Assembly: GCA_030605565.1 (NCBI GenBank)
Contig: JAUWIB010000050.1
Span: 1 to 44,834, forward strand
Direction of reading: 5' to 3'
Source: a bacterium
GTDB taxonomy: Bacteria; Zixibacteria; MSB-5A5; GN15; FEB-12
Length of the DNA: 44,834 bases
Below the pieces are notes generated by a model that saw only the letters and a program-made list of their open reading frames with translations, ran no database searches and was not told the origin of the DNA. Numbering within the stretch: the first letter of the stretch is position 1; the number at the start of each line of letters is the position of its first letter. Made by a program: the position numbers and the translations under genes. Below are positions 1-44,834 of this stretch, in pieces.

Positions 1-125
1 TCATGAGCTACATTGACCAACACAACAGCGATCCGAAACCGTTCATCTGGAGAAAAACCGCGGAAGAGATCATCGACAAGGTCGGCCGGGCGAGGCTCGC
101 CCTGGATAATGCCCCAACAGGATGA
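1..125 (+). CDS. IS630-family transposase, C-terminal fragment (cut by window start)
   Basis: The plus-strand frame that is open from the window edge ends with TGA at 123-125. The last 40 residues include the motif DPKPFIWRKTAEEI followed by a short basic and hydrophobic helix. This is the characteristic extreme C-terminus of IS630/Tc1-mariner-type DDE transposases, where the usual form is NxxPKPFxWxKTxxEI. The catalytic DDE residues would lie upstream of the window, so activity cannot be judged. No terminal inverted repeat could be defined in the roughly 70 bases after the stop. The element sits next to, and convergent with, the flagellin gene. Family assignment is by recognition of the motif only. 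Confidence 0.8.
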   Translation, partial: MSYIDQHNSDPKPFIWRKTAEEIIDKVGRARLALDNAPTG

Positions 126-195
126 ATCACACCACTAGCTGCGCTCCCACTCGATGATGGCAGTCCACGCAGATGGACGCACTCGACAGAAAAGT

Positions 196-225
196 GACCG
201 CTGGGACGGGCAAGACCCAGCGGTC
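196..225 (-). terminator. Hairpin terminator downstream of flagellin
   Basis: A perfect 10-bp stem (GACCGCTGGG paired with CCCAGCGGTC) encloses a 10-nt loop. Read on the minus strand it lies about 50 nt after the flagellin stop codon and is followed by ACTTTTCT, a short T-rich run. This fits a rho-independent terminator for flagellin transcription. On the plus strand it could also stop read-through from the transposase, but the T-run there is poorer. Confidence 0.65.
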
Positions 226-272
226 GTTTGGTGGCCATGTAAGAATGGCCAGGGGAGGGAGGTTCTTTGGCG

Positions 273-1040
273 CTACTGACTGCCCAGCAGCTTCAAGACC
301 GAATTGGCTCCGATATTTGTGTGCGATAGTAAGGCTACCGAAGCATCCAACTGGATCATCTCCCTGACCATGTTGGCAATTTCAACGGCGTAATCGGTGT
401 CACGCAGGAGCGACTCCGCCGCCTGTAGATTCTGCGCAGTGATCTGAAGTGATGACCGTCGCGACTCCAGTTCGTTCTTTTGTGTCGCGCCGAGGTCGAT
501 CTGGACACTGTCCAGTTCGGCGATAGCTTCATCGATGACCGCCAACGATGCCTCGGCTGCTTCGGCGCTGGAGAGGTCGACATTTTCAAGCTTGCTTACA
601 TTGGCCAGCGAACCTTCGGATCCATCAAGCAGGTTGGCGCCATTGTAAACCGCACTGTCCGCTGTGCGGTTGAAGTTGTCGACAACACCGGCCGCCGCCT
701 GGTTAAGCGCCGTCTGGAATGTGTCGTTGTTGAATCCCTCATTCGCTGCGCTAACCGCGAGGCTGCGCAACTCGGTCAACTGGCTCCTCATCTCCATCAC
801 TGTTAATGATCCAGTCTCATACTTGTTGATCAGGTGAGTGGTGTTCTCGATTTCCTGATTGAGCGAACCGATCTGCGAGCGCAACTGCTCCGATATCACC
901 AGCCCAGCCGGATCATCGGAAGCGCTGTTGATCCTCATACCTGACGACAACCGCGCCATGGCCCGAGACAGGCTGGCATAGTTGTTAGCAGTACTCCTGG
1001 CCACATCCAATGATGCCAAGTTATTAATAGTGAGCCCCAT
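273..1040 (-). CDS. fliC: Flagellin (short, D0/D1-only type)
   Basis: This encodes flagellin, the filament subunit exported by the flagellar type III apparatus, at 255 residues. The N-terminal D0/D1 region (about 1-145) has the classic pattern RLSSGMRINSASDDPAG followed by long coiled helices, and the C-terminal D1/D0 region (about 160-255) carries SLLRDTDYAVEIANM. There is almost no variable D2/D3 insert between them, so this is a minimal flagellin. The start ATG at 1038-1040 is chosen because AGGAG lies a few bases upstream and the conserved N-terminus begins right there; a longer in-frame reading has no conservation. The gene is a separate unit, with its own terminator and a candidate sigma-54 promoter, downstream of the ftsZ terminator. 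No other flagellar gene is in the window. Confidence 0.95.
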   Translation of the reverse strand: MGLTINNLASLDVARSTANNYASLSRAMARLSSGMRINSASDDPAGLVISEQLRSQIGSLNQEIENTTHLINKYETGSLTVMEMRSQLTELRSLAVSAANEGFNNDTFQTALNQAAAGVVDNFNRTADSAVYNGANLLDGSEGSLANVSKLENVDLSSAEAAEASLAVIDEAIAELDSVQIDLGATQKNELESRRSSLQITAQNLQAAESLLRDTDYAVEIANMVREMIQLDASVALLSHTNIGANSVLKLLGSQ

Positions 1041-1281
1041 AGGTGCTCCTTTCAGACAAGCCGGAAGTGGCGTTGTTGCTTCGATAGAAAACGGAGCAGG
1101 ATCTATGCCGCGCCGACGAATAGTTAAGTTGTTGGTTGATTGTCGGTTGGAAACACAGCCGGGAAAGCCGGATCTCAAACCGGGCTATTGTGGGGGATTT
1201 GCTCCATGGTCTGTGGGAAAAAATCGAAAGTGCTCGCCAGTTCTGAGCGGTGAAGATCGCGCTCTTCTGTTGGAGATGTGG
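1041..1281. other. Flagellin upstream intergenic region
   Basis: This spacer lies between the flagellin start and the ftsZ terminator. It holds a candidate sigma-54 site at 1096-1109 and the flagellin SD sequence. I see no conserved coding frame; the open frames here are short and unconserved. No sigma-28 (TAAA / GCCGATAA-type) promoter with both elements was found on the minus strand. Confidence 0.5.
1096..1109 (-). promoter_or_regulatory. Candidate sigma-54 (RpoN) promoter of flagellin
   Basis: Minus-strand GGCATAGATCCTGC has the invariant GG-N10-GC spacing of -24/-12 promoters and resembles the consensus GGCAC-N5-TTGC (GGCAT and CTGCT here). Transcription would begin about 40-45 nt before the flagellin ATG. 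Flagellin genes are RpoN-controlled in several phyla, so the context fits. A motif this short can occur by chance, and no activator site was identified. Confidence 0.35.
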
Positions 1282-1330
1282 CTGAAAGAAAACCAGCGCC
1301 GCCGGCTGGGTAGTGGTGCCGACGGCGCTG
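1282..1330 (-). terminator. Rho-independent terminator of the dcw operon, after ftsZ
   Basis: The two arms are 1294-1301 and 1323-1330 (CAGCGCCG with CGGCGCTG). The stem continues, after a 1x1 mismatch, as CGGC (1303-1306) with GCCG (1318-1321), and the loop is 11 nt. On the minus strand the stem is followed directly by GTTTTCTTTC. This is a strong intrinsic terminator about 90 nt past the ftsZ stop, and it separates the division operon from flagellin. Confidence 0.75.
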
Positions 1331-1421
1331 AAGTGGAGGAACCAAGAATCAAATGGACCGACCGGCCTGCGGCCGGACCACGTTACTTTCAAATCGAACT
1401 GTCGCGCGGGCGACAGGTCAC

Positions 1422-2705
1422 TTAGCTGTTCTCATCCAGTCTCCTTATGTAGGCCGGGATGGTCAGGTCATCTTCGGAGAACAGCGGAACCCGAAGGCGG
1501 CTGCCGTTGCCGTTGCCTCCGATTCGGCCGGGTGTATCGCTCGAACTCGCCACCGGCTCCGGCTCATTCATACTGGAGGTCAGGGCTGTCGCAGCTTCGA
1601 CCGGCTGGATAGCCGGAGGGTTCTTTCGCGGCAGAACCACGGCATTGTCAGGGAAGAGCGACATCGGTTGACCGGAAGCGGAGGAACGGGACGCAAATCT
1701 CGTATCCTCTTTGGCGGGCCGATATTCCTCCTGTTCGCCGATGCCGGTCGCGATTACTGTGACCCGCATCTGATCTTCCATTTCGGAATCGAGCACGGCT
1801 CCGAAGATGATATTGGCATCGCTGCCGGCTTCTTCGTAGATCAGCGAGGTAGCCGTGTTGACGTCGAACAGGGTCATATCGTCACCACCGGTGACGTTGA
1901 TGAGTACGCCTTTGGCCCCGCCGATCGAGACATCTTCAAGTAACGGTGATGAGATCGCCTGGCGCGCCGCTTCGGTTGCCTTCTCGTCCCCCGTGCCGAA
2001 GCCGGTTCCCATGATAGCGTTGCCCATCTCCGACATCACCGTGCGTACATCGGCGAAGTCGCAATTGATCAAACCCGGGATAGTAATCAGATCAGATATC
2101 CCTTTGGTCGCCTGATGCAGGATTTCGTCGGCGACGGCAAAAGCCTCGGTGAGTTTGGTCCGTTTGTCGACGATCTGGAGCAATCGCTCATTAGGAATAG
2201 TGATGAGGGTGTCGACTTTCGCTTTGAGTTCGGCCAGTCCCTGGTCGGCGCGCTGGATTCGTTTGTTGCCTTCGAAGCGAAACGGTCTGGTCACGATAGC
2301 CACCGTCAGAGCGCCGGCCGCTTTGGCGATCTCAGCCAGTACCGGGGCGCCGCCGGTGCCGGTACCGCCACCCATTCCAGCGGTGATGAAAACCATGTTG
2401 GGATTGCCGATAGCTTCGGCTACCTGTTTACGATTTTCTTCCATGGCCCGCTGCCCCACCGCCGGTTCGGCCCCGGCCCCCAGACCGCCGGTGACTTCCT
2501 GACCGATCTGGATTTTGGTGTTGGCCAGGTTTTGATCGAGGACCTGGGAGTCAGTGTTGATGGCAATGAACTCGACTCCCTTCAGACCGGACTGGATCAT
2601 GCGGTTGACGGCGTTACCGCCGCCGCCGCCGACGCCGACCACCTTAATGTTGGCATAGCCGATGAAATCATCGGCGAAATTGAATTTGTGCTTGGTCTCT
2701 GCCAC
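1422..2705 (-). CDS. ftsZ: Cell division GTPase FtsZ
   Basis: This is the tubulin-like GTPase that forms the Z ring, at 427 residues. The nucleotide-binding start [15 protein letters not shown], the tubulin signature GGGTGTG (about residues 112-118), and the T7-loop region are all present. A Ser/Pro/Gly-rich linker follows, and the protein ends in the conserved C-terminal peptide IPAYIRRL that binds FtsA. The start is taken as GTG at 2703-2705 because AAGGAGG lies 8 nt upstream; an in-frame TTG 30 nt earlier would place that SD inside the gene. It is the last gene of the dcw operon, 26 nt after ftsA, and is followed by a strong terminator. Confidence 0.97.
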
Positions 2706-2731
2706 GACTTGTTCCTCCTTGAACGAGCTAT

Positions 2732-3952
2732 TCAAAAGCGTTTTGTAATCCAGGTTTCAAATCTCTTAATCCAGCCGCGCGCCGAGGAGCGGCTCTCGGT
2801 CATGATTTCTCCACGAAAGCTGTGCGCCAACAGACCGTGGACGGTATCATAGCGTCCGGTGGCCAGTTCTTCCGGTGTATGTTCGATCAATTCGATGGCG
2901 CCGACGCGGACCCTGGTATCGAAAATCTGCTCGGCCAGTTCCACCGTCCCGTCAAGCATAGCGCCACCGCCGGTTAATACCAGGCCGCCGGTCAGCATGT
3001 CGGTAACGGCTGCCTTCTTGACTTCCCGAAAAGTCAGCGAGAGGATTTCCTCCATGCGCGGTTCGATGATCGAAGCCAGGACGTTGCGGGATATCTCCTT
3101 GGGCGTCCGTCCGGAAGCGGAGGGAATGCTGAGCATTTCCTCGGGATCGACCATCGCCGCCACCGCCGAGCCGTATGACAGCTTGAGCGTCTCGGCCTGG
3201 TCGACTGAGCATCTCAATCCGATGGCTATATCATTGGTGACGTTTCGTCCGCCGAGGGGAATCACCGAAGTGTGCCTGACAGCGCCCTCGTGGAATACCG
3301 AAAGATTGGTATGGTCACCACCAATATCAAGCATGACTATTCCCAACTCGGTTTCCTCATCGGTCAACAGAGCGCCGGCCTGGGCCAATGACTCGAGGAC
3401 CATGCGATCGACGCCGAGGTGACACCGTTCCAGAGCCCGGTAGATGTTCCTGGCGGTTGTTATCGAAGCGGTAACGATATGCGCCTCGACCTCCAGCCTG
3501 ACTCCGGTCATGCCGACCGGATCCTTGATGCCGGACTGATCATCGACCGAAAAAGTTTGCGGGATGACATGAATGATCTCGCGATCGACCGGTATAGCCA
3601 CAGTTCGGGCAGCCTCAATAGCGCGCTTGACATCGGCCCGGGTGATTTCATTGTCGGAACGACCAACGGCAATCACGCCATGACTGTTGATGGAGCGGAT
3701 GTGCTCACCGGCGATACCGACCGTAATGCGATCGATCTCAGTACCGGAGGTCATCTGAGCGTCTTTGACGGCGGTGGTAATAGAACGCACTGTTTTTTCC
3801 ATATCAATCACGACACCGCGCCGCAAGCCGTCGGCGGCCGATTCTCCATGACCGACAACATAGATCCGTCCCTCATCGTCGGCTTCGCCGACCAGGGCCA
3901 CGATCTTGGTGGTGCCGATATCAAGCGCCGCTCTTAGGTTCTCGCCCGCCAT
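2732..3952 (-). CDS. ftsA: Cell division protein FtsA
   Basis: This is the actin-like ATPase that tethers FtsZ to the membrane and recruits later division proteins; 406 residues, usual for the family. The actin-fold phosphate-1 motif DIGTTK is at the N-terminus, phosphate-2 appears as [13 protein letters not shown], and the adenosine motif TGGGAMLDG comes later. The C-terminus is basic and amphipathic ([15 protein letters not shown]), as expected of the membrane-targeting helix. The ATG at 3950-3952 is preferred, with GGGGGA upstream; a GTG 21 nt earlier would overlap ftsQ. The stop is close to the ftsZ start, so the two are co-transcribed and FtsA and FtsZ output is probably coupled. Confidence 0.96.
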
Positions 3953-3953
3953 C

Positions 3954-4679
3954 TCAGTCTTTCCCCCGTACACAAACGACCATCTTGTTAAAGCGAAGAT
4001 CCAGCACCCGGGCCTCGTTCAGATCAACTCCGTAGCGGGTGATGAACTGTACGAATCGATCCAAGTCTTCAGGCAATGTCTCCGCCCGCAGTTTCAGTCG
4101 GTAAGGCATGCCGCTTACGGTCACGGACAGTCCGAACCGATCGGTGAAGTCGATTTCCTCGATAAGTCTATAGAGATCGCGGTGGTCACTCCTGGTGCGG
4201 CGCAACTGCTGAACAACAACTTCGACTCTGGCGTCAGCACAGCGCTGAAACATCTTACCTGCGGTCAGGCCGGTCAGCACCGGACGTTCCCAATTCTCCA
4301 CCGGGGTAACAAGGGGCACCACCCGACCATGATCCTCAACGCCGAACAGCCGCCCGGTCCGATTGTCCAGCAGGAAGCACTCCGGCGTGAAGCGATTGGT
4401 ACTGATTCTCAAACGGTGGGGCAATGACCAGGACAGGTCGACTTTGTAAACACCGCTGTCGGCCAGCATCCGCATTGCCAGACTGTCCAGCGACTGACCG
4501 GGACCCTGCCTTGTATCCAACATCGCGAACCGCTCGGGCCAGTCTTTGACCGGAACATCATCCAGCGTCACCTCACGCAAACGACAGGCCGCAGTGTAAT
4601 TCACAACCACCGTGAGCGCCACGCCGATAAGTGAGACGGCAACAAGACCAAGTTTCATCCTGGTTGACATCCGCTTCAT
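3954..4679 (-). CDS. ftsQ: Cell division protein FtsQ/DivIB (divergent)
   Basis: This is a bitopic membrane protein of the divisome that normally joins FtsL and FtsB and links them to FtsWI. It has 241 residues: a short basic cytoplasmic N-terminus, one transmembrane helix at about 9-27 (LGLVAVSLIGVALTVVV), and a periplasmic part of about 210 residues. The POTRA region is weakly conserved by eye, but FtsQ-like features remain, such as PHRLRIS and the late segment LDLRFNKMVVCVRG. Its position between murC and ftsA is the standard ftsQ position. The ATG overlaps the murC stop as ATGA, so translation is probably coupled. The assignment rests on architecture and position more than on sequence. 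Confidence 0.85.
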   Translation of the reverse strand: MKRMSTRMKLGLVAVSLIGVALTVVVNYTAACRLREVTLDDVPVKDWPERFAMLDTRQGPGQSLDSLAMRMLADSGVYKVDLSWSLPHRLRISTNRFTPECFLLDNRTGRLFGVEDHGRVVPLVTPVENWERPVLTGLTAGKMFQRCADARVEVVVQQLRRTRSDHRDLYRLIEEIDFTDRFGLSVTVSGMPYRLKLRAETLPEDLDRFVQFITRYGVDLNEARVLDLRFNKMVVCVRGKD

Positions 4680-6049
4680 AGTTTTTCTAATGCTTCCATC
4701 AATTCGTCGCGGACGAGAGTGATCGATCCGGCGCCCATAATTATGACCAGATCACCCCTCCGGGCGATCCCGGTGACCGCCGCTGCTACCTTCGCACGCG
4801 ATCCGATACAAGTGAACTTGCCACCGCTGAGCTTTTCAGCCTGCCGCGCGATCAACTCGGAAGTGACACCGGGGATCGGCTTCTCGCGGGCCGGATAGAT
4901 ATCTGTCAGCAGGCATTCGTCGGCAATCGCCAGAGCCTCGGCAAACTGTCCGGCATACTGTTGCGTGCGGCTGTACAGATGCGGTTGGTAGACCACGATC
5001 ACCCGTCGACCGTAGATCTCTTTAGCCGTGGTGAGGGTGGCGGTGATCTCGGTGGGATGGTGAGCGTAGTCGTCCACTAAGAGGATATCATTGACTTCGC
5101 CAACAATCTCAAAGCGACGGGCTACGCCGCCGAAAGATGCCAAGCCTTCGGTGATGGCCGCCACCGGCGCCTCAATCTCTCGACAAGCGGCGACAGCGGC
5201 TAAGGCGTTGGCGACGTTATGGCGTCCGGGAACCCTGATACTCACCCTTCCCAACTGGTCCGTTCCATGGTAAACGTTGAATACCGACCGTCCCGGCAAC
5301 AATTCGATATCCACCGCTCGATAGTCGGCGGTAGCATCAAAACCGAAGGATACCACCGGCCGAGTGATCCGCGAACGCACGGCGGCCAGGTTGGCGTCAT
5401 CAGCCGAGATGATCGCCGAACCGTAAAACGGCACACTGTTCATGTAGGTCACAAATGACGTCAGGAGGTCATCCATCCCGTCGTAGCAATCCATGTGATC
5501 GGCCTCGATATTGGTGACCACGGCTATGGTGGGATACATGACCAGGAATGAACGGTCGTACTCATCCGCTTCGGCCACCAGATAATCGCCGCCGCCCAAG
5601 GCAGCGCCGCTGCCGAGCCCGGCGACGATGCCGCCCACGATTATGGTTGGGTCGTATCCGGCCAATTGCAGGACGCGACCTATCATGGACGTTGTTGTCG
5701 TCTTGCCATGCGTGCCGGAGACACCGATGGATTGCTTGAGCCGCATCAATTCACCAAGCATCTCGGCTCGCTTGATAACCGGGATACCCCGGCTTCGCGC
5801 GGCTGCCACCTCGGGGTTGTCGTCGCCAACAGCAGAAGAGATCACGACCAGGTCGGCATCCTGCAGATTCTCAGCCGAATGCTCTTCGTAGACTGCCACA
5901 CCGAGCGACTCTAAATATTGGGTGACGCTGCTCGGCGTGAGATCGGAGCCTCTGATTTTGAAACCGAGGTTGTGCAATAACTCGGCGATACCGGACATGC
6001 CCGCGCCGCCGACACCTACGAAATACAGTTTCTTGAACTTACCGAACAT
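4676..6049 (-). CDS. murC: UDP-N-acetylmuramate--L-alanine ligase MurC
   Basis: This is the first amino acid ligase of peptidoglycan precursor synthesis; it adds L-alanine to UDP-MurNAc using ATP in the cytoplasm. The protein has 457 residues with the Mur-ligase three-domain plan: the N-terminal UDP-binding motif FVGVGGAGMSG (about 10-20), the ATP P-loop GTHGKTT (about 112-118), the metal and carbamate region, and the C-terminal DDYAHHP motif typical of MurC. The ATG at 6047-6049 is chosen, with GAGGAAC just upstream. An in-frame GTG at 6101-6103 overlapping the murG stop as GTGA is a real alternative and would add 18 residues. No murB follows, unlike in many dcw clusters. Confidence 0.96.
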   Translation of the reverse strand: MFGKFKKLYFVGVGGAGMSGIAELLHNLGFKIRGSDLTPSSVTQYLESLGVAVYEEHSAENLQDADLVVISSAVGDDNPEVAAARSRGIPVIKRAEMLGELMRLKQSIGVSGTHGKTTTTSMIGRVLQLAGYDPTIIVGGIVAGLGSGAALGGGDYLVAEADEYDRSFLVMYPTIAVVTNIEADHMDCYDGMDDLLTSFVTYMNSVPFYGSAIISADDANLAAVRSRITRPVVSFGFDATADYRAVDIELLPGRSVFNVYHGTDQLGRVSIRVPGRHNVANALAAVAACREIEAPVAAITEGLASFGGVARRFEIVGEVNDILLVDDYAHHPTEITATLTTAKEIYGRRVIVVYQPHLYSRTQQYAGQFAEALAIADECLLTDIYPAREKPIPGVTSELIARQAEKLSGGKFTCIGSRAKVAAAVTGIARRGDLVIIMGAGSITLVRDELMEALEKL

Positions 6050-6099
6050 AGTTCCTCGACACCGGAAGGCTTTGGTTTCTTTCGTGACCGTGGAGCTCG

Positions 6100-7236
6100 T
6101 CACACCCGGTCAACTCCACGAGCTTCTTCAATCAGCTTGATGATGTCCTCGGCGATGACATCCACGGCCGGCTTCTTTTCACTGGTCGCCGCGACCACCG
6201 ACGCTTTCATGGCGGCATATCGATCCGACTCGAACAGTTCGACAACAGTGTCGATCAGATCGGTTCGGTCCAGATCGTCTGGATCGATCACGACGGCCAA
6301 CCCCCTCTGGGCGAACTCCAGAGCGTTCTTGCGCTGGTGATCTTCGGCCGCGTGTGGATATGGCACCAGTATCGAGGGGATACCGGTGGCCGTCAGTTCG
6401 GCCAGGGTCAATGCCCCGGCCCGCGCCACGGCAATGTCGGCAGCCGCGTAGACCAGATTCATTTTATCAGCAAACGGGAAAAGGGAGCAACACGAAGCCT
6501 TATCGCCCGCGTCAACGGTCACATCCTTGTAATCCCTCTTCCCCGTTTGCCACAAAAGTTGATACTTGTCGGTCAGAGATTTATTCTTGAGACTTTGTAG
6601 TACTGCCTGGTTTATCGCCCGCGCTCCCTGACTGCCGCCCAGCACGAGAATCGTGCGCTTGTTGGGATCGAGCCCGAACGCTTTCATCGCCTCGCCTCGG
6701 TTGCCACCAAGAACCGAAGAGCGCACCGGGTTGCCGGTGACAAGAAGTTCAGCCGGGGTATCCAGATAGTCGGCGGCGCGTTCAAAACCGAGATATATCT
6801 TTCGCGCATGGCGCGCCGACTGTCGAGTGGCGATGCCGGGGTAGGAGTTCTGTTCCTGCAGGACGGTTGGGATCTTCCGCGTGCGGGCCATTCGCAGGAC
6901 CGGCCACGAAACGTAGCCGCCGGTGCCCACAACGATATCGGGAGCAAACCGACCCAGCAGCAGCCGAGCTTTGAACAACGCGCCCGCCACCACGAACGGC
7001 AACAGCAGATTCCTCGGAGTGAAAGAACGAACCAGCCCGCGCATGTTAATCAGGTGCAATGGATACCCCAGAGTGTCACGAATGCGATATTCCAGACCAC
7101 GCTTAGTACCGACGAACCTGATATCGACTTCGCCGCGTCCCTCCAGCAGTTGAGAAATGCGGTCGGCGATTGCAACCGCCGGATAGAGGTGCCCGCCGGT
7201 CCCGCCCCCGGCGAAGAGCATCTTGTAGCGGGTCAT
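6100..7236 (-). CDS. murG: Lipid II synthase MurG (GlcNAc transferase)
   Basis: This is a membrane-associated GT-B glycosyltransferase that adds GlcNAc from UDP-GlcNAc to lipid I to form lipid II; 378 residues. The N-terminal glycine loop GGGTGGHLYPA (about 10-20) and the second loop LGGSQGARAIN (about 200) are diagnostic of the family, as is the donor-binding region ARAGALTLAE. The start ATG overlaps the ftsW stop as ATGA, and the gene ends 50 nt before the preferred murC start. Position and sequence agree, so confidence is high. Confidence 0.97.
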   Translation of the reverse strand: MTRYKMLFAGGGTGGHLYPAVAIADRISQLLEGRGEVDIRFVGTKRGLEYRIRDTLGYPLHLINMRGLVRSFTPRNLLLPFVVAGALFKARLLLGRFAPDIVVGTGGYVSWPVLRMARTRKIPTVLQEQNSYPGIATRQSARHARKIYLGFERAADYLDTPAELLVTGNPVRSSVLGGNRGEAMKAFGLDPNKRTILVLGGSQGARAINQAVLQSLKNKSLTDKYQLLWQTGKRDYKDVTVDAGDKASCCSLFPFADKMNLVYAAADIAVARAGALTLAELTATGIPSILVPYPHAAEDHQRKNALEFAQRGLAVVIDPDDLDRTDLIDTVVELFESDRYAAMKASVVAATSEKKPAVDVIAEDIIKLIEEARGVDRV

Positions 7237-8333
7237 CGCGGCACCGTCCTTCGCGAAAGGTTCAGGAGCACACCGACCGCCGCGCTTGACATGACAAGCG
7301 ACGACCCCCCATAAGAAATGAACGGCAACGGCAATCCGGTCACCGGCAGCAACGATGTCACCACCCCGATGTTGACGGCGATGTTGACAAAGAGCGACAG
7401 GGTCATGCCACCGGCCAGGAGGTAGCCGAACTTGTCCGGCTGCGTGAACGATATCCTGAGACCCCGCCAGAGCAGGTAGAACAGGAGCGTCAGAATTACC
7501 ATGAGGCCCAGCAGACCTATCTCCTCACCAGTCGCTGCGAAGATGAAATCGGTATGCGGATAAGGCAGAAAGAACAGTTTCTGATGACCCTCCCCGAGAC
7601 CGACGCCGAGCCAACCGCCGGCGCCCAGCGTCAAAGCCGCCTGCCTGGCCTGATAGCTCCCCTGCAGAGGATCGGCCACTGCAGCCACGAAGTCCATGAT
7701 GCGAGCTTTCTTGTAGCCCAGGCCGAATACGACCAACAAGGCCATAGCTACCATCGGCGCCGCCGCGCCGAGCAGATGTTTGATGCGCGCCCCGGCCAAA
7801 AAGAATATGCCCACGACAGTGATGGATATTACGATTGTGCTGCCGAGATCGGGTTCGAGAAGCACCAGCAGCAACCCGACTCCTGTCAGCGGGAGGTATG
7901 GCCACAACAGTTGGCGCAGGTCAGTGAGGTCGCGACGTGGGTTCGACAATGAAAAGGCCAGGAAGAAAACGAGAACGAAGCGGAATATCTCGGACGGCTG
8001 ACCGGAGAACGGACCCAGGGCAATCCAGCGGTGTGCTTCGTTGCGGACCGGTCCGACAAACGCCAGGGCCAACAGCACCATACTTACCAACAAAGCCGGA
8101 ACCGAGTAGATGGCCATTCGGCTAAGGTTCAGTTTGCTGATTACGAATACCGCACCCAGCGAAAGCATCGCCCATAGACACTGCTGCCGCAGGAACAACA
8201 AGTGTGAACCGAAGCGTCCTTCGGCCAGTATCGAAGATGTTGAGTAGATCATAACCAAACCGATAACCATCAGCGCCAAATAAGCCAGCAGCAATCCTTC
8301 GTCGACAGTGCTTTTAGTCAGCGATCGTTTCAT
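7233..8333 (-). CDS. ftsW: Peptidoglycan glycosyltransferase FtsW (SEDS family)
   Basis: This is the septal SEDS glycan polymerase that works with FtsI to polymerise lipid II at the division site; 366 residues with about ten hydrophobic helices. The SEDS signatures visible are LEPDLGS, in the region carrying the catalytic Asp, the segment GEGHQKLFFLPYPHTDFIF, and the C-terminal GLPLPFISYGGSSL. The start ATG at 8331-8333 lies inside the 3' end of murD (about a 20-nt overlap), with AGGAAAG upstream. Longer in-frame readings are unconserved and mostly Arg/Ser-rich, the shadow of murD. Confidence 0.96.
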   Translation of the reverse strand: MKRSLTKSTVDEGLLLAYLALMVIGLVMIYSTSSILAEGRFGSHLLFLRQQCLWAMLSLGAVFVISKLNLSRMAIYSVPALLVSMVLLALAFVGPVRNEAHRWIALGPFSGQPSEIFRFVLVFFLAFSLSNPRRDLTDLRQLLWPYLPLTGVGLLLVLLEPDLGSTIVISITVVGIFFLAGARIKHLLGAAAPMVAMALLVVFGLGYKKARIMDFVAAVADPLQGSYQARQAALTLGAGGWLGVGLGEGHQKLFFLPYPHTDFIFAATGEEIGLLGLMVILTLLFYLLWRGLRISFTQPDKFGYLLAGGMTLSLFVNIAVNIGVVTSLLPVTGLPLPFISYGGSSLVMSSAAVGVLLNLSRRTVPR

Positions 8334-9705
8334 TCTCTTTCCTGTCGCGCTTGAGGTCAGCCACCGCCGCCTTGAACAATTTCCCGCGCTGCTCGAAGTT
8401 GTCGAACATATCGAAGCTGGCGCAGGCTGGTGACAACAGCACCGTGTCGCCCGGGCGCGCCTGCGCGAAGCTGACCTTGACCGCCTCCTCAAGTGAATCT
8501 GCAAACTGGGTCGGGAAGTGTCGTCCCAAACTGTCGTACATTTTCTCTTTGGCTTCACCGATCAGGACGATTGAAGCTATCCGGCCCTGCCCGTGCTCCA
8601 ACAGCGGCTGGTAAGAGGCTCCCTTGTCGCGTCCACCGGCAATGAGATGGATACGGGTGTCGATCGAACGCAAGGCGTAGCAGACGGAGTCGACATTGGT
8701 CGCTTTCGAATCATTGACAAAATTGATCCCCGCCACGCGCGAGACGGGTTCGAGGCGATGCTCGACGCCGGGGAATGTCTTCAGCACGCGCGCCATGATT
8801 GCCGGATCGACGTCGAACAACGTTGCCGCCGTTACCGCCGCCGCCGCGTTCTGCAGATTATGCGGACCGGGGATGCGAATATCCCGGGCAGAAACTATTC
8901 GCAGTCCCCGTCCACCATGCGCTATGCAAAGATCTCCCTGCTTAACAAAGGCGCCCTGCTTGACCTCACCCTCGGTAGTGAAATACAGTTTGTCAGCGGC
9001 GGTCGTGACGCTGTCACCCATGATTTCCTTGTCCTGAGCGTTCAGGATGAGATAGTCACCACTCTTTTGATTCTCGGTGATACGATACTTGAGGTTCTTG
9101 TACGCCTCGAAGCTGCCGTGGCGGTCAAGATGATCCGGCGACAGATTCAGGATCATGGCCACGCGCGGTGCGAAGTCGGCGATCCGTTCCAACTGGAAAG
9201 TCGACACCTCAACAACAGCCACTCCGGACTTGCCGATCTTGTCCGCCACCTGCGCAAACGGTAGTCCGATGTTACCGCAGACGAAAGTATCGAGACCGGC
9301 GGCGGATAGTATCTCACCTATCAGGGTGGTGGTGGTGGTTTTGCCGTTGGAGCCGGTGACACCGATGATCTTCCCGCGACAGACCCAGGAGGCAAACTCG
9401 ATTTCCGAGAAGATAGGTATCCCCCTGGCTTGCGCTTTTTTCAGGATGTCGATCTCCGGCGGCACACCGGGCGAGACTATGATATAATCCGACTTCAACA
9501 GGCGATCCGTATGTTGGTCGGTTTCGTAGGCGATGCCCTCCTGCCTGAGCTGAGTGATAGCCTCGGCTAACCTATCGGCCGGCGCCGCGTCGGAGACAAA
9601 GGGCACGCCGCCAAGAGCCGACGCCAATGAGGCCGACGAAAGGCCGGAGCGACCCATCCCTATGACACCGATGGTCCGTTCGCTTATGCGTTCCTGAACA
9701 GTCAT
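8314..9705 (-). CDS. murD: UDP-MurNAc-L-Ala--D-glutamate ligase MurD
   Basis: This cytoplasmic ligase adds D-glutamate to UDP-MurNAc-L-Ala; 463 residues. The Rossmann start VIGMGRSGLSS binds the substrate UDP, the ATP loop GSNGKTT sits at about 118-124, and the central-domain motif LNLSPDHLDRH and the later NDSKATN are characteristic of MurD. The 3' end overlaps ftsW. The upstream neighbour mraY ends 7 nt before the ATG, which fits one transcript. Confidence 0.97.
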   Translation of the reverse strand: MTVQERISERTIGVIGMGRSGLSSASLASALGGVPFVSDAAPADRLAEAITQLRQEGIAYETDQHTDRLLKSDYIIVSPGVPPEIDILKKAQARGIPIFSEIEFASWVCRGKIIGVTGSNGKTTTTTLIGEILSAAGLDTFVCGNIGLPFAQVADKIGKSGVAVVEVSTFQLERIADFAPRVAMILNLSPDHLDRHGSFEAYKNLKYRITENQKSGDYLILNAQDKEIMGDSVTTAADKLYFTTEGEVKQGAFVKQGDLCIAHGGRGLRIVSARDIRIPGPHNLQNAAAAVTAATLFDVDPAIMARVLKTFPGVEHRLEPVSRVAGINFVNDSKATNVDSVCYALRSIDTRIHLIAGGRDKGASYQPLLEHGQGRIASIVLIGEAKEKMYDSLGRHFPTQFADSLEEAVKVSFAQARPGDTVLLSPACASFDMFDNFEQRGKLFKAAVADLKRDRKENETIAD

Positions 9706-9712
9706 TGTTTTC

Positions 9713-10801
9713 TTATCGCACTTTCAAGGTCGCCAGGGTTAAGAGGACACACAGAGCACCAAGAATCCAGAAGCGAACCACGATTTTGGATTCCGACCAG
9801 CCGCACAGTTCGAAGTGGTGGTGTATCGGCGCCATCTTGAACACTCGTTTGCCGCCACGGTAGCGATATGACAAAACTTGTATAATCACGGACAAAGCAA
9901 CCATGACGAACACGCCGCCAACGATCACCAGCAACAGTTCTTTCTTGAGCAGAATAGCGATTGCACCCAGGGCGCCGCCCAGTGCCAGCGATCCGGTGTC
10001 ACCCATGAACACCTCGGCGGGGTGTGAATTGAACCAGAGAAAACCCAGCGCCGAGCCGATAGCCGCTCCACAGAAAACAGCCAGTTCACCGCTTCCGGGC
10101 AGGTACTCGATGGCCAGATACTCCGAGAAATCGACGCGGCCGGTGACGTAGGCGATACCGGCAAAGGCCATGAAGCACAAACCGGCCAGCCCGATGGCGA
10201 GACCGTCCAGGCCATCGGTAAGATTGACGGCATTGGAGGAGCCTGTTATCACGATCACGATGAAAGGCGCGTAGAATACCCCGAGTGTGAGCACGTAGTT
10301 CTTGAAGAACGGAATCCCGGTCGTGCCGTCGTAGATTTTCTCAGGCGCCAGCCAGAACAGGGCAGCGGCAAAAACAGCACCCAAAAGTAGCTGGCCGATC
10401 ATCTTCTTACGCGCTACCAGTCCCTTTGGCTGACGTTTGATAGCTTTGAGGTAGTCGTCCATGAAACCGAGCGCGCCCAGCCAAACGGTTACCAGTAGCA
10501 CCATCTGCGTATAGTAGTTAGTCAGGTCCGCCCAGAGGAGGGTGGGAATAATGATACCGGCCAGAATAATCAGCCCACCCATGGTCGGCGTGCCCGCTTT
10601 TTTCTTGTGACGCTCAGGCATCTCTTCGCGAATCGTCTCAGCTACTTGATACTTCCGAAGCAGCCGGATGAAAAACGGTCCGAGAATAAGACAGATGAAA
10701 ATGGCCGTGACGGTAGCGCCGGCCGTGCGGAATGTTATGTAGCGAAAAACATTCAGGCCGGAGACATATTCGGAGAGAGGATACAAGAGGTGGTATAGCA
10801 T
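9713..10801 (-). CDS. mraY: Phospho-MurNAc-pentapeptide transferase MraY
   Basis: This integral membrane enzyme transfers phospho-MurNAc-pentapeptide to undecaprenyl phosphate, giving lipid I; 362 residues with about ten membrane helices. The diagnostic motifs are all present: KKAGTPTMGG near the N-terminus, the DDY pair in GFMDDYLK, NAVNLTDGLDGLA, FMGDTGSLALGG and APIHHHFEL. The start ATG overlaps the murF stop as ATGA. There is no sign of truncation or unusual substitution. Confidence 0.98.
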   Translation of the reverse strand: MLYHLLYPLSEYVSGLNVFRYITFRTAGATVTAIFICLILGPFFIRLLRKYQVAETIREEMPERHKKKAGTPTMGGLIILAGIIIPTLLWADLTNYYTQMVLLVTVWLGALGFMDDYLKAIKRQPKGLVARKKMIGQLLLGAVFAAALFWLAPEKIYDGTTGIPFFKNYVLTLGVFYAPFIVIVITGSSNAVNLTDGLDGLAIGLAGLCFMAFAGIAYVTGRVDFSEYLAIEYLPGSGELAVFCGAAIGSALGFLWFNSHPAEVFMGDTGSLALGGALGAIAILLKKELLLVIVGGVFVMVALSVIIQVLSYRYRGGKRVFKMAPIHHHFELCGWSESKIVVRFWILGALCVLLTLATLKVR

Positions 10802-12195
10802 CAGGCGTCACCCTCTCTCTTGGCTACAGCGTCGATCACAGCCTCGAGGCCGACGCCGCGCGATGCTTTGACATAGACGAGATCGTCTTCGGTGAAGTAT
10901 CGGGACAACTCCACGGCACAGGATGCGGCGTCTTCAAATTGACGGCACGATCTCTCATCCCTCCCGGCTGCCGACAACTCATCGTGGATCTGACGCGAGA
11001 GGGGTCCTACCGTTACGGCCAAGTCGAAGTCACAGGTAGCAAGCAGTCGTCCGACCTCACGGTGGTACCGTTCTGCTTCGTGTCCCAACTCGAGCATGTC
11101 ACCCAGCACAACGATCCGACGACCGGAGGCCGGCAGAGTAAAGAAGGTCTGCAAGCCCGCTTTGACCGATTCCGGATTGGCGTTGTAACAATCGGCCACG
11201 AAAGTCACCCCGCCATGTTTGACGATCTGACCACGCATCGGCGCCGTGGCAAGGGGGATACTTTCAGTAGCCACGTCGTCAAAGTTGTATCCGAGTGTTC
11301 GGACGATTGCATACGCCGCCAGCAAGTTGCTGACTTGATGTCGACCGAGCAGCGGCAGTTTGAACAGATGACCATCGATTGTCACCGTAGTGCCGTCGAC
11401 GCCCTGCGGATCCAGCACATCGACGGTGAAATCAGCGTCGTGATCGAGGGCAAAGGTAATGAAGTCACGGCGTATGGCTCTCGTTTGATCGATCAAAACC
11501 GGGTCGTCACCGTTTATAATTACCGGGACTTCGGCATCTGCTGTACACACCAATTCCAGCTTGGCGCGGGCGACCGATTCGATCGAATCGAGGAACTGCA
11601 AGTGCGATGGTCCTACATTGGTGATCGCAATCAGATCGGGGCGAACGATCTGTGCCAGCCTCGGCATCTCCAGTTCGGTTGAAATACCGAGTTCCATCAC
11701 GGCAACCGTCGTCCTCTGCGGGACAGCAAAGAGAGAGAGAGGCACCCCAAAGAGGTTGTTGAGATTGCCCGGAGATCGGTAGACGTCTGTTGTCACAGCG
11801 TTCAGGAGATGATAGGTCAACTCTTTGGTCGTCGTCTTGCCGTTGGAACCGGTGATGCCGACCATGCGAGCAGTGAGACTATCGCGATAGGCCGCCGCAA
11901 GGGTCAGCATCGCTTCATGACTGTTGGGTACGGCGATCACCGGCACCTCGCCGCGAATATGTTCCAGACCCGGCCAGGCGAATTCTGCGATTATCCCGGA
12001 GGCGCCGGCGGCGATAGCGGCGTTGATGAAATCATGTCCATCATTGACCTCGCCGCGGATAGCCACGAACAGTTGCTTCTCCTTTACTGCCCGGCTGTCG
12101 ATAGCCACGCCGGTGAAGCTCTGTTCGACGTTGTCCGTGTTGTACACGGTGCCGCCGGTGACGGCTGCCAGTTTACTGAAACGCAACGTTATCAA
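10801..12195 (-). CDS. murF: UDP-MurNAc-tripeptide--D-Ala-D-Ala ligase MurF
   Basis: This ligase adds D-Ala-D-Ala to complete the UDP-MurNAc-pentapeptide; 464 residues with the Mur ligase fold. The ATP loop GSNGKTT is at about 116-122, with ELGIS and NVGPSHL in the central domain and DCYNANPES and VVLGDMLELG in the last third, which are typical of MurF. The start is a TTG overlapping the murE stop as TTGA. The only SD-like stretch (AAAGGGAA) is too close for that TTG but well placed for a second in-frame TTG at 12184-12186, so the protein may be 3 residues shorter. No ddl gene is nearby, so the D-Ala-D-Ala supply must be encoded elsewhere. Confidence 0.96.
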   Translation of the reverse strand: MITLRFSKLAAVTGGTVYNTDNVEQSFTGVAIDSRAVKEKQLFVAIRGEVNDGHDFINAAIAAGASGIIAEFAWPGLEHIRGEVPVIAVPNSHEAMLTLAAAYRDSLTARMVGITGSNGKTTTKELTYHLLNAVTTDVYRSPGNLNNLFGVPLSLFAVPQRTTVAVMELGISTELEMPRLAQIVRPDLIAITNVGPSHLQFLDSIESVARAKLELVCTADAEVPVIINGDDPVLIDQTRAIRRDFITFALDHDADFTVDVLDPQGVDGTTVTIDGHLFKLPLLGRHQVSNLLAAYAIVRTLGYNFDDVATESIPLATAPMRGQIVKHGGVTFVADCYNANPESVKAGLQTFFTLPASGRRIVVLGDMLELGHEAERYHREVGRLLATCDFDLAVTVGPLSRQIHDELSAAGRDERSCRQFEDAASCAVELSRYFTEDDLVYVKASRGVGLEAVIDAVAKREGDA

Positions 12196-13688
12196 TTCCC
12201 TTTGTCACTCACCAGTCCGGTATAGCCAAGTTCGGCCAACACTCGCTTCGCTTCGTTGGTGTCATCGAACTCGTGCCTGACACCTTTGATTTCCTGATAG
12301 TTCTCCGAGCCTTTCCCGGCCAGCAGGACGACATCGCCGGGTTCGGCCTTCTTTAGAACAACTTCAATGGCGGCGCTTCTATCCGGGATTATGTCGTACT
12401 GATCACCTTCGAGACCGGGCTTGATATCCTCGATGATGGCATCGGGTTCTTCGCTGCGTGGATTATCTGACGTCACCACACAGTAATCGGACCCGGTCGT
12501 GGCCGCCTTGCCCATCAGGGGACGCTTTCCCTTGTCGCGATCACCCCCGCACCCGAACAGCAGCAGCAGCTTTCCCTGTGACAATTCGCGCGCCGTTTCG
12601 CACAAGCGTTCGATGGCATCGGGGGTGTGAGCGTAGTCGACATAAACAGCGAACGGTTGCCCGCACTCAACGTAGTTGAGACGGCCCGGCACAGGTTGAG
12701 CCGTCTGAAGTCCGCGGACGACGTTGTCGATATCGACGCCGGCGGCCAAGCCGGCGGCAGCAGCAGCCAGAGCATTGATAAGATTGAACCGCCCCGGCAG
12801 CGGGAAGGTCACCGTGTGAACACCCATCGGCGTTTTGAGATCAAACATGGTTCGAGCACTCTCCAGTTCGAAACTGGTGCAGTAGACATCGGCCGAAGTA
12901 TCCTCCAGCGAGTAAGCCAAGTAGGATGATGTGATGTCACTGAGGAAGGATCGAAACTCCGGCACATCGATATTAATGACAGCGTAGCTGAGAGGACCTT
13001 CCAGTCGCTTAAGGAGTTGCTTCTTGGTCTGAAGGTAGTCCTCCATGGTCTGATGGAAATCGAGATGATCGCGCGTGATGTTGGTAAAAACGGCCACCCG
13101 AAAATCGACGTTGTCCGCCCGGTGCAAGGCCAAAGCGTGCGATGACACTTCGACAACGGCATTGACGCAATGGTTCTTCTTCATGAGATAGAGCAGGCGC
13201 TGCAAATCGAGTGATTCCGGCGTCGTGCGCTCGGCGGGGAAGGTCTCCTTGCCGGAATCGTAGACGACAGAAGTCACCAGGCCGACCTTCTTGTTGCGCG
13301 CTTCCATTATGCTTTTGATCAGATAACAGACCGTGGTCTTGCCATTGGTGCCGGTGACGCCACAGATCTTGAGTTTGCGCCCCGGGTAGTCGTAGAATTT
13401 CGCTGCGAGATCAGCCAGCGCCTGGCGGGTGTCGGCCACCTTGACGTAGTTCTCAACGAGGCTGCATTCGTCATGTTCACCCACGACGGCCACCGCGCCC
13501 CGCTCAACCGCCTGAGGCACAAATTCGAAACCGTCGCGCTCATAACCCTTGATGGCGACAAACAAACTGTTCGGTCTCACCTGGCGCGAGTCGTATTCGA
13601 TATTATCGATCTCGACGTCGCCGCTGCCGGTCAGTTCGGCTTGTGAGTGTCCTGTCAATAGTTCGCTGAGTTTGATGTGAACCTCCAC
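12192..13688 (-). CDS. murE: UDP-MurNAc-tripeptide synthetase MurE, meso-DAP type
   Basis: This enzyme adds the third stem amino acid to UDP-MurNAc-L-Ala-D-Glu; 498 residues. The ATP loop GTNGKTT is at about 113-119, VSSHALALHR and TNITRDHLDFH lie in the central domain, and DNPR is at about 408-411. The DNPR motif marks enzymes that add meso-diaminopimelate rather than lysine, so the wall is probably DAP-type. The start is uncertain. GTG at 13686-13688 has AGGAG only 1 nt upstream, while a better placed GGAGG precedes an ATC codon that begins the usual MurE start (I)KLSEL. Confidence 0.95.
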   Translation of the reverse strand: MEVHIKLSELLTGHSQAELTGSGDVEIDNIEYDSRQVRPNSLFVAIKGYERDGFEFVPQAVERGAVAVVGEHDECSLVENYVKVADTRQALADLAAKFYDYPGRKLKICGVTGTNGKTTVCYLIKSIMEARNKKVGLVTSVVYDSGKETFPAERTTPESLDLQRLLYLMKKNHCVNAVVEVSSHALALHRADNVDFRVAVFTNITRDHLDFHQTMEDYLQTKKQLLKRLEGPLSYAVINIDVPEFRSFLSDITSSYLAYSLEDTSADVYCTSFELESARTMFDLKTPMGVHTVTFPLPGRFNLINALAAAAAGLAAGVDIDNVVRGLQTAQPVPGRLNYVECGQPFAVYVDYAHTPDAIERLCETARELSQGKLLLLFGCGGDRDKGKRPLMGKAATTGSDYCVVTSDNPRSEEPDAIIEDIKPGLEGDQYDIIPDRSAAIEVVLKKAEPGDVVLLAGKGSENYQEIKGVRHEFDDTNEAKRVLAELGYTGLVSDKGN

Positions 13689-13692
13689 ACTC

Positions 13693-15771
13693 CTAAGTCG
13701 GTTTGCAGGTCAGACGACATATCTTGTCGCCGCTGATTGTTTCGCCGGGCCTGAGGGACTGTTTGACCACACGACCACGGCCCTTGATAGTGAACTCTAC
13801 CCGGAGAAAATCCAGGTAGGCGGAAGCCTCACGGATTGACAATCCGGTCAGGTCGGCAATGCGAGGCAGGTCGTCGCCGGGTGACGTTACCGATACCAGG
13901 ATGTCGTCGTTCTTGACGGCCATGCGATCCGCTGCCGGGAATTGCCAGACGACAAAACCACTCGTGTCACTGCACCGGAGCGCCAGATCGTGTTCCTCGG
14001 CCCGGAGGCGTGCCGCGCCGATATGGCGACCGACCAGATCAGGAACCTCGACGGTGGATTCCAGTTCGTCACTCTTCGCCACCAGTATCCTCTCAGAGGG
14101 GGTAAAATAGTCCGGGTTGAGGCGGGCATATCGCTCGGCAATTCTGCGGAAAGTCGGTCCCGCGGTCCATCCACCGTAATGCATCGGATGTGGTTCGATC
14201 AATACTACCATCCCCGCGATGAGCGGTTGGTCGCACGGGAAAAAGCCGGCAAAGCTGGCGGTAAATTTGTTCTTGAAGTAGCAACGATTCTCATGATCGG
14301 GGATTTCGGCGGTGCCGGTCTTGCCACCGATGCATACTACATCCGATTTCACCGGCATGGCGGTTCCGACCTCGACCACTCCCTTCATGAATGATCGTAG
14401 CGTGTCACAGGTTATTCGGCCGGCCACGCGTCCGATGGACTCACGGTCGCAACGGTCGGCGATGTAACCATCTTCATCGACACTGCCGAGAATCAAGTGC
14501 GGTCGCAACAGTTCTCCACCATTGGCGATAGCTGCGAAACCGGCGGCCATCTGCAGAGCGTTGACAGCCACGGCATGACCCATAGCCAGCGCCGAGATCG
14601 TGTAGTCGGACCATCGTTCGGGCGTTACCAGACGGCCGCGGGTCTCACCCGGCAGACCGATACGAAGCTTTTGTCCCATACCGAATCGGCGCGCCGTGTT
14701 GTACAGTTCGTCGCCGCCTAGTTGCACGGCGTACTTGCCCATGCCGATGTTGCTGGAGAGTTCCACCACCTCGCGGAAGGAGAGCCATCCGTGCTTCTTG
14801 TCATCGCGAAGGCGGCGTCGACCCAGCTTCCAAACGCCCTCCTCGCAATAGACCGAATCTTCGAAGTTGATCAAACGGGCATCCAACAGTCCGGCCGCCG
14901 TGAACGCCTTAAAGACGCTGCCCGGTTCGAACTGGTCGGAGATAACACGCAGTTTGGCAGGTTTGTCCGGCGATAATTCGCTGGGGTCATAGTGGGCCAT
15001 GGTCAGGATGTCGCCGTTGTTGCAGTCGAGCATCACGACCATCCCACTCCTGGCGCTATATTCAGAGACTGCCGCCCGCAACTCCTCCTCGGCGATCTCC
15101 TGCAAACGCCAGTCGACGGTCAGCACGAGCGAACGGCCCGGCGAAGGTTTCACCAACGCCTTCTCGTTGACACGGAAAGTGTTGCGCAAACCATCACGGC
15201 GGATATCAGCCAGTCCCTTGCGCCCGGCCAGCGTCGAGTCGAAAGCGAACTCCAGGCCGGACTGGCCGCTGTTATCAATATCTGTAAAGCCCAGAATTTG
15301 CCGGCCGATCAGCCCGAAGGGATAGGAGCGGTGAGCGGAACGGCGCAGATAGAGACCGTTCGGAGCCGTCTGTTCAATCCGGACGGCGGCGGCATCATCA
15401 AGCTGTCGCTTAATCCATCGAAAACGCCGCGACGCAAGCCCATACTTTCGGGCTGCTGAACCGGCCTTGAGATCGAATAACTGCTCGAGATATTTCCCCA
15501 CCGCCTTGAGTTCGCGCTTATTGGCCGGGTAGGCATACAACGACGAGACCACGATATTGTCGGCGACTATCTGACCGTTTCGATCATACACCAACCCGCG
15601 ATCGGCAGGAATGTCAATTGTCCCCTCCGACTGTTTCTTGACAATCTCGCAGTATTGGGAATGTTTGAAAACCTGCAGATGAACCAGACGAGCCGTCACC
15701 ACAGCAAAAAACAGGCAGACAATCGCCAGCATAATTCCAAGACGCAGACGCTGCTGCCCGGTCAGAATCAC
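13693..15771 (-). CDS. ftsI: Septal transpeptidase FtsI/PBP3 with two PASTA domains
   Basis: This is a class B penicillin-binding protein that crosslinks septal peptidoglycan with FtsW; 692 residues. There is an N-terminal transmembrane helix (about 10-29) and the PBP dimerisation domain with RGLVYDRNG. The transpeptidase domain carries the active-site SVFK (S285, K288), SSN (339-341) and KTGT (484-487). Two C-terminal PASTA domains follow, at about 573-631 and 634-691. PASTA tails on this protein are best known from Gram-positive bacteria but also occur in some diderms. The start GTG overlaps the ftsL stop as GTGA and is preceded by a strong GAGGAGGGGG. All catalytic residues are intact. Confidence 0.96.
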   Translation of the reverse strand: MILTGQQRLRLGIMLAIVCLFFAVVTARLVHLQVFKHSQYCEIVKKQSEGTIDIPADRGLVYDRNGQIVADNIVVSSLYAYPANKRELKAVGKYLEQLFDLKAGSAARKYGLASRRFRWIKRQLDDAAAVRIEQTAPNGLYLRRSAHRSYPFGLIGRQILGFTDIDNSGQSGLEFAFDSTLAGRKGLADIRRDGLRNTFRVNEKALVKPSPGRSLVLTVDWRLQEIAEEELRAAVSEYSARSGMVVMLDCNNGDILTMAHYDPSELSPDKPAKLRVISDQFEPGSVFKAFTAAGLLDARLINFEDSVYCEEGVWKLGRRRLRDDKKHGWLSFREVVELSSNIGMGKYAVQLGGDELYNTARRFGMGQKLRIGLPGETRGRLVTPERWSDYTISALAMGHAVAVNALQMAAGFAAIANGGELLRPHLILGSVDEDGYIADRCDRESIGRVAGRITCDTLRSFMKGVVEVGTAMPVKSDVVCIGGKTGTAEIPDHENRCYFKNKFTASFAGFFPCDQPLIAGMVVLIEPHPMHYGGWTAGPTFRRIAERYARLNPDYFTPSERILVAKSDELESTVEVPDLVGRHIGAARLRAEEHDLALRCSDTSGFVVWQFPAADRMAVKNDDILVSVTSPGDDLPRIADLTGLSIREASAYLDFLRVEFTIKGRGRVVKQSLRPGETISGDKICRLTCKPT

Positions 15772-16262
15772 CGATCCCCCTCCTCACCGTTCAGGCTGGC
15801 CGGTCTTAGTTGACGCAGATCACCGGCGCTGGCGCGATTCTCCGTTACCACCGGCACATACCGGGTAACGCGTTCGATAGCTCTGAACATCGTAGCCAAC
15901 TCGTCAGGCTCCGGGGGTTTCTCTTCCCGTCCGATCAGCGTGTAGATCTGATCTGCCGCCACCGGCTGTAACCCAAGCGAATCCATGGCATACTTCTCGA
16001 TCCGTCCGGCGGCCGACAGCGAGGCCAGACGGGCGTTCAACTTCGAGGTGGCATCGACCAGTTGCTCATTCTCGGCGCGCAACTGTGAAACCTGTTTGAC
16101 CGTCTCCAGGACATGCACCCTTTGCCAGACATGGATGACGCTGGCCATGAGGAACACCGTGACCAGCACGGCTATCGGGAAATAGCGATGCGACCTCAGA
16201 CGATTGATCACAGAGGAGCGAATTTCCACCGTCTCTTTGAACTTGCGCACCGTCTTCCTCAT
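15768..16262 (-). CDS. ftsL: Cell division protein FtsL
   Basis: This is a small bitopic divisome protein that forms a coiled coil with FtsB and FtsQ and activates FtsWI; 164 residues. A basic N-terminus is followed by one transmembrane helix at about 30-46 (FPIAVLVTVFLMASVIH), then a heptad-like coiled coil at about 50-80 (VSQLRAENEQLVDATSKLNARL), then a longer periplasmic tail. Sequence conservation in FtsL is always low; the assignment rests on size, topology and position between rsmH and ftsI. The ATG overlaps the rsmH stop as ATGA. The reading frame is open further upstream, but that part is the shadow of rsmH. Confidence 0.88.
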   Translation of the reverse strand: MRKTVRKFKETVEIRSSVINRLRSHRYFPIAVLVTVFLMASVIHVWQRVHVLETVKQVSQLRAENEQLVDATSKLNARLASLSAAGRIEKYAMDSLGLQPVAADQIYTLIGREEKPPEPDELATMFRAIERVTRYVPVVTENRASAGDLRQLRPASLNGEEGDR

Positions 16263-17209
16263 ACGGGCAGCCTCTCTGCAACACGAAGTCGGGCCGATCG
16301 GGAGCGGGGGTTGGATGCTATCTCTTCGGCGGCAGGCCTTACCGGCTTGCGAGTGATGATTTGCATTTGGGGAACCCGGCCACACACGCAAACCGGAAAT
16401 CGAGGAGGACAGGTGCACCCTTTGGCGGCCTGCTGAAAGAAGCGCTTGACGATGCGGTCCTCCAGCGAATGGTAGGCAATTACGGCCATGCGACCGCCGG
16501 TATTGAGGAAATCCAACGCTATAGGAAGGAGCTTCGAGAGTTGGGCCAACTCGTCATTGACAGCGATACGCAACGCCTGAAAACAGCGGGCAAGAGCTTT
16601 GTTGCGATAATTCGGAGGGGCCAGTTGGGAGACGATGGTGGTGAGGTCGGCGCTGGCGGTGAACATTTTCTGTTGTCTTTCCCTGACGATCGCTGCGGCT
16701 ATCCGGGCCGCCTGCTTCTCCTCACCGAAATCGCGAAAGATGGCGGTGAGGTCCTTCTTACTCAGCGAGTTTAGCAGTTCCGCCGCGGTCGGCCCGCCGG
16801 ACTCCGGGTCGAACCGCATGTCCAGAGGTCCCTCCAGACTGAATGAAAACCCGCGCTCGGCATCTGCCAGTTGATCCGATGAGAGTCCCAGATCCAGCAG
16901 AATACCGTCAAACTTCTTATCCTCGAATTGGCCGACTACGGTTTTCAAATCGCCGTATGCGGCGTGTACAATATCACGGACTTGTCGGCAGTCACCGAGG
17001 TTTCGTCTGGTCCGATCGACCGCCTGAGGGTCCCGATCGAGACCGTACAGTCGGGCCGCCGTGCCCAGTTTCGAGGCCAGCGCCTTCATGTGGCCGCCGG
17101 CGCCGGCGGTGAGATCGAGATAGGCGCCATCAGGATTAGTCACCAGCAAGGCAACTACCTCGGCGACCAGCACCGGCCGGTGACTACTCTCGTTCGCGTC
17201 CGGGATCAT
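16259..17209 (-). CDS. rsmH: 16S rRNA (cytosine1402-N4) methyltransferase RsmH
   Basis: This SAM-dependent enzyme (formerly MraW) methylates N4 of C1402 in 16S rRNA near the P site; 316 residues, usual length. The N-terminal HRPVLVAEVV is diagnostic, motif I is DLTAGAGGHM, and GILLDLGLSSDQLADAERGF and VIAYHSLEDRIVKRFF are strongly conserved in the family. The ATG at 17207-17209 overlaps the 3' end of mraZ by 26 nt, so translation of the two is probably linked. It is the second gene of the dcw operon. Confidence 0.97.
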   Translation of the reverse strand: MIPDANESSHRPVLVAEVVALLVTNPDGAYLDLTAGAGGHMKALASKLGTAARLYGLDRDPQAVDRTRRNLGDCRQVRDIVHAAYGDLKTVVGQFEDKKFDGILLDLGLSSDQLADAERGFSFSLEGPLDMRFDPESGGPTAAELLNSLSKKDLTAIFRDFGEEKQAARIAAAIVRERQQKMFTASADLTTIVSQLAPPNYRNKALARCFQALRIAVNDELAQLSKLLPIALDFLNTGGRMAVIAYHSLEDRIVKRFFQQAAKGCTCPPRFPVCVCGRVPQMQIITRKPVRPAAEEIASNPRSRSARLRVAERLPV

Positions 17210-17663
17210 GGACGGAAAACAGTCGCTCGGCTACTTCCTCGTAACTCCCTGCGAACTGCTCGAGATAGTATTCATACCTTTGCGGATCCCAGATCTCCAG
17301 CCACCGATTGACACCGATCACCAACAGTTCCTTGGACAACCGCGCTTCTTTGACCAGGTGCGATGGTACCAGGATACGGCCGCTGCGATCGGGTTTCACG
17401 GCGCCGGCGGACGAATAGAACCGCCGACTGAAAAAGCGGAAATCCTTCTGCGTAAAATTGAGGGAAGAAAAGCGACGCTGGACTTCTGCCCACTCAGCCT
17501 CAGGGTAAAGACTCAGACAGCCTTCCAACCCCTTTGTCAGAACCAGGGTACCCTTCAGCAGTGGCGTGCCGTCCGGCCCGTTCACCGCTCTCAGCCTGGC
17601 CGGCAGGGCGAAACGCCCTTTGTCATCCATCGTCGTTTGATAGCGACCGACGAAACCAGTCAC
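17184..17663 (-). CDS. mraZ: Transcriptional regulator MraZ
   Basis: This is an AbrB-like DNA-binding protein with two SpoVT/AbrB repeats, normally an autorepressor of the dcw operon; 159 residues. The first repeat begins near FVGRYQTTMDDKGRFALPARLR, and the second near VKPDRSGRILVPSHLVKEA. Both contain the DxxGR signature. The GTG at 17661-17663 is chosen because GGAGG stands 6 nt upstream and the protein then begins just before the first repeat. It is the first gene after the promoter, and repeated GTGG boxes lie in its leader, consistent with autoregulation. Length and both motifs are normal for the family. Confidence 0.95.
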   Translation of the reverse strand: MTGFVGRYQTTMDDKGRFALPARLRAVNGPDGTPLLKGTLVLTKGLEGCLSLYPEAEWAEVQRRFSSLNFTQKDFRFFSRRFYSSAGAVKPDRSGRILVPSHLVKEARLSKELLVIGVNRWLEIWDPQRYEYYLEQFAGSYEEVAERLFSVHDPGRERE

Positions 17664-17664
17664 C

Positions 17665-17690
17665 GGTTTCCTCCACTTTCCACCATTTTC
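17665..17690 (-). promoter_or_regulatory. Candidate MraZ operator boxes in the mraZ leader
   Basis: On the minus strand the leader contains TGGTGGAAAG immediately followed by TGGAGGAAAC, a 10-nt-period direct repeat. A related GGTGGGGGAAA lies upstream, inside the promoter spacer (17713-17730). Known MraZ operators are tandem TGGGN-type boxes with 10-nt period near the mraZ promoter, so this arrangement fits autoregulation. The downstream box overlaps the SD of mraZ. The functional role is inferred. Confidence 0.5.
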
Positions 17691-17706
17691 CGCTCTAATT
17701 ATCCCT

Positions 17707-17736
17707 ATTCTACACATTTCCCCCACCGGATGTCAA
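17707..17736 (-). promoter_or_regulatory. Sigma-70-type promoter of the dcw operon
   Basis: On the minus strand there is a consensus -35 TTGACA (17731-17736) and a -10 TAGAAT (17707-17712) separated by 18 nt. The predicted start is close to 17700, giving a leader of roughly 35-40 nt before the mraZ GTG. This is the only strong promoter seen for the 14-gene operon that ends at ftsZ. Confidence 0.75.
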
Positions 17737-18078
17737 GCGAATTCTTCTCCCAAAATAAAAAAACTGCTCGTGTTAACTACAGGCTATTCAAAGAGTAAGG
17801 AATATCACATTTCACCAAGACGTTAAGCCGGTGTTGTGAACCAAGCTTTAGACAAAGACCAGTGCGGTTCAAAAGCCAAAAACTCGGGCTAAATCCTTCA
17901 AATGTTGGGGGTTCGCCAATATAGACGGTGACCTTCGTCGCCCTCCCGAGCCTCCTCCGTTCCTTTATCTATCATCTCGAAGCGACTGAATAACAGCAAA
18001 TTGCACGTATTCGAAAGATTTTCGGGGGTCGAACTGCGCAGAGGGTCGGTCTCTTGCACTATTTGTGGCAGGTTCAGG
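17737..18078. other. Divergent intergenic region between mraZ and the C25 peptidase gene
   Basis: About 340 bases separate the dcw promoter from the start of the secreted peptidase. An A-rich run (CAAAATAAAAAAAC) lies just upstream of the mraZ -35 and may act as an UP-like element for that promoter. No convincing plus-strand promoter, small gene or structured RNA was recognised in the rest. Confidence 0.4.
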
Positions 18079-20409
18079 ATGAAACGAGCGAGCACGTATA
18101 TGAAACTATACATCGAATTATTGGCAACCCTAATAATCCTGGCGGCATCGGCCTTGTCCGGCACGGCAACGTTGGAATTCGACACCGATGAGGTTGAGTT
18201 TGATGCCGCTAACGGACAGATTGAATACAGAGGATTTGAGGCTACTTCTGTTGGTCTGGCCTTGACCCTTCCGAGCCGAACGTACTATGTTGCGCTCGGC
18301 CCCGGTGAATCGGTGGAATCGGTAAGCTATCAAGTCACCGACTCTGAACCGCTGGGATCTCTTAGCAGAAAAGCTCAGGAACATGACATCCCGACTGGTG
18401 AAATCCAGGTCGGCGGTGTGAACCTCGCGAGCACCTTGGCGGAAAATGAGTTGGGCAGGAAGGCGGTCGAGGTTGCTGACGTCATTCAGATCGATCAGGA
18501 CCGCTATGCCAGTCTGGTGGTTTTTCCGGTGACGGTTGGGACTGATGGTGCTGCACAATTCAACAAAGCCATCACCATCAGGATTGGCCCGGACATCCTG
18601 GCTCCCGAACGGTTGTTGACAGAACTGCCCGGCATCGAGTCCCGCTCCACAGAATCACAGTTCGCCACGCTGTCTGGTGGCGATGCGCCCATAGACTATG
18701 TCATCATCACGTCGCCGGAGTTGGCCATCCCCCTGCAACGGCTGGCCGCTTACAAGAACAGCACCGGATATCGATCTGAGGTGAAGTTTATCGGTGACGT
18801 ACTATCGTCGCAGACCGGCCGCGATGACGCCGAGAAGTTGCGCAACTATCTCGTCCAGTTCTACCTCGATGGCGGTCGGTTTGTGATGCTGGCCGGCGAC
18901 CATACGATCCTTCCTATCCGCTACGCTTATCATCGGGCAGTCGACACGATGCCGAATCTCGGCGTGCAACAGGTGTGCGATCTTTACTTCGCCGATCTGA
19001 CCGGCGAATGGGATCAGGACAACGACAACGTCTGGGGCGAGCGCACCCACGATCAGGCCGACCTGATCCCGGAGCTTTGGGTCGGGCGGCTGCCGTTTAA
19101 CAGTGTCGAACAGTTCGACGCCTACGTCGACAAGCTGATCGCCTACGAGACCGAACCGGGAGGCGATGATCGCAGTTACTTGTCGAAAGCGTTCTTCTTC
19201 TCATCCGATCAGATGCGGGACTACTCAGGCGGCGGTCAGCATGCGCGTATCGCTCTGGCCTACCCCGATCATTTCGACATTGATACCACCAATGGCGTCG
19301 AATTGAATCGCGGCGACGATCCCGACCCACACAATGTCGTTCCCTGCGAACTGGAAGCCGTCTTGTCGGAGGGTTATGGCATCGTCAATATCATCGCTCA
19401 CGGATCCGGGACCCTCTTCGAGGTGCGTACGTCGGAGTACAACCATTTCCCCAAAACTCGGTTCACCACTGACACGACCTCGTCCGCAAACGGTGTTATC
19501 AGTCATCTCGCGCCTAACGGACGCACCTCGTTCTATTACTCGCTGGCCTGCGACAATGGCGCTTTTGACTACGATTATCCGGAACCAACGCCCAACCTCG
19601 TCGTCACCACTTTGGCCTTGCCCGATGCCGGCGCGGTCGCTTTTGTGGCTAATTCACGTTGGGGCTGGGTGGGGTCGAGTCACCTGCTTCAGCGAGCCTT
19701 TTTCGATTCCGCCTTCGCTCACCCGGATCGTCCGGCCGTAGCGGCCATGTACGACTCCAAGCTGCGCTACCACTACGTGCGCGATGTCGTCTACGGTCAG
19801 AACTTCTATGGCGATCCGACGCTGATAATGTACGACGATGTCCCCGGTGAATTGACCGTCGAGGTCTACGCCGAAAACGGAGCCTGGGATATCGACGTTT
19901 CCGCCGGCGGTAAGCCAGTGGCCAACTGCCTCGTCGTTCTCTGCGATACGCTGGGGATGATTGAGCGGGTCAGCACCGACGATCAGGGGCACGTCAGCAT
20001 CATGGCCGACTACGAACCACTCAATAGCTACACAGTTGCGGCCGTCAAGCCCGGTTTCACCATTGAACTCAAAGTCTTCGCGCCGTCGATTGCCGCCGAC
20101 GTCGATGACCGGGTCGATGACAACCTCCCGCGCGACTACGGGCTGTCCCAAAACTATCCCAACCCCTTCAACCCCCTCACCACTATCCGCTTTGACCTGC
20201 CCCGCCGCAGTCAGGTGGATTTGTCCGTCTACAACATCCTGGGGCAGCATACCGCCACCCTCAGCGAAGGTGTGTTGCCGTTCGGCGCCTATGAAGTGAC
20301 ATGGGACGGACGCAACGAGCGCGGGATTGCCGTGGCCAGCGGCGTCTACTTCTACCGCCTCATCGCCGACGGTTTCACTGAAGAGAAAAAGATGGTGCTG
20401 GTGCGCTGA
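18079..20409 (+). CDS. Secreted gingipain-like cysteine peptidase (family C25) with type IX sorting tail
   Basis: This is a predicted exported or cell-surface cysteine peptidase of 776 residues. A signal peptide covers about residues 1-30 (basic start, then LLATLIILAASALSGTA). A propeptide-like beta domain runs to about 200. The C25 catalytic domain follows, with the His of NIIAHGSG (H441) and the Cys of YSLACDNG (C491), the catalytic pair of gingipains and PorU. The last 85 residues (from about 692) begin NYPNPFNPLTTIRFDL and end GVYFYRLIADGFTEEKKMVLVR-like, a type A T9SS sorting domain. The start ATG is weakly SD-preceded, but the signal peptide begins directly after it. It stands alone on the plus strand. 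It could be a cargo protease or, less likely given its length and its own tail, a PorU-like sortase. Confidence 0.88.
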   Translation: MKRASTYMKLYIELLATLIILAASALSGTATLEFDTDEVEFDAANGQIEYRGFEATSVGLALTLPSRTYYVALGPGESVESVSYQVTDSEPLGSLSRKAQEHDIPTGEIQVGGVNLASTLAENELGRKAVEVADVIQIDQDRYASLVVFPVTVGTDGAAQFNKAITIRIGPDILAPERLLTELPGIESRSTESQFATLSGGDAPIDYVIITSPELAIPLQRLAAYKNSTGYRSEVKFIGDVLSSQTGRDDAEKLRNYLVQFYLDGGRFVMLAGDHTILPIRYAYHRAVDTMPNLGVQQVCDLYFADLTGEWDQDNDNVWGERTHDQADLIPELWVGRLPFNSVEQFDAYVDKLIAYETEPGGDDRSYLSKAFFFSSDQMRDYSGGGQHARIALAYPDHFDIDTTNGVELNRGDDPDPHNVVPCELEAVLSEGYGIVNIIAHGSGTLFEVRTSEYNHFPKTRFTTDTTSSANGVISHLAPNGRTSFYYSLACDNGAFDYDYPEPTPNLVVTTLALPDAGAVAFVANSRWGWVGSSHLLQRAFFDSAFAHPDRPAVAAMYDSKLRYHYVRDVVYGQNFYGDPTLIMYDDVPGELTVEVYAENGAWDIDVSAGGKPVANCLVVLCDTLGMIERVSTDDQGHVSIMADYEPLNSYTVAAVKPGFTIELKVFAPSIAADVDDRVDDNLPRDYGLSQNYPNPFNPLTTIRFDLPRRSQVDLSVYNILGQHTATLSEGVLPFGAYEVTWDGRNERGIAVASGVYFYRLIADGFTEEKKMVLVR

Positions 20410-20475
20410 GTGCGCGCTGGGTTCTTTGCCGTTGTCGCAGACTGACCACTGTTGGTATCATCTCGTGAATCAGCC

Positions 20476-20550
20476 TTGGAAAGGCGATGACCATCGCCAA
20501 CAAGGTTCGCTATTCTCCTTTACACCACTATCGCCCCATAGTAACTTCAG
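20476..20550. repeat. 75-bp perfect direct repeat, copy 1
   Basis: This copy is identical over 75 bases to 20965-21039. It contains the palindrome GGCGATG-AC-CATCGCC and, with one flanking base pair set, an outer CCTTG/CAAGG stem. It lies 66 bases past the C25 peptidase stop and could also act as its transcription end, as TTCGCTATTCTCCTTT follows the hairpin. Confidence 0.9.
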
Positions 20551-20964
20551 TAAACCGTAGGTCGAAACCCCTGACCCGAAGGGGTCGCGAAGCGAGGTTT
20601 CGACATCGGCGCAGCCGATTCCTTACTTCACCCCTCACAAAAACATCACCATTCTCCCCTAAAACGCGCCTGCACAGTCGTTAGGGAAAGGACCAGGTTC
20701 TTGTACCATGAAATGCGCCTCGACCGACAACTTTCCCACGCCCGGCCTTCTGTGGGAAATTGTAGGGCAGAACCGCTTCTGCCGAAGGTCCGCCTTACGA
20801 GGGTTCTGCCGCTTCCCGATGGCGGAGCCGCATATGGGTTTCCACCCTACAAGACTCCCAGCTTGTGCAGGCGTCGGAATCACCACCGATTCTATTATCC
20901 CAAATCAAGAATACACAAAACGAACCCATTTTCACTCCGGCTGGGTAGCCGTCGCAAACCTTGT
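20551..20964. other. Repeat-rich non-coding spacer with several inverted repeats
   Basis: No conserved coding frame is seen here. Inverted repeats are: GTCGAAACC (20561-20569) with GGTTTCGAC (20596-20604); ATCGGC-GCA-GCCGAT (20605-20619); and GGCAGAACC (20766-20774) with GGTTCTGCC (20802-20810). Base composition and the CCCTACAAGAC-type phrase resemble the dispersed repeats at 33.4-33.8 kb. Together with the two 75-bp repeat copies, this fills the 677-bp gap between the C25 peptidase and asparagine-synthetase-like genes. Confidence 0.6.
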
Positions 20965-21039
20965 TTGGAAAGGCGATGACCATCGCCAACAAGGTTCGCT
21001 ATTCTCCTTTACACCACTATCGCCCCATAGTAACTTCAG
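20965..21039. repeat. 75-bp perfect direct repeat, copy 2
   Basis: This is the second copy of the 75-bp unit, 489 bases from the first. Here the palindromic core GGCGATG-AC-CATCGCC is enclosed by AACCTTGTT and AACAAGGTT, so the whole can fold as a long hairpin with a 6-nt bulge on one side. It ends 47 bases before the start of the asparagine-synthetase-like gene. An open frame runs through it, but that frame is not conserved protein. Confidence 0.9.
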
Positions 21040-21070
21040 AGCGCTGTTCGCAGTGGAAGAGTACTTTCCA

Positions 21071-21086
21071 ATCGGAGGACCGATCG
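21071..21086 (+). promoter_or_regulatory. Ribosome binding site within a small hairpin
   Basis: ATCGG (21071-21075) pairs with CCGAT (21080-21084) around an AGGA tetraloop. The Shine-Dalgarno GGAGG (21074-21078) is therefore partly in the stem and partly in the loop, 8 nt before the GTG start. This decides the start of the downstream gene and might weaken its translation. The stem is only 5 bp, so the effect is uncertain. Confidence 0.5.
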
Positions 21087-22898
21087 GTGCCGGGTATTCA
21101 TTTCGTACATGGTCATCAAGCGCGAAACGGCGCGCCAACGTTCAAGGCGATGCTGAGTGAACTGCTGCACGATGAGCAGTATCGTGCGGAGGTTCTTTAT
21201 TCGGATGAGTTGGTCAGCTTAGGAACCACTCGTTACCCCGAGTACCCGATAGCCGTCTGGGACGATGCTGACTACTTCATCGTATTGGAGGGAAAGCTGT
21301 ATGGGTTGAACGACAGACAACTGCATGCCGATCTTCGGTCGCTGGGATCCCTTCTTTTTCAGGATGCGTTCGACGCTGTCAAGGACTGGCTGCTTGCTCA
21401 TGACGGCGAATACCTGGTATTGGTTCGTGACAAGCGCACTTCCCAATGGTCCTTGGTCAATGACGCTTTGGGACGGCTGCCGGTGTATTACAGCCGGGTG
21501 GATGGGCTTGAAGTTATTTCGCGTGAGATCAGGTTTGTAGCCGAGAGCCTGCGAACTGTACGCATGGACCGCATGGCGCTGGCGCAGTATTTGTTGCTCG
21601 GTTGTCCGTTGGGAAGGCGCACTACACTGGAGGAAGTTGATTGTCTGGCTCCCGCGACCATGCTACGATTCGGCTTGCCCGGAGGCGGTACCGATCGCAC
21701 CGTGCTCTATCGCCTCAACCTCGAACAAAAAGACCACGCTCTACCACTCGGAGACTATGCCGACCAACTGGTCTCACAGTTTATCCAGGCATGCCGTGAC
21801 AGGACCGAGGATGACGGGAGAGCCGTGGTATCATTAAGCGGTGGCCTCGACTCGCGCTGTGTGGCCGTCGGTCTGAAAAAAGCGGGGCTGAGTTTTCGGA
21901 CTGTGACTTTTGACGATGCTTTGGGAGGTGCGTCGTCGGATGTTGCAGTCGCCCGCGAACTAACCGAGCGACTCGGCTTCGACTGGGAGCTCATCCACCT
22001 GACCAACCCGACCGGGAGAGAGTTAGAGCACTTTCTACGGATGCGGGGCGGCATGAACCATCTGGCTCAGGCGTTTGGTCAACAGTTCCTGGACGAGATC
22101 GCTCGGCGATACGGTCGGGACATCATTTTCCTCTCGGGCGACGGCGGCGATGGCGCCTTGCCCGACATCGTTCCTCCGCGCGAATTCGGCTCCTTAGATG
22201 AAGTGGTGAGGCATTTCATCGTCCGTTATCAACTCTTTCCGACCGGCCTCGTCGAAGAGTTGACGAGAGTATCGATCGATGAGATCATTGACGACTTGAC
22301 TCCCATGGTAGCGGCGTTTCCGGAACAGCGGCTGGAATACAAGTACGTCCACCTCCTCTGGAATGGTCGGAGACAGCGGTGGTTGTACGAGGGAGAAGAG
22401 AGCAACCGGGCGACCTTCTGGTGCTGCGCCCCCTTCTACGGTCTGCCCTTTTTCATGACCGCCTTTAGGTGCCCCGACGAATACAAGAGGACTCACCTGC
22501 TGTACCGTGAATTCCTCAAACGTTTGTCACCGGAGGCGGCTCAGGTGGCAGACGCCAATCGCGGACTGGCAGTTACTTCTGCCGCCTACGAGCGCAAGTT
22601 ACGCCTGATCGGAAGCCTGAACCGGCATCCCCGCATAGCTGCTGTCCTGCGTAAGATATGGCGACCACACTCGTCTTATAACAGTCAGTCGACTATCGTA
22701 AGCTGTATGCAGGATCAGATTAAACACTCGCCGGTCGTTTCAGAGTATATCGATCCCGTGGCGTTCAAGAGACTTCTGGATCATTGCCACAAATACACTC
22801 GCGAGGCGATGGACAATCTGCTCACGGTTACCGCGGCGACCGAAATGCTGACCGGAGCAGAGTGTACGCTTGATCGATATCTGGATGATGAATTCTGA
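21087..22898 (+). CDS. Asparagine-synthetase-like amidotransferase/adenylating enzyme lacking the glutaminase cysteine
   Basis: The protein has 603 residues from the GTG at 21087-21089. The N-terminal half (about 1-200) is like a class II glutaminase (Ntn) domain, with typical YPIAVWDDADYFIVLEGKLY and EYLVLVRDK segments, but the residue after the initiator is Pro. The nucleophile Cys2 is therefore missing and glutamine hydrolysis is not expected. The C-terminal half has the ATP-pyrophosphatase loop SGGLDS (about 251-256) and FLSGDGGDGALPD, so adenylation chemistry is likely. Such proteins occur in surface polysaccharide clusters and, as cyclases, in peptide natural product clusters; here the convergent neighbours are glycosyltransferases. 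The substrate is unknown. It is not a normal asparagine synthetase. Confidence 0.8.
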   Translation: MPGIHFVHGHQARNGAPTFKAMLSELLHDEQYRAEVLYSDELVSLGTTRYPEYPIAVWDDADYFIVLEGKLYGLNDRQLHADLRSLGSLLFQDAFDAVKDWLLAHDGEYLVLVRDKRTSQWSLVNDALGRLPVYYSRVDGLEVISREIRFVAESLRTVRMDRMALAQYLLLGCPLGRRTTLEEVDCLAPATMLRFGLPGGGTDRTVLYRLNLEQKDHALPLGDYADQLVSQFIQACRDRTEDDGRAVVSLSGGLDSRCVAVGLKKAGLSFRTVTFDDALGGASSDVAVARELTERLGFDWELIHLTNPTGRELEHFLRMRGGMNHLAQAFGQQFLDEIARRYGRDIIFLSGDGGDGALPDIVPPREFGSLDEVVRHFIVRYQLFPTGLVEELTRVSIDEIIDDLTPMVAAFPEQRLEYKYVHLLWNGRRQRWLYEGEESNRATFWCCAPFYGLPFFMTAFRCPDEYKRTHLLYREFLKRLSPEAAQVADANRGLAVTSAAYERKLRLIGSLNRHPRIAAVLRKIWRPHSSYNSQSTIVSCMQDQIKHSPVVSEYIDPVAFKRLLDHCHKYTREAMDNLLTVTAATEMLTGAECTLDRYLDDEF

Positions 22899-22921
22899 CA
22901 AGACCGGCGGCGCCGATTCTT

Positions 22922-24169
22922 TCAGAGCGCTTTAGTCAGTTCAGCAAATCGGGCAACCATTGCGGTTGCCGTGAACGGTTGGGCATATGTCGGGCAGGCG
23001 GTAATCGACAGTTCGCCGGACAGATGCTCCTGCATAAGGTCGCCAACGAAATCCACGGCTTTTTCGACACTGCCGGCATCGGAGGGATCGAAGATACAGG
23101 CATTACCCGATTCCTCCAACAGATCGGCTACGACGCTGCCCGGCGGCAGGGCGGCCAGGATCGGACGACCGGAGGCGAACAGGTCGAACAAACGAGAGGG
23201 AACGATGCCCCGTTCTTTGGCCGACGCCAGTCCGAAGTAGAAGAGAGACGCTTCGGATAGTATTTCAATCGAGCGACGTCGGTCCTGAAAACCATGCATC
23301 GTGCAGACCTCGGTCAGGGCGTGTTCTTGCAGAAGCGCTCGGAACCAGCCGGTGTCGACTCGTCCCACTTGCAGCAGTCGGATACGCTCAAACAACTCAG
23401 GTGATGCCCTGCGGAGCATCGCGAGCACTCTCAGGAGCGGTTCTATGGGAACGAGTTCATCGAAAGTACCGAGTAGTCCGATGTTTACTGTCGTGCCGTC
23501 CACCGGCGGCTGCCATAATTGCGCCAAGGTGTCATCGTAGCCGTTGAAGATAACCTCGCCGCCGCCAAGGTACTCACTGATAGCCGGGTTGCAGGTCGTG
23601 ACGACGGCGGCCCGATCTTTGATAGTTCCAATAAGTTCCCAGGCTCGCTCCCGGCGCGATTGGTCGGCAAAGACATCTTCAATTTTGTGGCTTATCCAGA
23701 AATCACGAAAGTCGGCAATCCAGGGCAGGCCGGTCTCTCCGTGGATGGCTTGCGCGACGAGATGGCAAGAGATCGGCGGCGACGTGGAGATCATAGCCAT
23801 ATAGTTGTTCTCACGCACCAACCGGCGGGCCAACCTCACCGCTGGAGCGACCCAGCCGATTTTGGGATCGGGAAAGAACAGATTTGATATCCACCCGGCC
23901 CGACGAATGTGGGTTTCACGTACGCGGCGAATCCCGGCCAGGCGCAGTAGTCGTTGGGGATCGCGGCTGCCGGCCCGGTGGATGCGAGTCGTGTCGAGAC
24001 CTTCGAGCAACTCCGGCTCAAAAACGCGATAAGCTACCGGTTTGACCGTGAGGACATCGCACTGGATGCCGTGAGACGGCAGTAGCCGGAAAAGGGAAAG
24101 AGGTCGTCCCACGCCGGCCCCGCCCAGGGGAGGAAAGTAGTAACAGATCAACAGCACTCGTGGTGTCAT
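22922..24169 (-). CDS. Glycosyltransferase, GT-B fold (GT4-like)
   Basis: A predicted cytoplasmic sugar transferase of 415 residues. The N-terminal domain begins VLLICYYFPPLGGAGVGRP, the acceptor-side start common in GT4-type enzymes of polysaccharide synthesis. In the C-terminal domain VNIGLLGTFDELVPIEPLL opens the second Rossmann fold, and IVPSRLFDLFASGRPILAALPPGS is the donor-binding loop. The start ATG overlaps the stop of the preceding glycosyltransferase as ATGA, so the two are translated together. It is the last gene of the purM-lnt transcript direction and ends 23 bases from the convergent asparagine-synthetase-like gene. Donor and acceptor sugars cannot be read from sequence. Confidence 0.85.
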   Translation of the reverse strand: MTPRVLLICYYFPPLGGAGVGRPLSLFRLLPSHGIQCDVLTVKPVAYRVFEPELLEGLDTTRIHRAGSRDPQRLLRLAGIRRVRETHIRRAGWISNLFFPDPKIGWVAPAVRLARRLVRENNYMAMISTSPPISCHLVAQAIHGETGLPWIADFRDFWISHKIEDVFADQSRRERAWELIGTIKDRAAVVTTCNPAISEYLGGGEVIFNGYDDTLAQLWQPPVDGTTVNIGLLGTFDELVPIEPLLRVLAMLRRASPELFERIRLLQVGRVDTGWFRALLQEHALTEVCTMHGFQDRRRSIEILSEASLFYFGLASAKERGIVPSRLFDLFASGRPILAALPPGSVVADLLEESGNACIFDPSDAGSVEKAVDFVGDLMQEHLSGELSITACPTYAQPFTATAMVARFAELTKAL

Positions 24170-25227
24170 TGGCGGCTCCGATCAACCAACCGACGCATGA
24201 TGGCTAACTGAGTTGCCACGTTGTCTTCGAAGATGGCGTCTCGCTGCACCTTCTCGAAGTTGCGGCGGCGCAGGTCGGTGAAGCTGTCGTCGCCCCGGAC
24301 AATGTTGGTTATGATAGTGCGCAGAGCATCATCATCGTCCTGCGGAAAGAGTCGTCCATTGTCGTCGGACAGCCATTCCCGAACACCGGGGATGTCGGCC
24401 ACAATCGGCAGCAATCCCAGCGCCATCGCCTCGATCAGCGATGCCGGCGAGGAATCGGAGCGGGAGGCCGACAGGTATACATCGTGCTGGGTCATGAAGG
24501 CCAGGAACTGCTCGCGAGGCATGGCATCATACAAGTTGATACCGCTATCAAGATACGGCGCGACCACATCGCGGAATCGTATACTGTCAGGTCCGAACGA
24601 TGGAAAGGTGAGGCCCACGGTACCGTCGGCAATCAATGGTTGCAGCGTTTGCACGATAAACTCATTGTTGTAGACAGGCGCCTGCGTCCGGGGAACGATG
24701 ATTCGCAGGGGCTTCTGAAAGGAGTAATCATCCTTGTGCAAGTTCAGGAAGCGGCGTTCGATGCCCCAGGGGATGACAGATCGCTCTGTGCCACCCGCGA
24801 GCTTTTCAGCCGCCGACACCAGAAATTCCGAATCGCCGATCACGTAATCAGCAGCCTCAAGGGCGTAGCGCGTTTTCCTTTTGTGCAACCAGGATTTTCG
24901 CGGGACGATGAGGATATCGGAACCCCAGAGGTTGAGCACGATCGGCGGTTGGTTTCCCCGGCGTGCCAGAGCTGCGATGAAACCATAGCCGGACGCAAAA
25001 TGAGGGTTGATCATGTCCGGCTGAAACTGCCTGATCAATCGCCGAAGCTGTGGCACTGCCGAGAGGTAGTGCAGCAACTTGACCGGACCTCGTCCGCTTA
25101 GGTGGTGATATTCCATCGTGCCGTTCTCGAGCGAGGCGGTCAGAACATCGCAGCCCTGAGTGTGAAGCTGCCGGGCGAACCGCTCGGTGTGAAAGGCTCG
25201 GACGTCGGCCAGGAGCAGGACTTTCAT
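24166..25227 (-). CDS. Glycosyltransferase family 4
   Basis: A predicted GT-B glycosyltransferase of 353 residues. It begins MKVLLLADVRAFHTERFA, with HFASGYGFIAALA in the acceptor domain and NLWGSDIL after it. The C-terminal domain shows SASRSDSSPASLIEAMALGLLPIVAD, which contains the E-x7-E type donor motif of GT4 enzymes. The ATG at 25225-25227 is chosen since the conserved N-terminus starts there; a longer frame only overlaps the preceding gene. The SD is weak. It sits between a FemAB/GNAT-like gene and another glycosyltransferase, which suggests a small surface glycan or glycolipid module. The specific product is unknown. Confidence 0.87.
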   Translation of the reverse strand: MKVLLLADVRAFHTERFARQLHTQGCDVLTASLENGTMEYHHLSGRGPVKLLHYLSAVPQLRRLIRQFQPDMINPHFASGYGFIAALARRGNQPPIVLNLWGSDILIVPRKSWLHKRKTRYALEAADYVIGDSEFLVSAAEKLAGGTERSVIPWGIERRFLNLHKDDYSFQKPLRIIVPRTQAPVYNNEFIVQTLQPLIADGTVGLTFPSFGPDSIRFRDVVAPYLDSGINLYDAMPREQFLAFMTQHDVYLSASRSDSSPASLIEAMALGLLPIVADIPGVREWLSDDNGRLFPQDDDDALRTIITNIVRGDDSFTDLRRRNFEKVQRDAIFEDNVATQLAIMRRLVDRSRQ

Positions 25228-25238
25228 ATTCGACTCAT

Positions 25239-26165
25239 TCACAAGAGCCTGCCCAATCCGGATTTGTGGACGTAGCAGTTGTAGGTGTATTCGTAGCCGC
25301 CCCACTTTGCCTTATAGTCGACCAGCCCCGAAGCACCCGGCGGGGAAGCACCCAGACTCAACCTGCGGACGCCGCGTTGTCTCAATTCACCAACCAGTTT
25401 CGACAACATGAGTTGATTGGCCTTGAGAAACGAGAAGGCCTTGTCATAATAGACCTGCCAGTGCAGAGCTGTGTCGCCTTCGATGAAAGTTATGTGGGAA
25501 ACGACAGGCCGACCCTTATGCTCGCACCAGTACCACACGACGCGATCATCCTCGGCGGCAAGCTCCGCAAGAGCGGAGAAAAACTTCGGAGGATAACGCG
25601 GTTTCCTTCCGTGTCGTTGCTCGGTAGCCTGCATCAGTTGCAGGAAACTTTCCATGTGTATAGCAGCGTCCAGTTGTTCTATTGTGGCGCCCTCCCTTTC
25701 CGCTTTACGAATCTCCGACTGCAGCTTGCGGTCCGGCGGTTCCCAGTTTTTATCGAAGATGTCGACAATCGTCGTCCGGCATGGCTGTGCAGCATACGTC
25801 TCCGGAACCTCCATCGGGCCGTGGAAGTCGGTAATGTAGGTTTTGACGTATCCTGCTTTCGCTATCGCCTGTAAGAGAGCGCGGGTCATCTCCTGTCGTG
25901 CGTGGTGGTCGGGTGTCATCGAGAGGATTCGTGAGTAGATGCCATCGGGCATAGACTGAAAACGTTTCAACGGGCGCCGACCGAACTCGACGCCGGGCAG
26001 TAGGGCGACTACCTCGTCATCGGCACGAGCCGCCCAATAAACCGGTGTCCCGCCCATCGTTTCCCAGAGTCGGCCGAACCCAATGGAGCCAAATAACGAA
26101 TCAGCCGTGAGGGTTGTCAGCAGGTCGGTGTTCAGACGTGAGATTGTCAGTCGCGAGACTTCCAT
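25239..26165 (-). CDS. FemAB/GNAT-type acyltransferase-like protein
   Basis: The protein has 308 residues and a two-part GNAT architecture. The second half, with KLQSEIRKAEREGATIE, a helical middle, then PVVSHITFIEGDTALHWQVYY and KANQLMLSKLVGELRQRGVRRLSLGAS, resembles the acetyltransferase/FemAB-related fold (CelD-like) found in polysaccharide and cell wall clusters. ATG at 26163-26165 forms a TGATG junction with the propeller gene, so coupling is likely; a GTG 3 nt earlier is possible. It likely transfers an acyl or aminoacyl group to a sugar or peptide, but neither donor nor acceptor can be named. Its neighbours are two glycosyltransferases. Confidence 0.7.
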   Translation of the reverse strand: MEVSRLTISRLNTDLLTTLTADSLFGSIGFGRLWETMGGTPVYWAARADDEVVALLPGVEFGRRPLKRFQSMPDGIYSRILSMTPDHHARQEMTRALLQAIAKAGYVKTYITDFHGPMEVPETYAAQPCRTTIVDIFDKNWEPPDRKLQSEIRKAEREGATIEQLDAAIHMESFLQLMQATEQRHGRKPRYPPKFFSALAELAAEDDRVVWYWCEHKGRPVVSHITFIEGDTALHWQVYYDKAFSFLKANQLMLSKLVGELRQRGVRRLSLGASPPGASGLVDYKAKWGGYEYTYNCYVHKSGLGRLL

Positions 26166-28387
26166 CACTGCCGTACCAGAAGGATTTTGCCCCGTTTGAT
26201 ATTGCCCTGGTCGTCCTCCAGGAGGTAGATGTAGACGCCGGACGCTACACGTTCATGCGCCTGATTGTCGCCGAACCAACCACGGTTGGTATTCAGTCTC
26301 CTTACAAGTTCGCCGGCGGGGGTGAAGATTCGAACCATCCCCGGACGACCGAAGTTGAAGGCCAAACTGTCGAGCGGTGAATTGATGACAAACGGATTGG
26401 GGAACGCCACCACCTGGTCCAGATCGAACTCTATTCGTTCCACCGGTGATGTCAGCAGCGAGATGCCTTGGTTCGTAGCGATGTACAAGTCTCCGGTAGC
26501 CTGATCGAGGGTAAGGGCGTTGATTTGGTCGGCGACCAGCCCGCTGTTGGCGGTGGTGTACACCTCGAACTGTCCGGTAGTGGCGTCGAAACGGGCCAAA
26601 CCGTCACGCGTACCCACCCAGAGATTACCGCGGCCATCGAACTCGAGATCGGCAATATCCCGGTCGACGCCGGCCGGAAGATCGACATCAACGAACCTCT
26701 CAATGCCGGGATCGTAACGCGACAATCCCACGTTCGTCCCCACCCAAAGAATTCCGTCGGGAGCAAAGCGGACAACGCGAATGTCATCGGAGCGAAGAAA
26801 CGAGTTGTCCTCGGTGTAATGGGTGCAGGAATTATCAGGGCGGTCAAAGGGATTATCTCCCACATTACAGACATACACGCCGTTGAATTCATTGCCAACG
26901 GCCACAAAGCCGTTCCGGTAATCAAGCGAAACTACAAACGTATGGTCGATACCGTCGGCGGAGCCAAGCGCATCCCAACCGTTGATGGGGTCATCAATGT
27001 TGTTCAGGTCGGCGATTGCTACCGGGTCACCGTTGGCGGCTCGGTAGCAGGCAGCAAACAAATACCGTCCGTCGGTGGCCAGACCGTTTATGACGATATA
27101 CCTCAGTCCGTTCGGAGGGTCATCGGTGTTGCCGATAAGGGTGGAGTTTTGTTCGTCATAATTGGTGGCTGAATCCTCCCCCAGGAGCCACAGCCCGTTG
27201 CCCCTGGTGCCGAGCCAGGGAACACCGTTGGAATCCGAGATCAGCAGGGTCGTGCGTTCGCCCACAGAAAAATCATAAGACCCCCAGAGATTGTCGATGA
27301 GGGTAGCCGCCGGTCGGGATGTGAAGGCCGCCGTGATGACGCCGTTGCGATTGACGGTCAGGTCGCTGACCTGGTTGTTTGGAAGTCCGGTGCGGCGGAA
27401 CTCAACAAAGGTCCCATTGCTGTCGTAGTAGATACCTTCTTGCAAAACCGCCAGCCAACGTCGTCCTCCAAAACTGAGACCGGTGTTCGGCGCCGCCGGC
27501 AGGCCGGGAGTGGGAATGAGAGTCGGCGTGCCGTCGACAATAGCACCCATGCCGCCTTCGTAGTAGAAGAACAATGAGTCATTCTCAAGATGCAAATCGG
27601 TGAAACGCTCACCGGTCCCTGCGTCGAGAAGTGTGATGTTAGTATCGCCATCCAGGATCGTTAGTTTCCAAAGGCCGGTCGATGCCGCCAGGTACATATC
27701 CGACTGGTAAGCAACCACCCGTTCCAGACCGCCGCCGGCGAACCATTCGGCGCCCCAGGTCGTCCATCTTGAACTCTGGCCCAGGATCCTCGGATCAGTG
27801 ATATCAGCGGTGGCCAGCCCGGCCGACGTCGCCAACCAGATGGAATCGCCGCGCAGAAGCACATCCCTTACCTCGGGATCATCGGTCAGGTTGCCAAACC
27901 TGGTGTACCAAAACGGAAACTCTCCATCATCGCTGGTCTTTGAGAACAGTTCCAGGCGAATCGATGTGCCGATCCAAAGGTCGTCACCGTTATCGACTAT
28001 TCGGTACAGAGCATACGGGTCACGATTGTCATCATTCTCCAGGAATTGCCGGGACTCAGTCTCACCGAACCGCACCAGACGTCCCATACCGGCCACCCAC
28101 TTCTGTCCGTTGCCGTCAATGATAATATCAAAAACGTCTGTCGTCCCCAAGCCATCGACGTTGGTGTACTCAGTTACTGGTTCGGTCCCATCGTGAATAG
28201 CCAGCAGCCCCCCTGACGTGGCCGCCCAGAGAGTGTCATTGATGACAGTGAGGCGGCGTACATCCTTGAACGAGGTCGAGGTGCGCCACTCGATCGCGGA
28301 CGCTGTCTGGCCGAGGCCGATAACGATAGTCCAAAGCGCTACACACCAGAACCGGAGCGCCGGGACATAATCTTTCCAGCAAACCAT
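26165..28387 (-). CDS. Secreted two-component-propeller protein with C-terminal sorting-type domain (PorZ-like)
   Basis: The protein has 740 residues. A signal peptide (about 1-31, hydrophobic core WCVALWTIVIGLG, then TASA) is followed by many propeller blades with the recurring pattern xLWxATxxGL and NxLWVGTRDGLARF (about 35-650). The C-terminal domain of about 85 residues starts VVAFPNPFVINSPLDSLAF and ends GVYIYLLEDDQGNIKRGKILLV-like, the pattern of T9SS sorting or FlgD-like domains. PorZ of the type IX attachment complex has this same order of parts, but many secreted propellers share it, so this is a tentative link. The start overlaps the lnt 3' end by 49 nt and lacks a clear SD, so the exact start is uncertain. 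Confidence 0.75.
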   Translation of the reverse strand: MVCWKDYVPALRFWCVALWTIVIGLGQTASAIEWRTSTSFKDVRRLTVINDTLWAATSGGLLAIHDGTEPVTEYTNVDGLGTTDVFDIIIDGNGQKWVAGMGRLVRFGETESRQFLENDDNRDPYALYRIVDNGDDLWIGTSIRLELFSKTSDDGEFPFWYTRFGNLTDDPEVRDVLLRGDSIWLATSAGLATADITDPRILGQSSRWTTWGAEWFAGGGLERVVAYQSDMYLAASTGLWKLTILDGDTNITLLDAGTGERFTDLHLENDSLFFYYEGGMGAIVDGTPTLIPTPGLPAAPNTGLSFGGRRWLAVLQEGIYYDSNGTFVEFRRTGLPNNQVSDLTVNRNGVITAAFTSRPAATLIDNLWGSYDFSVGERTTLLISDSNGVPWLGTRGNGLWLLGEDSATNYDEQNSTLIGNTDDPPNGLRYIVINGLATDGRYLFAACYRAANGDPVAIADLNNIDDPINGWDALGSADGIDHTFVVSLDYRNGFVAVGNEFNGVYVCNVGDNPFDRPDNSCTHYTEDNSFLRSDDIRVVRFAPDGILWVGTNVGLSRYDPGIERFVDVDLPAGVDRDIADLEFDGRGNLWVGTRDGLARFDATTGQFEVYTTANSGLVADQINALTLDQATGDLYIATNQGISLLTSPVERIEFDLDQVVAFPNPFVINSPLDSLAFNFGRPGMVRIFTPAGELVRRLNTNRGWFGDNQAHERVASGVYIYLLEDDQGNIKRGKILLVRQ

Positions 28388-29940
28388 AGTGCCAGCAATA
28401 TACCTATGATGGAAACGGTAAACAAGAACGAGAACCGCCCGACGTAGTCTCCGTGCCGGGTGTAAAAGGAGAACTCATCCAACAAATCGACCTCGCCTAA
28501 CAGGACGTCCACCGTGTAGGGTTCAAGCTCTGAACGCACCTGTCCATAGCCGTCGACTATGAAAGTCAGGCCGCTGTTAGCGGCGCGAACGAACCAGCAG
28601 CGGTTTTCAACGGCCCGAGTGATGAAGATTCGGGCATGCATGTGGATCCCGACCGAGCGGCCAAACCAGGTGTCGTTGGTGATTCCGACCACGAAATGAG
28701 CGCCGTCGCGTATGGTGCGGCGCACAAACTCCGGAAAGGTCGTTTCAAAACAGATCAGCACTGAGTAGGCGGCGTCGGGCAGTCGGAAAATCACTGCCGA
28801 ATCGCCGGGACGGAAGTCCGACCACCACTGCACACCGTATTGGTCGATAAACGTCAGGTACTTCCTCAGGAAGTCCTTGCGCATGAACGGGACTTGATCC
28901 TGATAAGGCACCTGTTCGGAAAACGGCACCAGCTTTACTTTGTCATATGATTGCTCGATCCAACCGGACGGGTTGAACTGAAAGCAGGAGTTGTAATACC
29001 GTTTCCCCTCTTGATTATAGCTGGCGGCGAGTGAGCCGACCATGTGGTAGGTAGCCGACTGGCGGGCCACCTCAGCTACCCGTTGGCGGCAGGCCCGGTC
29101 GTGCGAGAGATAGCAGGGCGCCGCCGTCTCCGGCCACACGTATAACCGAACGGTGCTGTCCTCAACGGTCTGAGTCAGCGAGTCGTACACATCGATACTG
29201 TGATATTGGTTACCGTCACTCCATTTTTCATCCAGCGGCACCGAGCCTTGAAGCAGAGCCAGGCGATAGCCGCCGGCCTCGGGAAATCGAGGCATCTCGA
29301 TCCAGCCATAGGCAACCAGCGCACCTACAATAGCAAGAGACGCAAACAAGGCGGTGATGCGTCGTTCCGGCGACACCGCTTTTCGGAATACCTGCCACAG
29401 AAGCACATTCACCGTTACGATCAGAAACGAAAGGCCATGAACGGATATCACGGATACGATCTGCAGAATGTACAAGTAGTAGGCCTGCGTGTAGCCGAGA
29501 TCAGACCAGGGAAATGCGAATTGCGAGAGCGTGCGAAAGTACTCCATGCCGACCCAAAGGAAGGGCATCGAGACAATTCCGAAGATGGGCTTCAGGCGAT
29601 AGAGCTTCCAGAAAACCATCAGGATGATTGCGTAGTAGGAGGCGACAAGCACCACGGCAGCGACCATTCCGGGTGGGGTGACCATCCCTATCCAGTAGAT
29701 CGAGAACAGGTTGAAAAAGAAACTGAAGAAGTAAGCGGCGTTGAAGGCGGCCCGGCGCTGAAGCGAACTGATAATCCATAGCGGACGGACTAAGGCAAAC
29801 CAGGCGATGAAACCACAGGACTCAGGATAAAACGCGAAGGATAGCAGGAACGCCCAGACTAACAATTCCAGTCGGCGCTTGCGCAGAGCAATATCTTCAG
29901 GGAGGATTATGCGACCGATTCTTTTGAACAGGCCGGTCAA
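28339..29940 (-). CDS. lnt: Apolipoprotein N-acyltransferase Lnt
   Basis: This inner-membrane enzyme N-acylates the lipid-modified cysteine of lipoproteins, the last step of lipoprotein maturation in diderms; 533 residues. About six N-terminal membrane helices (to about 210) precede a nitrilase domain. The catalytic triad is visible: Glu271 in WPETA, Lys336 in DKVKLVPFSEQ, and Cys397 in ICFETTFPEF. FGRSVGIHMHARIFITRAVE is a further conserved region, and a final helix lies at the C-terminus. The start is a TTG at 29938-29940 with GAGG upstream, 4 nt after the gpmI stop. Presence of Lnt supports an outer membrane. Confidence 0.95.
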   Translation of the reverse strand: MTGLFKRIGRIILPEDIALRKRRLELLVWAFLLSFAFYPESCGFIAWFALVRPLWIISSLQRRAAFNAAYFFSFFFNLFSIYWIGMVTPPGMVAAVVLVASYYAIILMVFWKLYRLKPIFGIVSMPFLWVGMEYFRTLSQFAFPWSDLGYTQAYYLYILQIVSVISVHGLSFLIVTVNVLLWQVFRKAVSPERRITALFASLAIVGALVAYGWIEMPRFPEAGGYRLALLQGSVPLDEKWSDGNQYHSIDVYDSLTQTVEDSTVRLYVWPETAAPCYLSHDRACRQRVAEVARQSATYHMVGSLAASYNQEGKRYYNSCFQFNPSGWIEQSYDKVKLVPFSEQVPYQDQVPFMRKDFLRKYLTFIDQYGVQWWSDFRPGDSAVIFRLPDAAYSVLICFETTFPEFVRRTIRDGAHFVVGITNDTWFGRSVGIHMHARIFITRAVENRCWFVRAANSGLTFIVDGYGQVRSELEPYTVDVLLGEVDLLDEFSFYTRHGDYVGRFSFLFTVSIIGILLALWFAGKIMSRRSGSGV

Positions 29941-29944
29941 GTGA

Positions 29945-31504
29945 TCACCCTCGTTCTATTAGTGATTTACCGGTCATCTCGACCGGGATCTCGAGATCCA
30001 TCAGGTCCAGGATAGTCGGCGCGATATCGGCCAAGATGCCACCATCACGCAAGGTGACGCTTTCACGACGACCGACTGCTTCCGATGGGTCGTACAAAAT
30101 GCACGGCACCAGATTGGTCGTGTGGGCCGTAAAGGGTCCGCCGGAATCGGGGTCGACCATTTGTTCGGCGTTCCCATGATCGGCTGTGATGATGGCCACA
30201 CCGTCCTGGCTCTTCACGGCCTCAAGGAGCCGTCCCAGACCGGTGTCGACCGCCTCGACGGCCTTCCTGGCCGCCTCAAAAACACCGGTGTGACCGACCA
30301 TATCGCAGTTGGCGTAGTTCAGGACCACCAGATCGTACTCCCCGGATTCGATTTTCTTCACGGCGTTGTCTGTGACCTCAACCGACGACATTTCCGGCTG
30401 AAGATCGTAGGTGGCCACCTTGGGCGACGCTATCAGGTCACGGTTTTCCCCCTCGACGGGTTTCTCGACACCGCCGTTAAAGAAGAAGGTAACGTGAGCG
30501 TACTTCTCCGTCTCCGCCGTGCGAAGTTGCTTGCGTCCGGTCCGCGCGAGCACGTCGGCCAGAATATTGTCCAACCTGTTCGGCTGGAATACCGGTTTGG
30601 CCTCGGTCATCTTGACATCGTAGTTGGTCATGGTCACCAACTCGACTTGCGGGTTGTCCTGATGGTTGTAGCCATCGTTGGGATAGCCGAGAAACATCTG
30701 CGAGATTTCTCGGACGCGGTCGGAGCGGAAGTTGAAAATGACCGCCAGATCGCCATCCGATAGCCGTCCCGCATCCGCCGAGCCGTTGTCAATTACCAGC
30801 GGCACGACGAACTCGTCGGTGACGCCGGCGGCGTACGAAGCTTTGATCGCCTCTACCGGATCGGCAAATTTCCGACCATTGCCGTGAACTATAGTTTGGT
30901 ACGCCTGCTCGACACGCTCCCAACGCTTGTCACGATCCATGGCGTAGTAGCGACCGGAAATAGTGGCTACTTTTCCCAATCCGATCTCGGCCAGCTTGGC
31001 AACCACCTCGGCCATGTAGTGCCGACCTGAATCGGGCGGCGTGTCACGACCGTCCATAAAGGCGTGGAGGTACACACGTTCAACGTTTCTTTCTTTGGCC
31101 ATCTTGACCAGGGCATACAAGTGCTCCAGCGACGAGTGCACGCAGCCGTCGGATACCAGTCCGAAAAGATGCATCGCCTTGTTTTCACCTGCGACGCGAT
31201 CCATGGCCGGGCCAAGAACAGGGCTCCTGAAAAACTCGCCATCCGAGATGGCTTTATCAATGCGCGTGATATCCTGGTAGACAATCCGCCCCGAGCCGAG
31301 ATTGAGATGCCCTACTTCACTGTTGCCCATCTGACCATCGGGCAACCCTACCGCTTCACCGGAGCCGTCGATCGCAGTGTGCGGGCATTCGGCCATTAGA
31401 CGGTCATAGTTGGGGGTGTGGGCGGCGGCGATGGCATTGTCCGGCGCCGGTTCGCGAAGACCAAAACCATCCATTATACAAAGAAGAATCATTGTTTCAC
31501 TCAT
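29945..31504 (-). CDS. gpmI: 2,3-bisphosphoglycerate-independent phosphoglycerate mutase
   Basis: This enzyme interconverts 3- and 2-phosphoglycerate in glycolysis and gluconeogenesis, with two metal ions and a phosphoserine intermediate; 519 residues, standard length. The metal site MDGFG is at the N-terminus, the catalytic Ser62 is in GQMGNSEVGH, the substrate segment HAFMDGRDTPPDSG follows, and the second metal cluster VGHTGVFEA and ADHGNAEQM is near the end. It is 14 nt after purM and 4 nt before lnt, thus inside one transcript. The pairing with purM and lnt looks like chance operon membership. Confidence 0.97.
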   Translation of the reverse strand: MSETMILLCIMDGFGLREPAPDNAIAAAHTPNYDRLMAECPHTAIDGSGEAVGLPDGQMGNSEVGHLNLGSGRIVYQDITRIDKAISDGEFFRSPVLGPAMDRVAGENKAMHLFGLVSDGCVHSSLEHLYALVKMAKERNVERVYLHAFMDGRDTPPDSGRHYMAEVVAKLAEIGLGKVATISGRYYAMDRDKRWERVEQAYQTIVHGNGRKFADPVEAIKASYAAGVTDEFVVPLVIDNGSADAGRLSDGDLAVIFNFRSDRVREISQMFLGYPNDGYNHQDNPQVELVTMTNYDVKMTEAKPVFQPNRLDNILADVLARTGRKQLRTAETEKYAHVTFFFNGGVEKPVEGENRDLIASPKVATYDLQPEMSSVEVTDNAVKKIESGEYDLVVLNYANCDMVGHTGVFEAARKAVEAVDTGLGRLLEAVKSQDGVAIITADHGNAEQMVDPDSGGPFTAHTTNLVPCILYDPSEAVGRRESVTLRDGGILADIAPTILDLMDLEIPVEMTGKSLIERG

Positions 31505-31518
31505 GCCATAATGGCGGT

Positions 31519-32574
31519 TCAGCCTTCCGTCAGGAGAACCGGTTGACCTCCCTTGACGATCCGACCGATTCGATAGACCTTCTCGCCCATTTCGCCGATG
31601 CGTGATACTATCTTATCGGCCTCGGCTGCATCGACCACGAGTATATAACCGATCCCCATATTGAAGGTTCGATAAATATCGACCGGATCGATATCCCCTT
31701 TTTTTCTCAGAAAATCGAACACGGGCGGCGCCGGCCAGGCAGTCTTGTCGATCTCGGCGCACAAGCCGTCGGGGATAACGCGATTGAGATTCCCGGGAAT
31801 CCCACCGCCGGTGATATGCGCCATGCCGTGGATGTCGAATTCAGACAATAGTGGATGGACGATCGGCGCATAACATCGATGCACCGCCATCAGCGCCTCG
31901 ACCACGGTGCCGTTCAACTCGGGGAAATAGTCCTCCGGCCGCAAATGGGCGATCTCAAAGACGACCTTTCGCGCCAGTGTGTAACCGTTAGTGTGCAGGC
32001 CGTTCGACGGCAACCCGAGACAGACGTCACCAGACTTGATAGTCGAACCATCCACGATTTTCGAACGGTCCGTCATGCCGACAATAAAGCCGGCCAGGTC
32101 GTACTCACCCGGTTGGTAGAGATCGGTCAACTCCGCGGTCTCGCCACCCAGAAGCGCCATCCCAACCTTCTGACAGCCACGGCTGAGGCCCTCGACCAAT
32201 TCGGCTACGATCCCCGGATCAAGTTTCCCGATGCCGATGTAGTCGAGAAAAAACAGCGGCTTGGCGCCGTGTACGAGAATGTCATCGACACAATGATTGA
32301 CCAGGTCCTCACCGACCGTGTCGTGCTTCCCGGTTATGAAGGCCAGCTTCAGTTTGGTGCCGACGCTGTCGGTGGACGAGATGAAAACCGGCTCACTGAT
32401 GCCTTCGAGGTCCGGCTTGAAAAAACCGCCGAATGATCCGATGTCACTCAGCACCTGGTGGTCAAAGGTCGCGGTGGCCAGTTTCCTGATTCGCTCAACA
32501 ACCGCATCACCGGCATCGATATCGACCCCGCTGTCGGCGTAAGTGAGTTTGCTTTTCTTGCTTGAGTCGTTCAT
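31519..32574 (-). CDS. purM: Phosphoribosylformylglycinamidine cyclo-ligase PurM (AIR synthetase)
   Basis: This is the purine synthesis step that cyclises FGAM to AIR with ATP; 351 residues. The early motifs YADSGVDIDAG and STDSVGTKLKLAF, then NHCVDDILVHGAKPLFFLDY, ALLGGETAELTDLY, and HITGGGIPGNLNRV are all typical of PurM. The ATG at 32572-32574 is chosen because the conserved N-terminus starts a few residues later; the upstream extension is not conserved. No SD precedes the ATG, and the promoter -10 sits only 6 nt upstream, so the mRNA appears to be leaderless. Confidence 0.96.
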   Translation of the reverse strand: MNDSSKKSKLTYADSGVDIDAGDAVVERIRKLATATFDHQVLSDIGSFGGFFKPDLEGISEPVFISSTDSVGTKLKLAFITGKHDTVGEDLVNHCVDDILVHGAKPLFFLDYIGIGKLDPGIVAELVEGLSRGCQKVGMALLGGETAELTDLYQPGEYDLAGFIVGMTDRSKIVDGSTIKSGDVCLGLPSNGLHTNGYTLARKVVFEIAHLRPEDYFPELNGTVVEALMAVHRCYAPIVHPLLSEFDIHGMAHITGGGIPGNLNRVIPDGLCAEIDKTAWPAPPVFDFLRKKGDIDPVDIYRTFNMGIGYILVVDAAEADKIVSRIGEMGEKVYRIGRIVKGGQPVLLTEG

Positions 32575-32580
32575 TGGCGT

Positions 32581-32609
32581 TATATATGGAGCGTCCGTGG
32601 AAATGTCAA
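32581..32609 (-). promoter_or_regulatory. Consensus promoter of purM, predicted leaderless
   Basis: The minus strand carries TTGACA (32604-32609), a 17-nt spacer, and TATATA (32581-32586). A start 6-7 nt after the -10 would fall on the A of the purM ATG at 32574. With no SD before that ATG, both facts point to a leaderless transcript. The promoter lies in a 69-bp divergent spacer shared with the methyltransferase gene. Confidence 0.7.
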
Positions 32610-32643
32610 CCAGTATACCGATGGCGAACAGACAGGAGCAGGT

Positions 32644-33429
32644 GTGACCAACTCTCCCTATGAGCATCCCGAGCTATACGAGTTAGCCTTCAGTTGGCGC
32701 GATTACTCCAAGGCAGTGGATTTCATCAGCGAAGCGGCGGCATTGGCCGGACTTGCTGAGATCAAATCGATGGTTGAACTCGGCTGCGGACCAGCGCAGT
32801 ACTGCCGTGAGTATGCTCGACGGGGCGTGACGGCGTACGGCGTGGATTCTTCGCCGGAGATGGCACTGTACGCCCAGCGCTACTACGATGACGAGAAACT
32901 GCCCGGACATATCCTCGAAGCCGACATGCGTAGCTTTCGTCTCGAACAGAAGGTGGACCTGGCGACCTGTATGATGGCGACCTTCAGTCATCTTCTGACC
33001 AACCGCGACATCGTCGACCACTTCGCAGCGGTGGCCGACAACCTGAAAGACGACGGCCTCTATCTGCTGGAGTTGCCCCACCCTCGCGACGCCTTCGACA
33101 CCGATAAGAGTACGCGGGATGTCTGGGAGATCGAAAAGGACGGTGCAAAGCTATCTATCGACTGGTGCTCGGATGCTACCTTTGATCCGATCACCGAAAT
33201 CGACAACGGAACCGTGCGCTTCAAGCTTGAGAAGGACGGGCGGGTCGAGTCATTCGTAAGTCCCAGCGAGTCGCGTCGTATGGGGTTTGGAAACCTACGG
33301 GCGCTGATCGATTTGTCGGGGCGGTTTCATATCGCCGCGATGTACGGCGATTTGGATGTGAACATCCCGTTCGACAACGCCAAGAAAGCCTGGCGGCTGG
33401 TATTGGTGTTGCGCAAGAGTCCACAGTGA
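32644..33429 (+). CDS. Class I SAM-dependent methyltransferase
   Basis: The protein has 261 residues and a Rossmann-type methyltransferase fold. Motif I is VELGCGPAQYC (about 43-53), followed by GVDSSPEMALYAQ (acidic loop at strand 2), EADMRSF (motif II) and LEL near the motif III helix, then a C-terminal beta-rich lid region. The GTG at 32644-32646 has AGGAG 5 nt upstream. The substrate is unknown: the Methyltransf_11/25-like fold serves small molecules, quinones and proteins alike. It is divergent from purM across a 69-bp spacer and has no operon partner. Confidence 0.87.
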   Translation: MTNSPYEHPELYELAFSWRDYSKAVDFISEAAALAGLAEIKSMVELGCGPAQYCREYARRGVTAYGVDSSPEMALYAQRYYDDEKLPGHILEADMRSFRLEQKVDLATCMMATFSHLLTNRDIVDHFAAVADNLKDDGLYLLELPHPRDAFDTDKSTRDVWEIEKDGAKLSIDWCSDATFDPITEIDNGTVRFKLEKDGRVESFVSPSESRRMGFGNLRALIDLSGRFHIAAMYGDLDVNIPFDNAKKAWRLVLVLRKSPQ

Positions 33430-33431
33430 GC

Positions 33432-33494
33432 GCGTCACCCTGAGCGGATCGCGTCACCCCGAGCGGGCCGCGTCACCCTGAGCGGAGTCGAAGG
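33432..33494. repeat. Tandem 19-nt repeat, three units (GCGTCACCCTGAGCGG type)
   Basis: Three units begin at 33432, 33451 and 33470 with exact 19-nt spacing. The core GCGTCACCCTGAGCGG is changed at one position in the middle unit, and the third unit runs on into AGTCGAAGGG. The related phrase TGAGCG-AAGTCGAA recurs at 33751-33775 within a CATGCT/AGCATG stem. This resembles dispersed intergenic repeats seen in many uncultured genomes. Confidence 0.8.
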
Positions 33495-33521
33495 GCGGCC
33501 GACGCGGCAATCTCCGAGCAG

Positions 33522-33545
33522 GGCAGGTTTGTCCTCAAACCTGCC
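33522..33545. repeat. Perfect 10-bp hairpin in a dispersed-repeat spacer
   Basis: GGCAGGTTTG pairs with CAAACCTGCC around a TCCT tetraloop. It lies about 95 bases after the methyltransferase stop and could act as a bidirectional transcription barrier, but no T-run follows. It is embedded among other repeats. Confidence 0.6.
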
Positions 33546-33548
33546 GAT

Positions 33549-33579
33549 AGTGGCGGGTCCGAAGACGAACCCACCTTAC
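33549..33579. repeat. Approximately 30-bp dispersed repeat, copy 1
   Basis: The unit AGTGGCGGGTCCGAAGACG and its following ACCCACC-type arm closely match 33781-33811, differing at a few positions. In this copy the stem (GGCGGGT with ACCCACC) has one mismatch. Confidence 0.7.
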
Positions 33580-33780
33580 AAGACTAGGATTAAGAATGAA
33601 AATCGTCATTGCGAGCGACCGATGACACTCGTGCCTTTGGAAGCGCGGCAATCTCATTGACAGGAAAAGCCCACCCGACGCTCACGCTCTGGGTGGGGTA
33701 CCGAATATGGACAATGGCCAAGGGACAGACGAGGGCGTCTAGCTGTGACTTCATGCTGAGCGAAGTCGAAGCATGTCGCA
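33580..33780. other. Non-coding spacer with dispersed repeat fragments
   Basis: It contains a GTCATTGCGAGCG...GCGGCAATCTCATTG pair of arms, like a repeat family that is widespread in bacterial genomes. A CCCACCC (33670-33676)/GGGTGGG (33691-33697) stem with a 14-nt loop and the CATGCTGAGCGAAGTCGAAGC element (33752 on) follow. No conserved coding frame is seen. Confidence 0.55.
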
Positions 33781-33811
33781 AGTGGCGGGTTCGAAGACGG
33801 ACCCGCCCTAC
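33781..33811. repeat. Approximately 30-bp dispersed repeat, copy 2, possible rluD terminator
   Basis: This is the second copy of the unit at 33549-33579. Here the 7-bp stem GGCGGGT (33784-33790) with ACCCGCC (33801-33807) is perfect, around a 10-nt loop. It begins within about 10 bases of the rluD stop on the minus strand, so it may end that transcript, although the following T-run is poor. Confidence 0.65.
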
Positions 33812-33817
33812 TTTCTA

Positions 33818-34813
33818 CTATCGTCCCTCATTATCCAACATCTGAAGCAATGACTGAAAGTCCTCCGGGGGGGGGCGGTGCAGGGAGAGTTTTTCTCCAT
33901 TAACGGGGTGCGTGAATTCCAGACGCACAGCGTGCAGCGCCTGTCGCGGCATGATGTCAAGCAACCGTTTGGCTAGTAATCGCTCCGGCGCGAAAATGCC
34001 ACGATGCCATTTTTGACGGCCACCATAGTCCGGATCGCCGAAGACAGGATGCCCGAGGTGCGAAAGGTGCACTCTTATCTGATGCGTCCGTCCGGTATGA
34101 AGGTTCACCTCCAGCAGATCATAGGAGCGATAGCTATCCTGCAGCTTGTAGTTGGTCACGGCCTCGCGGCTGCGGTGATGGGTCACGATCATCTTCTTGC
34201 GATCTTTCAGCGACCGGCCAATCGGCAGATCAATCATCCCGGCATCTTCTCTCATGTGGCCGCACACCAGAGCAAGATAGCTGCGCGCCACCTCACGTGC
34301 CTGCACTGCTTTTTGTAACGCCAGGAAGGCGGTGTCATTTCGGGCCACGATCAGCAATCCCGAAGTCTCCTTGTCCAAACGGTGCACGATTCCGGGCCGA
34401 TCCGAGCCGCCCAATTCGGACAGTTTACCGAAGTGGTGGATCATGGCGTTGACCAGAGTTCCGCCGTAGTTCCCCGCCGCCGGATGAGTGACCATGCCGG
34501 GCGGTTTGTTGACCACGGCCAGATGCTCATCCTCGTAAACGATGTCGACGGGGATATCTTCACCTTCGAGGTGCATTTGTGGTGTGGGCGGGATGGTCAG
34601 GACAATGGTCTCCCCGCCCTTGATTCGCTGCTTCTTGATGGCAACTCGTCCGTCGATGGTGACCAAACCGTCATCGAACAGCCTCTGAATGCGACTGCGC
34701 GAGAGGTCCAGGTCCTGACATAACGCTAAGTAGCGGTCCACTCGTTGTGGGGATATGTCCGTAGGTATCCCGATCTCGATTACCGACTCCTTCTGATCAC
34801 TGGCTCGGTTCAC
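33818..34813 (-). CDS. rluD: RluD-type 23S rRNA pseudouridine synthase
   Basis: This enzyme converts specific uridines of large-subunit rRNA to pseudouridine; 331 residues. An S4 RNA-binding domain (about 20-75, with SRSRIQRLFDDGLVTIDG) precedes the RluA-type catalytic domain. The motif HRLDKETSG carries the catalytic Asp147, and LLEVNLHTGRTHQIRVHLSHLG follows. RluC and RluA relatives cannot be fully excluded. The GTG at 34811-34813 has no SD. An AAGGAG lies inside the reading frame with an ATC codon 6 nt after it, at the point where conserved sequence starts. It is 8 nt downstream of pdxJ and shares its promoter. Confidence 0.9.
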   Translation of the reverse strand: MNRASDQKESVIEIGIPTDISPQRVDRYLALCQDLDLSRSRIQRLFDDGLVTIDGRVAIKKQRIKGGETIVLTIPPTPQMHLEGEDIPVDIVYEDEHLAVVNKPPGMVTHPAAGNYGGTLVNAMIHHFGKLSELGGSDRPGIVHRLDKETSGLLIVARNDTAFLALQKAVQAREVARSYLALVCGHMREDAGMIDLPIGRSLKDRKKMIVTHHRSREAVTNYKLQDSYRSYDLLEVNLHTGRTHQIRVHLSHLGHPVFGDPDYGGRQKWHRGIFAPERLLAKRLLDIMPRQALHAVRLEFTHPVNGEKLSLHRPPPEDFQSLLQMLDNEGR

Positions 34814-34821
34814 AATGTGGC

Positions 34822-35553
34822 TTACTGCGACGGTGGTTCTTTGCGCACGAGACGCAGCATCTCAGTTACGGCCCGCTCGTAACCAACCAGCAGAGCGCGG
34901 GCGGTGATGGCGTACCCGATCACGAATTCATCAACCAGTCCCAACTCAGCAACCGGTGTCAGGTTGCGATAGGTCAGCCCCCGTCCGCAGCTTACGGCCA
35001 GACCAGCCTTGGCTGCCGCCGCGCCGGCGGCGTCGATGCGGTCGAGTTCTTGCTGGGCATCGTCGATGGTGCGGGCGTTACTGTAACCGGAACAGTTGAT
35101 CAGAACAGAACTGCCGCCATGTTTGGCCGCCCGCTTGACCTGGTCGACTTCCGGCTCGATGAAGTAACCGACAAGAACACCGACCGCGGTGAGGCGGTCG
35201 GCAATGTCGCCGAAGTCGATCTCATCCGAAGCGAAATCGACCGGCAGCACGGCCTTGTCGCCGCCAAGCTGGTCGGAGGCAAAGGTCACCATCCACGGCT
35301 TCACCTCGAGTGCTTTGTTAATGAAATCATCATGTGGCGGCATCTCAAAAGTTAATCTGGTCTTGACCACACCTTTCAACAGGTAGAAATCGCGATCACG
35401 AACGAACTGATGCTTGGGCAGCAGTTGAATGGCGATGCCGTCAGCGCCGGCCAACTCAGCCAGCACCGCCGCCTGCACCGGGTCCGGTTCGGCATAGCCA
35501 CGCAGACCGCGTAACGCCGCCACGGTGTCGACATTTACTGTGAGCGATGACAC
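34822..35553 (-). CDS. pdxJ: PdxJ-family protein with altered catalytic residues
   Basis: It resembles pyridoxine 5'-phosphate synthase, the TIM-barrel enzyme that joins deoxyxylulose phosphate and aminoacetone phosphate; 243 residues, normal length. The match is clear in VNVDTVAALRG, PDPVQAAVLAELAGADGIAI, DRDFYLLK, FEMP and GRGLTYRNL. However, of the three catalytic residues known in E. coli PdxJ (His45, Glu72, His193), only the Glu is kept (E70). The His positions are Q43 and R191, and the conserved His of NIDH is Thr10. The HLREDRRHI loop is replaced by QLLPKHQFV. It may therefore have a different activity. The GTG start has AAGGAG 6 nt upstream. Confidence 0.8.
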   Translation of the reverse strand: MSSLTVNVDTVAALRGLRGYAEPDPVQAAVLAELAGADGIAIQLLPKHQFVRDRDFYLLKGVVKTRLTFEMPPHDDFINKALEVKPWMVTFASDQLGGDKAVLPVDFASDEIDFGDIADRLTAVGVLVGYFIEPEVDQVKRAAKHGGSSVLINCSGYSNARTIDDAQQELDRIDAAGAAAAKAGLAVSCGRGLTYRNLTPVAELGLVDEFVIGYAITARALLVGYERAVTEMLRLVRKEPPSQ

Positions 35554-35612
35554 GAAACACTCCTTGTTTCAGTTTTCCCAATGAGCAGTCTGTGCGCCCA
35601 GACACTTAGAGG

Positions 35613-35643
35613 AGAACCTATTCACCTGGGGTTCTAATGTCAA
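35613..35643 (-). promoter_or_regulatory. Promoter of pdxJ-rluD with an overlapping dyad
   Basis: The minus strand has TTGACA (35638-35643), a 17-nt spacer, and TAGGTT (35615-35620), giving a leader of about 55 nt. An inverted repeat, AGAACC (35613-35618) with GGTTCT (35630-35635), spans the spacer and the -10, a suitable place for a repressor. The same dyad could also be a weak hairpin after rsmA. No regulator is identified. Confidence 0.55.
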
Positions 35644-35664
35644 TTCAAAAAAGCAACCGGCGGC

Positions 35665-36465
35665 TTATATCAGATGGAGCGCCACCAACCGTTCGGTAAG
35701 GCTCTTGAATTGCTCCGTGGCTACCTGCTCTGCCCTGATGTTGGCCGGCAGCTTTAGTTCGGTCAGGATAGATCGCAATTGGTTGGGGTCAGCAACCAAA
35801 GTCGGCGACAGATTGTTCACCAGCAGTTTGCGCCGTTGGTGAAAAGCGGTGCGGACAAGGCGTTCGAATTGCGCCCCATGCCTGATCTCCGCCGTGAGTT
35901 TGGGCGTCATCCGGATCACCGCCGAGGTTACTTTGGGCGGTGGTCGGAAACAGTCGGGTCCAAGCGTGAAACAGCGCTCGATTTCAAAATACAACTGTGT
36001 GAAGATCGCAAGCGGCGACCAGCCTTTGCTGCCCGGCGACGAGGCGAGACGATCAGCTACCTCACGCTGTATCATCAGGCAGGCCGATTGAATATGCGTC
36101 CGGTGTTGCACAACCCATTCGATCACCGGCGAGGTGATTTGATAAGGCAGGTTGCCGACCAGCACGAAGGGTCGTGTCGGGATGGACAGCGGATCGATAT
36201 TCAGGAAATCCTCAGCCACGACTTTGGTGTTGGGATAGGTCTTGAGCAGGTTCTCCAAATAGCCGATCAGGTCGCGATCAATCTCGACGGCTGTGATCCC
36301 GGCGCCGGAACGCGCCAGCGGGAGGGTCAAGGCTCCCCGTCCCGCGCCGATCTCCACGATGTGCATCCCGGACTGAGGTCTGACCAAATCGACAATGCGT
36401 TGGATGGCGCTTTCAGATGTCAGAAAATTCTGCCCCAGACGTTTCTTCGGGCGATAGCCGCTCAC
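35665..36465 (-). CDS. rsmA: 16S rRNA dimethyladenosine transferase RsmA (KsgA)
   Basis: This enzyme dimethylates A1518 and A1519 in 16S rRNA late in small-subunit assembly; 266 residues. The start PKKRLGQNFLTS is diagnostic. The SAM motif I is VEIGAGRGALT, motif IV is NLPYQITSPVI, and MIQREVADRL follows, all typical. The GTG start has a GGGGA-type SD, and the gene is 3 nt after tatD. It is the last gene of the ftsE-to-rsmA series, followed by a promoter for pdxJ. Confidence 0.97.
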   Translation of the reverse strand: MSGYRPKKRLGQNFLTSESAIQRIVDLVRPQSGMHIVEIGAGRGALTLPLARSGAGITAVEIDRDLIGYLENLLKTYPNTKVVAEDFLNIDPLSIPTRPFVLVGNLPYQITSPVIEWVVQHRTHIQSACLMIQREVADRLASSPGSKGWSPLAIFTQLYFEIERCFTLGPDCFRPPPKVTSAVIRMTPKLTAEIRHGAQFERLVRTAFHQRRKLLVNNLSPTLVADPNQLRSILTELKLPANIRAEQVATEQFKSLTERLVALHLI

Positions 36466-36468
36466 TGG

Positions 36469-37245
36469 TCAGTCCCCGAAGGTCTCCACCAGACGGTAGA
36501 GCTTTTGGCAGGTGCGGTCGGTGACTCTTTCTATCTCAGCGATGCTGACGGAGCGAAGTTCGGCCAGTTTGTCGCAAACATACTTCACGTAGGCCGGCTC
36601 GTTAGTCTTGCCCCGATGCGGCGCCGGTGTCAGATAGGGAGCGTCGGTTTCCAGAATTATCTTGTCCAGGGGCAACTCAGCCGCGACTTTGGCCATGCGA
36701 GAACCTTTGTAAGTAATGACACCTCCCACCGCGACGATAAAACCGAGATCGAAGACCTCGTGGGCATCCTCGACGCTGCCGGGGAAACAGTGGAAGACGC
36801 CGCCCGGCAGATCGGCCGCATAGTCGCGCACGATTTCAACGGTATCCCGAAAAGCCTCCCGCGTGTGAATCACCACCGGCATGTTCAGCGTCACCGCCAA
36901 CTCAAGTTGGCGTCGAAACGCTTTTTTCTGGACGGGTCGAGGCGACAGATCGCGATAGAAATCCAGTCCGATCTCTCCAATAGCCACAACCTTGTCGTGA
37001 ACGGCGAGGTCTTCCAGTTCCGCCAGCACGTTGTCGTCGAGCGTGCGGGCATCGTGGGGATGGACACCGACGGCCGCATAGATCATCTCATGGATTGTAG
37101 CCAGTTCCACTGAACGTCGCGACGAAATCAAATCGGCGCCAATGTTTACAATCGTATGAACGCCGGCATCCCGCGCTGCGGAGAGGACATCATCGAGACG
37201 ATTGTGAAACGGCTCGAGATCCAGATGACAGTGAGAGTCGATCAT
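36469..37245 (-). CDS. tatD: TatD-family metal-dependent deoxyribonuclease
   Basis: A TIM-barrel metal hydrolase with 3'-5' DNase activity in characterised members; 258 residues. Metal ligands are visible: HCH near the N-terminus (H5, H7), GEIGLDFYRD, VIHTREA, HCFPGS and LETDAPYLTP, the full TatD set. The ATG overlaps the metG stop as TAATG. The metG-tatD-rsmA order is conserved in many bacteria, including Bacillus. No substitution of key residues is seen. Confidence 0.95.
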   Translation of the reverse strand: MIDSHCHLDLEPFHNRLDDVLSAARDAGVHTIVNIGADLISSRRSVELATIHEMIYAAVGVHPHDARTLDDNVLAELEDLAVHDKVVAIGEIGLDFYRDLSPRPVQKKAFRRQLELAVTLNMPVVIHTREAFRDTVEIVRDYAADLPGGVFHCFPGSVEDAHEVFDLGFIVAVGGVITYKGSRMAKVAAELPLDKIILETDAPYLTPAPHRGKTNEPAYVKYVCDKLAELRSVSIAEIERVTDRTCQKLYRLVETFGD

Positions 37246-39152
37246 TAACTAATAGTAGCGCCTGGCGGGAGGTCCCCGTCCGGAATCACCAGAGCCAGCT
37301 TCTTGCCCTTACTGGCGGCCAATAACATGCCCTGAGAATCGACGCCGCGAATCGTGACCGGTTTGAGATTGGTAACGACGATGATGCTCATACCGGTAAT
37401 CTTCTCGGGCGTATAGTGTTTGGCAATCCCGGCCACAATTTGACGTTTCTCTTTGCCCAGATCGATCTGAAGCTTCAGTAGCTTGTCGGCGCCTTCGACC
37501 GCCTCAGCCTCCAACACTTTGGCCACGCGCATGTCTGCCCGCGCAAACTCGGAGATGTCCAGGAGACCGATATCTTCCGTTTCGACCGACGACTCTTTCC
37601 TGGGCGAGGTCTTGAGACGCGGGAAGACCGGCTCGTCGATGCGAATCTCTGCACCCGGTTCAAGATTGAAGAACTCACGGGCGTTGTCCAGCGTAAGAGT
37701 ATCGTCGCCAAGCGACAGCACAGATCGTAACTGGCGCATCTTGCTCGGCATCACCGGGAATAAGACCACCGACACGATACGCAGAATCTCGCAGCAAGCG
37801 TAGAGGACGCCGCCGAGTTCGTCGGTGCGGCCTTCTTTGGCCAGATTCCAGGGCGCCAGGTCATTGAAGAATTTGTTGGCCGCGCGCACCATCGTCAAGG
37901 CTTCACCGATGGCTTTCCCAATGCGAAAGTGATTGATGTGTTCATGCGCCGCATTGGGCAGTCGTTCGGCCTTTTCAAAAAGTTCCTGGAACCCGGCCAA
38001 ACCGTCGTGTGGTTTGGGCAGGTGTCCGTCGAAATTGACCATGATCATCTTGGCCACGCGCGAGACCAGATTGCCCAGGTCATTGGCCAAATCGGAGTTG
38101 TACTGAGTGACAAAGCGGCTGGCCTGAATGTCGCCATCGATACCGAACGGGTACTGAGTCAGCAGCAGATAACGGGCGCCGTCGGCGCCGAATTCGGCCA
38201 CCATGTCATTGGGATCAATCTTGGCTCCCAGCGACTTTGACATCTTCTGACCGTCGACAGTGAAAAAACCGTGCAGAAAGATCGTGTCCGGCGTCTTCAC
38301 ACCGGCCGCCATCAACATAGCGGGCCAGTACAGACAGTGAAACTTCAGGATATCCTTGGCCATCAGGTGGACCACTTCACCGCCCAGCCACCATTTGTCG
38401 AACTTGTCCGGATCATCGGCATAGCCCATGGCCGAGATGTAGTTGGATAACGCATCGACCCAGACGTAAGCCACCTGAGACTCATCGAACGATAGCGGGA
38501 TCCCCCATTTCACTTTTTCGCGCGAGAGCGAAAAGTCGGGAAGGTCCTGATTGATCAGACCGAGCACCTCGCGGCGACGCTCCTTCGGCAGGATCAGCAT
38601 TTCCTCGGATTCGATTTTCTCTTTCAAAAGCGGCAGGAAAGCACTGAGCCGGAAGAAGTAGTTCTTCTCTTTGAGCTTCTCCGGCGCTTTGAGATGGTCG
38701 GGGCACAGACCGTCGACCAGTTCCTTCTTGGTGAGAAACTTCTCACAGCCGGTGCAATAGAGACCCTCATAATAGTCGGAGTACACCACGTCGCGACCAT
38801 CAGCAGTCCTGGCCGCACGCATGGCATCCAGAATTTTCCAAACCGCCTTTTCGTGTCGCTCGGAAGTTGTTCGGATAAAATCATCGTTGGCGATGTCAAG
38901 ATTCTTCCAGGCCTGCTGGAAAGTCTGAACGGTCCGATCACAGAACTCGATCTCCGACACACCGGCTTCGGCGGCCGCTTCGGCCACCTTGGAACCATGC
39001 TCGTCGGTGCCGGTGAGGAAGAAGGAATCACGACCGGTCAGTCGATGAAACCGGGCCAGGAGATCGGCCGCAATGGTGGTGTAGGCGTGGCCGATATGCG
39101 GTTTGTCATTCACATAGTAGATCGGTGTGGTGACATAAAAGGGTCGCGGCAA
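37245..39152 (-). CDS. metG: Methionyl-tRNA synthetase with C-terminal Trbp111-like domain
   Basis: This enzyme charges tRNA-Met; 635 residues. The class I signatures are HIGH (19-22) and KMSKS (303-307). A zinc knuckle of CxxC (C133, C136) and CPDH (C150, H153) lies in the connective domain. The C-terminal part (about 534-635), starting DISEFARADMRVAKVLEAE, is the OB-fold tRNA-binding domain found in many bacterial MetRS. The start TTG at 39150-39152 has AGGAG 7 nt upstream; no in-frame ATG lies near. It follows ricT by 3 nt. Confidence 0.97.
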   Translation of the reverse strand: MPRPFYVTTPIYYVNDKPHIGHAYTTIAADLLARFHRLTGRDSFFLTGTDEHGSKVAEAAAEAGVSEIEFCDRTVQTFQQAWKNLDIANDDFIRTTSERHEKAVWKILDAMRAARTADGRDVVYSDYYEGLYCTGCEKFLTKKELVDGLCPDHLKAPEKLKEKNYFFRLSAFLPLLKEKIESEEMLILPKERRREVLGLINQDLPDFSLSREKVKWGIPLSFDESQVAYVWVDALSNYISAMGYADDPDKFDKWWLGGEVVHLMAKDILKFHCLYWPAMLMAAGVKTPDTIFLHGFFTVDGQKMSKSLGAKIDPNDMVAEFGADGARYLLLTQYPFGIDGDIQASRFVTQYNSDLANDLGNLVSRVAKMIMVNFDGHLPKPHDGLAGFQELFEKAERLPNAAHEHINHFRIGKAIGEALTMVRAANKFFNDLAPWNLAKEGRTDELGGVLYACCEILRIVSVVLFPVMPSKMRQLRSVLSLGDDTLTLDNAREFFNLEPGAEIRIDEPVFPRLKTSPRKESSVETEDIGLLDISEFARADMRVAKVLEAEAVEGADKLLKLQIDLGKEKRQIVAGIAKHYTPEKITGMSIIVVTNLKPVTIRGVDSQGMLLAASKGKKLALVIPDGDLPPGATIS

Positions 39153-39155
39153 ATG

Positions 39156-40097
39156 TTAGCTCCTCTCTGAGTCGGAATCGGACGAGGCGGCATCGTCCTT
39201 GTCCGGCGCTTTCTCTTTGGGCCGGTCCGTTGAAGGCCCTGGCCTTGAGCCAGAGTCGTTACGTCCCCCACCGCCTGCTTCAGGGGACGGCGTTGCTTCA
39301 GGACCGACGAGGCCATCGGCCGGACAGTTGAAGCGTATATTCTCTTCACCTCGGATGATCGCTTCCTGGCGAAAGACATCAATCCTCTCGATAGTTCCTT
39401 CATCGCCACTTTTTGTTTTGACGAAAGTACCAACCGGCGGAAACTTGCGCTTGCACTCCGAATAGAAGGCGGCCTCATAGCGCAAACAGCACAGCAGCCG
39501 GCCACAGTTGCCGGATATCTTGGCCGGATTGAGCGGCAGGTCCTGCTCGCGCGCGTGCTGAGTGGAAACCGGGGCGAAATCCCGGATGAAAGTATTGCAG
39601 CACTGTCGCAATCCACAGATACCGAAACCTCCGATGCGACGAGCTTCGTCCCGGACGCCGATCTGACGCAACTCGATGCGAGTCCGGTAGCACCCCGCCA
39701 ATTCCTTCACCAGGTCCCGAAAATCAACCCGGTGATCGGCTGTGAAGAATATAGTCATCTTGTTGCCGTCGAATTGACACTCAACATCGATAATCTTCAT
39801 CGCCAAACCGTGTTTGGAGACTGTCTCGGCAATCTCCGATTTGAAGCCGGCCTCTTTTTGGCGAAGCTCTTTCATGGCCTCGACATCGTCCTCGGATGCC
39901 CGGCGCAGGATTGAGCGTGGCCGGCCCTGGTCGGCATAATCGACCTCCGCCCCTACTTTATTGTGCAGGACACCTGCGTCCTCCCCTCGTTCCGCCTGCA
40001 CTATGACCAGGTCATTAGGCTTGAGGGAGTGATAGTAGCTATTGAAAAAAAACTCTCTGCGCGAACCTTTGAATTCCACCAGATACAGTTCAGCCAT
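39156..40097 (-). CDS. ricT: PSP1-domain protein RicT (YaaT)
   Basis: The protein has 313 residues and is homologous to B. subtilis RicT/YaaT, a partner of the RicAFT complex that binds [4Fe-4S] clusters and affects RNase Y and phosphorelay functions. The PSP1 domain spans about 60-150. The cysteine motifs GICGLRQCC (C161, C166, C167) and GNCGRLLCC (C198, C203, C204) are the expected cluster ligands. The last 60 residues are Gly/Pro/Asp/Ser-rich and likely disordered. The ATG is clear. It lies between holB and metG, as in Bacillus. Whether RicA and RicF partners exist here is unknown from this window. Confidence 0.92.
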   Translation of the reverse strand: MAELYLVEFKGSRREFFFNSYYHSLKPNDLVIVQAERGEDAGVLHNKVGAEVDYADQGRPRSILRRASEDDVEAMKELRQKEAGFKSEIAETVSKHGLAMKIIDVECQFDGNKMTIFFTADHRVDFRDLVKELAGCYRTRIELRQIGVRDEARRIGGFGICGLRQCCNTFIRDFAPVSTQHAREQDLPLNPAKISGNCGRLLCCLRYEAAFYSECKRKFPPVGTFVKTKSGDEGTIERIDVFRQEAIIRGEENIRFNCPADGLVGPEATPSPEAGGGGRNDSGSRPGPSTDRPKEKAPDKDDAASSDSDSERS

Positions 40098-40136
40098 GGG
40101 CCTGCTCCATTTTCTGTCGGCTCTCAGGCGGCGCTA

Positions 40137-41270
40137 TTAGCGGGCAGCTTCAACAGATGCCTTCAATCTGAGCACCAAAGCCGTCAGTGAGCCAAGAATA
40201 TGCACATTCAGGCCCAGATCGGCAAGGCTAATCTTGATTCGCGCCGACATAGCGGCGGCCACCCGAGAATCGACAAAATGGGTCGACAAACGCTTCAGAT
40301 CGGCGGCGAAGTCAATATTGGTCAACTCCTGCTCCTCGCCGACCTGGGCAAAGCGGGAACAGTCGCGTATCAGCGATTGCCAAAGTCGCAGGATATCCTC
40401 GGCCTCACCTCTATCGCGTGGATTCAGCAGTTCGGCCAGGTGCGCCACTACCGACGGTGCGTCCTCGGTAAGAAGCGCCTTGAAAAGCATAAATCCAACG
40501 GCCCGTCGTGATGTGTCGGATTCTTCGCCGCTGTCGATTAGTTCGATGGCCTGCCCAAGGGAGCCGTCGGAAATGCGGGCAAGCAGCCGGGCGCGTTTCT
40601 CGCTAAGGTCGTAGTTTTGAATGAGGTACTGTTCAATCGCGTCAGGGCGAATTCGCTCCAACCTGATCCTCTGAGCCCGTGACTGAATGGTCGGCAACAG
40701 CGACTCCGGACGTTCGGCGGTGAGAACTATGACGGTGTCGGAAGGTGGTTCCTCAATCATTTTCAGAAGCGCATCGGCGGAATCGGCTCTCATCTTTTCC
40801 ATACGATCGAACAGCGCCAGACGGGTGATGCCGTCGGGCGCTTTGCGACTGAGACTTCTCTTTATCTCGCGGGCGGCGGCGATTGGGATATTGGTGGTGG
40901 CGGTGGCCGATAACCGGCAGAAAGGCTCCCGGCGCCTGTTGGCCAGAATTTCGTTGGTTATCTCAATAGCATCATCCGAGGTTTTGACCGGTGGCAGCGG
41001 CAGGGCCACCAGTAGCCCCTGGAAATTGAGATTGTAGATGGCGCGGCAATGACGGCAGGTTCCGCATGGTCGGAGTTCTCCGTCAGGTAAATCCGATCTG
41101 ACCGGCTTGTCACAGTTGAGCAATGCCGCCAGGGCAACGGCCAGGGGCCAGTGCCCAAAGCCGTCACGACCATGGAACAGATAGGTTCCGGCTACCCGAT
41201 CCGCAGCATACGCCCGCGACAATATCGTCCAGGCTTTGGGCTGAAACTGTGTGATATCAAAAGGAGTCAA
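40137..41270 (-). CDS. holB: DNA polymerase III delta-prime subunit (clamp loader)
   Basis: This is an AAA+-type subunit of the clamp loader; 377 residues. The Walker A equivalent is degenerate (GRDGFGHW, lacking the Lys), which is normal for delta-prime. A zinc module (about 53-76) shows the set C53, C69, C72, C75 in CGTCRHC. MEKMRADSADALLKMIEEPPSDTVIVL is the conserved delta-prime segment. The usual SRC motif reads SRA here. The TTG start at 41268-41270 overlaps the 3' end of the envC-like gene by 14 nt and lacks a clear SD. The order holB-ricT is as in Bacillus. Confidence 0.93.
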   Translation of the reverse strand: MTPFDITQFQPKAWTILSRAYAADRVAGTYLFHGRDGFGHWPLAVALAALLNCDKPVRSDLPDGELRPCGTCRHCRAIYNLNFQGLLVALPLPPVKTSDDAIEITNEILANRRREPFCRLSATATTNIPIAAAREIKRSLSRKAPDGITRLALFDRMEKMRADSADALLKMIEEPPSDTVIVLTAERPESLLPTIQSRAQRIRLERIRPDAIEQYLIQNYDLSEKRARLLARISDGSLGQAIELIDSGEESDTSRRAVGFMLFKALLTEDAPSVVAHLAELLNPRDRGEAEDILRLWQSLIRDCSRFAQVGEEQELTNIDFAADLKRLSTHFVDSRVAAAMSARIKISLADLGLNVHILGSLTALVLRLKASVEAAR

Positions 41271-42423
41271 ATCTGATCCATTTCACGGGATCCAGTGGTT
41301 CTCGACCTAACCTCAATTCGAATTTCAAACGACCCTCATCAGCCACCGTCGCCAGTTTGTCGGCGGCGTGGAGATACCGGCCGACCGTGACGGTGACGTC
41401 GGCCAGACCGGCGTAGGTACTGTAGTACTGGTCGCCATGGTCCAGGATAATGAATTTTCCGTAGCCGCGCAAATCCCCAATGTAGGCCACCGTGCCCGAC
41501 GCTACAGCGCTCACTTCGCGACCGGGAGTTGCTTTGACGGTAATCCCCGGAGAGAACGACTTGAGCCTGGTCACTGGGTGTACCTTGGAACCGAAAGTCT
41601 CGACAATCTTCCCCCTGACCGGCGGCGGCAGTTGACCTTTCAGAGTTGCAAACAGCGACGGTGACGCCGGTTGGTCACCGGATCGGGGACGATGCTCTGT
41701 TTCCAGCCGGGCAATGATCGCCTCCATCTCCTCAGCGGCCTGCTGCAACATTATCAGGTAGTCAGCTTCCTCGGTCTTGCGGCGGCGCAGCGCCTGCAAT
41801 CTTTTCTGTTCGCGTTCTTTTCTGCTCTTATCGAGAGCGGTCGTTGTTTCCTTCTTTTTCTTCAGACCGGCGACGCGGTCCTTTTCCCCGCTGTATCCCT
41901 CCAAAAGAGCGACCGATTCATCAAGAAAATCCGAGGCCGCAGCTACGTTGCCGGCCTCGAATCCGGCCACAGCGGTCAGGTACCTCACGCGACGGTTCAA
42001 CTCCAGCTCCCGATTGGGGTGGTCTGAGGTCGTCTCGGTGGGGCTGCGAGTTGCGAGATAGAAGCGGCGAATACCCATGAGGAAATGTTGGCGCGCTTGC
42101 TCATGGTTGAGGCGGCTCAGATCCAACTGTTGTTCAGCGGAAACGATATCACCTTTGACTTTCTTCAGTTTGTGGCTGAGGCGATCGATCACCTTTCGGT
42201 TTGAAGCGATTTTCTGGTCGTATTCGGAAATGCCTCCCAGGACTCCCAACTCCTCGACCTTAAGAGAGTCAAGTCGGTTTTGTCCCTGCTCGACTTCGCG
42301 TTGGATCTGTTCGAGTTCCTTCTTCTGGTTAAGGATCTTCTCCTTCTGCCCCTGCACCTGCGTTATCGTAAACAAGATCAGGGCAGGAGTAACTATCAGA
42401 GTTGTCAGACTTCGTTGGATCAT
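41257..42423 (-). CDS. EnvC-like amidase activator with degenerate LytM (M23) domain
   Basis: The protein has 388 residues: a signal peptide (about 1-25), a long coiled coil (about 26-240, Lys/Glu/Arg-rich), then a C-terminal LytM/M23 domain (about 285-388). The domain keeps the fold pattern GRGYGKFIILDHGDQYYSTYAGL-like but lacks the zinc ligands: the usual HxxGxD is SFSPGIT and the final HxH is KFEL. It is therefore non-catalytic, like E. coli EnvC, which activates amidases under FtsEX control. It directly follows ftsX (4-nt gap). The ATG at 42421-42423 begins a good signal peptide. A partner amidase is not in the window. Confidence 0.85.
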   Translation of the reverse strand: MIQRSLTTLIVTPALILFTITQVQGQKEKILNQKKELEQIQREVEQGQNRLDSLKVEELGVLGGISEYDQKIASNRKVIDRLSHKLKKVKGDIVSAEQQLDLSRLNHEQARQHFLMGIRRFYLATRSPTETTSDHPNRELELNRRVRYLTAVAGFEAGNVAAASDFLDESVALLEGYSGEKDRVAGLKKKKETTTALDKSRKEREQKRLQALRRRKTEEADYLIMLQQAAEEMEAIIARLETEHRPRSGDQPASPSLFATLKGQLPPPVRGKIVETFGSKVHPVTRLKSFSPGITVKATPGREVSAVASGTVAYIGDLRGYGKFIILDHGDQYYSTYAGLADVTVTVGRYLHAADKLATVADEGRLKFELRLGREPLDPVKWIRFDSF

Positions 42424-42427
42424 GCGT

Positions 42428-43285
42428 CTACTTAAGCATTCTCCTGATACCGAGATACCCGCTGATGAGTCCGATAACGGCAACGGCGGCAACGAACAGG
42501 GCTATTTCGTTGGCTCCCGGCAGCACCGGTTCGAACCTGGTGAATGAAATGCGTGATCGTACCCAGAGGATAGCTGCCCAGCCGGCGGCGCCGGAAAGTC
42601 CGGTGATAAGCAAACCCTCCATTAGAAAGGGGGCGGCCAAAAACAGCTTGCCGGCGCCGAGGATCTGCATCTGATAGAATCCGACAGCGCGGGTTTGGGT
42701 CATCAGGCGGATATTGTTGGCGGAACCGATCAGAGCCGCCAGCAGAATGAGACCGCCGAGGATCATGCCCAGACTCAGGATGATAGCTCGGGTCTCTTCT
42801 GCTTTGGAAAGCCATCTTCGACCGTAGAAGACCTGGGCGACGTTCTCGAATCGAGACACTCTGGCCTCAATGGCGGTCATCGCCGCCGTAGTCAGACTGT
42901 GCTCCTCGAAAGTCAGAAGGTACGATGCCGGCAGCGGGTTGGCGCTGTCATATCCGGCCAGAAGATCGGTGCCGACCAGTTCGGCAAGCCGTTCGCGCGC
43001 CTGGGCGGCGGAAACAAATTCGACAGTGCGAACGCCCTCGATGACCTCAAGGGAGTCATGCAAAGCCGGTGCCGCCGATTCTGCAGTGGCTGGCTTAAGG
43101 AATAACTCCATCTCCAAATCGGACAAAAGGCGTGAATAGAATCTTTCGGATGTCCCGGCCGCGATCCAGAACAGATCGAAAAGCAGAAACAGCAGGGTCA
43201 GCGACATCAGTGAACTGATCGTGGTACCCGGATGACCGACCAGGTTGCGAAAAAGTTCTTTGAGTGTGTGCCAGAGCAATCTCAC
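42428..43285 (-). CDS. ftsX: Cell division protein FtsX
   Basis: This is the membrane partner of FtsE; 285 residues. The topology is one N-terminal transmembrane helix (about 30-45), a large periplasmic domain (about 50-165), then three more helices at about 170-190, 215-240 and 262-282. This is the FtsX plan, in which the extracytoplasmic loop contacts EnvC-like or amidase partners. EGVRTVEFVSAAQARERL and ENVAQVFYGRRW are FtsX-like. The GTG at 43283-43285 is preferred since it overlaps the ftsE stop as GTGA; an in-frame GTG 9 nt earlier is possible. Confidence 0.9.
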   Translation of the reverse strand: MRLLWHTLKELFRNLVGHPGTTISSLMSLTLLFLLFDLFWIAAGTSERFYSRLLSDLEMELFLKPATAESAAPALHDSLEVIEGVRTVEFVSAAQARERLAELVGTDLLAGYDSANPLPASYLLTFEEHSLTTAAMTAIEARVSRFENVAQVFYGRRWLSKAEETRAIILSLGMILGGLILLAALIGSANNIRLMTQTRAVGFYQMQILGAGKLFLAAPFLMEGLLITGLSGAAGWAAILWVRSRISFTRFEPVLPGANEIALFVAAVAVIGLISGYLGIRRMLK

Positions 43286-43947
43286 GACAGGCACCCGTTT
43301 TCGATTCTCAGGAAATCGCTTTGCGGCAACCTCCCGGTTTCGGCCTGCGAGGTGAGGATTATCATCGACCGGCCCGACAGCGACACGCGCACCAGGTACT
43401 CGAACACGCGCTCATAAGTATCCGGGTCCAGACCGGCCGACGGCTCATCGATTATCATAAGCGGTTGGTTGGCGATGGATGCGCGGGCAAACTGAGCCAG
43501 GGTATACTCGACACGGGTCAGGTGGCGCGGGTACAACGAGGCCTGTTTCAGCAACTTGAACTCGACGAGCATTTTCATCAGCCGTTCGCGACGCACCCGA
43601 CGACGCTCGGAAGCCAGCACCAGGGGAAACATCACGTTTTCCGCAACTGTCAGCCTTGGTACCAGGTCGAAAACACCTCCGACACCGCCGATGTGGCGAC
43701 GAATCCGCTTCAGCAACCGTCGTGGCCTCGGCCTCAAACAGTGGCCGAACAACTCCACCGAACCGCTGTCGGGAAACCTAAGTCCCAGGATCATCTCAAC
43801 CAGGGTCGTCTTGCCGGAGCCGGCCGCTCCTGATATAACTACCGACCGCCCCGCCGTCAGTTTCAGATTGACATCCTTGAAGATCGGCTCTCCGCGATCG
43901 GAAGTCATATAGACATTGTTGCACTCGACGATTGAATCAGTAGACAT
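43282..43947 (-). CDS. ftsE: FtsE-like ABC ATPase with degenerate catalytic motifs
   Basis: The protein has 221 residues from the ATG at 43945-43947; an ATG at 43986 gives 13 more, and neither has a good SD. Position and fold are those of FtsE, the ATPase of FtsEX. Walker A GAAGSGKTT (about 40-48) and Walker B LMIIDE (about 163-168) with PSAGLD are intact. The signature LSGGQ/E is replaced by LTRVE (about 143-147), the Q-loop glutamine is not found (VFDLVPRL instead of the usual FQ-containing form), and the switch His of the ATHD motif is Ser (about 200). ATP binding is likely, but the canonical catalytic cycle is doubtful. It is followed by ftsX with a GTGA overlap. Confidence 0.85.
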   Translation of the reverse strand: MSTDSIVECNNVYMTSDRGEPIFKDVNLKLTAGRSVVISGAAGSGKTTLVEMILGLRFPDSGSVELFGHCLRPRPRRLLKRIRRHIGGVGGVFDLVPRLTVAENVMFPLVLASERRRVRRERLMKMLVEFKLLKQASLYPRHLTRVEYTLAQFARASIANQPLMIIDEPSAGLDPDTYERVFEYLVRVSLSGRSMIILTSQAETGRLPQSDFLRIENGCLS

Positions 43948-44023
43948 AACGGTTGACCACGGAGGTACCTCAACTTGGTTTGACATTGACGGCCGGCCGC
44001 ACTACCTTCACGGGCAATTAACA

Positions 44024-44042
44024 TTCGGTAATCTATACCGAA
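44024..44042. promoter_or_regulatory. 19-bp palindrome in the ftsE/Ycf48-like divergent spacer
   Basis: TTCGGTA-ATCTA-TACCGAA is a perfect 7-bp dyad with a 5-nt centre, midway between two divergent genes. It contains -10-like hexamers for both strands (TAATCT on plus, TATAGA on minus), although neither has a strong -35. An operator for a dimeric regulator would fit; the role is inferred. Confidence 0.4.
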
Positions 44043-44061
44043 CTAAAATTGTAAAAAGGCT

Positions 44062-44834
44062 ATGGACCAAATGACAACTAAAAATCACATGATGAGAATT
44101 CTTGTAACGGCTCTGGCTATACTGACCATCAGCAGTCAGGCTTGGGGCCAGGAGTGGCAGACTCTGAGCTTTCCCGATCGGGCCGACATCACCGGAATAT
44201 GCTTTGTACATCCTGATACCGGTTTTGTTGTTACCAACGTCGGTGGGATGGGGCGCACGGTCGACGGCGGTCAAACCTGGCGTCTGTTTCAGGTAACCAA
44301 GGGCGCCGCCCTGGAGGATGTGTCCTTTGTCAGCGGCAGCCTTGGTTTCGTCTGTGGTCGCGCCGGATCGCTCTACCGAACAGTCGACGGCGGCCTCAAC
44401 TGGGACAACAAAAGCTTGAAGGACACGATTCCATGGTTGTTCGATGTGGAGATGCTCGATGCCAAAACTATAGTTGTTGCCGGCGCGACGCGGGCGGATG
44501 GAAAACCCTTTGAGGGACTTCTGCTGCGTTCATCCGACGGCGGCAAGAGCTTCACTGAACTACCGGGAGTCGGAATGGGTTACAAAGAGTTCTTCTTTCG
44601 CCGAGGAGGCCCCCTGTATTTGTTAGCGACCGGCACGCTGGCTACATCGGACGATCTCGGTGCAAGCTGGAAATCTAGTCTGATAGGGTTATCCAAACCG
44701 GGCAGGGCGCTGTCGTTCTCCGGCAAAACCGGGGTGATGGCCGGGCCCGGAGGCATGATTGCCTTCAGCGCCGACAACGGTCGCACCTGGCGCTCCAACG
44801 ATCAAGCCGAAGACAAGATGTTTATCGCTGTCGA
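44062..44834 (+). CDS. Secreted Ycf48/BNR-like beta-propeller protein (cut by window end)
   Basis: The open frame from ATG 44062 runs to the window end, 257 full codons. A signal peptide of about 30 residues (MRILVTALAILTISSQAWG) precedes repeated propeller blades with the BNR/Ycf48 motif DGGxxW: TVDGGQTWR, TVDGGLNWD, SSDGGKSF and SADNGRTWR. Such propellers, often with a sorting tail, are common among secreted FCB proteins. The function is unknown, and whether a C-terminal sorting domain follows cannot be seen. ATG codons at 44071, 44089 and 44092 are alternative starts; AAGG precedes the first by only 2 nt and the second by 11 nt. Confidence 0.8.
   Translation, partial: MDQMTTKNHMMRILVTALAILTISSQAWGQEWQTLSFPDRADITGICFVHPDTGFVVTNVGGMGRTVDGGQTWRLFQVTKGAALEDVSFVSGSLGFVCGRAGSLYRTVDGGLNWDNKSLKDTIPWLFDVEMLDAKTIVVAGATRADGKPFEGLLLRSSDGGKSFTELPGVGMGYKEFFFRRGGPLYLLATGTLATSDDLGASWKSSLIGLSKPGRALSFSGKTGVMAGPGGMIAFSADNGRTWRSNDQAEDKMFIAV

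Follow-up and report, generated by a model that had tools for sequence, protein, structure and literature searches.

Descriptions of FtsEX present it as a conserved switch, driven by ATP, that controls hydrolysis of the cell wall. In E. coli it remains an open question whether its essential output is ATP hydrolysis itself or the mere recruitment of an activator. The locus described here raises the same question. The window, by which we mean the whole contig of 44,834 nucleotides from a Zixibacteria MAG, carries an ftsE-like gene followed by ftsX and an envC-like gene (Table 1), and several of the motifs with which an ABC ATPase hydrolyzes ATP are missing from its product. Is this protein an FtsE, is its state peculiar to one genome, and what could such an FtsEX complex still do?

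Table 1. Positions of the three operon genes and of the FtsE motifs in the window, with the evidence for each.
Feature	Position	Strand	Evidence or remark
ftsE-like gene	43282..43947	-	221 residues; ORF open to 43986
A-loop position: Ser replaces adenine-stacking aromatic	43900..43902	-	alignment to E. coli Y11
Walker A GAAGSGKTT, intact	43804..43830	-	Lys 33/33, Ser/Thr 33/33 in f1
Q-loop segment IGGVGGVFDLVP; Gln replaced by Gly	43657..43692	-	alignment, Q86 position
ABC signature replaced by LTRVE	43507..43521	-	alignment; also in contig-scan homologs
Walker B LMIIDEP, Asp and catalytic Glu intact	43441..43461	-	Asp 33/33, Glu 33/33 in f1
D-loop SAGLD, intact	43426..43440	-	Asp 33/33 in f1
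Switch position (ILTSQ): Ser, not His	43348..43350	-	alignment, H195 position
ftsX, overlapping the end of ftsE	42428..43294	-	TIGR00439 E 5.6e-34; PF18075, PF02687
EnvC-like gene: coiled coil and LytM/M23 domain	41257..42423	-	PF01551 E 2.5e-18, coiled-coil match

Among the NCBIfam models, the FtsE model TIGR02673 is the top match to the gene product (E 7.8e-34), although its 117 bits do not meet the curated cut-off of 264.85 bits, which the canonical FtsE proteins of two other Zixibacteria families (f14/f15) clear with 266-272 bits. Because of this score we do not claim the equivalog label, and the gene is labeled an FtsE homolog in an FtsEX operon. The same model is the top one for 9/10 degenerate relatives tested. 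The best PDB sequence matches are likewise FtsE structures (6z63/6z4w). A monomer structure model of moderate quality (28 homologs as input; pLDDT 75, pTM 0.70) has S. pneumoniae FtsE (6z63) as its first fold match (E 5e-21, TM 0.76), with FtsEX and FtsEX-EnvC structures within the top ten. The gene lies directly upstream of ftsX and overlaps it; this order is kept in relatives, and the overlap in most of them. A start at 43986 would give a protein of 234 residues, however, aligned homologs favor the internal ATG at 43947, the start given in the preliminary description of this DNA.

That description had reported intact Walker A (GAAGSGKTT) and Walker B (IIDEP) motifs together with an unrecognizable Q-loop, LTRVE in place of the signature and Ser at the switch His position, all of which is borne out by alignment to the FtsE proteins of S. 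pneumoniae (6z63, gap-free across the motifs) and E. coli. Relative to E. coli FtsE, the window protein carries Q86G, S139T, G140R, G141V, and H195S, and the A-loop Tyr (Y11) is absent. The complete ABC motif set is not met, with Walker A, Walker B, and the D-loop kept and the A-loop, Q-loop, signature, and His absent. A normal ABC signature elsewhere in the chain, which would have refuted the description, is not found in the window protein. The intact D-loop (SAGLD) and the lost A-loop aromatic lie beyond its list of motifs.

The window belongs to f1, one of the anonymous family groups (f1-f18) used for the phylum, and for this family 33 complete FtsE sequences, with members approximately 50% identical, were compared. 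All 33 retain K41, S/T42, D162, E163, and D169, and all 33 are without the A-loop aromatic, Q86, S139, G140, G141, and H195. The replacements are themselves uniform, with T/R/V at S139/G140/G141 in every sequence and Gly in place of Q86 in 33/33 f1, 5/5 f2, 9/9 f4, and 2/3 f3 proteins. The switch position is more variable (S29, A3, G1, and His in none) and the A-loop position is mostly S/T/N, with an aromatic in 0 rows. Since the G, T, R, and V replacements are fixed in f1, they represent a constrained new state and not drift. The conservation of LTRVE in the lineage, proposed earlier as a check, thus holds in 33/33 sequences. Intact motifs in close relatives, which would have spoken for a local anomaly, are not seen; the Gly/LTRVE form also occurs in MAGs recorded as closed chromosomes (CP070777, CP070756, CP070824). 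A profile scan of genome contigs with an f1-only FtsE alignment returned close named matches that were mostly Candidatus Zixiibacteriota (Zixibacteria) MAGs, some of them recorded as chromosomes. At one locus (L152; JAUXBO010000015.1, 3001-3660) an LTRVE-type FtsE has Glu in place of the Walker A lysine (GSGES), which is either real or an error in a single MAG.

The window FtsX matches the extracellular domain model FtsX_ECD (PF18075) with 51 bits (cut-off 23.5), and the permease model PF02687 at its cut-off (25.5). Models of the ActS/NlpD/EnvC type are among the top matches of the EnvC-like protein, whose LytM zinc ligands look lost in aligned sequences, not in a structure (SFSPGIT, TYAGL, LKFEL), and the EnvC-type make-up of an N-terminal coiled coil and a LytM domain without zinc ligands is met. 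In 15/15 FtsEX families the gene after ftsX encodes an EnvC-like protein whose LytM domain has few zinc ligands. This, with a dN/dS of 0.08-0.21 for ftsE within the window's genus (where estimable), which indicates purifying selection, upholds the earlier view that FtsX and the EnvC-like protein are retained and that the module is under selection. That the EnvC-like protein binds FtsX and activates amidases is an inference based on gene order and domain composition; the window genome has two Amidase_3 genes. The first LytM zinc ligand is lost in the EnvC-like genes of nearly all families. The later His of the motif Y(A/G)HL is Gly (TYAGL) in f1-f4 and kept in f14, f8, and f9, so a change in the surface of the activator may have accompanied that in FtsE. 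Genes for FtsZ, FtsA, MurC, and MurG lie on the same contig at the opposite end of the window from ftsEX-envC. They form part of a dcw-type cluster (273-17209, minus strand; RsmH, MurG, MurC, FtsA, FtsZ) that ends beside a flagellin gene. FtsA is present in 83/83 genomes searched, which rules out loss of FtsA as the circumstance permitting loss of the ATPase.

The other ABC ATPases of the window's genome that could be read by script keep Walker A and B, nearly all retain a Q-loop and a switch His, and LSGGx is present in the majority, a few having variant signatures (e.g., LSSG, YSKG, LSRG). A genome-wide decay of ABC motifs is ruled out by this retention. In ten non-Zixibacteria genomes the FtsE adjoining FtsX has canonical primary motifs; nine other-phylum loci were uninformative as no FtsE adjoined ftsX. 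The window genome and 12 others, including four canonical controls, were searched for a second FtsE or a partner NBD. Neither the window genome nor the single-contig or closed f1 and f4 genomes yielded a second FtsE over the cut-off, whereas the same search in f14/f15, as positive controls, recovered the canonical FtsE over the cut-off. Nor was an orphan FtsE-like NBD found in the degenerate genomes searched, where the nearest NBDs examined adjoin their own large MacB/Lol-type permeases. The suggestion that this FtsE works with another ATPase is therefore unsupported, with neither a second FtsE nor an orphan FtsE-like NBD in the window genome, and the canonical second copy that was to be looked for did not appear. 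Most genomes are MAGs, so that absences hinge on completeness (96% for the window genome, in 152 contigs).

Across Candidatus Zixiibacteriota, 76 FtsE proteins adjoining FtsX were tabulated in E. coli numbering. Nine of the 15 FtsEX-bearing families have a degenerate signature along with degeneration at other catalytic residues, and one more, the intermediate f11 (Q to E, ISAGE, His to Tyr), shows this in part. Canonical FtsE is present in f6, f14, f15, and f16, and in f8 also, except for the switch His. In f4 the Q-loop region reads GGVGG, the signature is mostly L(S/T)RGE, and the D-loop Asp is mostly gone; every row has the Walker A Lys and the Walker B Asp and Glu. Family f2 has the same glycine Q-loop, (V/I)S(E/K)VE as its signature, and no catalytic Glu (DAP, DGP, DSP). 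The loss goes furthest in f3, from which Walker A is wholly missing along with the Walker B Asp; the operon with ftsX and envC is kept, and TIGR02673 ranks first for one of the two members tested and second for the other. Altered signatures without a switch His are also found in f5, f7, f9, f10, and f17, with the catalytic Glu absent in f5, f7, f9, f10, and one of the two f17 rows, and the FtsE proteins of f3, f5, f9, and f17 are eroded at several motifs. By alignment, the loss is wider than the preliminary description reported, as related families are also without the catalytic Glu or Walker A. Throughout the order that includes this genome, the Q-loop, the signature, and the His are gone, and the Glu, the D-loop, or Walker A was apparently lost afterwards, depending on the family. 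At the f3 loci L042, L044, and L045, the protein encoded upstream of ftsX has SLSSRAVAG at Walker A and ILEAP at Walker B. FtsX was not found in six f18 genomes, the single f12 genome, or the single f13 genome; in G090-G095 (f18), G075, and G076, which are without FtsX, only MacB/Lol-type permeases were detected.

How often this happened is harder to establish. In a tree of FtsE and FtsX, rooted on E. coli and computed with the FtsE motif columns removed, the canonical families are the earliest to branch, all fully degenerate families fall into a single group (96/97), and f11 represents a second change. Because long branches meet in this tree, an FtsA tree of 41 genomes was also built, in which f1-f4 form a clade (100/99), f5, f9, f10, f17, and f18 fall together with weak support, f7 stands apart, and f18 is sister to f17 (100/98). 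The FtsA tree requires three changes and has several open forks. One to three losses are compatible with the trees and the number is not settled, while descent of the f1-f4 degenerate state from a shared origin is well supported. As f18 is the sister of degenerate f17 in the FtsA tree, its FtsEX may have been lost after FtsE had degenerated.

What can such a protein do? The Q-loop Gln and the switch His are sensors of the gamma-phosphate, and the A-loop aromatic stacks on adenine. In the mechanotransduction model, ATP turnover in FtsE drives EnvC. Structurally, each ATP site of an ABC dimer is finished by the signature of the opposite protomer, acting together with the Q-loop, switch His, and Walker B Glu (PMC11627006). 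With these trans signature contacts, the gamma-phosphate sensors, and adenine stacking gone, the ATP-sandwich hydrolysis cycle should not run, and a homodimer of the window FtsE would be missing signature and sensors at both sites. We consider it probable, though far from secured, that the window FtsE is a non-hydrolyzing NBD within a Zixiibacteriota FtsEX-EnvC amidase-activation complex and serves mainly as a recruiting and positioning scaffold, the loss of hydrolysis being an inference. An FtsE2X2 complex would most likely form as usual, the homodimer being likewise inferred, and f1 FtsE would probably still hold nucleotide phosphates and Mg, as judged from its conserved Walker A and B. FtsEX would then be mainly a scaffold from cytoplasm to periplasm, in which FtsE would keep FtsX at the divisome, FtsX would recruit and orient the EnvC-like activator (a role that is inferred), and the activator would switch on periplasmic amidases. 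Timing would come from recruitment, not from ATP turnover, and nucleotide occupancy would be no more than a structural element, slow or permanent.

This scaffold reading is favored because f2 has lost the Glu and f3 Walker A with the operon kept, which speaks against hydrolysis as the reason why the module persists in this order, and because ATPase-defective E. coli FtsE(D162N)X recruits EnvC. The E. coli complex supports cell separation like the wild type if FtsA is insensitive, on condition that its FtsX is able to bind EnvC (PMC7343993), which by analogy establishes feasibility; it is weaker than the wild type without NlpD (PMC7343993). The earlier idea of a nucleotide-dependent scaffold fits f1, where the cis phosphate-binding motifs are kept and the Q-loop, signature, switch His, and A-loop are lost in 33/33, however, "nucleotide-dependent" is doubtful as a general statement because related families have lost the catalytic Glu or Walker A. 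We also lean, with due reserve, toward the broader claim that FtsEX in the window's order operates without ATP hydrolysis, and in f3 without ATP binding, that its FtsE is a pseudo-ATPase scaffold, and that the mechanotransduction model fails across much of the phylum. Against the scaffold reading, the E. coli FtsE changes E163Q (PMC11491553) and D162N (PMC7343993) impair division. That f1 keeps Walker A, Walker B, and D-loop is an argument that a nucleotide, or the fold around it, still matters in this family, and the invariance of Walker A, the Walker B Glu, and the D-loop suggests that nucleotide chemistry does too. The ubiquity of FtsA likewise means that its loss cannot explain why a dead FtsE is tolerated.

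In a different reading, f1 and f4 FtsE would be a re-engineered ATPase, with the invariant Arg of LTRVE/LSRGE as a trans arginine finger, the Walker B Glu as base, the Thr/Ser keeping the signature hydroxyl, and the glycine contacts replaced. The Walker A Lys and the Walker B Asp and Glu in every f1 and f4 row, an Arg replacing G140 in 33/33 f1 and 8/9 f4 sequences, and the Thr/Ser retained at S139 are all as this reading would have it. Nonetheless, f1 also lacks the Q-loop Gln, switch His, and A-loop aromatic, the D-loop Asp is largely lost in f4, and the sister families f2 and f3 keep the operon even though f2 lacks the catalytic Glu and f3 lacks Walker A. We regard catalysis through this Arg as unlikely, but it cannot be excluded. 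Catalysis might instead be borrowed, if FtsE paired with a canonical NBD encoded elsewhere, so that, as in TAP or TM287/288, an asymmetric dimer had a single competent site. Known degenerate NBDs usually do occur in heterodimers with a consensus site (PMC7756269), and the window FtsE could lend its Walker A/B to a partner's signature. Yet there is no second FtsE over the cut-off, the nearest NBDs sit beside MacB/Lol-type permeases, closed genomes included, the overlap of ftsE with ftsX in most relatives is what FtsE2X2 predicts, and without a switch His even a shared site would be poor. Such a pairing seems to us very improbable.

Gene decay, with the module on its way out and FtsE functionless, might be read from the absence of FtsX in f18, the sister of degenerate f17, and from the multi-motif erosion in f3, f5, f9, and f17. 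It is hard to reconcile with the low dN/dS in the window's genus, an intact ORF and gene order, and substituted motifs that are invariant across a family of such divergence, and we think it very improbable. Finally, as the window is a MAG contig and the TIGR02673 score is 117 vs. 265 bits, an artefact or a misidentification could be suspected. Assembly or sequencing error is ruled out by identical motifs recurring in many species, dozens of independent MAGs, and closed chromosomes, and a non-FtsE ABC protein by FtsE being the best model (also for nine of the ten degenerate relatives), by synteny with ftsX and envC, and by FtsE as first fold match; the chance that either applies is close to negligible.

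On the scaffold reading, the system can be compared with several known ones. It resembles the type VII ABC system FtsEX-EnvC of E. coli (and P. aeruginosa) in its ftsE-ftsX pair, FtsX extracellular domain, EnvC-like coiled coil with a degenerate LytM domain, amidases, FtsA, and FtsZ, but envC lies within the same operon in Zixibacteria, and canonical FtsE has every ABC motif, including the Q-loop, signature, switch His, and A-loop that the window FtsE is without. In sequence terms the Zixibacteria state is a real, lineage-wide variant of the known FtsEX system. Like E. coli FtsE(D162N)X, which recruits EnvC in an ftsA* G366D background (PMC7343993), it would be ATPase-defective, although in Zixibacteria this is inferred. 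The E. coli mutant carries one engineered change, in Walker B, and in normal cells it inhibits division, whereas the Zixibacteria state is natural, multi-motif, and order-wide. In the degenerate NBDs of TM287/288, TAP, and the ABCC family, catalytic residues are also lost and the altered site is strongly conserved (PMC7756269), and in heterodimeric ABC exporters the nucleotide at such sites is possibly a structural glue (PMC7756269). There, however, the partner's consensus site drives the cycle, whereas the window NBD should homodimerize with both sites degenerate, and would be a rare presumably homodimeric ABC protein of this kind.

The FtsEX switch in most Zixibacteria families may thus operate without ATP hydrolysis. 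Evolution has apparently removed the ATPase stepwise and kept the complex, with one other family lacking FtsX, and the families offer a natural series separating a scaffold from a motor role, with canonical relatives of the same phylum as controls. Annotation based on cut-offs overlooks such degenerate FtsE proteins. No papers on Zixibacteria FtsE or on a naturally ATPase-dead FtsE were found in open-licence PMC, with subscription journals mostly outside the scope of the search. An altered FtsE signature was also observed outside the phylum, as Fusibacter sp. 3D3 and a Clostridiales MAG (L261, L262) each have, in addition to a canonical FtsEX, a second copy whose signature reads LSWGE. Unlike the window FtsE, these copies keep the Q-loop, Walker B Glu, and switch His.
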